DNA of 64,000 bases, taken from positions 186,001-250,000 of the forward strand of contig NZ_JAGQDG010000006.1 of NCBI RefSeq assembly GCF_018069865.1. Reading direction: 5' to 3'. The position numbers and the translations under genes were made by a program. Of the stretch, positions 1 through 64,000 are shown piece after piece. The first letter of the stretch is position 1. Every line of letters starts with the position of its first letter. The stretch comes from Ideonella paludis (lineage in GTDB: Bacteria > Pseudomonadota > Gammaproteobacteria > Burkholderiales > Burkholderiaceae_C). Below the pieces are notes generated by a model that saw nothing but the letters and a program-made list of their open reading frames with translations, did no database searches and was not told the DNA's origin.

Positions 1-1091
1 GCGAAGCCCTGGCGCGGGTGGGTGACACCTCGGGCGCACTCTCGGCCTATCACCGCGAGCGCAAGCTCAAACGAGAGGCCATGGCTGCCGACCGCGAGAC
101 CGCGCTGGCCAGCCTGCACAACCGCTTTGAGCGCGACGCCCAAAAGCGCGAGATCGAACTCCAAGCGCGTGAGAACGCTGTGCAGCGTGTGCGCCTGGAT
201 AACCACCAAGCCAGGCAACGCCTCTGGGTTTGGCTGGCCGTGCTGGCTGGCTTGATCATGGTGGTGCTGGGCCTGCTGGTCAGGCGCATGCGGCAGGCGC
301 AACAGCTCTTGCGGCGCCGCCAAGACGACTTGCGCGTGCAAAGCGAACAAGACAGCCTGACGGGCTTGGCCAACCGACGCTGCCTGCAACGCAGCCTGCA
401 GGCGGCACAGGGCAGCAGGGGCGAGTATTGCGGCGGCTTGTTGTTGATCGACCTCGATCATTTCAAACGCATCAACGACGACTACGGACACAGCGGCGGT
501 GACCTGGTGCTCAAAGAGGTGGCGCGCCGGCTCTCAGGCCTGATGGGCCCGGGCGATGTGCTCGGCCGCTGGGGCGGTGAGGAGTTCGCCATCCACCTGA
601 ACCCTGCCCAGCCTGCCCGAGGAGCCCAGATGGCCCAAGCCGTCTTGGCGGCCATCGGCGAGCGGCCGTTTGAGCTGCCTACGGTGTCGCTCACCGTCAC
701 CGCGTCGGTGGGATTCGGAGCCTTCCCGCTCTCGCCTGACAGCTTGCTGATCCGGTGGGAGCAAGCCTTGAACCTGGCTGACATGGCGCTCTACCTGGCC
801 AAAACCCAGGGCCGCAATCAAGCCCTGGGCATCCGCGGCTTGCAGGTCGATGGCCCAGAGGCACTGGCCGACATTGAGGCCGATTTTGACGACGCGCGGC
901 GTTCGGGCAAAGTGCAGTTGCAGGCCGTGGCCGGCCCCGCATTGCACAATCCCGCTCATGCCAGCCAGACGCCTTCGCCTCGCCTTGTTGAAGCTGATGG
1001 CGCTGTGCGCCCTGAGCGGGCCGCTGTGCCAAGTGAGTGCCCAGAGCCGGGACACCACGGAGCTGAATCTGGCGAATCAAGCCGAGCTTGA
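1..1091 (+). CDS. GGDEF-domain protein (diguanylate cyclase-like), 5' partial
   Basis: The frame is open from the first bases of the window, so the true N-terminus lies upstream; the first in-window start codon (GTG at 18) is probably internal. The visible N-terminal part is helical and charged, like the end of a TPR/coiled-coil sensor region. It is followed by one transmembrane segment (WVWLAVLAGLIMVVLGLLV, about residues 71-90 counted from 18) and a GGDEF domain starting at DSLTGLANRR, with LIDLDHFKRIND and the active-site motif GGEEF. Family role: synthesis of cyclic di-GMP from two GTP at the inner membrane. The position of the RxxD inhibitory site reads GPGD, so product inhibition through a standard I-site looks lost. 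The C-terminal 65 or so residues after the domain are low-complexity and overlap the next gene by 134 nt, so they may be read-through rather than selected protein. Confidence 0.9.
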   Translation, partial: EALARVGDTSGALSAYHRERKLKREAMAADRETALASLHNRFERDAQKREIELQARENAVQRVRLDNHQARQRLWVWLAVLAGLIMVVLGLLVRRMRQAQQLLRRRQDDLRVQSEQDSLTGLANRRCLQRSLQAAQGSRGEYCGGLLLIDLDHFKRINDDYGHSGGDLVLKEVARRLSGLMGPGDVLGRWGGEEFAIHLNPAQPARGAQMAQAVLAAIGERPFELPTVSLTVTASVGFGAFPLSPDSLLIRWEQALNLADMALYLAKTQGRNQALGIRGLQVDGPEALADIEADFDDARRSGKVQLQAVAGPALHNPAHASQTPSPRLVEADGAVRPERAAVPSECPEPGHHGAESGESSRA

Positions 1092-1287
1092 GCAGGTCGC
1101 GGGCCTTGGGCCGCAGTGGGCTGAGCGATTGCTGCAAGCGCGCAGCCAAGGCCTGTTCGTCGATTGGGCGGATGCCCAGCGTCGCATCAAAGGCCTGGGG
1201 CCAGCGAAGGCGAAGCGCTTGTCCGACCACGGCCTGCGCATCAACGGCCAAGCCTGGCCGGCCCCTAAGCCGGCGACATCACCGTGA
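958..1287 (+). CDS. ComEA-like helix-hairpin-helix protein
   Basis: 109 residues starting at the ATG at 958. This start gives a clean signal peptide (MPARRLRLALLKLMALCALS then SAQ), whereas longer versions have no leader. The mature part carries a tandem helix-hairpin-helix unit: LNLANQAELEQVAGLG followed by RIKGLGPAKAKRL. This is the fold of ComEA and related periplasmic DNA-binding proteins. Known role of the family: binding incoming DNA in the periplasm during natural transformation. It overlaps the upstream GGDEF gene by 134 nt in another frame and converges with the patatin gene, overlapping its 3' end by 23 nt. It is short and has no pilus or comEC neighbour in view, so a competence role is inferred only from the fold. 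Confidence 0.75.
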   Translation: MPARRLRLALLKLMALCALSGPLCQVSAQSRDTTELNLANQAELEQVAGLGPQWAERLLQARSQGLFVDWADAQRRIKGLGPAKAKRLSDHGLRINGQAWPAPKPATSP

Positions 1288-2515
1288 GTGCAGCGGCCGA
1301 CGAACCCAGCGCAGGTGCCGACACGGCCGCAGGCTCACGCCAGCCAAAAAAGCTCAGCACTTCTGCTCGCCGCGCCTGGGTGTCGGCCTCGCCCAAGGCC
1401 ATCAGCTCGCGGGTGTAGTCCGACTCAAAGAGCAAGTAGCTGGCCAAAGCGGCCCCACGTGCGGTCTGGCCTTGCCCATTCACCCCCACGCCGCGCAGCA
1501 GCGCCCGGATGGGCGTGGGCAAGGCGTTGAGATGGCGGGCTGCGATATCGTCCAAGCGCTGGGTGGGCGCAATCACCAGCACATCGATGGGCCGCAAATG
1601 CGTGTGGGCCCGCGCCTCGGGCGGCAAGAGCCGCAGCGTCGCATTGATGCGCTGCAGGCGCTCCACATCCACGGCCAAGGCATCCAAAAAAATGTTGGAG
1701 AGCGCATGGCCGGCGATCTGCGCCATGTTCGGGTAATCGGTGCTGCCCACGCGCCGCCCCGGCGGCTCATGCATGCGGCCGGCCCCCACCACCAACACGC
1801 GCTCGGCCCCCAAGTGCACAGCGGGTGAAATGGGTGCAGCCTGGCGCATGGAGCCATCGCCAAACCACTCTTGCTCGCCCAAGAGCGGCAAGCGGGTGGC
1901 CGGAAACACAAACGGGATGGCCGCAGACGCCAGCAAGTGCTCGACACTGATGCGGCTGTGTACCGCCATGCGCTGCGAGCGCACCCAATGGTCGGCGGGC
2001 TCGGCCGCGTCATAAAACGTCACATGCTGACCACTGCTGTAGCTCGACGCACTCACGGCCAAGGCCTTTAAGTGCCCTTGGGCTATCAGTTGCGGCACGC
2101 GCTCCACCGCCACCATCTGGCTCAGCAGGCTGGCCAGCGGGCTGTTGTCCAAGAGCGAGCGGGGCTTGAGCTTGCGCCAGCGGGCAATCACCCAGCCAAT
2201 CGACATCATGGTCAACCAGCTCGCGCCGCTGCGGATCACACCGATCGAATCGGCACGGTAGACCTGGTCTGCATGAAACTGCGCCCACACCTCGACCAGC
2301 TTCGTCACTGCGAGGTCAAAGTCATCGGCACAACCCGCCAGTGCGGCGGCGTTGATGGCGCCAGCCGAGGTACCGGCAATCACCGGGAAGGGGTTGCCCG
2401 GCTCTGCGGCGCAGCCTTGGCGAATGTCTCTCAGCGCTTTCAACACGCCCACTTGGTAGGCCGCACGCGCACCGCCCCCCGTGAGGATCAGGCCGGTTTG
2501 CGGAAGGTAGGTCAT
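1265..2515 (-). CDS. patatin-like phospholipase (RssA/YlbK type)
   Basis: 416 residues. The N-terminus has the glycine-rich oxyanion loop GGGARAAYQ (about 13-21) and the nucleophile elbow GTSAG (Ser about 50). The second catalytic residue is the Asp of FGDGS (about 220), which completes the Ser-Asp dyad of the patatin family. There is no evident signal peptide, so it is likely cytoplasmic or membrane-associated. The family hydrolyses acyl esters of phospholipids; the substrate cannot be read from sequence. The C-terminal 100 residues after the patatin core are helical, as in bacterial NTE/RssA homologues. The gene is convergent with the comEA-like gene and divergent from recC, with a 98-bp gap that could hold both promoters. 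Confidence 0.9.
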   Translation of the reverse strand: MTYLPQTGLILTGGGARAAYQVGVLKALRDIRQGCAAEPGNPFPVIAGTSAGAINAAALAGCADDFDLAVTKLVEVWAQFHADQVYRADSIGVIRSGASWLTMMSIGWVIARWRKLKPRSLLDNSPLASLLSQMVAVERVPQLIAQGHLKALAVSASSYSSGQHVTFYDAAEPADHWVRSQRMAVHSRISVEHLLASAAIPFVFPATRLPLLGEQEWFGDGSMRQAAPISPAVHLGAERVLVVGAGRMHEPPGRRVGSTDYPNMAQIAGHALSNIFLDALAVDVERLQRINATLRLLPPEARAHTHLRPIDVLVIAPTQRLDDIAARHLNALPTPIRALLRGVGVNGQGQTARGAALASYLLFESDYTRELMALGEADTQARRAEVLSFFGWREPAAVSAPALGSSAAALTVMSPA

Positions 2516-2613
2516 GATCGATCCAGTCTAAGGGCCTGGGGGCGCCGCCAGGGGCTCAAAAAGGCGGGGCATCACCGGGCATCTTGAATGCCAGACGTTA
2601 AAGTCAATCTCTC

Positions 2614-5600
2614 ATGGTCGCGCCCGCCTCTTCCTCCTTACACCCTCCCGGCCTCTTGGTGCTGCACGGCAACCGCCTGGAATGGCTGGCCGACGCCGTC
2701 GCCCAGTGGCTGGCCGCCCACCCCCTGCCGCCGCTGGAGCCAGAGATCATGCTGGTACCCTCCAACGGCATGGCCGAGTGGCTGAAGATGAACCTGGCCC
2801 AGCGCTGGGGCGTGTGCGCGGCCTCGCAGGTGGAATTGCCGGCTCGCTTCATCTGGCGCCTCTACCGACAGGTGCTGGGGGCGCACACCGTGCCCTTTGA
2901 GTCGGCACTGGACAAAGCCCCGCTGACCTGGCGCTTGATGCAAGGCCTGGCCACCTGGGCCCAAGAAGACGCCTTGGTGCCCCTGCGCGCTTACCTGGGC
3001 CACGGCGAGCAAGCGGCCACCCGCCGCTGGCAACTGGCCCAAACCCTGGCCGACCTGTTCGACCAGTACCAGATGTACCGCGCCGACTGGCTGGACGATT
3101 GGGCCGTCCAGCATGATGTGCTGCGAGCCCCAAGCGGCGGCAGCGCCCCGCTGCCCGCCGACCAAGCCTGGCAGGCCGCGCTGTGGCGCAAGGTGCTGGC
3201 CACCGTGACCGACGAGGCCGACCAGCGCGGCCTGCGCCCCGAGGTGCACAGCCGGGCCATCGCCGCTCTGCGCGGCGGCGAGCCCACGGCCCAGCCCCTG
3301 CCCGGCCGCGTGCTGCTGTTTGGCACCACGCACTTGCCGGCCACCACGCTCGATCTCCTGGCGGCACTCGCCACCCGCATCCCGGTGATGCTGGCCCTGC
3401 CCAACCCTTGCAGCGTCTATTGGGGCGACATCATCGACGGCCGCGAGCTGCTGCGCGCCGCCAGCAAGCGGCAGACGTCGCGCGGCGCAGACTTGAGCCT
3501 CGTGCCCCTGGAGCAGATGCACGCCCATGCCCACCCGCTGCTGGCGGCCTGGGGCCGGCAGGCCCGCGACTTGGTGCGACAACTCGACGCTTTCGATGAG
3601 TCCCAGCGCCTGCAGGCCGCATTGGATGTGCCCCGCATCGACCTGTTCGACGACAGCCCGGCCGACACCCTGCCCTGGCTGGGCCAGGTCCAAGCCCATA
3701 TCCGCGACCTGCGCCCGCTGCATGAGCACCCGCGCCTGGTCTTGGCAGATGAGGACCAAAGCATCGTCTTTCGCCGCTGCCACAGCCTAGTGCGCGAGCT
3801 GGAGGTGCTGCAAGACCATTTGCTGAGCCTGATGGCGGAGGGTGGGGGTGAGCCGCTGCACCCACGCGACATGGTGGTGATGGTGCCCGACATCGCCGCC
3901 GCCGCCCCGGCCATCCACGCGGTTTTTGGCGCCATGCCGCGCCACGACCCCCGCTTCATTCCTTTTGACATCGCCGACCTCTCCAGCCGCGACACCAGCC
4001 CTTTGCTGGCCGCGCTGGACTGGCTGCTGCGCCTGCCTCAGCAGCGCTGCACTCTGTCTGAGCTGCGCGACTTGCTGGACGTGCCGGCGCTGCGCCAGCG
4101 CTTTGGCCTGCCCGAAGACGGCCTGCCCCGCCTGACCGCTTGGATGGAAGGCGCCGCCTGGCGTTGGGGCCTGGACGCCAACCACCGCGACAGCCTGGGC
4201 CTGGGCGCCAGCGGCGAGACGACCTCGGGCCTCTGGGCCCTGCGGCGCATGCTGCTGGGCTTTATGAACGGCCCACGGGGCGACGGCGAGTTTGCGGGCA
4301 TCGCCCCTTACACCGAAGTCGGCGGCCTGGAGGCCGAGCTGGCCGGCAGCCTGGCACTTTTGCTGGAGCGCCTGCTGCACTGGGCGCAGCAGCTTTCCAA
4401 GCCCGCCACGCCCACGCACTGGGCCGAGCGCTTCCGCGCACTGCTGGCTGACCTGCTGCTGGCCAAAACCGACGACGAGCGCCAAACCTTGGCCGCGCTG
4501 GACAACGCCCTGGGCACCTGGCTGGCGCACTGCGCCGAGGCGCAGTTCAGCACCGAGCTGCCGCTGGAGGTGGCCCGCGAGGCTTGGCTGAACGCGGTGG
4601 ACGAGCCCTCCATCAACAAGCGCTTCAAGGCCGGTGGCCTGACCTTCTGCACGCTCATGCCCATGCGTGCTATTCCCTTTGAAGTGGTGGCTTTGCTGGG
4701 CATGAACGAAGGTGACTACCCGCGCCGCAGCCCGCGCAATGACTTCGACCTGCTGGCCCTGCCGGGCATGGCGCGCCCGGGCGACCGCTCGCGCCGCGAC
4801 GACGACCGCCAACTGATGCTCGACGCCCTGCTGGCCGCGCGCCGCGTGCTCTATCTCAGTTGGGCTGGTTTCAGCCCACGCAATAACAGCGAGCAACCGC
4901 CCTCGGTGCTGGTGGCCCAACTGCGCGACTACCTGGCCAGCGGCTGGGGCGAGGCCGCTGTGCAGGCCCGCACCGTGGACCACCCGCTGCAGCCCTTCAG
5001 CCGCCGCTACTTTGAGCAAGGCAGCGCCCTGCACACCTGGGCGGCCGAGTGGCGTGGCGCGCATGACAGCCCCAGCGACGTCCCACAGCATCAAAGCAGC
5101 GCGCCGACGGATGGCCCGCAGCCCGTCACGCTCAAAGCGCTGGCCCGCTGGCTCAAGAACCCGGTGGCCGACTACCTGCAGCGCCAGTTACAGGTGGTGT
5201 TGCGCGACCCCGAAGAAGGCGCTGGCGACGACGAAGTGTTTGCCCTGGATGGCCTCTCGCATTGGCAACTGGGTGACGCGGCCTTGCAAGGCCTGCAAGC
5301 CCCGCTGCTGGCCCTGTGCCAAGACGGCGACACCAGAGCCGCACAAGCGCAAGTGCCGGCCCTGATGGACGCGATGGTGCAGCGCTGGGCCCGCGCGGGC
5401 CAACTGCCCCTGGGCGCGCCCGGCGAGCAAGGCCTGGCCCGCTTGCGCGCCACCTGGCAGCACAGCTTGCAAGCGTGGCTGCAGGCACTGCAAGCCTGGC
5501 CCCAGGCCTTGGGCCCGGTGGCCCTGCACTGGCCCCATGAGCAAGCGCCGCTGGACGACTGGTGCCCAGGCTTGCGCGGCCAACCCAAGAGCCCCGGAGC

Positions 5601-6126
5601 CTTTCAGTGGGTGGAGGTCTCGGCCAGCAAAGTGGCGATCCGCGCCACCCGCCAGAAGCAGGCGGACCGCGTCCGCCCCGACAAGCTGCTGGCGGCTTGG
5701 GTCGGCTTGACGGCACTGGCCGCACAGGGGCAACTCGCCGGGCTGACCTTGATCGGTGCGGATGCGACCGTGCGCTTGGAAGCGCCAGACGCCGACAGCG
5801 CCGGTGAGGTGCTCAACCAACTGTTGAGCACCTGGGCTCAGGGCCAAACCCGGCCCTTGCCGCTCACCTTGAGGGCCGGCTTGGCCCACGCCCTGGACCA
5901 AGACGTGGCCCAGGCCTTTGAGGGGGACGAACGCCAAGTCGGCGACGTGGATCACCCCGCCGTGGCCAGGCTCTTCCCCGACGCCGAAAGCCTGTTGGCC
6001 AGTGGCGAGTTTGAAGATCTGGCCGAGGCGGTCTATGAGCCGCTCGCCGCCTGGGCCACCAACGCGCAGATCGAATGGCATGCCGAGGCCGGCGACGAGC
6101 CGGATGCGGAGGGCCGCGACGAATGA
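2614..6126 (+). CDS. recC: exodeoxyribonuclease V gamma subunit RecC
   Basis: 1170 residues, the usual size for RecC. The family is a helicase/nuclease-fold protein whose active sites are degenerate; it recognises Chi and splits the DNA duplex for RecB and RecD. Seen here: the opening GLLVLHGNRLEWLAD, VPSNGMAEWLKMNLA, PFEVVALLGMNEGDYPR and FCTLMPMRAIPFE, which are strongly RecC-like and lie in the expected order. It is the first gene of a recC-recB-recD cluster; its TGA overlaps the recB ATG (ATGA). The start at 2614 is the first ATG and lies 98 nt from the divergent patatin gene. Function: processing of double-strand breaks for RecA loading and degradation of linear foreign DNA. Confidence 0.95.
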   Translation: MVAPASSSLHPPGLLVLHGNRLEWLADAVAQWLAAHPLPPLEPEIMLVPSNGMAEWLKMNLAQRWGVCAASQVELPARFIWRLYRQVLGAHTVPFESALDKAPLTWRLMQGLATWAQEDALVPLRAYLGHGEQAATRRWQLAQTLADLFDQYQMYRADWLDDWAVQHDVLRAPSGGSAPLPADQAWQAALWRKVLATVTDEADQRGLRPEVHSRAIAALRGGEPTAQPLPGRVLLFGTTHLPATTLDLLAALATRIPVMLALPNPCSVYWGDIIDGRELLRAASKRQTSRGADLSLVPLEQMHAHAHPLLAAWGRQARDLVRQLDAFDESQRLQAALDVPRIDLFDDSPADTLPWLGQVQAHIRDLRPLHEHPRLVLADEDQSIVFRRCHSLVRELEVLQDHLLSLMAEGGGEPLHPRDMVVMVPDIAAAAPAIHAVFGAMPRHDPRFIPFDIADLSSRDTSPLLAALDWLLRLPQQRCTLSELRDLLDVPALRQRFGLPEDGLPRLTAWMEGAAWRWGLDANHRDSLGLGASGETTSGLWALRRMLLGFMNGPRGDGEFAGIAPYTEVGGLEAELAGSLALLLERLLHWAQQLSKPATPTHWAERFRALLADLLLAKTDDERQTLAALDNALGTWLAHCAEAQFSTELPLEVAREAWLNAVDEPSINKRFKAGGLTFCTLMPMRAIPFEVVALLGMNEGDYPRRSPRNDFDLLALPGMARPGDRSRRDDDRQLMLDALLAARRVLYLSWAGFSPRNNSEQPPSVLVAQLRDYLASGWGEAAVQARTVDHPLQPFSRRYFEQGSALHTWAAEWRGAHDSPSDVPQHQSSAPTDGPQPVTLKALARWLKNPVADYLQRQLQVVLRDPEEGAGDDEVFALDGLSHWQLGDAALQGLQAPLLALCQDGDTRAAQAQVPALMDAMVQRWARAGQLPLGAPGEQGLARLRATWQHSLQAWLQALQAWPQALGPVALHWPHEQAPLDDWCPGLRGQPKSPGAFQWVEVSASKVAIRATRQKQADRVRPDKLLAAWVGLTALAAQGQLAGLTLIGADATVRLEAPDADSAGEVLNQLLSTWAQGQTRPLPLTLRAGLAHALDQDVAQAFEGDERQVGDVDHPAVARLFPDAESLLASGEFEDLAEAVYEPLAAWATNAQIEWHAEAGDEPDAEGRDE

Positions 6127-9100
6127 TGAGCACCGACGACACCGTGCAAGACCTGGCCCCCTTGCGCTTTCCGCTCTGGGGCAGCCGCCTCATTGAGGCC
6201 AGTGCGGGCACCGGCAAAACCTGGACCATGGCCGCGCTCTACGTGCGCTTGGTGCTGGGGCATGGCGGCGAGGCGGCCTACCCGCAGGCGCTGCGGCCCG
6301 ACCAGATCCTGGTGATGACCTTCACCCGCGCCGCAACGCGCGAGTTGAGCGACCGCATTCGGGCCCGCTTGGTGCAAGCGGCACAGGCCTTCCGGGGCAG
6401 CCTCTCGGCCCAAGACGAGGACGGCTTTCTCAAGGCCCTGAAAACGGATTGGCCTGAAAGCCAGTGGCCGCAAGCGGCTTGGCGGCTAGAGCAAGCGGCC
6501 AGCAGCATGGACGACGCGGCCATCCACACCATCGACGCCTGGTGCCAGCGCATGCTGCGCGAACACGCGCTGGACAGCGGCAGCCTGTTCGACGAAACCC
6601 TGCAGCCCGACGAGCAAGCCCTGCGCCAACAAGCCCTGCAGGACGTCTGGCGCCAACAGGCCTACCCGCTGAGCCCAACGCAGATGGCGGCCTTGGCCAG
6701 CGTCTGGCCCAGCCTGGATGCGATGGAAGCCGACCTCAAAGACCTGCTGCCCCACACCCTGCCCGACTCACCCCATGCCAACTTGGCGCAGGCGCTGGAT
6801 GACGTGGGCGGTGAGCGACTGCGCCGGGTGCAGGCCGCACGCCAGGGCTGGGCTGAGCGGATAGTGGCAATGAGCCAATGGTTCGAAGTGCAACTGGCTA
6901 GCAAGGACTGGAATGGCAACAAGCTGAGATCGACCAGCGTCCAGAAGTGGCTGGACGCGCTGGCGTCCTGGGCCCAGCAAGAGGGCGCAGAATCACTGGA
7001 CCTCAAGGCACTTGGGGCTGGCGCAGAGAAGCTGAGGCCCGAGGGGCTGCTCGGCTGCCGCGCCAAGCATGCAGCGGATCCTGTCTTGCCGCCCCTGTTT
7101 GCCGAGTTTGCGCAACTGATGGACGAGCTCGCCACCCTCCCCGAGCTCGCCCCCGCCCTGCGCTGCGTCGCCACCCATGCCGTGCAGCGCCGCCTGCGCG
7201 CCCTGCAACAAGCCCGGCGGGAATTGGGCTTTGGTGAGGTGCAAGAGCGTCTGGCCAAAGCCCTGGCTGGGCCGCAAGGCGCACGGCTGCGCGAGCGCAT
7301 CGTGGCGCAAACGCCGGTGGCCTTGATCGATGAGTTTCAGGACACCTCAGCCCTGCAGTACCGCATCTTTGACGCGCTGTTCCACACGGCCGCCAACGAC
7401 CCGGCCACTGCCCTGCTGCTGATTGGCGACCCCAAGCAGTCCATCTACCGCTTCCGGGGGGCCGACATTGCCAGCTACCTGCAAGCGCGCCGCGCAACGA
7501 AGGGGCGGCACTACCGCCTGGGCACCAACTTCCGCTCCAGCACGGCCGTGGTGCAGGCGGTCAACGCGCTGTTTGAGCAGGCCGAAAGGCGCGACGCCAA
7601 CCGCGGCGCCTTTGCCTACCGCGAGGCTGATGGCCGCAACCCCCTGCCCTTCACGCCGGTGCAGGCCCAAGGCCGCCGCGAGCGCTGGGTGGTCGGTGGC
7701 GTGGATCAAGCCGCGCTGACGGTGTGCTGGGACGGCGAGCTGCTGAACGGCGACGCCTACCGCGCGCGCATGGCCGCCCTGGCCGCCGAGCGCATCTGCA
7801 CCTGGCTGATGGACGAGGGCGCAGGCTTTGACAGCCAGACCCCGAATCAGGGCTTTGTGCGCCTGCGCCCCGCCGATATCGCCGTGCTGGTGCCTGGCCG
7901 CCGCGAGGCCCAAGCCATGAGACGAGCACTGCGCGCCCGCGCCCTGCCCTCGGTCTATCTGAGTGACCGTGAGTCCGTGTTCGACTCCCAAGAGGCCTTG
8001 GACATGCTGCGCTGGCTGCAAGCCGTGGCCCAGCCTGGCGACCTGGGCCTGGTGCGCGCCGCCTGGGCCAGCAGTACCTGGGCGCTGAGCCTTCCTGAAC
8101 TGCAGCGCATGGCCCAAGACGATGCGTTGCTCGACGAGCGCTGCGAGCTGATGCGCAGCCTGCAACACATCTGGCGCAGCCAGGGCGTGCTGCCCATGTG
8201 GCGCCAGACCTTGCATCGGCTGGGGCTGCCGCAAAGGTGGCTAGCCCAGCTTGGTGGCGAGCGCCGCCTCTCCAACGTGCTGCACCTGGCCGAGCTGATG
8301 CAGCAAGCCTCGCAAGACGCACTGGCTGTGCCGGGCGAAGCGGGGCTGATCCGCTGGCTGACCCAGCATGTGCTGGAGGCCCGCGCCGGGCGCAGCCAGG
8401 CGGAAGACCAGATCGTGCGGCTGGAGAGCGACGCGGACCTGGTCAAGATTGTCACCATCCACCAAAGCAAGGGCCTGGAGTACCCGCTGGTGCTGATGCC
8501 CTTTGCGGGCCATTTCCGCCCCCTTCAAAAGTCGGGGGTCAAAGCGGTGCAGCGCGCCCTGCCGGACAGTGCTGACAAGCAATGGGACCTGAACCCCAGC
8601 GACGAGACCAAGGCCGCAGAAGACCATGAGCGCCTGCGCGAAGAGCTGCGCCTGCTGTACGTGGGCCTGACCCGCGCCCGCCATGCGCTGTGGCTGGGCT
8701 TTGCGCCCCTGAGGCATCAGAACAGCAAGTTACCCCAAGGTCACCGCAGCGCCTTGGGCCGGTTGTTGCTAGGGCCTGAGGAGGTCGACGTCCGAGCCCT
8801 TGAAGCGGCCGTAGACGACTGGCCGGGCCGCCGCACGCTGGGCGCTGCGCTGCGCATCGAGCCCGCCCAAGACCCAGCCCCGCTGACCCGCTGGGCGGCC
8901 GCCGAGGCCCCGCCTGCGTTGGCGCCCTCCCGCCCCTATGCCGGTGGCTTTGACACCCGCTGGGGCGTGGCGAGCTTTTCATCGCTGGTGCGGGCCATGG
9001 GGACGCACAGCGCCGCGCTGACGCCCCTGCCCCGCCAGGCCGCAGAGGATGAAGCCCTGGCCGACGCGCCCGACGTGCCGCCTCCACCCACGCCCGTCGC

Positions 9101-9833
9101 TTTAGCACCCTGGCACCGCTTTGAGCGCGGCGCGCTGGCGGGTAACTTTCTACATGAGCAACTGGAGTGGCTGGCCCATCATCACTTTGCCTGGGGTCCA
9201 GGCACCGACGTGGCGCTGCGCCAGCGCTTTGAGCGCGCAGGGCGCAGCGCCCAAGCCGACGACGGCGTCGCCTGGTTGCAAGCCCTGCTGGCCGCCCCAC
9301 TGTGCGATGAAGCAGCGCAAGGCCCCGGCGTGCCCGCCCCAGCACTGCAACGGGTGATGGCCGAGATGGAGTTTTGGCTGCCCGCAGCCCAGTTAGATGC
9401 GCCCGAGGTGCACCGGCTCTGCCAAACCCAGCTTTGGCCCGATCTGCCCCGGCCCGCCCTGCCCCAGCGCCAACTGCACGGCCTGGTGATGGGTTTTGCC
9501 GACCTGGTGGTCGAGCACGAAGGCCGCTTCTGGGTGTTGGATTACAAGAGCAACCACCTGGGCTCGCAGGACGCCGCCTACACGCCCGAGCGCATGGCGC
9601 AAGCCTTTGTCGAAGCCCGCTACGACGTGCAGGCTGTCCTCTATCTGCTGGCCCTGCACCGCCTGCTGCGCAGCCGCTTGGGCGCCGCTTACCAGCCTGA
9701 GCAGCACTTGGGCGGCGCGCTCTATTGGTTCATCCGCGGCGTGGCCGCCCCCAGCCATGGGGTGCTGACGGTGCCCACGCCCTGGCCGCTGCTGCACGCG
9801 CTGGACGCCATGCTGGAGGGCCAGCCATGCTGA
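6123..9833 (+). CDS. recB: exodeoxyribonuclease V beta subunit RecB
   Basis: 1236 residues from the ATG at 6123, which overlaps the recC stop as ATGA; the open frame extends 48 nt further upstream but that part lies inside recC. The UvrD-type SF1 helicase is complete: Walker A ASAGTGKT (Lys about 32), FTRAATRELSDRI, the DEFQDTSALQY Walker B region, GDPKQSIYRFRGAD, and VTIHQSKGLEYPLV. The C-terminal nuclease domain keeps LDYKSN (Asp about 1140), the metal-binding RecB nuclease motif. It is therefore predicted to be an active 3'-5' helicase and the only nuclease of the RecBCD complex. It overlaps recD by 7 nt at its 3' end, so translation is probably coupled. Confidence 0.96.
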   Translation: MMSTDDTVQDLAPLRFPLWGSRLIEASAGTGKTWTMAALYVRLVLGHGGEAAYPQALRPDQILVMTFTRAATRELSDRIRARLVQAAQAFRGSLSAQDEDGFLKALKTDWPESQWPQAAWRLEQAASSMDDAAIHTIDAWCQRMLREHALDSGSLFDETLQPDEQALRQQALQDVWRQQAYPLSPTQMAALASVWPSLDAMEADLKDLLPHTLPDSPHANLAQALDDVGGERLRRVQAARQGWAERIVAMSQWFEVQLASKDWNGNKLRSTSVQKWLDALASWAQQEGAESLDLKALGAGAEKLRPEGLLGCRAKHAADPVLPPLFAEFAQLMDELATLPELAPALRCVATHAVQRRLRALQQARRELGFGEVQERLAKALAGPQGARLRERIVAQTPVALIDEFQDTSALQYRIFDALFHTAANDPATALLLIGDPKQSIYRFRGADIASYLQARRATKGRHYRLGTNFRSSTAVVQAVNALFEQAERRDANRGAFAYREADGRNPLPFTPVQAQGRRERWVVGGVDQAALTVCWDGELLNGDAYRARMAALAAERICTWLMDEGAGFDSQTPNQGFVRLRPADIAVLVPGRREAQAMRRALRARALPSVYLSDRESVFDSQEALDMLRWLQAVAQPGDLGLVRAAWASSTWALSLPELQRMAQDDALLDERCELMRSLQHIWRSQGVLPMWRQTLHRLGLPQRWLAQLGGERRLSNVLHLAELMQQASQDALAVPGEAGLIRWLTQHVLEARAGRSQAEDQIVRLESDADLVKIVTIHQSKGLEYPLVLMPFAGHFRPLQKSGVKAVQRALPDSADKQWDLNPSDETKAAEDHERLREELRLLYVGLTRARHALWLGFAPLRHQNSKLPQGHRSALGRLLLGPEEVDVRALEAAVDDWPGRRTLGAALRIEPAQDPAPLTRWAAAEAPPALAPSRPYAGGFDTRWGVASFSSLVRAMGTHSAALTPLPRQAAEDEALADAPDVPPPPTPVALAPWHRFERGALAGNFLHEQLEWLAHHHFAWGPGTDVALRQRFERAGRSAQADDGVAWLQALLAAPLCDEAAQGPGVPAPALQRVMAEMEFWLPAAQLDAPEVHRLCQTQLWPDLPRPALPQRQLHGLVMGFADLVVEHEGRFWVLDYKSNHLGSQDAAYTPERMAQAFVEARYDVQAVLYLLALHRLLRSRLGAAYQPEQHLGGALYWFIRGVAAPSHGVLTVPTPWPLLHALDAMLEGQPC

Positions 9834-11881
9834 GCACCAACCTCACCCGCTCCTTGTTTGACGAGCCCGACGCCCCAACGCCGGCGGCCGCCACGCTCAG
9901 CGCACCGGAGCTGCTGGCCACGCTGCGCCTGTGGGCCGAGCAAGGCTGGCTGAGGCGGCTGGATGCCGCGCTGGCCGCGCTGGTGCACGAGCTGCACCCC
10001 GCGAGCCCCCCAGCACTGCTGCTGGGCGTCGCCCTGCTCTCCCACCTGGAAGGCCAAGGCCACACCTGCATGCCGCTGCAAGCCCTGCACACCCAGCGCA
10101 GCACCTGGCTGCCCTGGCCGCCGGCAGGCCAAGCGGCGCTCGACGCGCTCTGGCCCTTGCTGCCCACCCAAGAGGCGCAGTGGCTCAGCGTGTTGGCGGG
10201 CCAACCCACGGTGCGTGAGCCGCAGCAGCCGGACCATGGCCAGCCCCTGGTGCTGGCGCAGCACCCGCTGCGGCTCTACCTGCGCCGCCACCATGCCGAC
10301 GAGCAGGTGGTGGCTCAGCACCTGAGCCTGCGCAGCCAAGCGGCGCAGGATGCGCCGGCGCCCAGCCTGCTGCGCCCGGTCTTGGACCAACTCTTTGGCG
10401 CGGCTGAGGGGCGGCCATTGGACTGGCAGCGCCAGGCCTGCGCCCTGGCCGTGCGCGCCCGGCTGGGTGTGATCACCGGCGGCCCCGGCACCGGCAAGAC
10501 CTACACCGCCGCGCGCTTGCTGGCCACGGTGCTGGCCACCACGACCGAGCCCAGCCGCTTGCGCATTGCGCTGGCCGCGCCCACCGGCAAGGCCGCCGCA
10601 CGGCTCAAGCTCAGCATTGCCGACGCGCTGCTGACCTTGCCCCAAGTGACCTCGCCCACCACGGGCGAGACGCTGCACATGCCTGCGCTGGTCAACCGCC
10701 TGGAGACCGCCCGCACCCTGCACGCCTGGCTGGGCGCCCGCCCCGACACCCGGCAGTTCGCCCGCCATGCCGGCGACCCGCTGGCGGTGGATGTGATGAT
10801 CGTGGACGAGGCCAGCATGATCCACCTGGAGATGATGGCCGCCCTGCTGGACGCCCTGCCAACCCAGGCCCGCTTGGTGCTGCTGGGCGACAAAGACCAG
10901 CTCGCCTCGGTGGAGGCCGGCGCCGTGTTGGGCGACCTCTGCCAAGGCGCTGAGCGGGGAGGCTACAGCCCCGACACCGCCGCCTGGCTGCAGCAAGCCA
11001 CCGGCCAGGCCTTGCCCGCCGAGATGCTGGCCACGAGCGCGCCTAAGCCCCTGGCCCAGCTCACCGTGATGCTGCGCGAAAGCCGCCGCTTCAGCGGGCC
11101 CATTGGCCAATTGGCGCTGGCCGCCAACCGGGGAGACGCCGCTGCAGCCACCCAGGCGCTGACGCAGGCCGGGCCAGAGCTGGCCGCTGACTTTTCAGGC
11201 CGAAGCGACCGCCTGACCCACCTGGCCTTGCATGGCCGCCCAGAAGCCCCTGAACCCGGTGGTTACGCCCGCTGCCTGGCCGCATTGGCCGAGCGCCCTG
11301 CCGCCAGTGAAGAGGCGCACCAGCGCTGGGTGGCAGCGCTGCTGCAGGGCTTTGAGCGCTTCCGCCTGCTGTGCGCCACGCGCGAAGGGCCCTGGGGCGT
11401 GAGCGGGATCAACGCCGCGATTCAACACGCTCTGGCGCACGAGGGCCTGCTGCGCCCGGACGGCCTGTGGTGGCCCGGCCGCCCTGTCATGGTGACCCGC
11501 AACGAGCCTGCCTTGGGCGTGTTCAACGGCGACATCGGCCTGACGCTGCCGGCCTGGGCGGCGCCCGGCCAGGCCCCAACGCTTAAGGTGTGGTTCGCCC
11601 AAGGCGACACCCTGCGCGCCATCAGCCCCATGCGCCTGCCGCACACCGACACCGCCTTTGCGATGACGGTGCACAAGTCCCAAGGCTCCGAGTTTGGCCA
11701 CACCGTCCTCGTCTTGCCAGACCAAGGCGGCCAGTTGCTGAGCCGCGAGCTGGTCTACACCGGCATCACCCGCGCCCGGCTGGCCTTCACCTTGGTGTGC
11801 CCACAGCGTCAGATTTGGGGGCAGGCGCTGGAGAAGCTCACGCAGCGGGCGAGTGGTTTGGCTTTTGGCATGGACGCATGA
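9827..11881 (+). CDS. recD: exodeoxyribonuclease V alpha subunit RecD
   Basis: 684 residues from the ATG at 9827. A longer reading is possible but lies entirely within recB. SF1B helicase motifs are present: GGPGTGKTYTAARLL (Walker A Lys about 224), APTGKAAARL, IVDEASMIHLEMM, LLGDKDQLASVEAGAVLGDLC and MTVHKSQGSEF followed by YTGITRAR. The 5'-3' helicase motor of RecBCD is thus intact. It is the last gene of the recC-recB-recD cluster with start-stop overlaps at both junctions, which suggests a single transcript and balanced subunit synthesis. A 104-nt gap without a clear hairpin separates it from the next gene. Confidence 0.95.
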   Translation: MLSTNLTRSLFDEPDAPTPAAATLSAPELLATLRLWAEQGWLRRLDAALAALVHELHPASPPALLLGVALLSHLEGQGHTCMPLQALHTQRSTWLPWPPAGQAALDALWPLLPTQEAQWLSVLAGQPTVREPQQPDHGQPLVLAQHPLRLYLRRHHADEQVVAQHLSLRSQAAQDAPAPSLLRPVLDQLFGAAEGRPLDWQRQACALAVRARLGVITGGPGTGKTYTAARLLATVLATTTEPSRLRIALAAPTGKAAARLKLSIADALLTLPQVTSPTTGETLHMPALVNRLETARTLHAWLGARPDTRQFARHAGDPLAVDVMIVDEASMIHLEMMAALLDALPTQARLVLLGDKDQLASVEAGAVLGDLCQGAERGGYSPDTAAWLQQATGQALPAEMLATSAPKPLAQLTVMLRESRRFSGPIGQLALAANRGDAAAATQALTQAGPELAADFSGRSDRLTHLALHGRPEAPEPGGYARCLAALAERPAASEEAHQRWVAALLQGFERFRLLCATREGPWGVSGINAAIQHALAHEGLLRPDGLWWPGRPVMVTRNEPALGVFNGDIGLTLPAWAAPGQAPTLKVWFAQGDTLRAISPMRLPHTDTAFAMTVHKSQGSEFGHTVLVLPDQGGQLLSRELVYTGITRARLAFTLVCPQRQIWGQALEKLTQRASGLAFGMDA

Positions 11882-11985
11882 AGGCTGAGTCCCCGACCCT
11901 GCTGCGACGCCGCCCACACCGAGACCCGCTACAGCCCCTTCACTGACATCATCACGCCCTGACACAAGCCACGAGGAGCCTGCAC

Positions 11986-12474
11986 ATGTCCCCCATCGCC
12001 AAGAACACCATTTGCATTTGGTATGACAAAGACGCTGAAGAAGCTGCTCGCTTCTATGCGGCCACGTTTCCAAATTCTTCAGTGGACGGCGTGCTGCACG
12101 CGCCGGGGGACTACCCATCGGGCCAGCAAGGCCAGGTGCTGACGGTGAACTTCACGGTCTTGGGCATCCCGTGCATGGGCCTCAATGGGGGCCCGGCCTT
12201 CAAACAGACGGAGTCGTTCTCCTTCCAGGTCGCCACCGAGGACCAGGAAGAAACGGACCGTTATTGGGACGCCCTCATCGGGCACGGCGGCCAAGCCAGC
12301 GCTTGCGGGTGGTGCAAAGACCAATGGGGCGTGTCATGGCAGATCACGCCCAGGGTCTTGATGCAGGCGCTTCACGACCCGAACCCGGCCGTGGCCAAAC
12401 GCGTCTTTGACGCGATGATGACCATGGGCAAGATCGATGTGGCTGCGATTGAAGCAGCCCAACGAGGATCTTGA
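11986..12474 (+). CDS. VOC-family protein (PhnB / 3-demethylubiquinone methyltransferase-like fold)
   Basis: 162 residues. The start fits a GAGGAG ribosome-binding site about 8 nt upstream. The pattern CIWYDKDAEEAARFYAATFPNS, then VLTVNFTVLGIPCMGLNGGP, then WCKDQWGVSWQITP is that of the PhnB/YdcX group within the vicinal-oxygen-chelate (glyoxalase/bleomycin-resistance) superfamily. Members of this group are often annotated as 3-demethylubiquinone-9 3-methyltransferase domain proteins, but that activity is not established and I do not assign it. Cytoplasmic, single-domain. It follows recD in the same direction but is separated from it and functionally unrelated in any visible way. Confidence 0.85.
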   Translation: MSPIAKNTICIWYDKDAEEAARFYAATFPNSSVDGVLHAPGDYPSGQQGQVLTVNFTVLGIPCMGLNGGPAFKQTESFSFQVATEDQEETDRYWDALIGHGGQASACGWCKDQWGVSWQITPRVLMQALHDPNPAVAKRVFDAMMTMGKIDVAAIEAAQRGS

Positions 12475-12802
12475 GCGACGAATTCGTTGCTGCACGCCTG
12501 GGCAGGCGCCGAGGCGCAGGCCAGGAATGCTGCCCCCCGGGCAAATCATCTACCCGACTTGCGAGACAACTGCGACGATATCGGGCATGAAGCAGTTGAG
12601 TTGTGGATCCAGTGCGGGACGAGGCGCAACAGATGTCGCGCTGGTCGATGGGGGCCAGCCAGTGCGCCTAGACAGGGTCGAGGAGCCTGCCCGAGGTACA
12701 GCCCGACATCAGGGAGTGGCCGCGACGCAGACGGGCGGCGTGCAAGCCCATCAGACCACAGGCTTTTAGCCGACTGAGCACACCTTTTCGGCCTGATGAC
12801 CC
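12475..12802. other. intergenic stretch without a recognisable gene
   Basis: About 330 bases between the VOC gene and the hybrid kinase. Short open frames exist but none has protein-like composition, a plausible ribosome-binding site or a recognisable family. I see no strong hairpin with a U-tract. It presumably contains the promoter of the kinase gene. Confidence 0.6.
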
Positions 12803-14734
12803 ATGCTCAAAACATTCATTCCTCCAAAATTTGAAGCCGCGCTGGAGCATGAGTTCCGCTTGAGTTTTGATGAAAGCTGGAAGCCTGTCCGAAAAGTCGC
12901 CACGCTCGGCTGCATGCTGCTCTGGATATGCCTGATCCCCTGGGACTTCTACCTGGCCCATCAGGACACTCAATTCAAGGCCATCGTCTACGCCCTGGTT
13001 CCCATGCGACTGGCCATGTTCGTGTGGTTTTCGATCTTCTATTACATCGCCTTCAAGACCGATTTACCCAAAACCAGAATCTCAACCCTCAACGTCATCA
13101 TCATTGCATCCTTGGTATTGACGGAGGCCTGCCTGTTTTACTGGGCATTGACCGTTCCACCCAACTACGTCCCTGTCTATTTTCCGAATGGGATTTTGGT
13201 GGTGATCTCAGCGGCCTACTGCTGCTTTGGTTTGCATTTCAGACCTGCCGTGCTGTCGTTTCCTGCGGTGGTCGCCAGCATTTACCTGTGCGCCACCCTG
13301 ACGCATCAGTCGAACGCCAACCTGGGACAAGTATCAGCCGACACCACCTCCGTGGTCTTGCTGCTCATTCTCGGCCTGCTCTGGGGCTGTCTCGTGGCGT
13401 GGGTGATTGAAACCGAGGCCAGACGAGGCTTTATGGCCCGGAAGCGACTGGCCAAAGCCAATGAGGAGATTCGCATCGCTCATGCTGAGTCAGAGCATGA
13501 CCGGTTGCGACTGTTGGAGTTGCAAGACCAAATCAGCCGCGACATCAAGCTCAAAGAGATTGAGCAAGCCAGATTCTTGGGAAGTGCCGTTCACGACTTA
13601 CGCCAACCTATACAGGCCCTTGAGGCGTTCAATATCTCGCTCTCCCGAGCCATCCATGCGCAGGACGATGCACGCGCGCATGAGTTATCTGAGTTCTGCA
13701 GCAAGGCCATCAGCGTCATCAAGGATCAGCTCGCCTCCATTCTGGAGTACACGAAAATTCAATCCGAGGCGATCAGCATACAAACACAAGCGGTCAGTGT
13801 GTCAAAGCTGCTGCAGAACATTCAATTCGTTTGGCAACCTCACGCCCAAGCCGCGGATGTCGATCTCATCATTCAGACGGATGCCCAGTACCACATCCAA
13901 AGTGATTTTCAGGTCCTGCTGCGCATCATCGGAAATCTGATCAGCAACAGCATCAAGTATCGAAGCCGACACTTGGATTCTGTGCGCTACGTGTCTATCA
14001 CGTTGGAGGCCACGGACTCCAATGTGACCGTGCATGTGGCTGACAACGGCGTTGGCATACCCGCAGAGGCCATTGAGTCCGGCGAGATATGGCGCCCCTT
14101 CATGCAGATTCAAAAAAGCGCCTTCTCTATCGATCGGGGCGTTGGGCTGGGTTTGGCCATCGTGGCACGACTCATCGCTCTCTTGCCAGGGCATCAACTG
14201 CGCATCCACTCTGAGGTCGGCCGCGGCACCACGGTGAGTGTGACCCTGCCCCGAATGGCAGAAGCCAGTTCCGCCTCCCTTGCCCGGGGCTTCGAGGTCG
14301 AATCAGCCTCGATGTCACGCCCTGATGTTGATTTGCTGCGGGGACGCTATGTGCTGGTGATTGAAGATGATCCGCTGGTTCGCCTCTCCTTGTGCACATT
14401 GCTCCAGGACTACGGCGCGCGGCTGGAGAGCTACTCGGATTACCTCTCGGCGGTCAATGGCATACAAAGCCTGGAGCGGCAACCCGATGCAGTGATCAGC
14501 GACTTCAGCCTGCCCGATGGCGCAACGGCCATCGATGTCATGACGGAGCTGAATGCCTCATGGCCCGGCACGCCCATGATGATCCTCAGCGGAGAGTCTG
14601 ACAATCTGAGTGACAAGCCCGGCTTGGAGCATGTCCTGTGCATCACCAAGCCGGCCGATTCCGCTCATCTATTGGCGTCTTTGTGCATGACCATGCAACG
14701 CGCCAAGCTCAACCCGGTGCCACAAGGTGCTTGA
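12803..14734 (+). CDS. hybrid sensor histidine kinase with C-terminal receiver domain
   Basis: 643 residues. Six hydrophobic segments between about residues 33 and 200 form a membrane sensor module with hardly any periplasmic part. A short coiled coil (about 210-255) leads to the dimerisation box FLGSAVHDLRQPIQAL with phospho-acceptor His about 264. The HATPase domain shows the N box NLISNSIKYRS, VADNGVGIP and GVGLGLAIV. A receiver domain follows from about residue 517 (YVLVIEDDPLVRLSL), with phospho-acceptor Asp about 567 in ISDFSLPDG and the conserved Lys in ITKPA. Family role: phosphorelay signalling. No DNA-binding response regulator is adjacent, so its output partner is unknown. It converges on the chemotaxis receptor gene with 24 nt between the stops. 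Confidence 0.93.
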   Translation: MLKTFIPPKFEAALEHEFRLSFDESWKPVRKVATLGCMLLWICLIPWDFYLAHQDTQFKAIVYALVPMRLAMFVWFSIFYYIAFKTDLPKTRISTLNVIIIASLVLTEACLFYWALTVPPNYVPVYFPNGILVVISAAYCCFGLHFRPAVLSFPAVVASIYLCATLTHQSNANLGQVSADTTSVVLLLILGLLWGCLVAWVIETEARRGFMARKRLAKANEEIRIAHAESEHDRLRLLELQDQISRDIKLKEIEQARFLGSAVHDLRQPIQALEAFNISLSRAIHAQDDARAHELSEFCSKAISVIKDQLASILEYTKIQSEAISIQTQAVSVSKLLQNIQFVWQPHAQAADVDLIIQTDAQYHIQSDFQVLLRIIGNLISNSIKYRSRHLDSVRYVSITLEATDSNVTVHVADNGVGIPAEAIESGEIWRPFMQIQKSAFSIDRGVGLGLAIVARLIALLPGHQLRIHSEVGRGTTVSVTLPRMAEASSASLARGFEVESASMSRPDVDLLRGRYVLVIEDDPLVRLSLCTLLQDYGARLESYSDYLSAVNGIQSLERQPDAVISDFSLPDGATAIDVMTELNASWPGTPMMILSGESDNLSDKPGLEHVLCITKPADSAHLLASLCMTMQRAKLNPVPQGA

Positions 14735-14758
14735 GCAGTGCCGGGCCACGCCGTGGGA

Positions 14759-16303
14759 TCAAGCCAACTGAAACTGCTGCACCGCAGCCTGCAATTTGAC
14801 GGCCTGGTGGCTCAGGCTTTCAGCGGCTGCCGCGCTTTGTTCCACCAAGGCGGCATTCTGTTGAGTGACGTGGTCGAGTTGGCCGACCGCGTCACTCACC
14901 TGACCGATGCCGGTGGTTTGCTCGGACGAGGCATGACTGATCTCACCAATCAAGTCCGCCACGCGGCGCACATGGGAGACGATCTCAGTCATGGTGGTGC
15001 CGGCATCGCCCACCAGGCGTGAGCCGGCCTCGACCTTCTCGACGCTACCGCTGATGAGCGTGCGGATTTCTTTGGAGGCCTCCGCACTGCGTTGCGCGAG
15101 GCTGCGCACCTCGCTGGCCACCACGGCAAAGCCACGGCCTTGCTCGCCCGCGCGGGCGGCTTCGACGGCGGCGTTCAAGGCCAAGATATTGGTCTGGAAG
15201 GCAATGCCATCAATGGTGGCGATGATCTCGCCGATCTTCTTCGAGCTGGCACTGATTTCGCCCATCGTGCTGACCACCTGGTCCACCACGGCGCCCCCGC
15301 GCATGGCGACCTCGCTGGCGGACACTGCCAGTTGATTGGCTTGTTGGGCGGTGTCGGCATTGTGTTTGACGGTAGAGCTGAGCTGCTCCATGGCAGCGGC
15401 CGTTTGCTCCAGGTTGGCCGCCTGCTCTTCAGTGCGCTGGCTCAGGTCCGCGTTACCCGCGGCAATCTGTGCGGCCCCCGTCGCGATACTGTCTGCGCTG
15501 TGGCGCACATCGCCCACCACGGTGGCCAAGCCACGCGTCATGTCGGAGAGTGCCTGCAGCATTTGGGCGGATTCATCCCGGCCCTGTGCGGCGACTCTGA
15601 CGTTCAAATCGCCCGAGGCCACCGCCCGCGCCACATCCACAGCCTCGGCCATCGGGCCTGTGATGGAGCGCGTCACCAGCACCGCTGCCGTGGCGCCAAA
15701 CAGCACAGCCACCAAGAGCATGGCGCTGACGCGCCACATGGCGGTGGTGAACACCTCTTGGCCATGCTCGAAGTCCAGTTTGGCGTCCTTGAGCTGAAAC
15801 TCCACCAGCTTGCTGACGGCATCGCTGACCGGGTCGATGGCCGGATACAGCGCCGTGGCCGCAAACTGGGCCAAGGCGACGCGGTCGTCGGCCTTCATCA
15901 GGCGAATCTCTTCTTCGGTGGTTTTGTCGGCCGTCTGGATCAGCGCCGCCGCAGCGTTGGCCAGCGCCACTTCGTCGCCCTCTTTGGGCAGCTGCGCGTA
16001 GGCCGTCCAAGCGCTGTTGATGTCCTTGCGGGCCTGCTCGATGGCGGCAATCGCTTTGTCGGAGGGCATGGCGCCATCGCGCACCTTGTGAGCGGCGTCC
16101 ACGATGGCCACGGCATAGCTGTCTGCCACGACCTTGAGCTGAGTCAAGGGCACCACCCGTCCGCTGTACAGCGAGGCCATGTCTTGGTTCAGGCTGCTCA
16201 TGCGCCACAGGGAAGTGCCTGCCACCACGAGCATCATGCTCAACAAAATGCCGATCAGCACCGTCAGGCGCGCCCCAATGGATACCTTTCTCAACGACTG
16301 CAT
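14759..16303 (-). CDS. methyl-accepting chemotaxis protein
   Basis: 514 residues. A transmembrane helix (about 11-33) is followed by a periplasmic four-helix-bundle ligand domain (about 34-185), a second transmembrane helix (about 188-212), a HAMP domain (about 213-265, [21 protein letters not shown]) and a cytoplasmic signalling domain with the highly conserved hairpin tip [19 protein letters not shown], then [19 protein letters not shown]. This is the Tar/Tsr class used by betaproteobacteria. It couples to CheA/CheW at the inner membrane and steers flagellar rotation. The C-terminus ends in FQLA, so the CheR/CheB tethering pentapeptide is absent. A sigma-28-like -10 box lies 77 nt upstream. 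No che genes are in the window. Confidence 0.95.
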
Positions 16304-16379
16304 CTTGACCTTTCAGCTGCGCGAGCAAAACCACTTGCCCCGGCGCGGATGGCTTCTGAGAACTGGCCATCTCCCTTCG

Positions 16380-16387
16380 GTATCGGC
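16380..16387 (-). promoter_or_regulatory. possible sigma-28 -10 box upstream of the chemotaxis receptor
   Basis: On the minus strand the sequence reads GCCGATAC, matching the flagellar sigma factor -10 consensus GCCGATAA at seven of eight positions. The matching -35 box is weak (TTACGCCT at the expected 11-nt spacing). Chemotaxis receptors are commonly in the FliA regulon, which makes the placement sensible. Evidence is by eye only. Confidence 0.3.
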
Positions 16388-16454
16388 AGATTACCCGCAG
16401 GCGTAAATCGTGATCGGTCTTGGCAGCGTCAAAAAACAGTGCTTTTGCGCCAGC

Positions 16455-17549
16455 TCAAAGCACCCTGATGGGTATCACGCCAGCACTCGGCAACTGCCGT
16501 GCCCGCAATTGGCCGCAACCACCGTCCACATCCTGCCCCGCCGAGTGACGCAGCTTGGTCAAGATGCCGCGCTGGTGCAGGGTGCGGGCCATCGCCGCGG
16601 CCTTCTCCCAGGCTGGGCGGCGGTAAGGCAGCTCTGGCACGCTGTTGTAGGGAATCAGGTTGAGCACCGCATAGCGGCCACTGAGCAGCCGGGTGATGCC
16701 TTCCACCTCTTCGGGCGTGTCATTGACGCCGTCAATCAGCGTCCATTGCACCTGCACGGGGTAGCCCGTGGCGCGGCCGTAGTCATCGGCCCGCTCCACC
16801 AGCTCTTCTGGGCTGAGGCGCGGGGCACGGGGCAGCAGCTCGGCCCGCAAATCAGCCCGGCTGGTGTGCAGCGAGAGCGCCAGGGCCGGCTTGACGATGC
16901 CCAGCGGCAGGCGCTCAAAAGCACGCTCATCGCCCACCGTTGAGAACACCAAATTCTTGTGGCCGATATTGCCCAGCGTGCCCAAGAACTCAATGGCCTC
17001 CAGCACATTGTCCAGGTTGTGAGCGGGCTCGCCCATGCCCATGAAAACCACCTTGCTGACCGCCCGGCGGCGGCGGGCCAGCACCACTTGGGCCACGATC
17101 TCGGCGCTGCCCACCTGTGCGATCAGGCCGTCTTTGCCCGTCATGCAAAAGCGGCAGCCCACCGCGCAGCCGACTTGGGTGGACACGCACAAGCCGCCGC
17201 GCGGCAGCAGCACGCTCTCCACCGTTTGGCCAGAGGCCAGCGCCACCAGCAGGCGCTCGCCATCTTCACCGGGGTGGACAGAGTGCAAGCGCGCCAAGCC
17301 CTCCCACTCGGCCAGCAAGCCAGGCAGGGCTTGGAACACCGCCTTGGGCAAAAAGGTCTGCAAGGGCTTCTTGGCCGATTCCATCGGCAAGGCCTGCACC
17401 CAGGGGCGCAGCAAACGCTGTTCGTGCACAGGGGCAGCGCCCAGGTCGGCCAGTCGGCGGCGGATATCGGCGAGTCGCATGGTGGCGGGCAATGTGCGGA
17501 CGGTGTGTCGCGCGTTTGGAGGACGGCGCCGGGCCGCCGTGGTGCTCAT
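16455..17549 (-). CDS. RlmN-like radical SAM rRNA/tRNA adenine-C2 methyltransferase
   Basis: About 364 residues from the ATG at 17549; the frame is open to 17633, and an internal ATG at 17480 just before RLADIRRRLADLG is also possible. The radical SAM cluster motif Cx3Cx2C is present in CVSTQVGCAVGCRFCMTG, including the upstream Cys equivalent to RlmN C118. The C-terminal GQDVDGGCGQL supplies the methyl-carrying Cys equivalent to RlmN C355. VFMGMGEPAHNLDNV and SLHTSRADLR are the other RlmN/Cfr hallmarks. Known reaction: methylation of C2 of an adenine in 23S rRNA (and some tRNAs) using two SAM. The sequence is divergent from standard RlmN and the usual ndk/pilF neighbourhood is missing, so it may be a second paralogue in this genome. 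Confidence 0.85.
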   Translation of the reverse strand: MSTTAARRRPPNARHTVRTLPATMRLADIRRRLADLGAAPVHEQRLLRPWVQALPMESAKKPLQTFLPKAVFQALPGLLAEWEGLARLHSVHPGEDGERLLVALASGQTVESVLLPRGGLCVSTQVGCAVGCRFCMTGKDGLIAQVGSAEIVAQVVLARRRRAVSKVVFMGMGEPAHNLDNVLEAIEFLGTLGNIGHKNLVFSTVGDERAFERLPLGIVKPALALSLHTSRADLRAELLPRAPRLSPEELVERADDYGRATGYPVQVQWTLIDGVNDTPEEVEGITRLLSGRYAVLNLIPYNSVPELPYRRPAWEKAAAMARTLHQRGILTKLRHSAGQDVDGGCGQLRARQLPSAGVIPIRVL

Positions 17550-17783
17550 CGAGCAGCAGTCGAAACGTGAATTATCCCCTGCGTCACGGCTTTTGAGCGG
17601 CGTAAGCCCGCCCGCGCCTTGGCATGCACTCAACTCGGCGGCGGGCCCTACCGAAGATAGCGATACCCCGGACTAAGGTCGACTCTCTGGCCTCGGTGCT
17701 GGGCTTGGCGCTGGCTTCAACCATGGCACCGCAATGACCTTGCTTGCAATGCAAACCTGTTGCCGGGACAGGAAACCGTACAC

Positions 17784-20700
17784 ATGAATGTCAAGTGCTT
17801 TAAGAAGGTGTTTTCTCGCCGAACCGGGTGCTGGGTGGCGGTCGCAGAACACGTCATTGGGATCGCTGGTTCACAGGCGTCGGGGCAGTCCGCTGCGCCC
17901 AGCAGCGCGCAGCGGTGCGCGTCTTTTGTGGGCGCCTTGACGGCGGCTTGCCTGTGCTGCCAGATCGCCTGGGCTCAAGGCCTGCCCACCGGCGCGTCGG
18001 TCCAGCATGGGCAGGTCGTGGTCGGCCAGAGCAGCCCCACGCGGCTGAATATCGTGCAGGGCAGCGACAAAGCCATCGTGAACTGGCAGAGTTTCAACAT
18101 TGCTGCAGGCTCGCGCGTAGAGGTTCAGCAGCCTTCGACCACCTCCGTCCTGCTCAACCGCGTGGTCGGCGCTGAGGCCAGCACCATCTTGGGGCAACTC
18201 CAGGCCAATGGCCGGGTGGTGCTGGTCAATCCCAACGGCGTGTTCTTTGGCAAAGACGGCAGTGTCAGCGCCACCGGCTTTACGGCCAGCACCTTGGGCC
18301 TCACGGACGCCAGCTTTCTCTCCGGTGAGATGCGCTTTGAGCAACAGGGCAAGCCCGCTGAACTGCGCAACCAAGGCCTGATCAAGACCCAGGGCGGCTA
18401 TGTGGCCTTGCTGGGGGCCAGCGTCAGCAATGAGGGGCGCATTGAGACCCAGGGAGGGGCCGCACTCCTGGCTGCCGCGCAGGCGATTCACCTGCCCTTG
18501 AGCCACAGCGGCCGCATCAAGCTGGCCATTACCCCAGCGCAGCTCCAGGCACAGGTGGCCAACAGCCCCACGGGCACCATCGTCACGCAAGGCGGGCAGG
18601 TGTATATGCAGGCGGCTGCCCTTCAAAATGCGGTGGCCCGCATTGTGCAAAGCGGCGGTATCGACACCTCGGCGGCACAAGCCGGGGCGGTGCATTTGCT
18701 GGCCGACAGCGGGGAGATTCGGGTCGATGGCCACATCAGGGCCGTCAGTGCAAGGGGCGACTCGACCCGCACAGCCCCCGCCGGGGGAGACATCTACATC
18801 GGGCGCGACAAGGAGACCCAGGTCCTGGCCGCTCACACCGATGTCAGCGGCGCCCACCTGGCCAGCCCCGGCGGCTTGGTCGAAACCTCAGGGCGCCACC
18901 TCATCACGGGCCAGACCCAGGTGAACGCGGGCACGTGGTTGCTTGACCCGGACAACATCGACATCACCAACGCCGCAACGCCCACGACTGGCTACTCCAA
19001 AGTCTCAGCGACAGACGTATCCAACGCTCTGAATGCCGGGGCCAACGTGGTGATCCACACCACCAACGGCGTCAGCACCTCTGCCAGCAGCGTCCCCTAC
19101 ACCGCCGCCAACCCGGGCGAAGGCAATATCTTGGTGTCCTCAGCCATCACCAAAACCAGCGGCAGCGATGCCAGCCTGAGCCTCACCGCCGACAACGGCC
19201 TGACGGTCAATGCCAACATCACAGCCACCGGGGGCTCCACCGGCACGCTCAACATCAACCTGACCGCGAATGGACAGACCTACGGCAAGCCCGTGGGCAC
19301 CATGAGCGCCGCCGAGCGGGCCTTGAGCCGAGGCCTGTTCATCAACGGTGCCACGCTGTCTGCGAAGGGCGGAGACATCGTCTTGAGTGGCACCACCTAT
19401 GCCAGCACCAGCGGCAATGCCAATGCTGGCCCCACTAACGCGGTGGGCAAGGGCATCCAAATCCACAACGCGGCCACGCTGACCGCCCGCGACATCCTGA
19501 TCACCGGTGTGGCCGAAAACCAAGCTGGTGAGAGCAGCACGCCGCTGCTGATCCAGCGCTACCCCTCGGTCTCCACCTTCACCGCCAGCCGCGACATCAC
19601 GCTGACCGGCACGCTCAAGGGCGCAGGCAGCGGGCCAGCGATCAGCTTGGCTGAGAGCGGCTGGGGGTCTCAGGCGGTCAGCATGACAGCGGGCAGAAAC
19701 CTCACCCTGCGGGGCAACAGCCGAGCTTCCAGCAGCAACACCTCCAACACCATTTACGTGGGCTCAGGCTTGCAAGCCCGCGCGGTGGGCCATGTGGTCG
19801 TGCAGGCTGAAGCCCTCAACCCCAGCGTCACCGCCATTTACTTCTACTCCAACCCCACCACCATGAACGGTGGGCTCAATGGCAATGTCAGCCTGCGCTC
19901 CATCGACGGGACTGGTGCGGCCAGTGCTGACGTGCTGGTCCAGGCCAACCGCGGTGGCATCCATTTCAACAACCTGTATCCAGGCACCCTCTCCAAGGCC
20001 GTCACCGGGCGCAACATCACCCTCGACAACACCGGCGCGGGCATGGCCATCGGCGCGGGGACGGCCGTCATTGGCAGTGGTGGCACAAGCGGTGCCTCCA
20101 TCGCCAACGGCGGCAGCATTGACCCAGGGACAGGCGCCATCACCAAGGGCAACGGGGCCGCGCAAGGCACCACAGGCATCAACCTGGCCGACAGCCGAGG
20201 CTTCACCGCCAGCGGCTATTTGCACGTTCTGGGCGTGACGGCATCCCCCTCCAATTCACCAACGGGCTGGATGGGTGCAAGCCTCTCCGGCCTGATCCAG
20301 GCTGGCAATTTCAGCCTCCAAGGTGAAGCCGCGCCCACCGGCTGGAACAACTCGGCCACCGGCCTGCGCTTGGTCAACGGCACCCAGATTGCAGGCACCA
20401 GTGCCTCAGGCAGCAACTTGCTCAAAGGAAGTTACGCGCCCACGCAATATGGCTCCAGCAGTGCCCTGCTGGTCGGCGAGAACAGCTCCGCCACCGTCAC
20501 CCTCGGCAGCGCGAGCACACTGCGCATCGAAGGTGACAGCAGTGCCTATAGCGCCTATGTCAACAGCGGGCAAGTGGCCCGCGGCATCTTGACCCAGGGC
20601 ACGGTCAACACCTCGGGCACAGTCAACTGGGTGGGCAGCTCCCGCTCCAGCGACGGCATCCTCAGCAGCGCCACCCTCCATCACAGCGGCGGTGCGCTCA

Positions 20701-23700
20701 GCTTCAGCGGCAGTACCTCCCCGTTGGGCATTGCCACCGGGTTCACCTCCAGCGGCATCACGCTGAATGGCGCACTGAACGTCGCCGATGGCAGCTCGGT
20801 CAGCATGGAGGGCAGCTATACCGGGCGGGCGACGAACGCCGGGGCGGCCCACGGCCTGAAGCTCGTTGGCGCCATCACCAGCAGCGCGGGCAGCCCAGGC
20901 ACGCTGTCCTTGACCGGCACAGCAGCAGCCATTGCCAACAGTGCCACCAATGAGGTGGGCCTGTCCGTCGGCGCTTTGTCGGGCTGGGGTGACACCCGGC
21001 TGTTGGCGCAAAACCCCATGGGCTCAAGCGGCGCGGCCTTGATCACCACCGGCGCGATTGATGTGGGCAGCCGTGGGCTTCAAGTACTCGCCAATGGAGG
21101 TCAGATTCTCCAAAACGGCGGCACCACCTGGACGGCAGGTCAAGTCACGGTTGACAACAGCGGCGCAGGGCGCACCAGCTTGATCGCCGACGCCAGCAGC
21201 AGCTCCGCGCCGATCAGCCTGGGTCAGGCCTATGGCGGCAGCCTTGCGGCGGGCCAGGCCATTGCCTTGGGCTCGGGGCTCAGCTTGGGCAACGGCGTGG
21301 TCTTGGCCGGCACGGTGGCCGCATCTGGCACGGTCGATGTGGCGGGCGCCTCTGCGTCCGGCAGTGCAGCCAGCAATGGGCTCTATGCCTCGGGCACGCT
21401 CAGCAGCAGTGGCGGTGACATCCGACTCACCGGCCATAACCAAGTCGGCGCAGGCGTCACGCTGCAAGGCCAGGTGACAGCCAGCAACAGCATCAGCATC
21501 AATGGCTCCTCCCACAGTGCGATCAGCACGTCCCAGGGCGTCGTCATTCAAGGCGCAGTGCAAGCCCTGACGGGCGACCTCAGCCTCGTGGGCAGCACCA
21601 ACAGTGCGGTACAACGGGCGGTGGCCATCACCAACAATGGCGCGGTCAACGGGTCACTGGCGCTAGCAGGCAACGCGCGCCATCTGCTGATCCAGGCCGA
21701 CACCCTGTTCATCAACAACGGCGCCAGCGTCAATGCAGGCGCGAGCGGCACCGTGAGCCTGGAGACCCTCAGCGGCAATGCGGTCGAGCTGGGCAGCGCA
21801 GACACCTTGAGCGCCAATCCCGCCTCCCGGGTGCTGGGCTTGGATCAAAGCGAGTTGAACCGCATCACGGCCGCGCAACTGGTCGTGGGTCAGGCCAGTG
21901 GCGGCCCCATCAAAGTGGCCAGCGCCGTGGCCAGCGCTGACAGCTCCGGGCACTTGACCCTGCGTTCTGGCGGCGCCATTGAGGTGGCGAGCGACCTCAC
22001 CGTGGGAAGCACCGGCGGCAAGCACCTCAGCTTGGAGTCCCTGGCCGGGGCCGGCAGCATCAGTGCAGCGGGTGTGATTCGGGCCGATCAACTGAGACTG
22101 ATCGCCACGGACGCCACGGCCGCCCTCGCTTCGACCCCTCACCTGGTCAACACCTTGTCCGCCCAAGTCAAGTCACTGGACTTCCGCAACGGCCAAGCCC
22201 TCACGGTCGGCACAGCCCTGGGGGCTGAGGGCATCACCGCCCGTGACGGCGTCAAGGTGGTGACCACCTCGGGGGACTTGTTCCTCGACAAGGCCGTCAC
22301 CAATATCTTGAGCGGGCAGGTCGTACTGGGCGCGGGGGTCGCATCGGCGGCTGGCGATGGCAGCGGCGGCGACATCAAGACGCAGGCGGGCGCCGCGGTC
22401 AGCAATGGTGGCAGGGCGGTGCGGCTCTACACCGGCTCCACCGTCGGCACGGGCAACCTGGGGATGGTGAGCTCGGCGCTTGACACTCTGTTCTACGCTG
22501 GCAGCAGCCAAGCGCACAACGCCGCTTTCCTGCGAAGCGAAGGGGACAGCATCGCTTCAGGGCCGCCCATCCAGGTGCTGTTTCGTCAGGCAAATGCGCC
22601 GACGGTCACGGGGGCGCTGAACGGCGTGGCCCTCGAGCGCCCCTACAACGGATTGACGCTGCAAGCCAACGCCGATCTGAGCACGCTGCATGCCGCGCTG
22701 AAGGCGGCGCCAGGCAATAGCGGCCATTTCTCTGTCGCCGTGGGGGCCAATGACTTCGGCATCGCCAAGGCCGACGTGATTGATCAGTTGGCCTTGGACG
22801 CCTCGACGCAGGCCCTGAGAAACGTGAAGCGCGGTGGCCAACAAGCGCCAGAAGCGTATGCGCTGGGCTGGGACACCAGCCTCCTGCCCGCACTGGGTTT
22901 CGCCTTCACGGCCCAGGGCGCGCCCAGCAGCACCCTGATGCTGACGCCCAAGGCGGCCAGCATCACCGGCATAGCCACCACACTGACCTACAACGGGCAG
23001 AGCCAGTCTCAGCAGCCCGCGCAGTTGTCCGGCTTCTTGCAGGCCGATCTGAATGCCGGCACCGTCGCCGCCACAGGCTTGGCCACCGGCCGCAATGCGG
23101 GCAGCTACAGCTCTAACTTGGCGGTCACCGGCGCCGATGCTCAAAACTACGCTGTCACGGTCCACAACGCCGATTTGGTGATCGCCAAAAAAGCCGCCAG
23201 CATCACCGGTGTGGCCACCACGCTCACCTACAACGGCCAGAGCCAAACCCAAAGTGAAGCCGTGCTCTCCGGCTTTGTGGCCGCGGATGTGAACGCCGGC
23301 ACCGTCGCCGCCACGGGCTTGGCCAGCGGCCGCAACGCGGGCAGCTACAGCTCTAACCTGGCGGTCACCGGCGCCGATGCCCAGAACTACGCTGTAACGG
23401 TCAATAACGCCGATTTGGTGATCGCCAAAAAGGCCGCCACCATCACCGGTGTGGCCACCACGCTGACCTACAACGGCCAGAGCCAAACCCAAAGTGAAGC
23501 CGTGCTCTCGGGTTTTGTGGCCGCGGATGTGAATGCCGGCACCGTCGCCGCCACGGGCTTGGCCAGCGGCCGCAATGCCGGCAGCTACAGCTCCAACTTG
23601 GGCGCCACCGGCGCCGATGCCCAGAACTACGCCGTCACGGTGAACAACGCCGATTTGGTGATCGCCAAAAAGGCCGCCAGCATCACCGGTGTGGCCACCA

Positions 23701-25349
23701 CGCTGACCTACAACGGCCAGACCCAAACCCAAAGTGAAGCCCTGCTCTCGGGCTTTGTGGCTGCGGATGTGAACGCCGGCACCGTCGCCGCCACGGGCCT
23801 GGCCAGCGGCCGCAATGCCGGCAGCTACAGCTCCAGCTTGAGCGCCACTGGCGCCGATGCCCAGAACTACAGCGTCACGGTGAACAACGCCGATTTGGTG
23901 ATCGCCAAAAAGGCCGCCAGCATCACAGGCGTTGCCACCACGCTCACCTACAACGGCCAGAGCCAAACCCAAAGTGAAGCCCTGCTCTCGGGCTTTGTGG
24001 CTGCGGATGTGAACGCCGGCACCGTCGCCGCCACGGGCTTGGCCAGCGGCCGCAATGCCGGCAGCTACAGCTCCAACTTGAGCGCCACTGGCGCCGATGC
24101 CCAGAACTACGCCGTCACGGTGAACAACGCCGATTTGGTGATCGCCAAAAAGGCCGCCAGCATCACCGGTGTGGCCACCACGCTCACCTACAACGGCCAG
24201 AGCCAAACCCAAAGTGAAGCCGTGCTCTCGGGCTTTGTGGCCGCGGATGTGAACGCCGGCACCGTCGCCGCCACGGGCTTGGCCAGCGGCCGCAATGCCG
24301 GCAGCTACAGCTCCAACTTGAGCGCCACTGGCGCCGATGCCCAGAACTACACCGTCACGGTGAACAACGCCGATTTGGTGATCGCCAAAAAGGCCGCCAG
24401 CGTCACCGGTGTGGCCACCACGCTGACCTACAACGGCCAGAGCCAAACCCAAAGTGAAGCCGTGCTCTCGGGCTTTGTGGCTGCGGATGTGAACGCCGGC
24501 ACCGTCGCTGCCACGGGCCTGGCCAGCGGCCGCAATGCGGGCAGCTACAGCTCTAACTTGGCGGTCACCGGCGCCGATGCTCAAAACTACGCTGTCACGG
24601 TCAATAACGCCGATTTGGTGATCGCCAAAAAGGCCGCCAGCATCACCGGTGTGGCCACCACGCTCACTTACAACGGCCAGAGCCAAACCCAAAGTGAAGC
24701 CGTGCTCTCGGGCTTTGTGGCCGCGGATGTGAATGCCGGCACCGTCGCTGCCACTGGCTTGGCCAGCGGCCGCAATGCCGGCAGCTACAGCTCCAACCTT
24801 GTGGCCACTGGCGCCGATGCCCAGAACTACGCCGTCACGGTCCACAACGCCGATTTGGTGATTGCGCCCAAGCCCCTCAGCGTCACCGGAACAGTGCTGG
24901 CGGACAAGCCCTTTGACGGCTCCACCACGGCTTTGGTCTCGCAAGTGGGCCTTTTGCAGGGCGTGGTGGACGGAGAAACATTGACCCTATCGGCGCAAGC
25001 GAGATTTGCCGATACACAGGCAGGCATGGGCAAGCCGGTGACCGTCAACTTCAGCATCGCTGACGGTCCCAGCGGCATGGCCAGCAACTATGTTGTCAAC
25101 CCCAGCTCCACTGTGATGCAGGCCACGATCATTCCTAGCGCCAAAAAGACCGATCCCACACCGGCATCGCGCATGAGCACCGGTGGAGGAACACGGGTTT
25201 GCATTGCCGGCGTTCCGCGCGGCGACAACGGCAAGCCAGGGGCAGCCAGCGAAGGCGATGGACAGTCCACGTCTTGCAAAGGCGGCCCAGAGTCGGTGAG
25301 CCAATCCACGCCCCCGTCAGGCCCATCGCTCCATGCGCAGGCCTCTTAA
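17784..25349 (+). CDS. TpsA-type two-partner-secretion adhesin (filamentous haemagglutinin/HMW1-like)
   Basis: 2521 residues from ATG 17784, which follows an AGGAAA ribosome-binding site and starts an extended signal peptide region (MNVKCFKKVFSRRTGCWVAV), the mark of large TpsA proteins. The signal peptide proper ends at about residue 64 (IAWAQ). The TPS secretion domain follows, with IVNWQSFNIAAGSRVEVQQP and the NPNG motif (about 148) in LVNPNGVFFGKDG. A long Ser/Thr/Gly/Asn-rich region, probably right-handed beta-helix, runs to about 1720. Eight 80-residue MBG-type repeats (1723-2362) and one YDG-like domain come next. The C-terminus has the only two cysteines I find in the mature chain, 24 residues apart. 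Role: surface or secreted adhesin exported by the TpsB protein encoded next door, whose start overlaps this stop by 17 nt. Confidence 0.93.
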   Translation: MNVKCFKKVFSRRTGCWVAVAEHVIGIAGSQASGQSAAPSSAQRCASFVGALTAACLCCQIAWAQGLPTGASVQHGQVVVGQSSPTRLNIVQGSDKAIVNWQSFNIAAGSRVEVQQPSTTSVLLNRVVGAEASTILGQLQANGRVVLVNPNGVFFGKDGSVSATGFTASTLGLTDASFLSGEMRFEQQGKPAELRNQGLIKTQGGYVALLGASVSNEGRIETQGGAALLAAAQAIHLPLSHSGRIKLAITPAQLQAQVANSPTGTIVTQGGQVYMQAAALQNAVARIVQSGGIDTSAAQAGAVHLLADSGEIRVDGHIRAVSARGDSTRTAPAGGDIYIGRDKETQVLAAHTDVSGAHLASPGGLVETSGRHLITGQTQVNAGTWLLDPDNIDITNAATPTTGYSKVSATDVSNALNAGANVVIHTTNGVSTSASSVPYTAANPGEGNILVSSAITKTSGSDASLSLTADNGLTVNANITATGGSTGTLNINLTANGQTYGKPVGTMSAAERALSRGLFINGATLSAKGGDIVLSGTTYASTSGNANAGPTNAVGKGIQIHNAATLTARDILITGVAENQAGESSTPLLIQRYPSVSTFTASRDITLTGTLKGAGSGPAISLAESGWGSQAVSMTAGRNLTLRGNSRASSSNTSNTIYVGSGLQARAVGHVVVQAEALNPSVTAIYFYSNPTTMNGGLNGNVSLRSIDGTGAASADVLVQANRGGIHFNNLYPGTLSKAVTGRNITLDNTGAGMAIGAGTAVIGSGGTSGASIANGGSIDPGTGAITKGNGAAQGTTGINLADSRGFTASGYLHVLGVTASPSNSPTGWMGASLSGLIQAGNFSLQGEAAPTGWNNSATGLRLVNGTQIAGTSASGSNLLKGSYAPTQYGSSSALLVGENSSATVTLGSASTLRIEGDSSAYSAYVNSGQVARGILTQGTVNTSGTVNWVGSSRSSDGILSSATLHHSGGALSFSGSTSPLGIATGFTSSGITLNGALNVADGSSVSMEGSYTGRATNAGAAHGLKLVGAITSSAGSPGTLSLTGTAAAIANSATNEVGLSVGALSGWGDTRLLAQNPMGSSGAALITTGAIDVGSRGLQVLANGGQILQNGGTTWTAGQVTVDNSGAGRTSLIADASSSSAPISLGQAYGGSLAAGQAIALGSGLSLGNGVVLAGTVAASGTVDVAGASASGSAASNGLYASGTLSSSGGDIRLTGHNQVGAGVTLQGQVTASNSISINGSSHSAISTSQGVVIQGAVQALTGDLSLVGSTNSAVQRAVAITNNGAVNGSLALAGNARHLLIQADTLFINNGASVNAGASGTVSLETLSGNAVELGSADTLSANPASRVLGLDQSELNRITAAQLVVGQASGGPIKVASAVASADSSGHLTLRSGGAIEVASDLTVGSTGGKHLSLESLAGAGSISAAGVIRADQLRLIATDATAALASTPHLVNTLSAQVKSLDFRNGQALTVGTALGAEGITARDGVKVVTTSGDLFLDKAVTNILSGQVVLGAGVASAAGDGSGGDIKTQAGAAVSNGGRAVRLYTGSTVGTGNLGMVSSALDTLFYAGSSQAHNAAFLRSEGDSIASGPPIQVLFRQANAPTVTGALNGVALERPYNGLTLQANADLSTLHAALKAAPGNSGHFSVAVGANDFGIAKADVIDQLALDASTQALRNVKRGGQQAPEAYALGWDTSLLPALGFAFTAQGAPSSTLMLTPKAASITGIATTLTYNGQSQSQQPAQLSGFLQADLNAGTVAATGLATGRNAGSYSSNLAVTGADAQNYAVTVHNADLVIAKKAASITGVATTLTYNGQSQTQSEAVLSGFVAADVNAGTVAATGLASGRNAGSYSSNLAVTGADAQNYAVTVNNADLVIAKKAATITGVATTLTYNGQSQTQSEAVLSGFVAADVNAGTVAATGLASGRNAGSYSSNLGATGADAQNYAVTVNNADLVIAKKAASITGVATTLTYNGQTQTQSEALLSGFVAADVNAGTVAATGLASGRNAGSYSSSLSATGADAQNYSVTVNNADLVIAKKAASITGVATTLTYNGQSQTQSEALLSGFVAADVNAGTVAATGLASGRNAGSYSSNLSATGADAQNYAVTVNNADLVIAKKAASITGVATTLTYNGQSQTQSEAVLSGFVAADVNAGTVAATGLASGRNAGSYSSNLSATGADAQNYTVTVNNADLVIAKKAASVTGVATTLTYNGQSQTQSEAVLSGFVAADVNAGTVAATGLASGRNAGSYSSNLAVTGADAQNYAVTVNNADLVIAKKAASITGVATTLTYNGQSQTQSEAVLSGFVAADVNAGTVAATGLASGRNAGSYSSNLVATGADAQNYAVTVHNADLVIAPKPLSVTGTVLADKPFDGSTTALVSQVGLLQGVVDGETLTLSAQARFADTQAGMGKPVTVNFSIADGPSGMASNYVVNPSSTVMQATIIPSAKKTDPTPASRMSTGGGTRVCIAGVPRGDNGKPGAASEGDGQSTSCKGGPESVSQSTPPSGPSLHAQAS
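22950..24869 (+). repeat. eight tandem 240-bp repeats encoding MBG domains
   Basis: Eight exact-length 240-bp units, in phase with the reading frame, each encoding 80 residues. A typical unit opens KAASITGVATTLTYNGQSQ, has VAADVNAGTVAATGLASGRN in the middle and ends NNADLVIAK. The first unit is the most diverged (QSQSQQPAQLSGFLQADL); units 2-8 are nearly identical at DNA level, differing by scattered silent and replacement changes. Such homogeneity points to recent duplication or gene conversion, and copy number is likely to vary between strains. Confidence 0.95.
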
Positions 25350-27042
25350 CACCTCTCAGCTGAGGCCCGCAAAAGCCCTGGACGTGCCCCGCGTCGCGTG
25401 GAGGATCTGCGCCCTATCTGCAGCCCTGGCGGCCGCCCCTGCCCTGGCTCAATCTACCGTCGGTGACGTCCGCAGAGCCATTGAGGACAGCACGTCCTTG
25501 AGCCGCGCGCAGGGCACCGCCCAACACAGCAGGGCTGAACATCGCTCTGGCGTGGTCATCGTCAATCTGGCTGAGCTGGAGATTGAAGGCCACACCGTAT
25601 TGGCCCAGTCCGCCCAAAGATACTGGCAGAAATTCCTTGGCAAACCCGTCCATCAAGAGGATCTGCAACAGTTCAGGTGGTGGCTGACGGAAGAAAGCAA
25701 ACGAGAAGGGATGCTGGTGTTCGCGCAGGCCGCCAGCAAATTGACTCAAGATGGCAGGGAGGTCCTGATTTTGAACCTCACCACCCCGACCATTCATGCC
25801 GTCCATATTGAAGCGAACAATGACTCGCTCGATCAAGACGATCTCAAGGCCCTTGGCGATATTTTGTCCAAACAACTCTTGGTAGGCAGCCCCCTCGATG
25901 TTGGCAGCCTGGATCAACATTTAGATCGAGCCAGCTTTTATCTACCCCTCAATATAGAAGCCACTGTCAAGCCGGTGGGGCCAGAGTTGGTGGATGTCGT
26001 GATACACGTGAACGCTGTAGAGCGTCAATGGGGCGAGGTGCAGAATGTGCTGCTGCAAATCAACAATCACGGACTGAGGCAATTTGGAAAACCCCAAATC
26101 CTGGGGCGAGTATCCCTGGGTGGGTGGACCCCGCACGCCTCGGCACAACTCACAGCCTTGCTGTCGCAAGGTATTTCACACCTCTCTGCGGATTATGAAT
26201 TTTTAACACCATTCTTGAGGGGTAGAGCACGTGTGTTCAGTGCCTACTCCGGCAGCCGCAGCATCCAGGGAGGCGATGCCTCCACCCAAGGCCGCACTCG
26301 GGAGCTGGGCTTGGGTCTCAGCCGCCAAGAGGCCCAGTGGCGGGACCTCACCATGCTCAGCAACACCGAGTTTGCCACCCGGCACAGCATGAACAGTTTG
26401 GTGGCCTCCAACGCGACCACGGGCGACATACGGGAAGACCAATGGCGATGGAGCCTCGCGCTGAGTAATGAACGCGTCCAACGCTTCCCGGTGGCCGCCA
26501 ACGTCCAATTCGCCTCCGGACACCTCAGGGCTTTTGCGGGCGAGCCGCTGATCGAAGGCAGATACTACAAGGTGCAGGCGGGATTCAATATCAAGCATCC
26601 GCTGTCGGCCGACGGCCACTGGTACGGCCAATTGAAAGCTCAAGCGCAGCGAATCAGCCGAAGTGTGGACAGCTACAACAAGTTTTCCATCGGCGGACAG
26701 CAAGGGGTTCGAGCCTATACGAGCGCAGACGGGGTGGGCGACGAGGGTGCGGTCGGCTCCGTTGAACTCCATCACAAACTCGGCGACGGTTTGATCGCCG
26801 GCCTGTTTTATGACGCTGGCCGGATACGCCCCAGCAAGAATCAGTCATCCGCCTCATTTGAACAACCATACTCGCTCAAGGCGATGGGCGTTCAATGGAT
26901 CAGCGCCTGGAAGTCTTGGCGTCTGACGGGGTATATCGCCAAAGGTCTGGGCACTTATAAAATGACCGAGGCACAAGCCTCTACTGCAGAATCAAAACCT
27001 GGCGCGCTGAGGGTTTCATTCGCCTTGTCCCTGCAGCTTTGA
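25333..27042 (+). CDS. TpsB outer-membrane transporter (ShlB/FhaC/HecB family)
   Basis: 569 residues. Signal peptide with cleavage near AAAPALAQ (about 40). A periplasmic POTRA region (about 75-230) is recognisable from VNLAELEIEGHTVL and the IHAVHIEANNDSLDQDDL stretch. The C-terminal half is a beta-barrel; it contains the loop-6 motif in the form QQGVRAYTSADGVGDEGA, matching the VRGY/F signature of the Omp85/TpsB superfamily, and ends on the aromatic-alternating strand RVSFALSLQL. Known role: recognition of the TPS domain of its partner and translocation across the outer membrane without ATP. The 17-nt overlap with tpsA makes translational coupling likely. Confidence 0.92.
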   Translation: MRRPLNTSQLRPAKALDVPRVAWRICALSAALAAAPALAQSTVGDVRRAIEDSTSLSRAQGTAQHSRAEHRSGVVIVNLAELEIEGHTVLAQSAQRYWQKFLGKPVHQEDLQQFRWWLTEESKREGMLVFAQAASKLTQDGREVLILNLTTPTIHAVHIEANNDSLDQDDLKALGDILSKQLLVGSPLDVGSLDQHLDRASFYLPLNIEATVKPVGPELVDVVIHVNAVERQWGEVQNVLLQINNHGLRQFGKPQILGRVSLGGWTPHASAQLTALLSQGISHLSADYEFLTPFLRGRARVFSAYSGSRSIQGGDASTQGRTRELGLGLSRQEAQWRDLTMLSNTEFATRHSMNSLVASNATTGDIREDQWRWSLALSNERVQRFPVAANVQFASGHLRAFAGEPLIEGRYYKVQAGFNIKHPLSADGHWYGQLKAQAQRISRSVDSYNKFSIGGQQGVRAYTSADGVGDEGAVGSVELHHKLGDGLIAGLFYDAGRIRPSKNQSSASFEQPYSLKAMGVQWISAWKSWRLTGYIAKGLGTYKMTEAQASTAESKPGALRVSFALSLQL

Positions 27043-27079
27043 TGGCGCCCAGCGTCATTTAACAATTCATCACCTCACC

Positions 27080-27106
27080 GGATTTGCAAGCAGTATTTGC
27101 AAATCC
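27080..27106. repeat. perfect 10-bp inverted repeat between tpsB and the GT41 gene
   Basis: GGATTTGCAA and its exact reverse complement TTGCAAATCC are separated by 7 nt. No run of T follows on either strand, so it is not a standard intrinsic terminator. It could be a protein-binding site or an mRNA hairpin that sets relative expression of the adhesin pair and the downstream glycosyltransferase and secretion genes. Confidence 0.6.
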
Positions 27107-27220
27107 CTAAAGGCAACGCTGTGCCTGTGTGAGTGACTGAATTTGGGGACATTTGGGACGCTTTTCTGCGCATCATCCAAGGGGCGCTTGCCTAGCATCT
27201 GGGGAAAGCGAATTCTCCCC

Positions 27221-29104
27221 ATGAGCACCACATCCACCCTTCCCGCCCCCGCCAGCACCCCTGCCAGCCCGGCCGCGCCGGACGCCCTGCAAGCGGCAGC
27301 GCTGCAGCGCGCCCGCGCCGGGCAGATGCCCCTCAATGAGCTGCTGGACTTGGCTCAGACCTGGCAGACCCAAGGTCAGGCGACCCAGGCCGTGCTGCTC
27401 TATGGCGAATGGCTGGCCCACAACGATGCGCCCTTGCGCCATGTGGCCTGCTTCAACCAAGGCACGCTGCTGGCGGCCTTGCAGCGCGACGATGAGGCGG
27501 AAACCGCTTACCGGCAAGCCCTGGCGCTCTACCCGAACTTTCAGCAGGCGCGCCTGAACCTGGGCCATGCGCTGGAGCGCAAAGGCCAGCCCGAAGAGGC
27601 CTTGGCGCAGTGGCAAGCTGTGGTGGACACCACGGCCGACACCCACCACGACGCCCTCACCCTGCGCCTGCATGCCTTGAACAATATGGCGCGGCTCACC
27701 GAGACCTTGCGCCGCTTTGACCACTCAGAAGCGCTGATGGTCAAGAGCCTGGGCCTCAAGGCCGCGCAGTTCGACGTGCTGCAGCATTACGTCCACATCC
27801 GCCAAAAGCAGTGTGAGTGGCCGGTGTGGCAGCCAGTGGCCCAAGTCACGCGCAACCAGTTGCTCTTGGGCACCTCGCCCTTGGCCATGCTGGGCGCCAG
27901 CGATGACCCGGCCTTGCAATTGCTGGCCGCACAGCGCTTTGTGCACGACCGCCTGCCCGCCCCGCCTGCCGTGCCCCTGCACAGCCTGGGGCCCAAGCGC
28001 GAGGGCAAGATCAAGATCGGCTACCTCAGCGGCGACCTCTGCCTGCATGCCGTCGGCCTGCTCACCCCTGAGCTGCTGGAGCTGCACGACCGCGAGCGCT
28101 TTGAGGTCTATGGTTTTTGCTGGAGCAAGGACGATGGCACGCCGCAGCGCGCGCGCCTGGTCAAAGCCTTAGATCACCATGTGCGCATTGGCCACCTCGA
28201 CGACACCAGTGCCGCGCGGCTGATCACCAGCCTCGGCGTGGACATCCTCATCGACCTGCAAGGCCTGACCAACGGCGCGCGCCCCGGCATCTTGGTGCAG
28301 CGCCCAGCGCCTGTGCAGGTCAGCTACCTGGGCTTCCCCGGCACCTGCGGCATCCCCGGTGTGGACTACATCTTGTCCGACCGCTTTGTGCTGCCGCCCG
28401 AGCTGGAGCCCTTCCACACCGAGCGGCCCTTGCATGTGCCGCACTGCTATCAGGTCAGCGACCGGCAGCGCGAGATTGCCCCCCCACCCACGCGCGCCCA
28501 ATATGGCCTGCCTGAGGACGCATTTGTCTACTGCTCCTTCAACAACACCTTTAAGTTCACCGAGGAGGTGTTCAACAGTTGGATGCGGGTGCTCAAGGCC
28601 GTGCCCAACAGTGTGCTGTGGCTGCTGGCGGACAACGACTGGGCTCGCGACAACATGCTGGCCTGCGCGCTGAGCCATGGCGTGACGGCCGAGCGCCTGA
28701 TCTTTGCGCCGCGTGTCTCTCCCCCGGAGTATCTGGCCCGCTTTGCGCTGGCTGACTTGATGCTGGACACCTTCCCCTACAACGCCGGCACCACCGCCAG
28801 CGATGCGCTGTGGATGGGCCTGCCGATCTTGACGCTCTCCGGCCGCAGCTACATCTCGCGCATGGCCGGCAGCTTGCTCACCGCCGCCGGCCTGCCCGAC
28901 CTGATCACGCACACCTTGGCGCACTACGAGCGCAGCGCCATTCGCCTGGGGCAAAACCCGGGCCGCATCACCTCGCTCAAGCGCTATCTGGCCGAGCATG
29001 GGCGCAGCTCAGCGCTGTTCGACATGCCCGCCCGCGTGCGCGACATCGAAGACGCCCTGCTGCCCCTGGCCCAAGCCGCCCGGCAAGCTGCCTCCCCGGT
29101 TTAA
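27221..29104 (+). CDS. TPR-containing O-GlcNAc-transferase-like glycosyltransferase (GT41, SPINDLY family)
   Basis: 627 residues from ATG 27221; the frame is open 78 nt further upstream but that part is not protein-like. TPR-type helices occupy about residues 60-200 (FNQGTLLAALQRDDEAETAYRQ, then ARLNLGHALERKGQPEEAL). The GT41 catalytic region follows: KIGYLSGDLCLHAVG, VDILIDLQGLTNGARPGI, RPAPVQVSYLGFPGT, FNNTFKFTEEVFNSWMRVL (its Lys aligns with the UDP-binding Lys842 of human OGT) and LDTFPYNAGTTASDALWMG. The family moves GlcNAc or another sugar from a nucleotide sugar to Ser/Thr, or Asn in HMW1C, of proteins in the cytoplasm. It sits 178 bp after tpsB and 15 bp before the type I ABC transporter, so adhesin glycosylation before export is the natural inference. 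Confidence 0.93.
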   Translation: MSTTSTLPAPASTPASPAAPDALQAAALQRARAGQMPLNELLDLAQTWQTQGQATQAVLLYGEWLAHNDAPLRHVACFNQGTLLAALQRDDEAETAYRQALALYPNFQQARLNLGHALERKGQPEEALAQWQAVVDTTADTHHDALTLRLHALNNMARLTETLRRFDHSEALMVKSLGLKAAQFDVLQHYVHIRQKQCEWPVWQPVAQVTRNQLLLGTSPLAMLGASDDPALQLLAAQRFVHDRLPAPPAVPLHSLGPKREGKIKIGYLSGDLCLHAVGLLTPELLELHDRERFEVYGFCWSKDDGTPQRARLVKALDHHVRIGHLDDTSAARLITSLGVDILIDLQGLTNGARPGILVQRPAPVQVSYLGFPGTCGIPGVDYILSDRFVLPPELEPFHTERPLHVPHCYQVSDRQREIAPPPTRAQYGLPEDAFVYCSFNNTFKFTEEVFNSWMRVLKAVPNSVLWLLADNDWARDNMLACALSHGVTAERLIFAPRVSPPEYLARFALADLMLDTFPYNAGTTASDALWMGLPILTLSGRSYISRMAGSLLTAAGLPDLITHTLAHYERSAIRLGQNPGRITSLKRYLAEHGRSSALFDMPARVRDIEDALLPLAQAARQAASPV

Positions 29105-29119
29105 TCAGGACGAGCAGTA

Positions 29120-31654
29120 GTGCAAGACTGGGACATCCCTGACCTGTCGGACCCTGGCGACGCCGACGGCGGCGCGCCGGGCGCGGCCGAGCCCCTGGGC
29201 GCAGCGCCCCCGAGGGCGCCTGCTGCGGCACCCGCGGTGTCAGCCCCCGTGGCGGCTGCCCCGGCGCGGCCCGTGCCCACCCTGCCGCCAGAGGACGCGC
29301 TGCCCCCAGCCGCGGCCGCCCCTGCTCGCAGCGCAGCGCCGGCCACCGCCGCCGCCGCGCCGCGGGTCGCACCACCCCAGCAAGCCACGCCACCGCCGCC
29401 TGAGCCGCCGGCCCCACCGGCCTCCAGCGTGCCGCTGTGGCAGCCTGCCGCCGACATGCCCGATGGCCCCGAGGCCGACGCGCTGCTGCAAGCCTGCCTC
29501 TGGATGACCCGCCACCATGGCCGCGAGCGCTCCGCCGCGTCCTTGCTGGCGGGCGTGCCGCTGCGGGGCGGCCTGCAACCCGACCAAGCGGTGCGCGTGC
29601 TGCAAGAAGCGGGCTATCACGCCCAGTTGCTGGCGCGGCCCTTGCAAGACCTCTCCAACCTGCTGCTGCCCGTCATCGCCTTGTTGCGCGATGGAGACGC
29701 ATGCGTCATCACCCGCCGCATCTTCTCGCCCGATGGCGGCGACACCCATTACGAAATCGTCCTGGCCGGGGCCAGCGGCGCCACTTGCGTGGTGCCCGAG
29801 GCCGAGTTGCTGGACGAATACCTTGGCCATGTGCTGGCCGCCGCCCCGCGCCTGAGCCAACAAGCCCGGCGCGACCAGCCCGATGCCCTGATCGAGCCCG
29901 GCAGCCATTGGCTCTGGGGCACGCTGCGCCGCTTTGGGCCTTACTACCGCTCCGCCATGCTGGCCGCCCTGGTCAGCAATGTGATGATGATGGTGGGCGG
30001 CCTGGTGACCTCGGTGGTGTTTGACAAGGTCATCCCCCACCAAGCCTTTGTCACGCTGTGGACGCTGGCCGCCGGTGCCGCCTTGGCTTTGCTGCTGGAC
30101 CTGGCCGCCAAGCAGATCCGCGCCCACTTGATCGACCTCTCAGGCCGCAAGGCCGACCTCATCATCGGCTCGCTGCTGTTCCGCCAGACCCTGGGCGTGC
30201 GCATGGAGCACCGGCCGCAATCGTCCGGCGGCTATGCCCACCACCTGGCGCAGATTGAGACAGTGCGCGACTTCTTCACCTCGGCCACGCTGGCCACGCT
30301 GTCCGACCTGCCCTTCATCGCCCTCTTTGTGGCCATGACCTTCATGATCGGCGGGCCGCTGGGCTGGGTGCTGCTGCTGTCCATCCCGGTCATCCTCATC
30401 ATCGTGGCCGTCATCCAAGGCTCGCTGCGCCGCTCCATGCGGGCCAACCTCAACCACCAGACCGACCTGCAAGCCGTGCTGGTGGAAACGGTGGAAGGCC
30501 TGGAAGACCTCAAGGCCAGTGGTGCCCAAGGCCGCTTCCTGCACCGCTATGAAACTGCTACAGCCCAGGCCGCGGCGTCTTCGCTGCAGGCCCGCTCCAT
30601 CTCCAGTTGGAGCAACAACCTCAGCAGCGCGGCCCAGCAGGCCGTGACCCTGATCATGCTGGTCTGGGGGGTGTACCTCATCCGCGACGGCATCATCACC
30701 GCCGGTGCCTTGATCGGCGCCGTGATGTTCGCCGGTCGCGCCATCGCGCCGCTGGGCAGTGTGGTCTCGCTGGCCGTGCGCTACCAAGGCGCCAAGGCGG
30801 CGATGCAGGCGCTCGACCGGCTGATGCAAATGCCAGTGGAGCGCGACGAGCAGCGTGCCTATGTGGCCCGCCCGCGCCTCAAAGGCGGCCTGGCCCTGCG
30901 CCATGCCAGCTTTGCCTACCCCCCCACCGGGCACGACTTGGCCCCCACGGTGCTGCAAGACATCGAGCTGACCATCAACCCCGGCGACCGCGTCGCCATC
31001 TTGGGCCGCATCGGCAGTGGCAAATCGACCCTGCTGCGCCTGTTGGCCGGGCTGTATCAGCCCACCCAAGGCCGGGTGGAGGTGGACGGCATTGACCTGC
31101 GCCAGATCGACCCCGCCGACTTCCGCGCCAAGGTCGGCTTTGTCACCCAAGAGCCGCGCCTCTTTGGCGGCAGCTTGCGCGAGAACGTGCTGCTAGACCG
31201 CAGCGCCGCCGAGGCCCACCACCTGCCCACCGTGGCCCAGCTCACCGGCCTGGACCGCTTGGTGGCCAGCCACCCCATGGGCTGGGACTTGCCCGTGGGT
31301 GAACGCGGCGCCCTGCTCTCGGGCGGCCAGCGGCAACTGGTGGCGCTGGCGCGCTGCCTCATCACCTCGCCGCAGATCTTGCTGATGGACGAGCCCACCA
31401 GCTCCATGGACGCGCAAACCGAGATCGCCTTCCTCTCGCGCCTCAAGAGCGTGGTCGGCCAACGCACGCTGGTGGCCGTGACCCACCGCCCCGCTGTGCT
31501 AGAGCTGGTCACACGGCTGATCGTGGTGGACAACGGCCGCATCCTGATGGACGGGCCTAAGGCCCAGGTCTTAGCGGCGCTCTCGGGCCAGGCCCCGCAC
31601 CCGGCCGCTGCGGCAAAGGCGCAGGCGGCCCAGGCCGCAGGAGCCGGCGCATGA
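29120..31654 (+). CDS. type I secretion ABC transporter with C39-like domain
   Basis: 844 residues, GTG start at 29120 with AGGA upstream, 15 nt after the GT41 stop. An unusual Pro/Ala-rich extension fills about residues 15-110. A C39-like domain (about 115-240) keeps QACLWM but has Leu where the catalytic Cys of the peptidase DCG motif should be, so it is probably a non-cleaving CLD that holds the substrate. A six-helix transmembrane domain (about 265-560) precedes the nucleotide-binding domain: Walker A GRIGSGKST, signature LLSGGQRQ, Walker B ILLMDEPTS and His switch VTHRP. This is the LapB/HlyB-type inner-membrane motor that exports large repeat adhesins with C-terminal signals. It overlaps the adaptor gene by ATGA. 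Confidence 0.94.
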   Translation: MQDWDIPDLSDPGDADGGAPGAAEPLGAAPPRAPAAAPAVSAPVAAAPARPVPTLPPEDALPPAAAAPARSAAPATAAAAPRVAPPQQATPPPPEPPAPPASSVPLWQPAADMPDGPEADALLQACLWMTRHHGRERSAASLLAGVPLRGGLQPDQAVRVLQEAGYHAQLLARPLQDLSNLLLPVIALLRDGDACVITRRIFSPDGGDTHYEIVLAGASGATCVVPEAELLDEYLGHVLAAAPRLSQQARRDQPDALIEPGSHWLWGTLRRFGPYYRSAMLAALVSNVMMMVGGLVTSVVFDKVIPHQAFVTLWTLAAGAALALLLDLAAKQIRAHLIDLSGRKADLIIGSLLFRQTLGVRMEHRPQSSGGYAHHLAQIETVRDFFTSATLATLSDLPFIALFVAMTFMIGGPLGWVLLLSIPVILIIVAVIQGSLRRSMRANLNHQTDLQAVLVETVEGLEDLKASGAQGRFLHRYETATAQAAASSLQARSISSWSNNLSSAAQQAVTLIMLVWGVYLIRDGIITAGALIGAVMFAGRAIAPLGSVVSLAVRYQGAKAAMQALDRLMQMPVERDEQRAYVARPRLKGGLALRHASFAYPPTGHDLAPTVLQDIELTINPGDRVAILGRIGSGKSTLLRLLAGLYQPTQGRVEVDGIDLRQIDPADFRAKVGFVTQEPRLFGGSLRENVLLDRSAAEAHHLPTVAQLTGLDRLVASHPMGWDLPVGERGALLSGGQRQLVALARCLITSPQILLMDEPTSSMDAQTEIAFLSRLKSVVGQRTLVAVTHRPAVLELVTRLIVVDNGRILMDGPKAQVLAALSGQAPHPAAAAKAQAAQAAGAGA

Positions 31655-33036
31655 GCAAAGAAAAGCGTTGGCGTGCCGTGCTGTCGGGCCGGGCCGACGG
31701 CGTGGTGGGCGGCGGCGGTGCCATGGCGCCGCCCAGCAGCCGCCCCCTGCATGTCGCCTCCTCTGCCGCGCCGCCCAAGGCGCGTTGGCGCTTCTGGCCG
31801 TTGGGCAGCTCAAGCGGCGCCCGCCGCCACCGCCCGGTGCGGGAAGAAGACCTGAAGTTTCTGGATGCCGTCAAAGCCGCGCAGCAAGTGCATGCGCGCC
31901 CCGGCGCCAATGCCGCGCTTTACCTGATCGTGGTGGGCGTGGCCGCCATCACGCTGTGGGCGGCGATGACCCAGGTCGAGCAGATCACCCGCACCGAAGC
32001 CCGCGTGGTGCCGGAAGGGCGTGAGCAAGTCATCTCCAGCCTGGAGGGCGGCATCCTGCGCGAGCTGATGGTGCGTGAAGGCGCCCAGGTCACCGCGGGC
32101 CAGCCTTTGGCGCGGCTGGACCCGACGCGCTTTGAATCGCAGCAGAGCGAGGGGGCGTCACGCGTGCTGTCTCTCAAAGCGACGTTAGCAAGGCTGCGGG
32201 CCGAGGCAGATGGCCGCGCTTTAAGCTTCCCTGCCGACGTGGCCCGCGAGGCCAAGCTGGTGGCCGCCGAAACGGACGCCTACACCGCCCGCCGCCGCTT
32301 GCTGGCCGAAGCCATCGGCGCCAACCAAACCAGCATTGCCCTGGTGCAGCGCGAGCTGAACGTGGCCCAGCACATGAGCGAGCGCGGCCTGATGTCAGAT
32401 GTGGAAGTGATGCGCCTGAAGCGCCAGATCAATGACATGCGCCAGCAGTCGCTGGAGCGCGCCAACCGCTTTCGCCAAGAGGCCAGCACCGAGCTGCTCA
32501 AGGTGCAGGCGGAGCTGGCGCAGTTGGAAGAACAAATGGTGGCCCGTGAAGACGTGGTCAAGCGCACGGTGCTCAACTCGCCCGTGGATGGCCTGGTCAA
32601 GAACATCCGCGCCAACACCTTGGGCGGCGTGGTGGGGCCGGGCGCGCCCATCATGGAGATCGTGCCCAAAACCGCGCGCTTGCTGGTCGAGGCCAAGGTC
32701 AAGCCTGCAGACATCGGCTTTGTGCGGGTGGGCCAAACCGCCACCATGAAGCTCTCGGCCTATGAGTTCAACCTCTATGGCGGCCTGACCGGCACCGTCG
32801 AGTCCATCAGCCCTGACGCTCTGGGCGAGCCCGACAAACCCGGCGGCGGGCCCGATGCCACCTGGTTCCGCGCCCTGGTCAGCATCGACACCTCCACCCT
32901 GCGAGCCCAAGGTAAGGAGCTGCCGGTGATCCCCGGCATGACCGGCACGGTGGAGATCAACACCGGCCAGCGCAGCGTGCTGGACTTTGTGCTGCGGCCG
33001 CTGCTCAAGGCCAAAGAGGCCTTCAGAGAACGCTGA
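31651..33036 (+). CDS. HlyD-family type I secretion periplasmic adaptor
   Basis: 461 residues; ATG overlaps the transporter stop. A cytoplasmic N-terminal stretch of about 85 residues leads to one transmembrane helix (ALYLIVVGVAAITLWAAM, about 90-107). The lipoyl half-motif EGREQVISSLEGGILREL and PLARLDPTRFE, a long coiled-coil hairpin (about 165-310) and the second lipoyl half VLNSPVDGLVKNIRANTLGG follow. The C-terminal beta-barrel region ends near GMTGTVEINTGQRSVLDFVL, a signature of HlyD/LapC adaptors. It bridges the ABC transporter and a TolC-type outer-membrane channel. The gene is followed by a terminator and then an oppositely oriented gene before the TolC-family gene. Confidence 0.94.
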   Translation: MSKEKRWRAVLSGRADGVVGGGGAMAPPSSRPLHVASSAAPPKARWRFWPLGSSSGARRHRPVREEDLKFLDAVKAAQQVHARPGANAALYLIVVGVAAITLWAAMTQVEQITRTEARVVPEGREQVISSLEGGILRELMVREGAQVTAGQPLARLDPTRFESQQSEGASRVLSLKATLARLRAEADGRALSFPADVAREAKLVAAETDAYTARRRLLAEAIGANQTSIALVQRELNVAQHMSERGLMSDVEVMRLKRQINDMRQQSLERANRFRQEASTELLKVQAELAQLEEQMVAREDVVKRTVLNSPVDGLVKNIRANTLGGVVGPGAPIMEIVPKTARLLVEAKVKPADIGFVRVGQTATMKLSAYEFNLYGGLTGTVESISPDALGEPDKPGGGPDATWFRALVSIDTSTLRAQGKELPVIPGMTGTVEINTGQRSVLDFVLRPLLKAKEAFRER

Positions 33037-33042
33037 GGCCAC

Positions 33043-33067
33043 AAAAAAGGCTCCCGAAGGAGCCTTT
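33043..33067 (-). terminator. intrinsic terminator, mainly for the minus-strand barrel gene
   Basis: AAAGGCTCC and GGAGCCTTT form a perfect 9-bp stem with a 4-nt loop. On the minus strand the stem is followed by six T residues, directly after the stop of the outer-membrane protein gene. On the plus strand the tail is short, but the hairpin may also help end the adaptor transcript. Confidence 0.85.
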
Positions 33068-33089
33068 CGCAAGCCTGGGCGGGGGCCGC

Positions 33090-33659
33090 TCAGAAGTAGT
33101 AGTTCAGGCCCACCGAGAAGTGGGTGCCGTCGATGGACTGGCTGCCCAAGGTGTAGCTCTCGTTGGTCCAACGCAGGCTCACACCCACCTTGCCAAACAA
33201 GTACTCGCCATCAACGATCAGGCCCTTCTTGCCCTTGGGGCTGAATTCACCGACCTGTGACGCTGCGCCGCTGGACGACACATTGGCCGCAAAAGGCACC
33301 CGCACCCCAAAGCCAATGCGAGCCTTCGGGTTCAGGTTGTACTTGGCCATGAGCTCCACCGGAAAGCGCTGGAAAGTGACCCGGCCGTTCTTGGCATTGG
33401 TGGTGTAGAGGTGGTAGCCCAGGCTGCCCACGACCGACCAGTCTTCATCCACGCGGTAGTCCAGGCCACCCTTGAACTGCACGCCGTCACCGGCCTTCAT
33501 GTCTTGGGTAGAGCCATCGGTGTAGCGGATATTGGCCAGGGTGTCACCACCGCTGCCCAAGTCCAAACCCACAAAACCGCGCACCTGGCCCGGTTCGGCC
33601 GCCAGAGCGGCGCCACTCAGGGCGGCCAAGGCCACAGCGGCCAGCGTTGTCTTGAACAT
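33090..33659 (-). CDS. outer-membrane beta-barrel protein (OmpA/OmpW-like porin family)
   Basis: 189 residues from the ATG at 33659, chosen because AAGGATC lies just upstream and it gives an excellent signal peptide (MFKTTLAAVALAALSGAALA then AEPG). The mature protein of about 168 residues shows alternating strands such as VRGFVGLDLG, GVQFKGGLDYRV, WSVVGSLGYHLY, VELMAKYNL and VGVSLRWTNESYTLG. It ends in VGLNYYF, the C-terminal aromatic typical of BAM-assembled barrels. An eight-stranded barrel is likely. Specific function unknown. It lies on the opposite strand between the type I adaptor and the TolC-family gene. Confidence 0.8.
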   Translation of the reverse strand: MFKTTLAAVALAALSGAALAAEPGQVRGFVGLDLGSGGDTLANIRYTDGSTQDMKAGDGVQFKGGLDYRVDEDWSVVGSLGYHLYTTNAKNGRVTFQRFPVELMAKYNLNPKARIGFGVRVPFAANVSSSGAASQVGEFSPKGKKGLIVDGEYLFGKVGVSLRWTNESYTLGSQSIDGTHFSVGLNYYF

Positions 33660-33927
33660 GTTGTGATCCTTTTTGTGCGACATGAAAGGCCTCCTCTCGA
33701 GGCGGTGCGCAATTCTAGGAGCCGCCAGCAGCCGCCCCACCCCAGGGGCTGCGCCGGAGTTGGCAATCCGCCACGCCTTTCAAAAGCGCTGGCCGCAGGC
33801 CTGCAGCGCTGGCCGTGGCGCAGAAACACGGGGCTCAGCGGGCGCTCATTCGCGCTTTAGGCCCCTCAAGTTGGCGGTCTACTGAGGCCAGCAACTCTGA
33901 CCGGGGGCTTTGCTGCCCTTGCATGCC

Positions 33928-35316
33928 ATGGACACCTTGAACCACCGCACCGCCCGTCACCGTGCCCGCGCACCCCGCCCTGCCCTGCCGGGCAAACCCA
34001 CGGCCATTGCCGCTGTGGTGATTGCCGTGTTGGCGGCGGCGCTGATGAGCACCCGGGCTGAAGCCGCTTCGGCCTGCTCAGAGCCTGCGAATAACGGCAA
34101 GAACGAGGTCACCGACCCCGCCGCCGCGCGCTTGCAACTGGTGAGCCTGGTGGCCGCTGCGCAAAAGCGCAGCCAGTCGGTGGGGGCATCCAAGCTGCTG
34201 GCCGAGGCAGCCGCCTTCGATGTGGAAGAAATGCGAGCCGCAGGCAAGCCTCAGCTCAGCTTCAACACCAGCCTGGGCCCCGCCGGCAGCAAGCCCGAAG
34301 GCGGCGAGCACAAAGCCAGCCTGCAATGGCGCACCGGCGTGAACTTCTCTTGGGCGCTGTATGACCACGGCCGCGTCGAGCACCTGACCCGCTGGCGCGC
34401 CAGCCTGGCCGACGCTGCCCAACAAGGCCAAATCAGCTTGTCTGAACAAGTGGCCCTGCAAACCGTGAACCTGGCCATGGAGCGCAGCCGCCACCGGCTG
34501 CACACCCAAGTCTGGGGCCAATATGCGGCCAAGGTTTGCAAGCTGGTGGACTCGCTTGAACAAATCGTCGCGGCTGACAAAGGCCGGGGCAGCGAGCTGG
34601 TGCAGGCCCGCAAAACGCTGCAGCAAGTGCAGCTCTCGCAAGCCCAAGCCCGCACCCAACTGGCGGTGACCGAAACCCGCCTGAAGCGCCTGGTGGGCGA
34701 AGAGCTCCCCGAGCCGGCCAGCCTCTCGGCGCTGCTGCCTGGGGTGCCAGCGCTGGCTGACCTGCAAGACCGCGCCGTGCGCTCGGCCGACATCGTGGCA
34801 CTCGACGCCCAGGCCAAGGCTGCCGCCAACCTGGCTGACGCCACAGTGGCTTCGCAAAAGTTTCAGGCGGGTGTGGCCGTCAGTGTCAGCACTGCCCTGG
34901 GCAAAGAAAAATCCGGCGCCTGGAATGCGGGCGTCAGCCTCAGCATGCCCATCTTGAACCCCGGCGCCGACCCCGCCGCGCAAGCCGCCCGGCTGCGCGC
35001 CAACGCCGCCAAGCTGCAACGCGATGATGCGCTGGAGTCCCTGCGCAGCCGCTTGGCCGAAGTGCACCAACAAGCCGAGGCCTCCAGCACACGGGCCCGC
35101 GAAGTGGTGGGCGTGCTGCGCAACAGCGAGCGCGTGCGCGAGGACACCCTGGCGCAATGGCAGCAGTTGGGCCGCCGCTCTTTGTTTGATGTGATGTCCG
35201 CCGAGGGCGACCACTTCAACCTGCGCTTGGCCTATGTCGACGCCCTGCACGACAGCCAGCAATCGATGGCTTTGCTGTGGTCGCTGGCCGGTGGCATCAG
35301 CCAGCCCCTGAACTGA
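33928..35316 (+). CDS. TolC-family outer-membrane channel protein
   Basis: 462 residues from ATG 33928; a TTG six codons upstream is a weaker alternative. A signal peptide (AIAAVVIAVLAAALMSTRAEA) precedes two OEP-type repeats of long helices, for example DVEEMRAAGKPQLSFNTSLG with GVNFSWALYDHGRVEH, and later WNAGVSLSMPILNPGAD. LARAYVDAL-like helices near the C-terminus (RLAYVDALHDSQQS) complete the fold. Known role: outer-membrane exit duct for type I secretion or efflux. Its position just after the ABC transporter and HlyD genes suggests it completes that type I system, as LapE does for LapBC, although a divergent gene separates them and it must have its own promoter. Confidence 0.88.
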   Translation: MDTLNHRTARHRARAPRPALPGKPTAIAAVVIAVLAAALMSTRAEAASACSEPANNGKNEVTDPAAARLQLVSLVAAAQKRSQSVGASKLLAEAAAFDVEEMRAAGKPQLSFNTSLGPAGSKPEGGEHKASLQWRTGVNFSWALYDHGRVEHLTRWRASLADAAQQGQISLSEQVALQTVNLAMERSRHRLHTQVWGQYAAKVCKLVDSLEQIVAADKGRGSELVQARKTLQQVQLSQAQARTQLAVTETRLKRLVGEELPEPASLSALLPGVPALADLQDRAVRSADIVALDAQAKAAANLADATVASQKFQAGVAVSVSTALGKEKSGAWNAGVSLSMPILNPGADPAAQAARLRANAAKLQRDDALESLRSRLAEVHQQAEASSTRAREVVGVLRNSERVREDTLAQWQQLGRRSLFDVMSAEGDHFNLRLAYVDALHDSQQSMALLWSLAGGISQPLN

Positions 35317-35348
35317 GCCTACAGCCCCCAGGCCGCGCCACAGCCACC

Positions 35349-36395
35349 TCAGGCCTTGAGCTTCAAGATCATGGCAATGGCTTCGGCCATGGCCTGCTCA
35401 ATGGTCAGCGAGTCGGCAAAGTCTTTGCCGATCAAGGTGGCCACGTTCCAGTTCTTGTCAGCCACCGTCTGACGCCATTGCGGCGTCTCGGTGGCGCGCG
35501 TGATGATGCGGCGCAGATTGGCCTGTTGCTCCTCGCTGATCTTGCCGGCCGCAAACACACCGCGCCAATTGGCCAAGTCGGTTTGAATGCCGCCTTCAGA
35601 CAGCGAGGGAATGCCGTAGAGCTTGCGGCGTGACGAGACCGCCAGCGGCGTCAACACCTTGGCCTCGATGTCGCCCTTGAACTCGCTATAGCCCGAGATG
35701 GCCACCGTGGCTTTGCCGCTGGTGATCATGGCCACCGCCTCTTTGCCGCCGGGGTTGGGCTCGTACTTGAGCTTGGAGACATCCAGGCGCAACTGGCGCG
35801 CCATCATCGCGGCCAGCATGTGGTCCACCCCACCGGCCGAGCCGCCCGTGAACACCACGCTGGAGAGGTCACGCTTCATCTCATCGGCCAGGTCTTTCAA
35901 GTCCCTGATCTTGGACGTTGCGCCGCTGACCAGCACCATGTAGTCGCTGGTCAAGCGTGCCAAGGGTGTGACCTGGGCCAGCGTGATCTTGGGGCGGCTG
36001 GCCGCAATGGCGCCCACCATCACCATGCCGCCCACCAACAAGGCCGCCGGGTCGCTGGAAAAGCGCTCCACAAAATCGGCCAAGCCGATGGTGCCGCCCT
36101 TGCCGCCTTTGTTCTCGTACTCCACCTTCTGCGCCAGGCCCGCAGCCTGGATGGCCGCCCCCAGGGCGCGGCCGGTTTGGTCCCAGCCGCCGCCGGCGCT
36201 GCCAGGGATGTAGATGCGCATCAGCGGCAGCGCCACAGGCGCCGGGCCGGCGGGCTGGGGGGTCGGCGCGGGGCGATTGGGCGCCGGTGCTCGGGGTGCC
36301 GCGGGAGTGGCCACGGCCTGTGCGTGAGCCCCTTGGCCCAGCGCTGACAACAGAGTGCCTGCCGCACCCGCCAAAACCCAAGAACGACGGTCCAT
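35349..36395 (-). CDS. Bug/TctC-family tripartite tricarboxylate transporter substrate-binding protein
   Basis: 348 residues. Signal peptide MDRRSWVLAGAAGTLLSAL with AHAQA, then a Pro/Ala linker (about 27-55) and the periplasmic binding fold. Family signatures are IYIPGSAGGGWDQTGRAL, ENKGGKGGTIGLADF, VFTGGSAGGVDHMLAA and SGKATVAISGYSEF. These proteins bind carboxylated solutes in the periplasm. No TctA or TctB membrane gene is adjacent, which is common for this heavily expanded family in Burkholderiales. The C-terminus ends in a short helix (ILKLKA). The gene is convergent with the TolC-family gene, 32 nt between stops. Confidence 0.9.
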   Translation of the reverse strand: MDRRSWVLAGAAGTLLSALGQGAHAQAVATPAAPRAPAPNRPAPTPQPAGPAPVALPLMRIYIPGSAGGGWDQTGRALGAAIQAAGLAQKVEYENKGGKGGTIGLADFVERFSSDPAALLVGGMVMVGAIAASRPKITLAQVTPLARLTSDYMVLVSGATSKIRDLKDLADEMKRDLSSVVFTGGSAGGVDHMLAAMMARQLRLDVSKLKYEPNPGGKEAVAMITSGKATVAISGYSEFKGDIEAKVLTPLAVSSRRKLYGIPSLSEGGIQTDLANWRGVFAAGKISEEQQANLRRIITRATETPQWRQTVADKNWNVATLIGKDFADSLTIEQAMAEAIAMILKLKA

Positions 36396-36683
36396 GACTA
36401 CCCTTCAACAAACGAGTGGCCGGGAGTGTCGCTCATCTACAGCCCGGATTGAGGCTTGCTCGCACGCTGGCATGGGGATGGCAGGGCTTTGTGCACGGCA
36501 GCGGGCAGGCCCGGCTGGGCAGCCCGCCGGCTCGCCAACGCGCCGCGCGTGCAGATGCCCGCCAAAGGTGCGGTTCCGCGCGAATAAGGCACGGATTCGC
36601 GTTTTGAAACACTTTTATGGGCTGTTCGCCACAGAAGCGGGTATCTACCTGTACTCCTCTGCAAGCTTCTTCTCCAAAATTAA
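36396..36683. other. intergenic region between the Bug gene and the hydrolase gene
   Basis: Divergent promoter region of about 290 bases; GC falls towards the hydrolase gene. No convincing open frame is present. It should contain both divergent promoters, and its right end carries the palindrome listed separately. Confidence 0.5.
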
Positions 36684-36698
36684 AACGAACGGTCGTTC
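36684..36698. promoter_or_regulatory. palindromic operator-like site, TetR-type
   Basis: AACGAACGGTCGTTC contains the perfect palindrome GAACG-GT-CGTTC, overlapping AACGA-ACGG-TCGTT. It lies 19 nt before the hydrolase ATG, between an A/T-rich stretch and the strong AAGGAGA ribosome-binding site (36704-36710). The size, symmetry and position resemble TetR-family operators. No regulator gene is adjacent, so the binding protein would act from elsewhere. Confidence 0.45.
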
Positions 36699-36716
36699 TA
36701 TTTAAGGAGACAAGCG

Positions 36717-38480
36717 ATGACCCTGCCCCGTCCTTCCGCTTTGACATCAGGCCGCGCCTGGTGCCGCCTGCTGGCCGTGGCCACGGCCAGCCTGAGCCTG
36801 TGGGCCAGCCCCGCCGCCCAAGCCGGCGTGAACTGCCGCCCCGCCACGCCGCTGGAAGCCGCCACCTGGGTGAGCCCCGTGGCCAAGCCCGGTGTGATCT
36901 CGCCGTATGACGGCACCTGCTTTGCCACCGGCTACACCGTGGTGGGCACCGACGGCGTGCGCATGACGGCCAATGTCTTCTTGCCCCGGGGCGCGAACGA
37001 GCCTGGCCGCAAGTTCCCCGGCGTGGTGTTCATCTCGTCTTGGGCCGCAGCCGACTTTTTTGAGTACATCGGCCAGCAACAGCGCCTGGCCCAAGACGGC
37101 TACATCGCCATGGCCTACACGGCCCGCGGCTTTTACCTGTCTGAGGGCACCGTGGGGGTGGCCGGTCCACAGGATGTGTCGGACGTGTCCTCGGCCATCA
37201 ACTGGATGCTGACCAACACCCCCGCCGATGTGCAAAACATCGGGGCCAGCGGCATCTCCTATGGCGCCGGGCTCTCGCTCTTGGCAGCGGCCGCCGACAC
37301 CCGCATCAAAGCCGTCACCGCCCTCTCGGGCTGGGGCACGCTGATGGACCAGCTCTATGGCCAAGACGCCGCAAACCCCACCTGGGCCAACATCCTCTTC
37401 CTCTCTGGCGCCGTGACCGGCCGGCTGGACCCCATCGTCGCGGAGTACAGCGCTGCTATCCAAAACCCCGACACGCCCAAGAGCAAGATTGACGAGATCC
37501 GCGCCTGGGGCGCCGAGCGCTCGCCCTCCACCTTTGTGGCCGCGCTGAACCAGCGCAAGGTGCCGATCTTCATCTCCAAGAACATGCAAGACGACATGTT
37601 CCAGTCGGCGTCCAGCCTGAGCCTGTTCAGCCAGCTGACCGGGCCTAAGAAGTTCTTGCTCAACCCAGGCATTCATGCCATGACCGAGCTGCCGGGCGCC
37701 ACCTTGGGGCTGGACAACTACCCCATGGACCAAGCCCATCGCTGGCTCAACCGCTTCTTGAAGGGCGAGCAAAACGGCATCGACCAAGGCCCCAAGCTCG
37801 ACTGGCAAGTCAAGTTCAGCACCCGCCGCGAGACGCTCTCCAACTGGCCCGCGCCTGAGCTGAAAAACACCACCTACCACCTCAGCCCGCGCGGCGCCTT
37901 TTATTGGGACATCTGGTGCTTCTGCTTCCGCGGCCACAACGGCGGCCTCTCCACCACCAAGAACACCAAGGCCGGCAGTGACGCGATGAGCAACCTGCTG
38001 GACACCACGGCCACCACCGGCCTGATTCCGATCTTGTCGACCACGGGCGAGAGCATTGGCCTGCCGGTGCTGAACTACCTGCCCAGCGTGGCCTGGAACC
38101 ACGGCATCCGCTATGAAGGCCCGGCGCTCAGCCAGCCGCTGCAGATCCGGGGCATCCCACAGCTCAAGCTGCGTGTCACGCCCAGCCAAAGCCGGGGCAT
38201 GGTGGTGGCTTATCTCTACGATGTCGGGCCGCTGGGCTTTGCCACCTTGATCACCCACGGCGCCCGCGCGGTGCACTGGGCCACACCGCGCAAGACCATC
38301 GACTTCCCCATCGACCTGGCGACCACGGCCTATGACCTGCCCGCCGGCCACCACCTTGGCATCGTGCTGGACACGGCCGACAGCCTGTACGGCTCGCCCG
38401 TGCGCTTTGGCGAGGCCTTCAGCATGAACATCGAGTTCTCCTCCAGCACCAGCTCCACCTTGCTGCTGCCCACCCGCTGA
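36717..38480 (+). CDS. CocE/NonD-family (peptidase S15-like) secreted hydrolase
   Basis: 587 residues, preceded by AAGGAGA. A signal peptide (AVATASLSLWASPAAQA) predicts export. The alpha/beta-hydrolase domain shows the nucleophile elbow GISYGAG (Ser about 181), a catalytic Asp in QDDMF (about 292/293) and a His in GIHAM (about 320). A C-terminal jelly-roll of the X-Pro dipeptidyl-peptidase type (about 400-587; GIPQLKLRVTPSQS, VVAYLYDVG) follows. The family includes cocaine esterase, glutaryl-acylase-like enzymes and X-Pro dipeptidases; substrate is not predictable here. The operator-like palindrome just upstream suggests induction by a small ligand. Confidence 0.88.
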   Translation: MTLPRPSALTSGRAWCRLLAVATASLSLWASPAAQAGVNCRPATPLEAATWVSPVAKPGVISPYDGTCFATGYTVVGTDGVRMTANVFLPRGANEPGRKFPGVVFISSWAAADFFEYIGQQQRLAQDGYIAMAYTARGFYLSEGTVGVAGPQDVSDVSSAINWMLTNTPADVQNIGASGISYGAGLSLLAAAADTRIKAVTALSGWGTLMDQLYGQDAANPTWANILFLSGAVTGRLDPIVAEYSAAIQNPDTPKSKIDEIRAWGAERSPSTFVAALNQRKVPIFISKNMQDDMFQSASSLSLFSQLTGPKKFLLNPGIHAMTELPGATLGLDNYPMDQAHRWLNRFLKGEQNGIDQGPKLDWQVKFSTRRETLSNWPAPELKNTTYHLSPRGAFYWDIWCFCFRGHNGGLSTTKNTKAGSDAMSNLLDTTATTGLIPILSTTGESIGLPVLNYLPSVAWNHGIRYEGPALSQPLQIRGIPQLKLRVTPSQSRGMVVAYLYDVGPLGFATLITHGARAVHWATPRKTIDFPIDLATTAYDLPAGHHLGIVLDTADSLYGSPVRFGEAFSMNIEFSSSTSSTLLLPTR

Positions 38481-38490
38481 AGCGGCCCGC

Positions 38491-38517
38491 GCTGAGGGGG
38501 CCGCGCGCACCCTCAGC
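38491..38517 (+). terminator. terminator-like hairpin after the hydrolase gene
   Basis: GCTGAGGG and CCCTCAGC form a perfect 8-bp stem with an 11-nt GC-rich loop, 11 nt after the stop. Only a short TTCT tail follows, so termination efficiency is uncertain. Confidence 0.4.
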
Positions 38518-38546
38518 TTCTGGCGCATCCGGCCGATACAAAGGGC

Positions 38547-39542
38547 ATGGATGCGTTACCGGCCCAGCCCTCGTCGCGCACGGATGTCTTGCTGAGCATC
38601 CGTGGGCGCATCACTGCGCGCACCGGGCTGGTGGCGGCGGGGCTGATCTTGCCCTTCAGCGCCTTTCATCTGAGCCAAGGCCGCTATGCGCTGGCGCTCT
38701 TAGACCTCTTGGCCGCCCTGATCTTTGGCGGCAATGCCTGGGCGCTCATCGTGCGCGACAGGCCCCTGATGCCCTACCCCGCCCTGGTGGCCGCGCTGGC
38801 TTTGGCGGTGTTGGGCTCGGTGCACTTTGTGGGCGGCGTGGCCTTGCATTGGGCCTTTCCGGCCACCATGTTTTTTTACCTGGTGCTGCCGCGCCGCCAG
38901 GCGCATGTGGCCTGTGCGCTGCTGCTGCTCAGCGGCAGTGGCCTGTCCTACTATCACCTGGGCTTGGCCAACTGCGTGCGCTTTGTGGTGACCGCCGGGC
39001 TGACGCTGCTGCTGATGAATGTGGTGTTGGGCTTGGTGGGCGAGCTGCAACAGCGCCTGATCACCCAAAGCCTGACCGACCCGCTCACTGGCGCCCTGAA
39101 CCGCCGCGGGCTGGATGAAGCCCTGGCCCAAGCCTGCGCGCAGGCCGCCGGCGGTGAACAAGCTGCGCTGGTGTCGTTTGATGTGGACCACTTTAAGTCC
39201 ATCAACGACCGGCTGGGCCATGCCGGCGGCGATGTGGTGCTGCGCGAGGTGGTGAGGGCCGCCCAAGCACGGCTGCGCGCCGGGGACCGCCTCTACCGCT
39301 TGGGCGGTGAAGAGTTTTTGGTGCTGCTGCAAGCCAGCAGCACCGCCGAGGCGGCCGACCTGGCCGAAGACCTGCGCCACTGCATTGCCAAAGCCGAGGC
39401 GCTGCAGGCCAACCCGGTGACGGTGAGCGTGGGCGTCAGCGCCTGGCGCCCTGGCTTGACGCCGGACTCCTGGCTGGGGGCGGTGGACACCGCCATGTAC
39501 CGCGCCAAGGGCCTGGGCCGCAACCGGGTGGTGGTGACCTGA
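38547..39542 (+). CDS. membrane-anchored GGDEF diguanylate cyclase
   Basis: 331 residues. The first 165 residues hold about six hydrophobic segments (for example GLVAAGLILPFSAFHL, LLDLLAALIFGGNAWALIV, LTLLLMNVVLGLV), a compact membrane sensor with little loop sequence. The GGDEF domain follows from DPLTGALNRRGL, with VSFDVDHFKSINDRLGHAGGD and active-site GGEEF. The inhibitory I-site RAGD sits five residues before GGEEF, so product feedback should operate. Predicted product: cyclic di-GMP, which generally promotes adhesin display and biofilm. It is convergent with the following minus-strand operon. Confidence 0.92.
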   Translation: MDALPAQPSSRTDVLLSIRGRITARTGLVAAGLILPFSAFHLSQGRYALALLDLLAALIFGGNAWALIVRDRPLMPYPALVAALALAVLGSVHFVGGVALHWAFPATMFFYLVLPRRQAHVACALLLLSGSGLSYYHLGLANCVRFVVTAGLTLLLMNVVLGLVGELQQRLITQSLTDPLTGALNRRGLDEALAQACAQAAGGEQAALVSFDVDHFKSINDRLGHAGGDVVLREVVRAAQARLRAGDRLYRLGGEEFLVLLQASSTAEAADLAEDLRHCIAKAEALQANPVTVSVGVSAWRPGLTPDSWLGAVDTAMYRAKGLGRNRVVVT

Positions 39543-39572
39543 GGCCTGAGGCGCGGTGCCTCCGGTGCGCTT

Positions 39573-41057
39573 TTAAGAGGCTGCTAGGCCAAAGTCAGCC
39601 CGCACCGCGCGGGCTTTTTGCCGCTCGGCCAGGCTGGTGGGCTGCTTGGCCAGCACCACGCGGGCACTGGCCGCAGCTTGCGCGGAAGCCAGCGGAAAGC
39701 CCTCGGCGTCTTGCCAGCCCACATGGCGCACCTGCAAGCGGTGCTCAAAGCTGCCGCTGCCCCAAAAGCTGTCGGTCCAGGGCGCCAGCGCTTCTTGCAA
39801 AGCTTCTTCGGGCGTGCGGCCAGAGGCCTGAGGCACCTGCCAGCGCAGCACCACCAAGCCCTCTTCGGCCAGCAGGCGCGCGGCAGCGCCCAGCGCAGCG
39901 GCGTGGTCGGGGCGGCCCGGGCGCCACACACCTAAGTCCACCACACTCAAGCTGCCCAGGCGGGCCTCCCAGGTGGTGGGCAAGGCGGCGCCCAGGTCCA
40001 GCACCTCGTCGCAATCGGGGGCTTGCAAGCCCTGCGGGGCACGCACATGCCACCAGCCGGGCCAGCGGGCCTCGTTGGCGCCCAGCAGGCGCAGGCGGTC
40101 CAGCACGGGGGCTGCTTGGCGCGCGCTGCTGCTGGCGGCCCAGGTGGCCTCGGCCAAGGCCAGCGCGGCGGCAATGCCGGCATGCGGGCCTGCTTGCCAC
40201 TGGGCCAAGGCTTGCTCGGCTTGGGCCACAAAGCCTTCGCTCATGGCGCCACCAGCCAAGGCTTGGGTCAAAGACTGCGGCGTGGGCTCGAACCACTGTA
40301 CGCCAGCCATCAAGGCCGGCGGCAAGCTGATTTGTGCGTTATTGGGCCGCTCAGCCAGCACGGGCGTGCCGTGGCGCAGTGCCAAGGCCATGCCCAGCGC
40401 ATCCACCGGCGCGTCGTCTTCGCGCAGCAGCATCAGCATGGCTCGGGCTTGGCCGCACAAGGCCTGGCGCTCGGGGCCGGCCAGGCTGTGGCTCCAGCGC
40501 TCGACGCCAATGCCCATCTGCGCCATACCGGCCAAGAGCGCGCCTTGGCGGGCCGTGGCCTCGCCCGGCATCAGCAGGCCCAAAGGCCGCTGGGCCAGGG
40601 GTGTGGTGGTGTTGGGCACAGCCTGCAGCGGGCCGGGCAGCCAGTGCGCCACCGCAGGCTCGCCGGGCTGGCCGCTGCGGTAGCAGGCCTCGGAGCCGGG
40701 CTGGGTCTCTAGCACCGGCCAGCGCTTCAGCAAGCGCAGCGCCGCTGGGGGCATCTCCAGGCTGCCGGGCTTGAGCGGCACGGTGTTGACCAGCACGCAG
40801 GCTTGGCCGGCCGCTGCCGCCGCATCAAAGCCGTATTGCACGCCAAACACAAAGTTAACGGCGTCGGGCCGCAACTGCTGGCGGGCGAGCGTCACGCTCA
40901 GGCCTGCGGCTTGCAGCTCTGCGCGCAGCGCCAAGGCGGCGTCTAAGGTTTCAAGCGCTTGCGTGTCTCCCCAAGGGTGCACCACGCAGATGTGGGCTTG
41001 AAAGGGGGTGGGCGCAGCGGCTGCGGCGGTGCCAGAGGCGGTGTGAGGTTGGCTCAT
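39573..41057 (-). CDS. unrecognised protein, possibly glycosyltransferase/surface-glycan related
   Basis: 494 residues from the ATG at 41057, which has AAGGAGC about 10 nt upstream; the frame is open to 41105 but that part overlaps the preceding gene. No signal peptide. The N-terminal half (HICVVHPWGDTQALETLDAA, then VNFVFGVQYGFD) resembles a Rossmann-like glycosyltransferase lobe, and LALRHGTPVLAERPNNAQ looks like the nucleotide-sugar side of such folds. The C-terminal third (DEVLDLGAALPTTWEARLGS, then VVLRWQVPQASG) could be a methyltransferase-like domain. These are impressions, not family assignments. It is 13 nt downstream of a glycosyltransferase-like gene and surely co-transcribed with it. 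Confidence 0.6.
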   Translation of the reverse strand: MSQPHTASGTAAAAAPTPFQAHICVVHPWGDTQALETLDAALALRAELQAAGLSVTLARQQLRPDAVNFVFGVQYGFDAAAAAGQACVLVNTVPLKPGSLEMPPAALRLLKRWPVLETQPGSEACYRSGQPGEPAVAHWLPGPLQAVPNTTTPLAQRPLGLLMPGEATARQGALLAGMAQMGIGVERWSHSLAGPERQALCGQARAMLMLLREDDAPVDALGMALALRHGTPVLAERPNNAQISLPPALMAGVQWFEPTPQSLTQALAGGAMSEGFVAQAEQALAQWQAGPHAGIAAALALAEATWAASSSARQAAPVLDRLRLLGANEARWPGWWHVRAPQGLQAPDCDEVLDLGAALPTTWEARLGSLSVVDLGVWRPGRPDHAAALGAAARLLAEEGLVVLRWQVPQASGRTPEEALQEALAPWTDSFWGSGSFEHRLQVRHVGWQDAEGFPLASAQAAASARVVLAKQPTSLAERQKARAVRADFGLAAS

Positions 41058-41070
41058 CAAAGGGTGCTCC

Positions 41071-42072
41071 TTAGGCGGCCAGGCGCTGCCGTGCGCGCTG
41101 GGCAATTTGTGCCTCTAGCGTGGCCAGGCAGGTGTAGCTCTCTTGCAAAAAGGCTTGGCGGTGGTCTTCAATCCACTGCCGGTAGGCGGCAAAGCCTTCG
41201 GCCATGCGGGCGTGGTCCACCATGGCCTCGCCAATGCGGGCCAGCACCTGGGGCACGCACAGGGTGTGGCGCTCGTCAAACTTGTAGTCGGGGCCAATGG
41301 GCACGTCTACCTCGTTGCCCGCGCTGCCTTGGGTGTTGGTGATCACCACGCAGCCGCACAAAGCGGCCTCACGCGGGATGCGGTCTCGCCCGGGGTGCGG
41401 GCCGAAATCGACATACACCTTAGAGCGGCCCAGCAACTGCGCCACCTCGGCCGGGCTCATGTTTTCAATCGGCACCCACTGGATCTCGGCCGGCGAGGCC
41501 GCCATCAGTTTCTGCGTGAACTCCAGCCCCTTCTTGGGGTTGTAGGCCACGATGTTCTGCTTCTCGCCACCGCGCAGCGCGCGCGCGCGCTCCACAATCT
41601 CGTCGCGCACATAGTCCGTCAGCATCAGAGCCTCGGCCCCCTGGCGCGCCACAAACTGCCGCGCATATTCAGACTGTGCAAAGTGGACCACGCCAAAGCG
41701 TGGGTCAAACACAAAGTCCAGCGGGCCACGCTGCCCGGCCGGCATCTTCTGCGCCTGGCGCATGGCCTCGTTGCGCACCGCAAAGTGCTCCACGCTCAGC
41801 CACCACAGCGCCCGCGTGGCGTGCCGCAGCTCTAGCAATTGCAGCGTGCCCGTCTCTGGCACCACCACCACGCTGTCTGGTGCATCCACGATGTCGCGCA
41901 CCACCCGCGGCCGGTACATCTTGAACACCGCCGGTGTGGGGTCTGGGTCGTCCTCCGGCAAATACACCATGGCCATGTCGTAGCCCAGGCGCTGCCCGGC
42001 GTCGACAAACTGGTGCAGGGCCTCCGGCCCCCCGGTGACAGATGAAGCTGGGCACAAGACATGGACTTTCAT
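41071..42072 (-). CDS. glycosyltransferase-like protein
   Basis: 333 residues. The opening MKVHVLCPASSVTGGPEALHQ is typical of GT-B-fold enzymes and of polysaccharide-locus proteins. A C-terminal nucleotide-sugar-like region carries GRSKVYVDFGPHPGRDRIPREAALCGC, equivalent to the E-x7-E type region of GT4-like enzymes, followed by VVITNTQGSAGNEVDVP. No transmembrane segment. It is the first gene of a two-gene minus-strand operon with the unrecognised 494-residue protein. A role in surface-glycan or glycoprotein assembly is likely, but the donor and acceptor are unknown. Confidence 0.65.
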   Translation of the reverse strand: MKVHVLCPASSVTGGPEALHQFVDAGQRLGYDMAMVYLPEDDPDPTPAVFKMYRPRVVRDIVDAPDSVVVVPETGTLQLLELRHATRALWWLSVEHFAVRNEAMRQAQKMPAGQRGPLDFVFDPRFGVVHFAQSEYARQFVARQGAEALMLTDYVRDEIVERARALRGGEKQNIVAYNPKKGLEFTQKLMAASPAEIQWVPIENMSPAEVAQLLGRSKVYVDFGPHPGRDRIPREAALCGCVVITNTQGSAGNEVDVPIGPDYKFDERHTLCVPQVLARIGEAMVDHARMAEGFAAYRQWIEDHRQAFLQESYTCLATLEAQIAQRARQRLAA

Positions 42073-42344
42073 GCCTTGAGTCTAGGCAGGCGGGGCGGAA
42101 TGCAACGGTGAGAAAAAGGGGGTGGTTGGGGGGTGAGCTTGGGGGTTGGGGTGGGGACTGCGTAACGTATGGATTAGGGAAATCGAGGGCAAATTACGCA
42201 CAGAGAGGGCCTCTTTCAGTGCCGAAAGTCGATAAAGTGACCAATATCCGCTCTGCCAAAGTGTCGACTTGTCAATGCTGCTTCAACGTCCGTCTCAACA
42301 TGAAAATCATCATTACTGACAAGAACTTAGTGGCCAAGCACTCG
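42073..42344 (+). other. gene-free region, possible small RNA upstream of a terminator
   Basis: No convincing protein gene. The stretch carries a 7-bp inverted repeat (AAGTCGA at 42226, TCGACTT at 42264) and ends at a strong plus-strand terminator with no coding gene before it. A weak promoter-like pair (TTGGGG near 42147, TATGGA near 42170) would give a transcript of about 190 nt. GC content drops here, marking the left edge of the accessory island. Confidence 0.3.
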
Positions 42345-42369
42345 AACCTGCCGAATGCGGCAGGTTTTT
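42345..42369 (+). terminator. intrinsic terminator with no upstream protein gene
   Basis: AACCTGCCG and CGGCAGGTT form a perfect 9-bp stem with loop AATG, ending in a run of five T residues (two of them within the stem). Orientation is plus strand. The gene immediately to the left is on the minus strand and starts, not ends, here, so the terminator must serve an unannotated transcript or be a remnant. Confidence 0.8.
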
Positions 42370-42418
42370 CGGGCGATCAACGTTTTGGCTAAACAAAGAA
42401 TTAGGCCTCACTAGGACA

Positions 42419-42739
42419 ATGGTTAATATGGCGACTTCCAAATCAGAAACTATGCGCAGCGGGCATCGCCAGCGCCTCAACTTGACCACTATGGATCTAG
42501 GCATTGAACTCACGCCTAGAGCCAGACAGTGTGCACTTGAAAGGATTCGAGCCGCTTCGCTGCAGTCCCTGAACTGTCATTCCGAGGCTGAGCTCTACGA
42601 AAATATGAATAAGATAGTTCGGAGGGCGACGGAAATTACTGCAGATAGGCGGTCCGCTCCGAGTGGTCCCAAACAACTGACTTCTTATGACCTCCAGAAT
42701 TCACTGAAGTCCCTTTGTCCCATTTGGCCCTTCTGTTGA
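42419..42739 (+). CDS. hypothetical protein, 106 residues
   Basis: Small basic, helical protein with no recognised domain; it includes ELTPRARQCALERIRAA and a C-terminal Cys. Codon use is less GC-biased than in the flanking core genes. An AGGA lies very close to the ATG; the in-frame ATG at 42428 is an alternative start. It ends 4 nt before the next gene, a small membrane protein, so the two are probably co-expressed. Whether it is a real gene is uncertain, and only the tight spacing supports it. Confidence 0.45.
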   Translation: MVNMATSKSETMRSGHRQRLNLTTMDLGIELTPRARQCALERIRAASLQSLNCHSEAELYENMNKIVRRATEITADRRSAPSGPKQLTSYDLQNSLKSLCPIWPFC

Positions 42740-42743
42740 AATC

Positions 42744-43094
42744 ATGGACGAGCAAACAAAAACTGCCTTGAGCTACGCCACTGAAGTGGTTAAGCATCTT
42801 CTGACATTGTCAACGGGCGTTATTGCGCTCACAATTATCTTCACAAAAGATTTCAACGCGAAACCCACAAATGCGCAAGTGTGGTCAATGAAATCATCTT
42901 GGGGACTGCTTCTGGCGTCGATCGTGTTTGGTCTTGCCACTATGATGGCGCTAGCGGGGACCATAGCAAAAAACCCCCCTCTTTCGGCATCGAGTATTTA
43001 TGAGAATAATGTGAAGATCCCGATGACGCTCCAACTTCTAACCTTTGTGCTAAGTATGGCCGCCACAATTTTATATGGCTGGTCTGCGGTGTGA
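42744..43094 (+). CDS. small membrane protein, three predicted transmembrane helices
   Basis: 116 residues. Hydrophobic segments at about 18-36 (LLTLSTGVIALTIIF), 50-73 (WGLLLASIVFGLATMMALAG) and 93-114 (LQLLTFVLSMAATILYGW). No family recognised. It lies in the AT-richer island between a hypothetical protein and the TOPRIM gene. Small membrane proteins of this shape occur as effectors in some anti-phage modules, but nothing in the sequence shows that function here. Confidence 0.65.
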   Translation: MDEQTKTALSYATEVVKHLLTLSTGVIALTIIFTKDFNAKPTNAQVWSMKSSWGLLLASIVFGLATMMALAGTIAKNPPLSASSIYENNVKIPMTLQLLTFVLSMAATILYGWSAV

Positions 43095-43188
43095 ACCTAC
43101 GCTTACTCATTGGACATAAGTTGAAACATCACAAACATGCAGGTTAAACCGATTCGTTCGGTTGCAAATATTTAATATTGGAGATGAA

Positions 43189-44766
43189 GTGAATATCAAA
43201 AACTCTAATCCCGAAGTTGATTTCGGTGAGCTTATAAAGGACGATTATCTCAAATTAATCGAGTCTTCATTAAATTCGATTGCGCAATTCGATTTTGATG
43301 AACTGTTAAATAGAATGATTTTGTTATTCATTGAAAAACCCGACGAGGCCGATAAAGTCCTATTGATTACAGATAAGTTTTACATATATAAGGAAATATG
43401 GAAAGCAATCCTGGAAAAACTTTACAATGAGTTTTTGCCGCACTATCACTTTGAATTTGATTGGGAAATTGAAATATCCCCCTACACTCTTACTCTGTGC
43501 GAGATAACAAAAAGCAGAAGATGCGAGAATGAATTTGACATAATAAGGAGATTGCTAAAAATTTCAGATCCGCAATTTGATACTGATTATCATGAGATTT
43601 TGAGAAAACTTGGCCTTGATTCGTTAGGACTCCCCGATGGAGTGATCGGAAAAATCCCTGCGCAGCTAGTTCCAGAGACAAGAATTGATCAATTAAACTT
43701 GTTATTTCGCTTAATGACTTTCCCCCCTCTTGATGGACTTGCAGTTTTTTATGTGAGATACGGCAGTTATACCAAACAGAAAATTGAAAGCTTATCATTT
43801 TTCTCACCTGGAAATAACCTTTCCAAAACAGTAGACTTCAAATTGCAGGGACCGTTGGCTGATTCATTTTTTGACATATCACATAAAATTTTTCAAAAAT
43901 ACGGACTAGACAATATAGAGTCCAACGAACAATTTTCCACGTATAGAGATGAGTTTGCATCCATAAGGAAAGCCGCCAAAGAATTTAAGGCGCAGCTCAA
44001 GGATAAATTTATATGCTCATGTTGTGGAGAAGAGCAGGAAATTAACCTGCCTGAAGAGGTAGCACAATTTAAGTTTCTGATCGAAAGCAGAAAATTATCC
44101 AGGGAAATTGGACTATTATATATAGACGATTACATTTTGGATTACAAAGAAAGAATAGCAAATATGCTATCGAAGCTTACAGAGCACATCAATGCAGCAG
44201 AGCACCCAAAATGTTTGATATTGGTCGAGGGCGAGAGTGAGGAAGTCTTTATTCCAATAATTGCTCTGCGATGCGGCTTTAATTTATATTCACACGAAGT
44301 AAAAGTTTATAATTCAAAATCAAAACAGAAGCTTGAATCCGATTTCATGAGCTTCAAATCAAAGTATCCAAAACTAAAAATGATCTGCATGTTAGATTCT
44401 GACGCCACAAGAGAAAGAGATGGGCTTAATCGAATTATAAAAAATAATCGTGAAAAATACCATCTGACTTATATTTCGAAGGGCTGCTTTGAAGATCTAT
44501 TCAATTTAGAAGATTCTATTCACATTTTGAACGAATTATATCCAGAAGGCGAACTAATATCTATTGCCGACTTCGAGAAAGGAAAAGATTTCATGGCCAA
44601 CGTGAAAAAAATATTGCATCTTAAAAAGAATGCTCAATTTGATAAAGTGAAATTCGCTCGGAAAATGGCATTTCTGATTAAGGCAACAAACATACCTAAA
44701 GAAATAGGAGAAGTACTTAAGGCGGCAGAAAAATTCACAGCAAAGAAGATCTTTATCGCAAGCTAA
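43189..44766 (+). CDS. stand-alone OLD-type TOPRIM-domain protein
   Basis: 525 residues from GTG 43189, which has GGAG five nt upstream; a TTG at 43162 would add nine residues but lacks a good ribosome-binding site. The first 340 residues are helical, with a CSCCGEE knuckle at about 276 that may bind zinc, and match no family I know. The C-terminal TOPRIM domain has LVEGESEEVF (Glu about 347) and the metal-binding DxD in MLDSDATRERDG (Asp about 403 and 405), as in OLD-family nucleases and DUF4435-like proteins. Unlike OLD, no ABC-type ATPase is fused or adjacent. The gene is strikingly AT-rich (by eye about 35% GC), a strong sign of horizontal transfer. A nuclease in defence or element maintenance is plausible. 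Confidence 0.8.
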   Translation: MNIKNSNPEVDFGELIKDDYLKLIESSLNSIAQFDFDELLNRMILLFIEKPDEADKVLLITDKFYIYKEIWKAILEKLYNEFLPHYHFEFDWEIEISPYTLTLCEITKSRRCENEFDIIRRLLKISDPQFDTDYHEILRKLGLDSLGLPDGVIGKIPAQLVPETRIDQLNLLFRLMTFPPLDGLAVFYVRYGSYTKQKIESLSFFSPGNNLSKTVDFKLQGPLADSFFDISHKIFQKYGLDNIESNEQFSTYRDEFASIRKAAKEFKAQLKDKFICSCCGEEQEINLPEEVAQFKFLIESRKLSREIGLLYIDDYILDYKERIANMLSKLTEHINAAEHPKCLILVEGESEEVFIPIIALRCGFNLYSHEVKVYNSKSKQKLESDFMSFKSKYPKLKMICMLDSDATRERDGLNRIIKNNREKYHLTYISKGCFEDLFNLEDSIHILNELYPEGELISIADFEKGKDFMANVKKILHLKKNAQFDKVKFARKMAFLIKATNIPKEIGEVLKAAEKFTAKKIFIAS

Positions 44767-45530
44767 GCAATAATTACGTACACCAAAAGAAATATAGACT
44801 GGGTAGCACGCAGCGATATAAATCCGTAACCTGAGTCGTTTGTTGGATAAGCCCGGCCAGGATGAATTGAGGCTATTGCCGCTGTAGAATGATCCGAAAT
44901 CGGATATAAGGTCGGCGGCGCTGGGCGCAGGGGACCGGGTCGCTGCTGATCCGCTGAGGGCGGTGACGCGGGATAGGTTGAAGCTGTCTGAATATCTTCG
45001 AATTTGAACGATCGCCGCCTCGATTGACTCGATGCGTAGTTTGGCCGAAACCCAGCCATTGAGGGGTGGCCGTTGCAGCGGTCGTGCTGGCAGTAAGTTT
45101 TGACCACCGAGAGGTGAATTTGTCAGTTTGGAGATCCTGGTGGCGTGCCACAGCCCCGCACTGCCGACGCTTGCTTCATCCGTCTGGGGCGCACAATCAC
45201 CATGGGCTGCTCACAGGCGCAGCGCCAGACCGGGCGTGATCCGGCCTGGAGGGGGCCTGAATCAGCTGCATCAGCGTACACCGCGTGTCGTGGTGCCTGA
45301 AACGATACGCGGTAAACCCGGCAGGCAAACTCGAGCATGGGTGAAATTCTTCGTCAAAAACATGGCTCACTTCCCACACATTCAATGCATGCGACCATAC
45401 CTTGCGAGGTCAACAGCGTCCGGGCCGTCCCTATCCGGAGCGGCTTCGTCCAACCGGCCAGTCGAGCCGAATGATTTTCAGCCAGTCCCTTACTTTTGGC
45501 TAGACAGCATAAAATACAGGATCTCTATCA
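44767..45530. other. long stretch without a recognisable gene inside the island
   Basis: About 760 bases. Base composition rises to moderate GC between about 44860 and 45470 and falls again before the next gene. Short open frames occur on both strands (for example 45128-45544 plus, 44763-45107 minus, 45123-45338 minus), but none has protein-like composition or a family I recognise. It could be the remnant of a mobile element or of decayed genes. No terminal inverted repeats, tRNA or CRISPR repeats seen. Confidence 0.5.
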
Positions 45531-46373
45531 ATGCAGACAGTTGAATACAGTCTTTTTAGAGTCAAGTTTATTAAGCCAGCTCAAGGATCACTCTTCAATC
45601 AGAAGGCGAACCCACAAGATCTTCTAATCGCCGCTGTAATGCAGAAGCCTTCTGGTGAGTTAAGGGCTGGATATTACTGGCATATTGGAAATGTGCAATT
45701 ATTTAACAATGCAAGAGGATACTTTGCAATTGGGAGAACCACAACCTCCTCGATAGAGAAATTCGACGAAGCCAGCGGAAACTTCATCGAAGAAGAAACA
45801 GAAGAAAGCCCTTACACTCATTGTGTTTTTGATGCATCAATTGGCTTCATTGGGATTGCAAAAAAATCAAACCTTTCCCAAACAACGAAGGGTATTGCGA
45901 ACAGGCTGGAGGAGCTTCTTTCCTTAACTGATGGCGTCATCGAAAATAGCATATCAGTTGAAGTAAGGCCAATCCCAGACCCAGATGGATTCCTCAAAGC
46001 AATCACAGAAGCATACAAAGTCTACAGTTACACAGCAACCTTCCGGGGGCCTAACCCTTTTGATGCAGATGAGCACTTCCAGAAGCCGCTTGCTGTATAT
46101 TTGTCCGCAGCTAACGGCCAAAAGGGAAAGGCAACAATTAACGGCGATGATTTAAATCGAGAAGTTCTCACTGAGGTCACAAGAAGTACGGCGGCAACAG
46201 GGAATGAAGCAGCGGCGCGGGTTCAGAAGAGCAAGAAACAAAAGGCAATTACCATCAACCTACGTGGAGACCCAATTAAGCGTAGACACGACGAAAATGA
46301 GCATAACCCAGAGATTGTGCTCAATGACTTGATGAATCAATACATGAGGGTCCGTCGCAATGAAGCTGATTAG
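45531..46373 (+). CDS. uncharacterised protein paired with FRG protein
   Basis: 280 residues, no recognised domain, no signal peptide or membrane segment. The N-terminal half has a mixed alpha/beta look (VEYSLFRVKFIKPAQG, GYYWHIGNVQLFNNARGYFA); the C-terminal part is charged (RVQKSKKQKAITINLRGD). Moderate to low GC, in the accessory island. Its stop overlaps the start of the FRG-domain gene by 14 nt, so the two form a co-translated pair and probably act together. Two-gene modules with an FRG protein are candidates for defence or toxin-antidote functions, but no such activity can be read from this sequence. Confidence 0.75.
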   Translation: MQTVEYSLFRVKFIKPAQGSLFNQKANPQDLLIAAVMQKPSGELRAGYYWHIGNVQLFNNARGYFAIGRTTTSSIEKFDEASGNFIEEETEESPYTHCVFDASIGFIGIAKKSNLSQTTKGIANRLEELLSLTDGVIENSISVEVRPIPDPDGFLKAITEAYKVYSYTATFRGPNPFDADEHFQKPLAVYLSAANGQKGKATINGDDLNREVLTEVTRSTAATGNEAAARVQKSKKQKAITINLRGDPIKRRHDENEHNPEIVLNDLMNQYMRVRRNEAD

Positions 46374-47154
46374 AGTTTTATCGGTGGGAGAACTTATCGA
46401 ACGTATCAACAGCTTACCAAATCACTACATCTACAGAGGTCAGGCCAATTCAAATTGGCGCTTAGAATCATCACTGGAAAGAGTCGTCGGGGCCAATTGG
46501 AACTCGAAATCAGCTCAAATTTTTGAAGACTTCTCGCTTGAGTGCTTTCAATCAAAGTTTCACCTTTATGACACCGAGAACTGCTCGCCCAACTCAAAGC
46601 TGGCTTGGCTCGCGGCTATGCAGCATTATGGAGCCCCGACGCGATTAGTAGATTTCTCCGAAAGCCCGTATGTCGCCCTATATTTCGCCTTAGAAGCTAT
46701 TAATCAGGCCACCAAAGCCGACTTTTCACTTTTCATGATTGACTATCGAGCAATATTGGAGAAGTCGATAGAGCATATCAAGTCTGTGGATCGAGACTTC
46801 AAAGAAACAAGGCAATCCATTCAAGGAAAGCAAGACGAAGTTTTCGAGCGGATCGTTGATCGTTTCTCTTATGACATCGCGTGGATTACTGAGCCAAAGA
46901 TTCTCAATGCTCGAATTGATCGTCAGTCAGGTTCATTTCTTCTATCCGGGAACAGAGGAAAGAGAATTGAGGAGGTACTGTCTTCGGATCTTTACAAAGA
47001 CGTCGATATGCAGAAGCTAGAAATCCCAAGCGAGTTAGCTTCCGGAGTTTACGCATTACTTCGTAAAATGAACGTGACAGGCAAGAGTTTATATGGTGAT
47101 CTTGATGGTCTTGCCAAGTCCATTCGAATGGAGATGCAGGTATATTCGGTCTAG
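46360..47154 (+). CDS. FRG-domain protein
   Basis: 264 residues. The FRG signature is clear: HYIYRGQANSNWRLESSLER (about 22-41), then the core WLAAMQHYGAPTRLVDFSESP (about 84-104) with YVALYFAL, and the downstream conserved ARIDRQSGSFLLSG (about 184-197). FRG proteins are found in phages, plasmids and defence islands of many bacteria; several recently described anti-phage systems contain them, but the biochemical activity is unsettled. It overlaps the preceding gene by 14 nt, with GAGGG upstream of its ATG. Low GC compared with core genes. Likely the effector or regulatory half of a two-gene module. Confidence 0.9.
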   Translation: MKLIRVLSVGELIERINSLPNHYIYRGQANSNWRLESSLERVVGANWNSKSAQIFEDFSLECFQSKFHLYDTENCSPNSKLAWLAAMQHYGAPTRLVDFSESPYVALYFALEAINQATKADFSLFMIDYRAILEKSIEHIKSVDRDFKETRQSIQGKQDEVFERIVDRFSYDIAWITEPKILNARIDRQSGSFLLSGNRGKRIEEVLSSDLYKDVDMQKLEIPSELASGVYALLRKMNVTGKSLYGDLDGLAKSIRMEMQVYSV

Positions 47155-47340
47155 CATCGCGACCAATCGGATGCCCAAAATCCCAAGGCTTCGCCATTTT
47201 CATGGGCTTTTTGGCGTGCTCTACTCGCTACGTTCCTTCAGGTCCCGCTTACCTTGGGCGTAGCAACGGGTGTCATAAGTCAGCTTCTTATATTAAAATA
47301 ATTCTATGGATATCAAGAATTTTGACGCGCTCCACTTCCC

Positions 47341-47826
47341 ATGCAAAGCCACTCGCTATCATCCACCATCAGGGTGCTTTTCGCTGCTGCGGTGGCCTTG
47401 TATGCACTCCATACACTGTTAAATTTATCTATGGTCGCGTTCAAGGCCAAGCGATCGGAATCATGGCCTCGCGTAGAGGGCAGAATCATCAACTCAGCGG
47501 CGAAAATTGGGTGTGGCAAACAGGGTAATAAGTTCTATCCTGATATCAAATATGAATACATCGTCAACAGCGGCGGAACCTATACCAGCAATAATGTGGT
47601 ATTTGGGTATGACCCCTGTGGCTCACAGCAAGAGGCTGCGCAGTTTGCTCAAAAATTTCCGCTTGGAGCAACGATTCCAGTCAGCGTCAACCCCAGAGAT
47701 TTATCCGAAGCAGTGCTGATGCCTGGCACGATGCGATACATTCCGTGGGAGGTCATCGTTGCTCTTTCAATCATCTCTTTCGCCGGTTGCATAACCATCA
47801 TCAATTACGTGCGTAAAGAGTCATGA
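47341..47826 (+). CDS. DUF3592-like membrane protein
   Basis: 161 residues. An N-terminal transmembrane helix (VLFAAAVALYALHTLLNLSMV) is followed by a soluble beta-rich domain with SWPRVEGRIINSAA, PDIKYEYIVNSGGTYTSNNVVFG and IPVSVNPRDLSEAVLMPG, the pattern of DUF3592 proteins. A second transmembrane helix (VIVALSIISFAGCITIINYV) ends the chain. Function unknown. It lies at the right end of the AT-richer island and is followed 16 nt later by a small membrane protein gene of normal GC. Confidence 0.75.
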   Translation: MQSHSLSSTIRVLFAAAVALYALHTLLNLSMVAFKAKRSESWPRVEGRIINSAAKIGCGKQGNKFYPDIKYEYIVNSGGTYTSNNVVFGYDPCGSQQEAAQFAQKFPLGATIPVSVNPRDLSEAVLMPGTMRYIPWEVIVALSIISFAGCITIINYVRKES

Positions 47827-47842
47827 AATTTCTCTTGCACAC

Positions 47843-48223
47843 ATGAATAGCAAAATAATTCTCATTGTTTTGTTTCTGACCTTGGGCCTTTCCGGGGCGT
47901 GTAGCGGCTACTATGAAAGCCATCATCGGGCAACGCCCAAAGCCTTTGACATCCTCTTCTTGGCGGTGAGCACGGTGCTGGTGTACCGCTGGTATTACCT
48001 TGATGCGGCCGCTCGGGCATACCGCCGCACAGCGCTGTTGGGAGGGGCCGTCATCATGTTGCCGCTGCTGGCCCTTCCGTATTACCTTTTCCGCAGCCGG
48101 CCCACTGGCCAAAAGATGCGCGCCTTGTTGGGGTACTTCGGGCTGTTGGTGTTGGCCATCGTCACCATCGTGCTGGGCGGCTTGCCCTTTGCCCTGGCGG
48201 ATGTGGCGACCACTCCCCGATAG
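47843..48223 (+). CDS. small hydrophobic membrane protein
   Basis: 126 residues with about four hydrophobic segments: IILIVLFLTLGLSGACSG (signal-anchor-like), AFDILFLAVSTVLVYRWYY, ALLGGAVIMLPLLALPYYLF and LGYFGLLVLAIVTIVLGGLPF. No family recognised. It follows the DUF3592-like gene by 16 nt and precedes an acetyltransferase gene by 9 nt, so it may be part of a small operon. GC content returns to the genomic level within this gene, marking the right edge of the island. Confidence 0.65.
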   Translation: MNSKIILIVLFLTLGLSGACSGYYESHHRATPKAFDILFLAVSTVLVYRWYYLDAAARAYRRTALLGGAVIMLPLLALPYYLFRSRPTGQKMRALLGYFGLLVLAIVTIVLGGLPFALADVATTPR

Positions 48224-48232
48224 CAAGCCATC

Positions 48233-48727
48233 ATGCAGGCTGATTCATCCTCACTCCACTTTCGCGCGCTCACCCCCGCCGACCAGCCCGCCCTCTGGCA
48301 CTGGCTGCACATCGCCCTGTGGGACCCGCCCCCTGCCCCGCTGCGGCCGCTGGAGGTGCTGCAACACCCTGGGGTGCGGGTCTATGCCGAAGACTGGGGC
48401 CGCGCCTCTGATGTGGGCGTGGTGGCCGTGGTGGCGGGGCAAGACGCGGGGGCGTGTTGGATGCGCCTGTTGCCTTCGCAGGTGGGCTTGGCCTACGTGG
48501 ACGAAGCGACGCCTCAGTTGGGCATTGCGCTGGAGCCTCCGTTCCAGCGGCGGGGCGTGGGCAAGCCTTTGATGCTGAAGGCCCTACAGGAGGCGGCTGA
48601 GGCGGGCTATAAGCAGGTGGCTTTGACGGTGCACCCGCAGAATGGCGCGCGGTTCATGTACGCGCAATGCGGCTTTGCGTTTGTGGAGCTGCGCAACACC
48701 TACCACCTGATGGTTGCAAGGCTGTAG
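48233..48727 (+). CDS. GNAT-family N-acetyltransferase
   Basis: 164 residues. The acetyl-CoA-binding motif A is present as LGIALEPPFQRRGVGKPLM (Q-R-R-G-V-G), followed by VALTVHPQNGARFMYAQCGF, the usual strand-helix with Gly-Phe. Family reaction: transfer of an acetyl group from acetyl-CoA to a primary amine; substrate unknown. Cytoplasmic. It starts 9 nt after the preceding membrane protein gene. Confidence 0.88.
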   Translation: MQADSSSLHFRALTPADQPALWHWLHIALWDPPPAPLRPLEVLQHPGVRVYAEDWGRASDVGVVAVVAGQDAGACWMRLLPSQVGLAYVDEATPQLGIALEPPFQRRGVGKPLMLKALQEAAEAGYKQVALTVHPQNGARFMYAQCGFAFVELRNTYHLMVARL

Positions 48728-48765
48728 CCACTGCCCATCGCCGCCCCCTTCCTACCTCCACGCCC

Positions 48766-49203
48766 ATGCCCACCCCTCCCCCCTGGCTTGAACTACCCGC
48801 CCTGTTGGTCGTTGTAGGCGTCGGCCTTTACTTGCTGGGCCTGGGCTTGGCCGCGCTGCTGGCCCCTCGCCTGGCATCGCGCTTTTTGCTGGGCTTTACC
48901 AGTTCTGCGCGGGCGCACTATGCCGAGTTGTTCACCAGGGTCTTGGTGGGCGGCTCCCTGATGGCGGCGGCGCCGCGCTTGGCGGCTTCTGGCGTTTGGG
49001 CGGTATTTGGTGGGGTCTTGGTGGCCACGTCGCTGGTGATGCTGTGCCTGCCCTGGCGCTGGCACCAGCGTTTTGCCCAGCGCAGCGTGCCTGCAGCGCT
49101 GCGCCATGCGGCATGGGTCGGTGTGGGCGCTTTGGCTGCGGGTGCGGGGCTGTTGGGTGCGCTGGCGGTGGGCGCTGAAGCCCAGGGGCTCAGCGCTGGG
49201 TAG
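48766..49203 (+). CDS. integral membrane protein, four transmembrane helices
   Basis: 145 residues from ATG 48766; the longer open frame overlaps the acetyltransferase gene and is not protein-like. Helices at about 10-30 (ALLVVVGVGLYLLGLGLAAL), 52-66, 70-90 (VWAVFGGVLVATSLVMLCLP) and 110-134 (VGVGALAAGAGLLGALAVG). No family assigned. Convergent with the next acetyltransferase gene, 5 nt between stops. Confidence 0.65.
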   Translation: MPTPPPWLELPALLVVVGVGLYLLGLGLAALLAPRLASRFLLGFTSSARAHYAELFTRVLVGGSLMAAAPRLAASGVWAVFGGVLVATSLVMLCLPWRWHQRFAQRSVPAALRHAAWVGVGALAAGAGLLGALAVGAEAQGLSAG

Positions 49204-49208
49204 ACCTT

Positions 49209-49667
49209 TCAGCCCCCTGCCCGCCACTCCAGCACTTCGTCACCGTGCCCGTCCACCTCGCCCGTGCTGCGCCAGCCCAGGTGGCGGTAAAAGCCGTATG
49301 AGCGCACCTGTGGGTCGGCCGAGCAGGCCAAGAACAAGCGCTGGTGCCCCTGCGCTTGCAGCAGCGCCATCACTTGGCGCAGTAGCGCCTGGCCTATGCC
49401 CTGCCCTTCAAAGCCCGGCAGCAGGGCCAGCACCACCACTTCGCCGCTCTCCAGGCTGCCAAAGCCATAGCCCACCATCTGGCCGTCGCACTCGGCCATC
49501 ACGCCCTGCAGCACCCCGGCGCGGATATCTGCCGCCCAGCTCTCCGCAGTGATGCCCAAGGCCGCCAAGCGGGCCGGGCTGATGGCGTTCTCGCGGGTTT
49601 GGCCACGCAGGCGGATGTAGTCCTCTGCGCGCTCTGGCGGGGCGGGGGCGTAGCGGAGGGTGTTCAT
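49209..49667 (-). CDS. GNAT-family N-acetyltransferase
   Basis: 152 residues. The acetyl-CoA-binding motif reads ALLPGFEGQGIGQALLRQV (G-Q-G-I-G), followed by LFLACSADPQVRSYGFYRHLG. Substrate unknown. It lies downstream of, and is insulated by a terminator from, the giant repeat gene. No relation to the upstream acetyltransferase at 48.2 kb beyond the fold. Confidence 0.88.
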   Translation of the reverse strand: MNTLRYAPAPPERAEDYIRLRGQTRENAISPARLAALGITAESWAADIRAGVLQGVMAECDGQMVGYGFGSLESGEVVVLALLPGFEGQGIGQALLRQVMALLQAQGHQRLFLACSADPQVRSYGFYRHLGWRSTGEVDGHGDEVLEWRAGG

Positions 49668-49712
49668 GGGGCGGGCCTCTGTGGCCCGGAGTGTAGAGGC
49701 CAGCCCCCAAGG

Positions 49713-49742
49713 AAAAAAGCCGCCAGCTTGCGCGGCGGCTTT
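49713..49742 (-). terminator. intrinsic terminator of the first giant repeat gene
   Basis: On the minus strand AAAGCCGCC / GGCGGCTTT form a 9-bp stem with a 9-nt loop, followed by a run of T residues (AAAAAA on the plus strand at 49713-49718). It lies about 50 nt after the stop codon of the giant gene, exactly where a terminator is expected. Confidence 0.85.
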
Positions 49743-49794
49743 CGTGGGGCGTGCCTGCGCAGCCGTGCTGGCGACGCACAGACCCCGTGGAGGC

Positions 49795-52700
49795 TTAGAT
49801 CAACACCTGTCGGCGCAGCGCCTCGTCGTCCAGCAAGCTGGCCAGGCTGGGCGCTGCCAGGGCCGCAGCCGGCGCGGCTTGGGCCACGCTGGCGGCTTGG
49901 GCGCTGTCTTGCAGCAGGCCTTCGGCCGGGGCGGCCAGCAGCTCGCCCAAAGCGGGTGCTGGGGCTTGCTCACCCTTGGCAAACCACACGTCGGCCATGG
50001 CGTGGGTGCTGCCGTCGGCGGTGGTGTAGTCGGACACCAAGCCCAGCAGGTTGCCGTTGTTCACCTCGGTGCCGGCCGCAGCCTGCAGGTTCAGGCTGGT
50101 GATGCCCAGCTCGGTCAAAGACTTCAGCTCGCCAGCGTCCGTCACGCCGTTGCTATTGCCGTCCACCCACACTTGCAGTTGGTTCCAGTTGGCGTCAGCG
50201 CTGCTGAGCATGTGGTCGCCGTTGCTGTCTTCCCAGCGCATGGCTTCATAGCCGTCGCCCGCGCGTTGGCCTTGGGCGTTGTGCGTGCCGATGCCAAACA
50301 GCTCGCGGCCGTCGTTGATCAGCCCGTCGCCGTTGCGGTCCATCACCAGCAGGCCGTCGTTCGCGCCCACCCAGCCGGTTTGGCGGGCGGTGCCGGTGGC
50401 CATCACGTCAAAGCTCACGCCCTCCGCCGCGGCCAAGGTTTGGATGCCGTTGCCGTCCAGGTCCAGCACGATGGGCGTCGCCAGCATGTAGGTGTTGAGC
50501 TGGGCCGTGTTCATGGCCGCCACGTCTTCGCCCTCAAAGGCGCCGATCTGCGTGGTGGTCATGGCCGCAATGTCGGCGGTCTCCAGGCCGGCGATCTGGT
50601 CGGTGGTCAGGGAGACGATCTGCTCGGTGGTCAGGGCGCGCGCCTGGGCGGTGCTCAGGGCCGCGATCTGGCTGGTTTGCAGGGCCTGGAACTGGTCGGT
50701 GCTCAGTGCCGCAATCTGGGCTGTGCTCAGGTTGGCCACTTGCCCGCCTTGCAGGGCTTGGATGTCGTCTGTGGCCAAGGCGGCGATCTGCGCCGTGCTC
50801 AGCGCGCGCAGCGCCACCGTGCTCAGGCTTTGCACTTGGTCGGTGCTCAGGGCGACGATCTGGTCGGTGGTCAAGGCGGCCATGCTGGCTGTGCCCAGGG
50901 CTCGCAGGTCGGCCGTCTCCAGGGCGCCGATTTGGTCGGTGGTCAGGCCCGCGATCTGCGCCGTGGTCAGCGCAGCGGCTTGTGCGGTGCTCAGGGCTTG
51001 GATGCCGTCGGTGCTCAGGGCGGCCAGCGCCTCGGTGGTGAGGGCCCGAATGGACGCCGCACCCAGGGCCGAGAGATCCGCCGTGCCCAGCGTGGCCAGG
51101 TGGTCCGAGGTCAGGGCCGCGACTTGGGTGGTGGTCAGGGCCGCAAACTGCGCCGTGCCCAGGGCGTCCAGTTGGTCGGTGGACAAGGCGGCAATCGCTG
51201 CCGTCGTCAAGGCCCGCAGGTTGACCGTGCCCAGCGCGGCTATGTCGGCCGTCTCCAGCGCCGAGACTTGCTCGGTGGACAAGGCAGCCACTTGCGCGGT
51301 GGTCATGGCCGCCACTTGGGCGGTGCTCAGGGCCGCCACGCCATCACTGGTCAGCGCGGCCACTTGGGCCGTGCTCAGGGCCTTGATGTTGGCCGAGCCC
51401 AGGGCGGCGATGTCGGCGGTGTCCAGGCCGGCAATCTGCGCCGTGGTCAGGGCCACGGCTTGGGCCGTGGTGAGGGCGGCCATCTGGGTGCTGGTCAAGG
51501 CGCCCAGTTGGTCGGTGCTCAGCGAGGCCACTTGGCTGGTGGTCAGCGCCGCCACTTGGGCCGTGCCCAGCGCAGCCATTTGGTCCGTGCCCAGGGCTGC
51601 CAGTTGCGCGGTGCTCAGTGCCTTCACGTGGGTCACGCCCAGCGCGGCCAGGTCGGCGGTTTCCAACGCGGCCACTTGGGCCGTGGTCAGGGCCGAGGCT
51701 TGGGCGGTGGTCAGCGCGGCAAACTGAGCCGTGGTCAGGGCATTGAGCTGCGCGGTGTCCAGCGCGGCCACTTGGGCCGTGGAGAGCTGGGCCACTTGCG
51801 TGGTGCTCAGGGCGGTGACCTGGCCCGTGCCCAGGGCATTGAGCTGGGCCGAGCCCAGGCTTTGGAGCTGGGCCACCGTCAGGGCCCGCAGGTCAGCGGT
51901 CTCGATGGCAGCCACTTGGTCGGTGCTCAAGGCCGCAACCTGTGTGGTGCTCAGCGCTGCCACTTGAGCGGTGGTCAGGGCTTGCACATCGGCGGTGGTC
52001 AGGGCCACCAGTTGCTCGGTGCTCAGCACTCGCAATTGCGTGATGCTCAGGGCTGCGGCTTGTGCGGTGGTCAGCGCGGCCATTTGTTCAGAGCTCAGCG
52101 CAGCGACTTGCGCCGTGCTCATGATCTTGAGGTCGGCGGTCTCGATGGCGGCCACTTGGTCGGTGCTCAGCGCTGCCACGCCAGCAGTGGTCAGGGCCAG
52201 CACTTGGGTGGAGCTCAGAGCCGCCACTTGGCTGGAGCTCAGGCCCGCCAAGGCGTCGGTTTGCAGCGCAGCGATGGCGGCGGTGCCCAAGCGAGCCAGG
52301 TCGCCCGTCTCGAAGGCCGCCACCTGGTCGCTGGCCAGGGCCGCCGCCTGGGTGCTGGTGAGCACCGCGGCTTGGGCGCTGGTCAGCGCCGCGATCTGGT
52401 CGCTGGTCAGCGCGGCCACAGCGGCCGTGCCCAGGGCCTTGACGGCTGCAGTGCTCAGCACCGCAAAGTCCGCCGTCTCCAAGGCCGCGATTTGCGCGGT
52501 GGTCAGGCTGGCCGCTTGCGCGGTGGTCAGCACCGCAGCTTGGGCGGTGGTCAGGGCGTTGAGGTTGTCGGTGCTGAGGGCCGAGACTTGGGCCGTGCTC
52601 AGGGCCGCCACTTGCGCATTGGTCAGTGCGCTCATTTGCGAGGTCAGCAAGGCATTGAGCTGCTGCGAGCCCAGTGCCGCCATTTGCGCCGTGCTCAGCA

Positions 52701-55700
52701 CGCGCAGGTCCTGAGTTTCCAGGGCCGGCATTTGGTCGCTGGCCAAGGCACCCACTTGTGCGGTGCTCAAGCCGGCCACTTGGCCCGTGGTCAGCGCCGC
52801 CACCGCATCGGTGCTCAGCGCGGCCACTTGGGCCGAGCTCAGGCCTTTGAGGCCCAAGGTGCTGATGGCGGCGACGTCCTCAGAGGTCAACTCCGCCACT
52901 TGCTCGGTGGTCAACGCAGCCAATTGCGCCGAGCCCAGCAGCGCGAATTGCGCGGTGCTCAGGGCGTTCAGGCTGTCGGTGCTGAGGCCGGCCATTTGCG
53001 CCGTGGTCAAGGCCGTGACTTGGCTGCTGGAGAGCGCGGCAATCTGGGCCGTGCCCAGCGCATTGAGTTGGTCCGAAGCCAGCGCGCGGATCTGGGCGGT
53101 GCTCAGGGCGCGCAAGTCTGCGGTTTCGAGCACGGCCATTTGGTCGGTGCTCAGCGCCGCCACTTGGGCGGTGGTCAGGCCAGCGGCCTGGGCGGTGGTG
53201 AGCGCGGCAATCGCGCTGGTGGACAGCGCCGCCACCTGCTCGGTGCCCAGCGCCTTGAGCGTGTTGACAGCCCAGGCGGCCAGGTCGGTGGAGACCAAGG
53301 CTGCCGCTTGCTCGGTGGTCAGCGCCGCAGCCTGGGCCGAGGTCAGCGCGGCCATTTGGCCAGTGCCCAGGGCATTGAGCGCGTCGGTGCTCAAGGCGGC
53401 CACTTGCGCGGTGGTCAGGGCCACGATCTGGCCGGTCGAGAGCGCGGCCAGTTGCGTGCTGGTCAAGGCATTGAGCTGGTCAGAGCCCAGCGCCGCCACT
53501 TGGGCGGAGGTCAGCGCGCGCAAGTCAGCGGTCTCGATGGCGGGCATCTGGCTGGTGCTCAGCGCGGCCACTTGGGCGGTGGTCAGCGCGGCGACTTGCA
53601 GCGTGGTCAAGGCGGCCATCGCATCGGTGCTCAGCGCCGCCACTTGCTCGGTGCTCAAGCCCTTGATGCCGGCCACGCTGATGGCGGCCACATCGTCGGA
53701 CGTCAGCGCCGCGACTTGGCCCGTGGTCAGCGCCGCCAACTGGGCCGAGCTGAGCTGGCTGAACTGCTGGGTGCTCAGCGCGTTCAGGTTATCGGTGCTC
53801 AGGCTGGCCATTTGCGTGGTGCTGAGCGTGTTGATCTGCGTGCTGCTCAGCGCCCCCATTTGCGCCGTGCCCAGCGCATTGAGCTGCTCTGAGGCCAAGG
53901 CGCGGATCTGCGCACTGGTCAGTGCGCGCAGGTCGGCCGTCTCCATCGCAGGCATTTGCGTGCTGCTGAGCGCCGCAATCTGGGCGGTGGTCAGGCCGGC
54001 CGCTTGCGCGGTGGTCAGCGCGGCCACGGCGCCTGTGGACAAGGCCGCCACTTGTGCCGTGCCCAAGGCTTTGAGGGTGTTGACCGACAAGGCGGCCAGG
54101 TCGGCCGCTTCCATGCCGGCCGCTTGTTCGGTGGTCAGGGCAGCGGCTTGAGCCGTGGTCAGCGCAGCCATCTGGCTGGTGTTCAGTGCGTTCAGCGCAG
54201 CGGTGGTCAAGGCCGCCACTTGCGCGGTGGTCAGGGCGATGACTTGGCCGGTGGTGAAGGCCGCCATCTGGGTGCTGGTCAGGGCGTTGAGCTGGTCTGA
54301 GCCCAAGGCAGCCACTTGCGTGGCCAGCAGCGCGCGCAGGTCGCCCGTCTCAATGGCTTGCACCTGGGCGGTGGTCAGCGCGGCCACCTGGGCGGTGTTC
54401 AGGCCGGCCACCTGGGTGCTGGTCAGCGCGGCAATCACCTGGGTGGAAAGCGCCGCCATCTGGGCCGTGCCCATGACGTTGAGCGTGCTGACGGCCAAGG
54501 CCGCCACGTCGCCAGGCTCCAGCGCGGCCATTTGGTCGCTGCTGAGGGCCTGCCACTGCGCACTGGTGAAGACGCCCATCTGCGTCGGGCTCAAGGCCTG
54601 GACTTGGGCGGTGGTCAGGCCCGCCACCTGGTCGGTGGTCAGGGCGCTGACTTGCTGGGTGGCCAAGGCCGCCACTTGCGCGCTGTCCAAGGCGCCCAAC
54701 TGATCCGTGCTCAAGGCCCGCAAAGCGGCGCTGCCCAAGGCCCGCAGGTCCAGGGTTTCCATGGCCGCCAGTTGCGTGGTGGTGAGGGCCGCCACTTGCT
54801 CGGTGCTCAGCGCCGCCACCTGGGCCGACGAGAGCGCCACGAATTGCGCCGTGCTCAGCTCGGCCACGGCTGCCGTGCTCAAGGCCCGCAGCGCAGCGGT
54901 GCCCAGCACGGCCAGGTCGGCGGTCTCCAAGCCGGCGACTTGGCTGCTGGTCAAGGCGGCCCATTGCTCAGTGCCCAGGCCTGCCGCTTGGGCCGTCGTC
55001 AACGCGGCCACCTGGGCCGTGGTCAAGGCGGCGATCTGGCCGCTGCTCAGGGCCCGCAGCGTGGCCGTGCTCAGCGCGGCCAGGTCGGCGGTTTCCAGGG
55101 CCGCCACTTGGTCGGTGGTCAGCGCGGCGGCTTGGCTGCTGCGCAGGGCCGCAAAGTGGGCGGTGCCCAGGGCATTCAAGTCTTCGGTGACCATGCCGGC
55201 CAACTGGGCCGTGCTCAGGCCCGCAGCTTGTGCCGTGGTCAGGGCGCCAAACTGGGCAGTGCTCAAGGCATTCAGCGCCTCGGTGCCCAAGGCACCCAGT
55301 TGCGCCGTGCTGAGCACGGCCAAGTCAGCCGTTTCCAGCGCAGCGACTTGGTCGCTGGAGAGCGCGGCGACTTGCGCCGTGGTCAAGGCACGGGCCTGGG
55401 CGGTGGTCAGCGCGGCAACTTGGGCCGTGGTCAGCTCGGCAATTTGCTCGGTGCGCAGTGCAGCGAGCTGCACCGTGCCCAGCGCCGCGACTTGGGCGGT
55501 GCTCAAGGCCGAGACCTGGTCCGTGGTCAGGGCCTGAATCTGGCGTGTAGAGAGGGCTAGCAGGTCGGCGGTTTCCAGCGCTTGGACCTGGGTGGTGGTC
55601 AGCGCTGCCATGTGGTCGGTGCGCAAGGCGGCGGCCTGGGCCGTGCTCAACACGCCAATTTGCGTGGTGCTGAGCGCGGCCACAGCGTCCGTCTGCAGCG

Positions 55701-57735
55701 CCGCGATGTGCGCGGTGCTCAACACCGCCAAGTCGGCGGTTTCTAGGCCCGCCACTTGGTCGCTGGTGAGTGCGGCGGCATGCACCGTGGTCAGCGTGGA
55801 CCATTGGCCGGTGGTCAAGGCGGCAATGGCGTCGCTGCTGAGCGCCGCGAACTGCGGGCCGCTCAGCGCACGCACCACCGTGGCGCCCAGGGCGGCCACA
55901 TCGGCAGTCTGCAGCGCGGCCAACTGCTCGGTGGTCAAGGCGGCAGCTTGGGCGCTGGTCAGCGCAGCAAACTGGCTGGTGCTGAGGGCATTCAGCGCAT
56001 CGCTGCTGAGGCCGGCCACCTGCTCGGTGCCCAGCGCGTTGACTTGGCTGGTGGCCAGGGCCGCGACTTGGTCCGTGCCCAGTGCATTGAGCTGGGCAGT
56101 GGAGAGGGCCCGCAACTGGGCGGTGGTCAGCGCCCGCAAGTCGGCGCTTTCAATGGCGGCGACTTGGTCGGTGGTCAGCGCGGCCACTTGGGCCGTGGTG
56201 AGGTTGGCAAACTGCGCGGTGGAGAGCGCCCGCAGATCGTCCGTCTCCATCGCAGCCATCTGGCCGGTGGTCAACGCGCGCACTTGGGCGGTGGTCAGCG
56301 CGGCAGCTTGGGCGGTGCCCAGGGCGGCCACGTCGTCGGTGCTCAGGGCCGCCACTTGGGCCGTGGTCAGCGCGGCCACTTGCTGGGTGCGCAGGGCCGC
56401 CACATTGGCGGTGCCCAAGGCGGCCAAAGATTCGGTGCTGATGGCGCGCACGGCCGCTGTGCTCAGCGCGGCCACAAAGCTGGTGTCCAGCGCCGGGGCT
56501 TGGGTCGAGTTCAGGGCTGCGGCATGGGCCGTGGTCATGGCCGCCACTTGGGCCGTGGTCATGGCATTGAGCTGGGCTGTGTCCAAGCCCGCCACTTGGG
56601 CCGAGGTCAAGCCCAGCACCTGGGCGGTGCTCAGGGCCGCCACGCCAGCGGTGGTCAGGGCATTGAGCTGGTCGGTGCTCAGGCTGGCCAAGGCGCGCGT
56701 GCTCATGGCGCGCAGGTCGGCGGTCTCAATGGCCGCCATCTGGTCGGTGGTCAGCGCCGCAGCCTTGGTGTTGGTCAGCGCGACGAACTGCGCGGTGGTC
56801 AAGGCCTGCAGGTCGTCCGTCGTCAGGCCCGCCACTTGGGTGGTGCTGAGGGCATTGATCTGGGTGGTGCTCAAGCCGGCAATCTGGCTGCTGTCCAGCG
56901 CGGCCAGTTGGTCGCTGGAGAGGGCTTGCAGCGCTGCGGTCTTGAGCGCGTTGAGCTGCGCGGTGCTGAGCGCCGCCATTTGGTCCGTGGTGAGCGCCGC
57001 AGCCTGGGCCGAGGACAGCGCTTGCACCTGCGCCGTGCTGAGGGCGGCCACCGCCTCGCTCGACAAGGCCGCCACTTGCGCGCTGCCCAGGGCCATCAAA
57101 GCGGCCGTGCTGAGCACGCGGACATCCGCCGTCTCCAGGGCATTGACCTGGGCCGTGGTCAGGCTGGCGACTTGCGCCGTGGTCAGGCCAAACACCTGAG
57201 CAGTGGTCAGGGCTTGCACCCCGTCCGTGGAGAGGGCCGCAATCGAGGCCGTGCTCAGATTGCGCAAGGTATTGACCTGCAGAGCGGCCACATCAGCCGT
57301 CTCCAGGGCCGCCAGTTGAGCGGTGGTCAGGGCGGCAGCTTGGGTGGAGCTGAGCACCGCAAACTGCGCGGTGCTCATGGCGTTGAGGCTGTCGGTGGTC
57401 AGCGCGGACAACTGGGCCGTAGTGAACTTGCTGACCTGGGTGTTGTTGAAGGCAGCGATCTGCGCGCTGTCCAGCGCGTTGAGCTGCTCGGTGGTCAGCG
57501 CCGCAATGCCCGCCGTGGTGATGGCGCGCAAGTCAGCCGTTTCCATGGCCGCGATCTGCGTGGTGCTCAGCAAGGCCAGGTTTTGCGCGGGGATCACAGC
57601 GACCTGAGCCGTGGTCAGGGCGGCAATCTGTGCCGTGGAGAACGCAGCCCAGTCTTCGGTGGTGAGGCGGCTGATCACCAGCGTGGACAGGGACGCAATC
57701 TGCGCGGTACTCAGATTGGGAATGATGGTCGCCAT
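49795..57735 (-). CDS. giant octapeptide-repeat protein with Ca-loop C-terminus, probable type I secreted adhesin
   Basis: 2646 residues. ATG with GGAG 9 nt upstream; no Sec signal peptide, and the repeats begin almost at once (PNLSTAQIASLS). Residues 1 to about 2410 are some 300 octads of consensus AAL[ST]TxQ[VIL]. Roughly every seventh or tenth octad is the marker AALETADL. The C-terminal 230 residues carry four acidic loops: VLDLDGNGIQT, DRNGDGLINDGRELFG, DSNGDHMLSSAD and DGNSNGVTDAGEL, of which the last fits an EF-hand loop exactly. This module is typical of calcium-binding ends of type I secreted proteins. The chain ends ASLLDDEALRRQVLI, the likely secretion signal. No cysteine seen. Export through the 29-35 kb type I system is an inference. 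A close paralogue lies directly upstream. Confidence 0.92.
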   Translation of the reverse strand: MATIIPNLSTAQIASLSTLVISRLTTEDWAAFSTAQIAALTTAQVAVIPAQNLALLSTTQIAAMETADLRAITTAGIAALTTEQLNALDSAQIAAFNNTQVSKFTTAQLSALTTDSLNAMSTAQFAVLSSTQAAALTTAQLAALETADVAALQVNTLRNLSTASIAALSTDGVQALTTAQVFGLTTAQVASLTTAQVNALETADVRVLSTAALMALGSAQVAALSSEAVAALSTAQVQALSSAQAAALTTDQMAALSTAQLNALKTAALQALSSDQLAALDSSQIAGLSTTQINALSTTQVAGLTTDDLQALTTAQFVALTNTKAAALTTDQMAAIETADLRAMSTRALASLSTDQLNALTTAGVAALSTAQVLGLTSAQVAGLDTAQLNAMTTAQVAAMTTAHAAALNSTQAPALDTSFVAALSTAAVRAISTESLAALGTANVAALRTQQVAALTTAQVAALSTDDVAALGTAQAAALTTAQVRALTTGQMAAMETDDLRALSTAQFANLTTAQVAALTTDQVAAIESADLRALTTAQLRALSTAQLNALGTDQVAALATSQVNALGTEQVAGLSSDALNALSTSQFAALTSAQAAALTTEQLAALQTADVAALGATVVRALSGPQFAALSSDAIAALTTGQWSTLTTVHAAALTSDQVAGLETADLAVLSTAHIAALQTDAVAALSTTQIGVLSTAQAAALRTDHMAALTTTQVQALETADLLALSTRQIQALTTDQVSALSTAQVAALGTVQLAALRTEQIAELTTAQVAALTTAQARALTTAQVAALSSDQVAALETADLAVLSTAQLGALGTEALNALSTAQFGALTTAQAAGLSTAQLAGMVTEDLNALGTAHFAALRSSQAAALTTDQVAALETADLAALSTATLRALSSGQIAALTTAQVAALTTAQAAGLGTEQWAALTSSQVAGLETADLAVLGTAALRALSTAAVAELSTAQFVALSSAQVAALSTEQVAALTTTQLAAMETLDLRALGSAALRALSTDQLGALDSAQVAALATQQVSALTTDQVAGLTTAQVQALSPTQMGVFTSAQWQALSSDQMAALEPGDVAALAVSTLNVMGTAQMAALSTQVIAALTSTQVAGLNTAQVAALTTAQVQAIETGDLRALLATQVAALGSDQLNALTSTQMAAFTTGQVIALTTAQVAALTTAALNALNTSQMAALTTAQAAALTTEQAAGMEAADLAALSVNTLKALGTAQVAALSTGAVAALTTAQAAGLTTAQIAALSSTQMPAMETADLRALTSAQIRALASEQLNALGTAQMGALSSTQINTLSTTQMASLSTDNLNALSTQQFSQLSSAQLAALTTGQVAALTSDDVAAISVAGIKGLSTEQVAALSTDAMAALTTLQVAALTTAQVAALSTSQMPAIETADLRALTSAQVAALGSDQLNALTSTQLAALSTGQIVALTTAQVAALSTDALNALGTGQMAALTSAQAAALTTEQAAALVSTDLAAWAVNTLKALGTEQVAALSTSAIAALTTAQAAGLTTAQVAALSTDQMAVLETADLRALSTAQIRALASDQLNALGTAQIAALSSSQVTALTTAQMAGLSTDSLNALSTAQFALLGSAQLAALTTEQVAELTSEDVAAISTLGLKGLSSAQVAALSTDAVAALTTGQVAGLSTAQVGALASDQMPALETQDLRVLSTAQMAALGSQQLNALLTSQMSALTNAQVAALSTAQVSALSTDNLNALTTAQAAVLTTAQAASLTTAQIAALETADFAVLSTAAVKALGTAAVAALTSDQIAALTSAQAAVLTSTQAAALASDQVAAFETGDLARLGTAAIAALQTDALAGLSSSQVAALSSTQVLALTTAGVAALSTDQVAAIETADLKIMSTAQVAALSSEQMAALTTAQAAALSITQLRVLSTEQLVALTTADVQALTTAQVAALSTTQVAALSTDQVAAIETADLRALTVAQLQSLGSAQLNALGTGQVTALSTTQVAQLSTAQVAALDTAQLNALTTAQFAALTTAQASALTTAQVAALETADLAALGVTHVKALSTAQLAALGTDQMAALGTAQVAALTTSQVASLSTDQLGALTSTQMAALTTAQAVALTTAQIAGLDTADIAALGSANIKALSTAQVAALTSDGVAALSTAQVAAMTTAQVAALSTEQVSALETADIAALGTVNLRALTTAAIAALSTDQLDALGTAQFAALTTTQVAALTSDHLATLGTADLSALGAASIRALTTEALAALSTDGIQALSTAQAAALTTAQIAGLTTDQIGALETADLRALGTASMAALTTDQIVALSTDQVQSLSTVALRALSTAQIAALATDDIQALQGGQVANLSTAQIAALSTDQFQALQTSQIAALSTAQARALTTEQIVSLTTDQIAGLETADIAAMTTTQIGAFEGEDVAAMNTAQLNTYMLATPIVLDLDGNGIQTLAAAEGVSFDVMATGTARQTGWVGANDGLLVMDRNGDGLINDGRELFGIGTHNAQGQRAGDGYEAMRWEDSNGDHMLSSADANWNQLQVWVDGNSNGVTDAGELKSLTELGITSLNLQAAAGTEVNNGNLLGLVSDYTTADGSTHAMADVWFAKGEQAPAPALGELLAAPAEGLLQDSAQAASVAQAAPAAALAAPSLASLLDDEALRRQVLI
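50500..57720 (-). repeat. 24-bp (octapeptide) tandem repeat array, gene 1
   Basis: About 300 degenerate copies of a 24-bp unit in one frame. Higher order is visible: marker octads (ETADL-type) alternate at distances of 10 and 7 octads, giving a 17-octad unit of 136 residues (408 bp), and variants alternate so that the best self-match is 34 octads (816 bp). For example, the VNTLKAL variant recurs with GTGTTGAC at 53261 and 54077, exactly 816 bp apart. Confidence 0.9.
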
Positions 57736-57855
57736 GGGCGCAGCTCCAAAATAGGTGCGGCTCCGCCCAACACGGGGGAGCCTCTGGGCCAGCGTTCAGG
57801 GCAGCGGCGTGCGCAGGCGGCAGGCCTCGGCCCTGAATCTGGTCCGTCCCAAGGA

Positions 57856-57882
57856 ACTTCGGCGGTAGAGCGCCAGACTTGA
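57856..57882 (-). promoter_or_regulatory. candidate sigma-28 (FliA) promoter of the giant repeat gene
   Basis: On the minus strand TCAAGTCT, an 11-nt spacer and GCCGAAGT match the flagellar sigma factor consensus (TAAAGTTT-N11-GCCGATAA) at the key positions. It lies about 120 nt upstream of the ATG in the only intergenic region available. Identified by eye; the match at the end of each box is imperfect. Confidence 0.35.
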
Positions 57883-57985
57883 GGACAGACTGCCGCGTCT
57901 GGCGCGCCAAGTTGTGCCTCAATGTGTGGCCGCATCACGCGCACAAGCGCAGCGCTGCCGCACGCCCGCTTGGGCGCGCGCACCC

Positions 57986-58013
57986 GCCACCACCGGGTGG
58001 CCCCGGCGGTGGC
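57986..58013 (-). terminator. GC-rich hairpin after the second giant gene
   Basis: GCCACCACCGGG pairs with CCCGGCGGTGGC (one G-T pair) around a 4-nt loop, 16 nt after the stop of the second giant gene in its direction of transcription. There is no T-run after it, so it may stabilise or attenuate the transcript rather than end it; the next gene in the same direction is the paralogue. Confidence 0.4.
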
Positions 58014-58028
58014 TTGGCTTGTCTCGGC

Positions 58029-61000
58029 TTAGATCAGCACTTGGCGGCGCAGGGCTTCGTCGTCCAGCAGGCTGGCCAGGTTGGGCGCAGCCAGGGCAGC
58101 CGGCGCGGCGGGGGCCACGACGGCGGCGGCTTGGGCCGTGTCTTGCAACAGGCCCTCTGCGGGCGCAGCCAGGAGCTCAGACAAGGCTGGTGCTGGGGCT
58201 GCGCCTTGGGTGAACCACACGTCGGCCATGGCATGGGTGCTGCCATCGGCGGTGGTGTAGTTGGAGACCAATCCCAGCAGGTTGCCGTTGTCGACCTCGG
58301 TGCCGACTTGCGCTTGCAGGTTGAGGCTGGTGATGCCCAGCTCGGTCAGCGACTTCAGCTCGCCGGCATCGGTGACACCGTCGCTGTTGCCATCCACCCA
58401 GACTTGCAGCTTGCTCCAGTTGGCATCGGCCGCGTCGAGCATGTGATCGCCATTGCTGTCTTCCCAGCTCATGGCCACATAGCCGTTGCCGGCGCGTTGG
58501 CCCTGGGCGTTTTGAGTGCCGGCCCCGAACAGCTCACGGCCGTCGTTGATCAGGCCGTCGCCATTGCGGTCCATCACCAGCAAGCCGTCGTTGCCGCCCA
58601 CCCAGCCGGTCTGGCGCAAGGTGCCCGTGGCAGCCACGTCAAAGGCCACACCGTTGTCGACCGACAGTGTCTCGATGCCGTTGCCGTCCAGGTCCAACAC
58701 CATGGGGGTGATGGCGAAGTAGGCGTCCAGTTGGCTGGCGTTCATCGCGGCCACGTCTTCCGCTTCGAAGGCGGCTTGTTGGTCGCTGCTCAAGGCGGCA
58801 ATGTCGGCCGTCTCCAGGCCGGCGATCTGGCCGGTGGTCAGCGCCACGATTTGCTCGGTGGTCAGCGCCCGGGCCTGGGCCGTGGTGAGCGCGGCGATCT
58901 GCGCGGTGCCCAAGGCCTGGAACTGGTCCGTGGTCAGCGCCGCCACCTGCGCGGTGGTGAGGTTGGCGATATGCCCGCCTTGCAGGGCTTGCACATCGTC
59001 GGTGGCCATCGCAGCGATCTGGCTGGTGCTCAGGGCGCGCAGGGCTGTGCTGCTGAGGCTGTGGACTTGCTCGGTGGTCAGGGCCACGATCTGGTCGGTG
59101 GTCAGGGCCGCGAAGGCCGCTGTGCCCAAGGCCCGCAGATCCGCAGTCTCCAAGGCCGCCACCTGGGTGCTGGTCAGGCCCGCAATCTGGGTGGTGGTCA
59201 GCGCGGCCACTTGCAAGGTGCTCAGCGAGGCGATGTCATCCGTGCCCAGCGCGCTGAAGGCTTCGGTGCCAATGGCGCGAATCGAGGCGGTGCCCAGCGC
59301 AGCCAAGTCGGCGGTGCTGATCGTGGCCAAGTGCTCAGAGGTCAGGGCCGCGATCTGCGCCGTGCTCATGGCGGCGAACTGCGTCGTGCTCAAGGCATCA
59401 ACCTGCGCGGTGGACAGCGCTGCAATCGCATCGGTGCTCAGAGCGCGCAGGTTCACCGTGCCCAAGGCGGCCATGTCAGCCGTCTCCAGCGCAGCCACTT
59501 GCTCGGTGGACAGCGCCGCGACTTGCGCGGTGGTCAGCGCCGCCACTTGCGCGGTGCTCAGGGCGCCCACAGCGGTGCTGGTGAGGGCGGCGATTTGAGC
59601 GGTGCTGAAGGCCTTCACATTGGCCGCGCCCAGGGCGGCCAGGTCGGCGGTGTCAAAGCCGGCAATCTGGTCGGTGGTCAGGGCCACGGCCTGCGCGGTG
59701 GTCAATGCAGCCACTTGGGTGCTGCTCATGGCCACCAGTTGGTCGGTGCTCAAGGCCGCCACTTGCGTGCTGGTCAACGAGGCCACTTGCGCGGTGCCCA
59801 GCGCGGCCACCTCGTCGGTGCTCAAGGCGGCCAGTTGGGCCGTGCTCAAGGCACGCAAGGCCAAGGTGTTCATCGCGGCCAGGTCAGCCGTCTCCAAGGC
59901 GGCCAACTGCGCCGTGGTCAGGGCCATGGCTTGCGCCGTGGTCAAGGCGGCGAACTGGCTTGTGGTCAGGGCGTTGACTTGGGCTGTATCCAGTGCGGCC
60001 ACCTGGGCGGTGGACAGCGACGCCACTTGCGTGGTGCTCAGCGCCGCCACTTGGGCCGAGCCCAGGGCGTTGAGCTGCGTCGAGGTCAGGCTCTGCAATT
60101 GCGAGGCCGACAAGGCCAGCAGGTCGGCGGTTTCCAGGGCCGCCACTTGGTCGGTGCTCAGTGCAGCCACATGGGTGGTGCTGAGCGACGCGACTTGGGT
60201 GGTGGTCAGGGCCTGCACATCGGCCGTGCTCAGGGCCACCAGTTGCTCGGTGGACAAAGCGCGCAATTGCTGGGTCGCCAAGGCGGCGGCTTGGGCGGCG
60301 GTCAGCGAGGCCACCTGGTCGGTGGTCAGAGCCGCAATCTGGCCGGTGCCCATGGCCTTGAGGTCGGCAGTTTCAATGGCGCGGATCTGGTCGGTGCTCA
60401 GCGCGGCCACGGCGGTCGTGGTCAGGGCGGAGAGCTGGGTCGAGGTCATGGCCGCGACTTGGGTGGAGCTGAGGCCCGCCAGCGCGCCCGTCTGCAGCGC
60501 CGCAATGGCGGCGGTGGTCAACAGCGCCAAATCGTTGGTTTCAAGCGCGGCCACTTGGTCGCTGGACAGTGCTGCGGCCTGGGTGTTGGACAAAGCCGCC
60601 GCGTGCGCAGTGGTCAGTGCGGCCACTTCTGCCGTGGTGAGCGCAGCCACAGCGGCCGTGCCCAAGGCGCGCACCGCAGCGGTGCTCAGCGCCGCCAGGT
60701 CCGCCGTCTCCAGCGCGGCGATCTGCTCGGTGCTCAGGCCAGCGGCCTGGGCGGTGGTCATCACCGCAAACTGGGCGGTGGTCAGGGCATTGAGCTTGTC
60801 GGTGGTCAGGCCGGCCAATTGCGCCGTGCTCAGCGCGGCCACTTGCACCGTGGTCAGCGCCGCCATCTGGACGGTGCCCATGGCATTCAACTGCTCGGTG
60901 GACAGCGCCCGCAGCGCGGCCGTGCCAATGGCACGCAAGTCTGCGGTTTCGAGGGCCGGCATTTGGTCGCTGGTCAGCGCGCCAATCTGGGCCGAGCTCA

Positions 61001-64000
61001 GGCTCGCCACCTGCGCCGTGCTCAGGGCTTGCAGCGCATCGGTGGACAAGGCGGCCACACGGTCGGTGCCCAAGGCCACCACGGCGGCGGTGGTCAAGGC
61101 GGCCACATCACCGCTCTCCATCGCGGCCACTTGCTCCGTGGTCAGCGCAGCAGCATGCGCAGCCGTCAAGGCGCGGATCTGGTCGGTGGCCAAGGCGTTC
61201 AGGTTGTCGGTGCTCAGGCCCGCGACCTGGGCGGTGCTGAGGCTGGCCACCTGGGTGGTGCTCAGCGCCGCCATCTGGGCGGTGCCCAAGGCGTTGAGCT
61301 GCTCGGTGGCCAGCGCACGGATCTGGGCCGTGCTGAGGACGCGCAGGTCCGCTGTCGCCAAGGCGCTCATCTGGTCGGTGCTGATCGCCGCCACTTGCGC
61401 TGTGGTCAGGCCAGCGGCCTGCGCCGTGGTCAGCGCTGCGATGGCATCGGTGGACAAAGCGGCCACCTGGGCGGTGCCCAGCGCCTTGACCGTGTTGACG
61501 GCCATGGCGGCCAGGTCGGCCGTCTCCAGCGCGGCGGCTTGCTCGGTGGTCAGCGCAGCGCCTTGGGCGGTGGTCAGCGCGGCCATTTGGCCGGTGCTCA
61601 GGGCGTTCAGGGCGTCGGTGCTCAGCGCAGCGATCTGGGCCGTGGTCAAAGCCGCGACCTGGCTGTTGGAGAAGGCCGCCATCTGGGCGCTGGACAAGGC
61701 GTTGAGCTGCTCGGAACCCAGCGCGGCGACTTGCGCCGTGCCCAGGGCTCGCAGGTCAGCCGTCTCCAGAGCTGGCATTTGGTCGGTGCTCAGGGCCGCC
61801 GCTTGGGCGGTGCTCAGTGCAGCGGCTTGAACCGTGGTCAGCGCGACGATGGCGTCGGTGCTGAGGGCGGCCATGTGCTCGGTGCTCAGGCCTTTGAGGC
61901 CGTTGACGCTGATGGCTGCCACATCATCGGTGGCCAGTGCGGCCACTTGGTCGGTGCTCAGCGCGGCGAGCTGCGCCGAGCTGAGCAGGCCGAACTGCGC
62001 CGTGCTCAAGGCGTTCAGGTTGTCGGTGCTCAGGCCCGCCATTTGCGTGGTGGTGAGCGCGGCGACCTGGGTGTTGGTCAGCGCGGCCATTTGCGCGGTG
62101 CCCAGGGCGTTGATCTGCTCGGTGCCCAGCACCGCCAGTTGGGCGGCGGTCAGGGCGCGCAGGTCGGCGGTCTCCAGGGCCGCCACTTGGTCGCTGGTCA
62201 GCGCGGCGACTTGCGCCGTCGACAAGGCTTGCACATGCACGGTGCTGAGTGCCGCAATGTCGTCGGTCTCCAAGGCGGCGACTTGGTCGGTGCTGAGCTT
62301 GTTGACTTGGGCACTGCTCAGGGCTGCCACCTGCGCGGTGGTCAGGGCCGCCACTTGGGCCGTGGTCAGCGCTTGGACTTGGGTGCTGGTCAGGTTGCGC
62401 AGGTCGGCCGTCTCCAGGGCTTGGATCTGGTCGGTGGTCAACGCGGCCACTTGGGCCGTGGTCAAGCTCATGGCTTGGGTCGAGGACAGCGCGGCAATTT
62501 GATCGGTGGCCAAGGCGGCCAATGTCTCGGTGGTCAAGGCGGCCAGCGCGGCCGTGGTCAGAGAGGCCACGTCGGCCGTCTCCAAGCCGGCCACTTGGTC
62601 GCTGGTCAGTGCTGCCGCTTGCGTCGAGGTGAGCTGGGCCACTTGGGCCGCCCGCAGGGCCGTGATCTGCTCGGTGGTCAGCGCGGCCACAGCGTCGGTG
62701 GTCAAGCCACGGATGGCGGCAGAGCCCAAGGCCGCCACATCGGCCGACTCCATGGCCGCCACTTGGGCCGAGCTCAGGGCACCGGCTTGAGCGCCGGTCA
62801 GCACTGCCATTTGGGCCGTGGTCAGCGCGTTGAGTTGGTCGGTGCTGAGGCCCGCGATTTGGCCGGTGGTCAGGGCCGCCACCTGGGCATTGGTCAGGGC
62901 CACCATTTGCTCGGTGCCCAGCGCATTGATTTGCGCGGTTTGCAGCGCGGCAATCTGTGCCGTGCTCAAGGCCCGTAGGTCGGCGGTTTCAATGGCCGCG
63001 ACTTGGTCGGTCGTCAGGGCCGCCAGTTGGGCGGTGGACATCGCCACGAAATGCGCCGTGGTCAAGGCCTGCAGGTCGGCAGTCTCCAGCGCAGCGGCTT
63101 GGTCGGTGCTCAGAGCTTGAACCTGGGTGTTGGTCAGGGCGGCAGCCTGGCCCGCCGTCAGCGCAGCGACTTGCTCAGTCGTCAGCGCACGGATGGAGGC
63201 CGAGCCCAACTGGCGCAGGTCGGCGGTTTCGAGGGCTTGGATCTGGTCGGTGGTCAAGCTGGCCACTTGGGCCGTGGTCAGGCTGGCCGCTTGGGTGCCG
63301 GTGAGGGCTGCGACTTGCTGGGTCTCCAGCGCCGCCAGCGTGGCCGTGGTCAGGGCAGCCAGCGAGGCCGTGTTCAGCGCGGCGACTTGGGCGGTGCCCA
63401 GGCCCACAATCTGGTCACTGGTCAGTGCGGCGGCTTGGCTGCTGCTCAGCGCACCCGCTTGGGCCGAGGTCAGCGCGGCCAGCGACTCGGTGGTCATTGC
63501 GGCCACGGCCTCGGTGGTCAGGCTGCGCACCGCATTGGTGGACAGGGCTGCTACGTCGGCGGTCTCCAGCGCGGCGACTTGCGCGGTGCTGAGCGCGGCG
63601 GCCTGCGCCGTGGTCAGCGCCGCAAACTGCGCGGTGCCCAGGGCATTGAGGTTGTCGGTCGACAAGCCGGCCACCTGGGCGGTGGTCAGCGCCGCCACTT
63701 GCGGTGCACGCAGCGCAGCCATCTGATCGGTGGACAGCGCATTGAGCTGGGCGGTCGACAAGGCTTGAAGCTGAGCATTCGTCAGGGTGGCCAGGTCCGC
63801 CGTCTCCAGCGCAGCGGCCTGGTCGGTGGTCAGCGCTGCCACCTGCTCGGTGCCCAGCGCCATCACTTGGGTGGTGCTCAGTGCGCGCAGGTCGTCGGTC
63901 TCCAGCGCAGCGATCTGGGCGGTGGTCAGCGCCCGCAATTGCTGGGTGGTCAGGGCCACCATTTGGGCCGTGGTCAAGGCTTCGACTTGGCCGGTGGTCA
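58029..64000 (-). CDS. second giant octapeptide-repeat protein, N-terminus beyond window
   Basis: At least 1990 residues are visible; the octad pattern continues in frame through the last base (TGQVEALTTAQMVALTT), so the start lies outside. About 219 octads are visible, with the same ETADL-type markers and 10/7 spacing. The C-terminal domain is nearly the same as in the downstream paralogue: VLDLDGNGIETLSVDNG, DRNGDGLINDGRELFG, DSNGDHMLDAADANW, DGNSDGVTDAGELKSL, and the identical tail LDDEALRRQVLI. The two genes are therefore tandem duplicates whose ends are conserved while the repeats diverge. Predicted to be a calcium-dependent type I secreted surface or extracellular protein. The 293-bp gap to the paralogue contains a hairpin and a candidate promoter. 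Confidence 0.92.
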   Translation of the reverse strand, partial: TTGQVEALTTAQMVALTTQQLRALTTAQIAALETDDLRALSTTQVMALGTEQVAALTTDQAAALETADLATLTNAQLQALSTAQLNALSTDQMAALRAPQVAALTTAQVAGLSTDNLNALGTAQFAALTTAQAAALSTAQVAALETADVAALSTNAVRSLTTEAVAAMTTESLAALTSAQAGALSSSQAAALTSDQIVGLGTAQVAALNTASLAALTTATLAALETQQVAALTGTQAASLTTAQVASLTTDQIQALETADLRQLGSASIRALTTEQVAALTAGQAAALTNTQVQALSTDQAAALETADLQALTTAHFVAMSTAQLAALTTDQVAAIETADLRALSTAQIAALQTAQINALGTEQMVALTNAQVAALTTGQIAGLSTDQLNALTTAQMAVLTGAQAGALSSAQVAAMESADVAALGSAAIRGLTTDAVAALTTEQITALRAAQVAQLTSTQAAALTSDQVAGLETADVASLTTAALAALTTETLAALATDQIAALSSTQAMSLTTAQVAALTTDQIQALETADLRNLTSTQVQALTTAQVAALTTAQVAALSSAQVNKLSTDQVAALETDDIAALSTVHVQALSTAQVAALTSDQVAALETADLRALTAAQLAVLGTEQINALGTAQMAALTNTQVAALTTTQMAGLSTDNLNALSTAQFGLLSSAQLAALSTDQVAALATDDVAAISVNGLKGLSTEHMAALSTDAIVALTTVQAAALSTAQAAALSTDQMPALETADLRALGTAQVAALGSEQLNALSSAQMAAFSNSQVAALTTAQIAALSTDALNALSTGQMAALTTAQGAALTTEQAAALETADLAAMAVNTVKALGTAQVAALSTDAIAALTTAQAAGLTTAQVAAISTDQMSALATADLRVLSTAQIRALATEQLNALGTAQMAALSTTQVASLSTAQVAGLSTDNLNALATDQIRALTAAHAAALTTEQVAAMESGDVAALTTAAVVALGTDRVAALSTDALQALSTAQVASLSSAQIGALTSDQMPALETADLRAIGTAALRALSTEQLNAMGTVQMAALTTVQVAALSTAQLAGLTTDKLNALTTAQFAVMTTAQAAGLSTEQIAALETADLAALSTAAVRALGTAAVAALTTAEVAALTTAHAAALSNTQAAALSSDQVAALETNDLALLTTAAIAALQTGALAGLSSTQVAAMTSTQLSALTTTAVAALSTDQIRAIETADLKAMGTGQIAALTTDQVASLTAAQAAALATQQLRALSTEQLVALSTADVQALTTTQVASLSTTHVAALSTDQVAALETADLLALSASQLQSLTSTQLNALGSAQVAALSTTQVASLSTAQVAALDTAQVNALTTSQFAALTTAQAMALTTAQLAALETADLAAMNTLALRALSTAQLAALSTDEVAALGTAQVASLTSTQVAALSTDQLVAMSSTQVAALTTAQAVALTTDQIAGFDTADLAALGAANVKAFSTAQIAALTSTAVGALSTAQVAALTTAQVAALSTEQVAALETADMAALGTVNLRALSTDAIAALSTAQVDALSTTQFAAMSTAQIAALTSEHLATISTADLAALGTASIRAIGTEAFSALGTDDIASLSTLQVAALTTTQIAGLTSTQVAALETADLRALGTAAFAALTTDQIVALTTEQVHSLSSTALRALSTSQIAAMATDDVQALQGGHIANLTTAQVAALTTDQFQALGTAQIAALTTAQARALTTEQIVALTTGQIAGLETADIAALSSDQQAAFEAEDVAAMNASQLDAYFAITPMVLDLDGNGIETLSVDNGVAFDVAATGTLRQTGWVGGNDGLLVMDRNGDGLINDGRELFGAGTQNAQGQRAGNGYVAMSWEDSNGDHMLDAADANWSKLQVWVDGNSDGVTDAGELKSLTELGITSLNLQAQVGTEVDNGNLLGLVSNYTTADGSTHAMADVWFTQGAAPAPALSELLAAPAEGLLQDTAQAAAVVAPAAPAALAAPNLASLLDDEALRRQVLI
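58745..64000 (-). repeat. 24-bp (octapeptide) tandem repeat array, gene 2 (partial)
   Basis: The array continues to the window end with the same unit and hierarchy. Marker variants VNTVKAL and VNGLKGL lie 408 bp apart (GTTGAC at 61494 and 61902), which is exactly one 17-octad block. Individual blocks are similar to blocks of gene 1, for example the stretch containing RALATEQLNALGTAQ, consistent with block-wise duplication and exchange between the two genes. Confidence 0.9.

What the first reader, a model, noticed from the sequence alone, without database searches (positions are those of the whole stretch)
49795..64000. Two tandem giant genes built from hundreds of octapeptide repeats
More than 13 kb encodes degenerate repeats of A-A-L-[ST]-T-x-Q-[VIL] with conserved calcium-loop C-terminal domains and identical tails. 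The S/T-x-x-Q/E pattern is a helix N-cap box and Leu/Val recur at 5+3 spacing, so the chain might fold as strings of short capped helices or as a solenoid; I cannot place it in a known repeat family. Length, lack of Sec signal and C-terminal end argue for type I secreted surface fibres.
Basis: partly seen in the sequence, partly recalled or inferred. Interest (0 to 1): 0.85.

Follow-up and report, generated by a model that had tools for sequence, protein, structure and literature searches.

The report
Giant octad-repeat fibres, probably sugar-coated
Two giant bacterial proteins made of hundreds of eight-residue repeats are predicted to fold into a long string of tiny helices, and in several distant bacteria such genes sit near an exporter and a sugar-attaching enzyme, which suggests a secreted, densely sugar-coated fibre.

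Summary
Gene 1 (49795-57735, minus, 2646 aa) has 302 octads; gene 2 (3705 aa from its first ATG, running past the window end) has 431; neither has an insertion or deletion from start to C-terminal module. The repeat is not unplaced: it is Pfam PF20080 (ALTTAQ), for which I found no paper. AlphaFold2 makes every octad of a 34-octad block one short helix (pLDDT 96). A 3.4-octad period is the strongest in 15 of 23 octad proteins, whose long repeats differ, suggesting about 3.4 helices per turn. The calcium module is the FrpC self-processing fold, but the scissile Asp is Thr/Ser in 80 of 80 octad-protein C-termini scanned without constraint on that residue.

The main result is genetic. The window's O-GlcNAc-transferase-like GT41 gene and type I exporter (27143-35316) recur near octad genes in 10-12 of 14 same-family genomes; 16 other window genes in 0-2. 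Non-orthologous exporters plus GT41 lie by octad genes in other groups. Octad position 2 is mostly Ser/Thr where GT41 is nearby, but mostly Ala, Pro or other residues in four of ten octad loci without GT41 in view. Best reading: O-glycosylation of octad Thr/Ser, then type I secretion, giving a mucin-like helical fibre. Glycan and location are unproven.

The parts
50488..57735 (-). Gene 1, 302 octads in one register from the start codon (PF20080 ALTTAQ repeats)
49981..50478 (-). Gene 1, C-terminal module: FrpC self-processing-module fold, Thr-Pro in place of the scissile Asp-Pro
49795..49980 (-). Gene 1, low-confidence linker, C-terminal helix and hydrophobic end (...DDEALRRQVLI); candidate secretion signal
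58719..64000 (-). Gene 2, octads (the in-window part of 431; the gene continues 5146 bases beyond the window)
58212..58709 (-). Gene 2, C-terminal self-processing-module-like domain with Thr-Pro
58029..58211 (-). Gene 2, linker and C-terminal end identical to gene 1 in its last 16 residues
27143..29104 (+). TPR + GT41 glycosyltransferase of the O-GlcNAc-transferase type (closest solved structure by sequence XcOGT)
   Evidence: conserved near octad genes
29120..31654 (+). Type I secretion ABC transporter (LssB subfamily TIGR03375, 777 bits against cut-off 693)
31651..33036 (+). HlyD-family periplasmic adaptor (TIGR01843, 334 bits against cut-off 209)
33910..35316 (+). Outer-membrane efflux protein (PF02321); TolC model TIGR01844 only 64 bits, below its cut-off of 225
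39573..41105 (-). Unknown gene, among the fetched loci found only in the Ideonella loci L075/L076 (38-39% identity), there behind the octad gene; role unknown
41071..42072 (-). Unknown gene, 77% identical to the gene directly downstream of the octad gene in Ideonella alba (28-29% matches in five other loci); no family hit

Best explanation
The two proteins are secreted fibres made by a three-part system: octad chain, GT41 glycosyltransferase and type I exporter. In the cytoplasm the TPR-GT41 enzyme attaches sugars to octad Ser/Thr, mainly position 2, the first turn of each short helix. The LssB-type ABC/HlyD/outer-membrane machine exports the chain in one step, guided by the C-terminal end. 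Outside, calcium folds the self-processing-like module, which is not expected to cut because its Asp is replaced. The octads form a superhelix of capped helices, about 3.4 helices per turn, giving a rod covered with sugars. Shown by computation: repeats, fold prediction, period, gene linkage, loss of the scissile Asp. Inferred: sugar transfer, sites, export, surface role. My confidence by step: helical solenoid 0.9; type I export 0.85; glycosylation by this GT41 0.65; surface, adhesion or matrix role 0.5.
For: Fold: pLDDT 96.4, pTM 0.86, one helix per octad in a 34-octad block; a PDB entry named HeliScrew4 (9zem) matches the octads at E 4e-17. Superhelix: strongest spectral peak at 3.38-3.44 octads in 15 of 23 proteins. 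Linkage: in 14 same-family genomes besides the window, the fetched 30-63 kb hold GT41 in 11, ABC in 10, HlyD in 11, outer-membrane gene in 12; 16 other window genes in 0-2. An ABC over 800 bits (57-69% identity) is in 26 of 34 other genomes with the repeat over Pfam's cut-off and in 1 of the remaining 115 of that sample (Fisher p 6e-21). Non-orthologous ABC and HlyD (23-33% identity) plus GT41 lie by octad genes in Duganella-type, Rhodoferax, Pseudomonas and Cereibacter loci and, ABC with GT41, in six family-f47 loci. Acceptor: position 2 or 3 is Ser/Thr in 78-100% of octads in 34 loci with GT41 within about 30 kb; 10 loci without it in view give 11, 15, 36, 42, 78, 78, 81, 93, 96, 100%. G058 keeps ABC and HlyD but its listed GT41 matches lie 1.1 Mb away, and its position 2 is Ser/Thr in only 25% (Ala 28, Pro 22). 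FdtA-type isomerase and hexapeptide acyltransferase genes lie between octad gene and exporter in several loci. TPR-GT precedent: FlmG glycosylates Caulobacter flagellins and binds them through its TPR domain (PMC7591256, passages).
Against: No glycan, secretion or expression is measured. In the window the exporter lies 14.5 kb from gene 1, and GT41 sits directly behind a two-partner-secretion pair (17760-27042), which could be its real partner here. G133 and G149 have the GT41-exporter pair about 430 kb and 62 kb from the octad genes; in G028 it is on another contig. Eight of 35 repeat-positive genomes lack the close ABC. No type I exporter was seen in the Rhodovastum (24.8 kb) and R. lusitanum (30.7 kb) stretches. 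Against the position-2 rule: G024 has no GT41 hit at E<=1e-20 yet 81% Ser/Thr at position 2 or 3 (26 octads); G051, G048, G084, G133 and G028 have 78-100% without GT41 in view; G493 has only 36% at position 2 with GT41 beside it, though 84% with position 3. Loci left out: L032 (G149) 98%, L072-L074 (family f47, stretches mostly filled by the octad gene, no GT41 found) 87-93%; with them the test still gives p 0.003. The 34 loci are not a random sample: family-f47 loci were picked because both genes lay on one contig, and the Pfam model itself favours Thr at position 2. A period of two octads is the strongest in five proteins. Sugar-bearing chains must pass the outer-membrane channel. I had no coordinates, so exposure of position 2 was not measured.
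Confidence: 0.6

Rival explanations
1. The GT41 enzyme serves the neighbouring two-partner-secretion exoprotein (as HMW1C serves HMW1), or LPS or flagellin; the octad proteins are plain, unglycosylated type I secreted fibres.
For: In the window GT41 (27143) follows TPS (17760-25349, PF05860) and ShlB (25333-27042) directly.
Against: TPS and ShlB recur in 0 of 14 same-family octad loci where GT41 recurs in 11. The enzyme is OGT-like (XcOGT E 4e-86) and reaches only 23.8 bits against the N-glucosyltransferase cut-off of 1000. GT41 also lies by octad genes in the four plasmid loci read, from alpha- and gamma-proteobacteria.
Confidence: 0.2
2. The Ser/Thr at positions 1 and 2 only serve helix capping and solubility, and the linkage with GT41 reflects surface-glycan islands that also hold adhesins.
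For: Position 1 looks like an N-cap (S/T/G/D/N in 69-96% of octads in the loci). Sugar-nucleotide genes are frequent at these loci. Several loci without GT41 in view keep Ser/Thr at position 2.
Against: Position 2 can be Pro or Ala: 58% Pro in G341, 49% in G055, and largely Ala/Pro in G532 and G058; HeliScrew4 has Pro there in 11 of 13 octads of the aligned stretch. So the octad pattern does not demand Thr. The close ABC is nearly confined to octad-carrying genomes.
Confidence: 0.2
3. The Thr array is an ice- or surface-binding face, as in ice-nucleation proteins; some Cereibacter homologues are annotated 'ICE nucleation protein'.
For: Regular Thr at an 8-residue spacing; annotation.
Against: The annotation is probably automatic; the predicted fold is helical, not the beta-solenoid recalled for ice-nucleation proteins; it does not explain GT41.
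Confidence: 0.05
4. Leucine-rich-repeat protein.
For: PF23952 LRR_EndoS scores 68.5 and 64.5 bits, above its cut-off of 27.9; weak PDB sequence hits to LRR proteins.
Against: The predicted structure has no strands; PF20080 scores 1949.8 and 1482.3 bits; no LRR protein among the 50 of 343 structural matches shown.
Confidence: 0.01

Closest known systems
Pfam PF20080 ALTTAQ repeat
   Same: Same repeat; far above the curated cut-off
   Different: Pfam names only the repeat. I found no paper for 'ALTTAQ' (0 papers); the 'PF20080' search listed 7 papers, on unrelated topics by their titles
HeliScrew4 (PDB 9zem; by its name probably a designed protein; paper not found)
   Same: Same octad pattern and spacing, E 4e-17
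   Different: 120 residues; Pro instead of Thr at position 2 in 11 of 13 octads of the aligned stretch
FrpC self-processing module (PDB 6sjw/6sjx; PMC7078468, abstract and passages)
   Same: Same fold (TM 0.82 on target) and 45% identity over 172 columns; EF-hand-like loops
   Different: The scissile Asp is Thr/Ser here; no Asp-Pro cleavage expected
HMW1A/HMW1B/HMW1C glycosylated adhesin system (details recalled; PMC3012730 seen as listing with start of abstract)
   Same: Cytoplasmic GT41-family enzyme modifies a giant adhesin before export
   Different: N-linked sugars and two-partner secretion there; OGT-type enzyme and type I secretion here
FlmG flagellin glycosylation (PMC7591256, passages)
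   Same: TPR plus GT enzyme modifies Ser/Thr of an exported surface polymer
   Different: Substrate is flagellin, exported by the flagellar apparatus; whether FlmG is GT41 was not checked
Serine-rich repeat glycoproteins of Gram-positives (recalled)
   Same: Ser/Thr-dense repeats, dedicated glycosyltransferases, dedicated exporter
   Different: Accessory Sec export, no helical octads, different enzymes
LapA/SiiE-type giant type I adhesins (listings; details recalled)
   Same: Very long repetitive chain, type I secretion, calcium
   Different: Ig-like beta domains and, in LapA, an N-terminal retention module; here octads from residue 1 of gene 1

Membership tests
PF20080 ALTTAQ repeat | Score over Pfam's curated cut-off (26.4 bits) | tested here: met
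   1949.8 bits and 91 stretches (gene 1), 1482.3 bits and 65 stretches (in-window part of gene 2)
FrpC-type self-processing module | Fold and EF-hand-like calcium loops | tested here: met
   E 1.4e-35 to 6sjw; Foldseek TM 0.82 on target, E 6.8e-19; loop residues conserved; calcium binding itself not tested
FrpC-type self-processing module | Scissile Asp-Pro bond at the N-terminal edge | tested here: not met
   Thr or Ser before Pro in 16 of 16 octad proteins and 80 of 80 C-termini (T 55, S 25), scans that accept any residue there; the alignments were chosen with S/T there and are no test
Type I secretion substrate | ABC/HlyD/outer-membrane genes linked | tested here: met
   (in the window 14.5 kb away)
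Type I secretion substrate | Uncleaved C-terminal signal | tested here: inconclusive
   Two hydrophobic end residues in 71 of 80, but also in 2 of 4 own-genome paralogues read; Duganella-type ends differ; no function tested
RTX protein | Glycine/aspartate nonapeptide repeats | tested here: not met
   No such Pfam family among hits up to E 1
LapA-type retained adhesin | N-terminal retention module | tested here: not met
   Octads begin at residue 1 of gene 1; no other N-terminal domain reported (full-length gene 2 was not scanned)
GT41 O-GlcNAc-transferase type (the linked enzyme) | TPRs plus GT41 domain, OGT rather than N-glucosyltransferase | tested here: met
   PF13844 261 bits; XcOGT E 4e-86; N-glucosyltransferase model 23.8 of 1000 bits
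GT41 O-GlcNAc-transferase type (the linked enzyme) | Transfers sugar to Ser/Thr | not testable with these tools
   A His and a Lys that I recall as catalytic/UDP-binding in XcOGT are aligned identically; activity unknown
Leucine-rich repeat | One beta-strand per repeat | tested here: not met
   No strand in the model of a 34-octad block
HMW1/HMW1C system | Two-partner-secreted substrate | tested here: not met
   No TPS domain in the octad proteins; TPS and ShlB not found in the fetched octad loci of 14 of 14 relatives

The most novel reading that the evidence does not exclude
A portable cassette, found in alpha-, beta- and gamma-proteobacteria, makes a new kind of glycoprotein fibre: a superhelix of very short helices (about 3.4 per turn) with roughly one sugar per octad added by an O-GlcNAc-transferase-like enzyme before type I export, hence hundreds of sugars per chain (280 and 388 position-2 Ser/Thr in the two proteins). 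It would be a bacterial mucin built on an alpha-solenoid, anchored or tipped by a self-processing module that has lost its cutting residue.
Probability: 0.5. Interest if true: 0.87.

Novelty: new variant of a known kind. Interest (0 to 1): 0.72.

Why it matters
PF20080 is a family for which I found no paper. This work gives it a testable biology: which fold, which exporter, which modifying enzyme and which residues. Dense O-glycosylation by an O-GlcNAc-transferase-like enzyme of a type I secreted giant protein would be new as far as my searches go (a 2025 review of bacterial O-glycosylation, PMC12645811, holds none of the words GT41, OGT or type I secretion in its main text). It could explain part of the GT41 genes of these bacteria (82 of 150 same-family genomes hold one). 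One helix per octad would be a simple programmable scaffold. The loss of the scissile Asp suggests a second use of the self-processing fold.

Tried and rejected
Rejected: leucine-rich repeat (periodic-Leu hits), plus-strand giant ORFs (taken for mirror frames), self-cleavage by the C-terminal module (no Asp-Pro), the TPS/ShlB pair as part of the system (not conserved). Phage origin: no match of a 272-aa octad block in 50,697 phage records at E<=1e-5. Literature: 'ALTTAQ' 0 papers, 'HeliScrew' 0; four term sets on giant, glycosylated or OGT-modified type I secreted proteins gave nothing on point in their listings; the SwmA/SwmB listing was not read further. Pfam, NCBIfam and PDB searches left the two unknown genes 39573-42072 unnamed. 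I could not measure model geometry: no coordinates are returned, and the second structural aligner was not on the machine.

Weak points: counter-examples to the position-2 rule are told under evidence against. A first version of that comparison put three Duganella-type loci (L120, L150, L152) among those without GT41; one search showed GT41 in cis for the contigs of L150 and L152, so enters their longer stretches (L188, L190) as linked and drops L120, whose GT41 place is unknown (99%). One search also wrongly counted L072 as linked; one search drops it. L147 (68%) and L146 (100%) are in neither group; L157 and L205 gave no octads. Only gene 1 of the window was entered. In some searches several requested stretches were cut at contig ends.
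Full report
What is there. Two tandem minus-strand genes fill the end of the window. Gene 1 (49795-57735) encodes 2646 aa; gene 2 starts outside the window and encodes 3705 aa from its first ATG, or 3677 aa from the Met that matches gene 1's start. Written in rows of eight, gene 1 is 302 octads and gene 2 is 431, each one unbroken run from the start to the C-terminal module. The consensus is [ST]-T-x-Q-[VIL]-A-A-L; position 8 is L/M/I/F in 300 of 302 and 430 of 431. Gene 1's lag-8 identity (0.44) is far above 1000 shuffles (maximum 0.157). dN/dS between the genes is 0.10-0.29 in the 18 blocks compared, at dS 0.56-1.85, so both look like selected proteins. Masses are about 262 and 366 kDa, no Cys, pI 4.1.

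Family. The octads are Pfam PF20080 'ALTTAQ repeat' (1949.8 bits for gene 1 and 1482.3 for the in-window part of gene 2, cut-off 26.4). NCBIfam gave no hit. Among 150 same-family genomes, the own one included, 35 have the repeat over the cut-off; in a phylum-wide draw 20 of 398 at E<=1e-7. Plasmids: 56 records match, named 'hypothetical', 'heme utilization' or 'ICE nucleation' protein, or not annotated, in the ten rows shown. No phage record matched.

Fold. AlphaFold2 on 34 octads, with 26 half-overlapping window blocks as alignment, gives pLDDT 96.4 and pTM 0.86, and each octad is one helix of 5-6 residues. I read position 1 as the N-cap, position 2 as the first helical residue, position 4 as the capping-box Gln. 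Foldseek finds no global match in the PDB among the 50 of 343 rows shown; the best are mesothelin (TM at most 0.42 on the query; 0.55 on one short target) and armadillo/importin proteins. By sequence, a 120-residue PDB entry named HeliScrew4 (9zem) matches at E 4e-17; from its name I take it to be designed, and found no paper.

Hidden superhelix. These numbers, and the shorter lags 7 and 10, are near-multiples of 3.4. A periodogram over octads has its strongest peak at 3.38-3.44 octads in 15 of 23 proteins, second in 4 (one of these, L072, below its shuffle maximum), third and near or below the shuffle maximum in L029 and L037, and weak or absent in L074 and L203. A period of two octads is the strongest in L072, L074, L186, L196 and L203. 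Proteins with different long repeats share the 3.4 period, which I read as about 3.4 helices, or 27 residues, per superhelical turn.

C-terminal module. It matches the FrpC self-processing module (E 1.4e-35) and its predicted structure (pLDDT 81.6 overall) matches 6sjw (TM 0.82 on target, E 6.8e-19). In FrpC an Asp-Pro bond breaks on calcium binding (PMC7078468, abstract and passages). Here the residue before Pro is Thr or Ser in 16 of 16 octad proteins and in 80 of 80 octad-protein C-termini found in 74 of 79 fetched loci (some come from the same genomes); both scans accept any residue at that place. (The 17-row alignment was picked with Ser/Thr there and is no test.) The module is thus probably a non-cutting version. 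The chain ends in two hydrophobic residues, often PLI after an acidic stretch, in 71 of 80. Own-genome paralogues with cadherin/Ig domains share the module without octads; there the residue before Pro is Cys or Ser in the four read, and two of the four also end in two hydrophobic residues.

Neighbourhood. The window carries GT41 (27143-29104), ABC (29120-31654), HlyD (31651-33036) and an outer-membrane efflux gene (33910-35316) on the plus strand, pointing towards the octad genes. In ten same-family relatives the same genes, in the same order, lie 2.6-18.7 kb from octad genes, convergent with them in nine and in the same direction in one (G056); in G046 the nearest GT41 is 19.5 kb away and less similar (37%). 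In 14 such genomes tblastn finds GT41 in 11, ABC in 10, HlyD in 11 and the outer-membrane gene in 12 within the fetched 30-63 kb, while of 16 other window genes 15 are found in none and one in 2 (E<=1e-20). An ABC over 800 bits is in 26 of 34 other genomes with the repeat over the cut-off and in 1 of the remaining 115 (p 6e-21; the 115 include three with sub-threshold repeat hits, and G008 has an intermediate 642-bit hit). GT41 of any kind is in 33 of 38 repeat-positive and 49 of 112 negative genomes, the own genome counted among the positives (p 3e-6).

Independent recurrences. Duganella-type and Rhodoferax loci have a different ABC and HlyD (25-28% identity) directly behind the octad gene, and GT41 within 30 kb, in the five genomes read further. 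Of four plasmid loci read (of 56 records), all four have GT41 in the stretch: Rhodovastum, Pseudomonas asturiensis (with TolC-HlyD-ABC), Cereibacter sphaeroides (with ABC and HlyD, rfb genes and sulfotransferases) and Rhizobium lusitanum; in Rhodovastum and R. lusitanum no type I exporter was seen. In family f47, six of eight loci show octad gene, ABC (27-28% identity) and GT41 (35-38%) within 20 kb, but these were chosen because both genes shared a contig; three earlier f47 stretches, mostly filled by the octad gene, show none (L072-L074). Between octad gene and exporter several same-family loci carry FdtA-type isomerase and hexapeptide acyltransferase genes, which I associate with dTDP-3-amino-3,6-dideoxy sugars (pathway recalled).

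The acceptor site. If GT41 modifies the octads, a Ser/Thr not needed by the fold should track GT41. Position 2 is a candidate: HeliScrew4 has Pro there in 11 of 13 octads of the aligned stretch, as do many octads of some natural proteins (G341 58%, G055 49%). In 34 loci with GT41 within about 30 kb, position 2 or 3 is Ser/Thr in 78-100% of octads; 10 loci without GT41 in view give 11, 15, 36, 42, 78, 78, 81, 93, 96 and 100% (Mann-Whitney p 0.003; with four left-out loci added still 0.003; not corrected for phylogeny or selection). The lowest four are G055, the two of 27 genomes without GT41 (G341, G532), and G058, which keeps ABC and HlyD beside the octad gene but has its listed GT41 matches 1.1 Mb away. 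Against the rule stand G024 (no GT41 found, 81%), G051 and G048 with short arrays, and G084; G133 and G028 have their GT41 elsewhere in the genome.

Mechanism. I therefore favour cytoplasmic O-glycosylation of octad Thr/Ser by the TPR-GT41 enzyme, then type I export and folding outside into a sugar-coated superhelical rod. The enzyme is OGT-like (XcOGT E 4e-86), not the HMW1C-type N-glucosyltransferase (23.8 of 1000 bits). A TPR-GT enzyme that binds its secreted substrate through the TPR domain is known in FlmG (PMC7591256, passages). RTX-type substrates carry uncleaved C-terminal signals (PMC3034196, passages). Not shown: any glycan, export, or the biological role, for which adhesion or a protective coat are guesses. 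At an assumed pitch near 1 nm per turn, 302 and 431 octads would make rods of very roughly 0.1 micrometre; the pitch is my assumption.

Verdict. A repeat family known by name only, but in a linked system with a specific, testable chemistry that I did not find described in my searches.

Noticed in passing
window 17760-27042: A 2529-aa two-partner-secretion exoprotein (ESPR, TPS, MBG and YDG domains) and its ShlB-type partner lie directly before the GT41 gene; not found in 14 relatives' octad loci. It might be a second client of the same GT41.
   Followed up: partly
window 43162-47154: Genes with OLD-like TOPRIM and FRG domains lie between the exporter side and the octad genes; in Ideonella alba the two unknown genes are instead directly downstream of the octad gene, so this may be an insertion, perhaps a defence island.
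   Followed up: no
G252:C92, G213:C17/C29, G276:C153, G264:C379 (L194, L205): Family-f47 genomes carry very long open frames (2462-3781 aa) with several GT41 matches in a row; in G252 the frame lies beside an octad gene.
   Followed up: partly
L203 (G055), L160/L204 (G341): Natural octad proteins with Pro at position 2 (49% and 58%), close to the HeliScrew4 pattern, with no GT41 in view.
   Followed up: partly
L026, L027, L028, L029, L034 and others: Octad genes in several relatives are split into adjacent or overlapping frames; this could be assembly error in repeats, gene pairs or switching. Left as found.
   Followed up: no
own genome C16, C22, C11, C7 (L011-L014): Giant proteins (cadherin/Ig domains in those scanned) share the self-processing-like module, also without Asp before Pro in the four read (Cys or Ser).
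   Followed up: partly
window 49660-53892 and 57879-62978, plus strand: Long antisense open frames opposite the octads, probably an effect of the GC-rich repeat codons.
   Followed up: no
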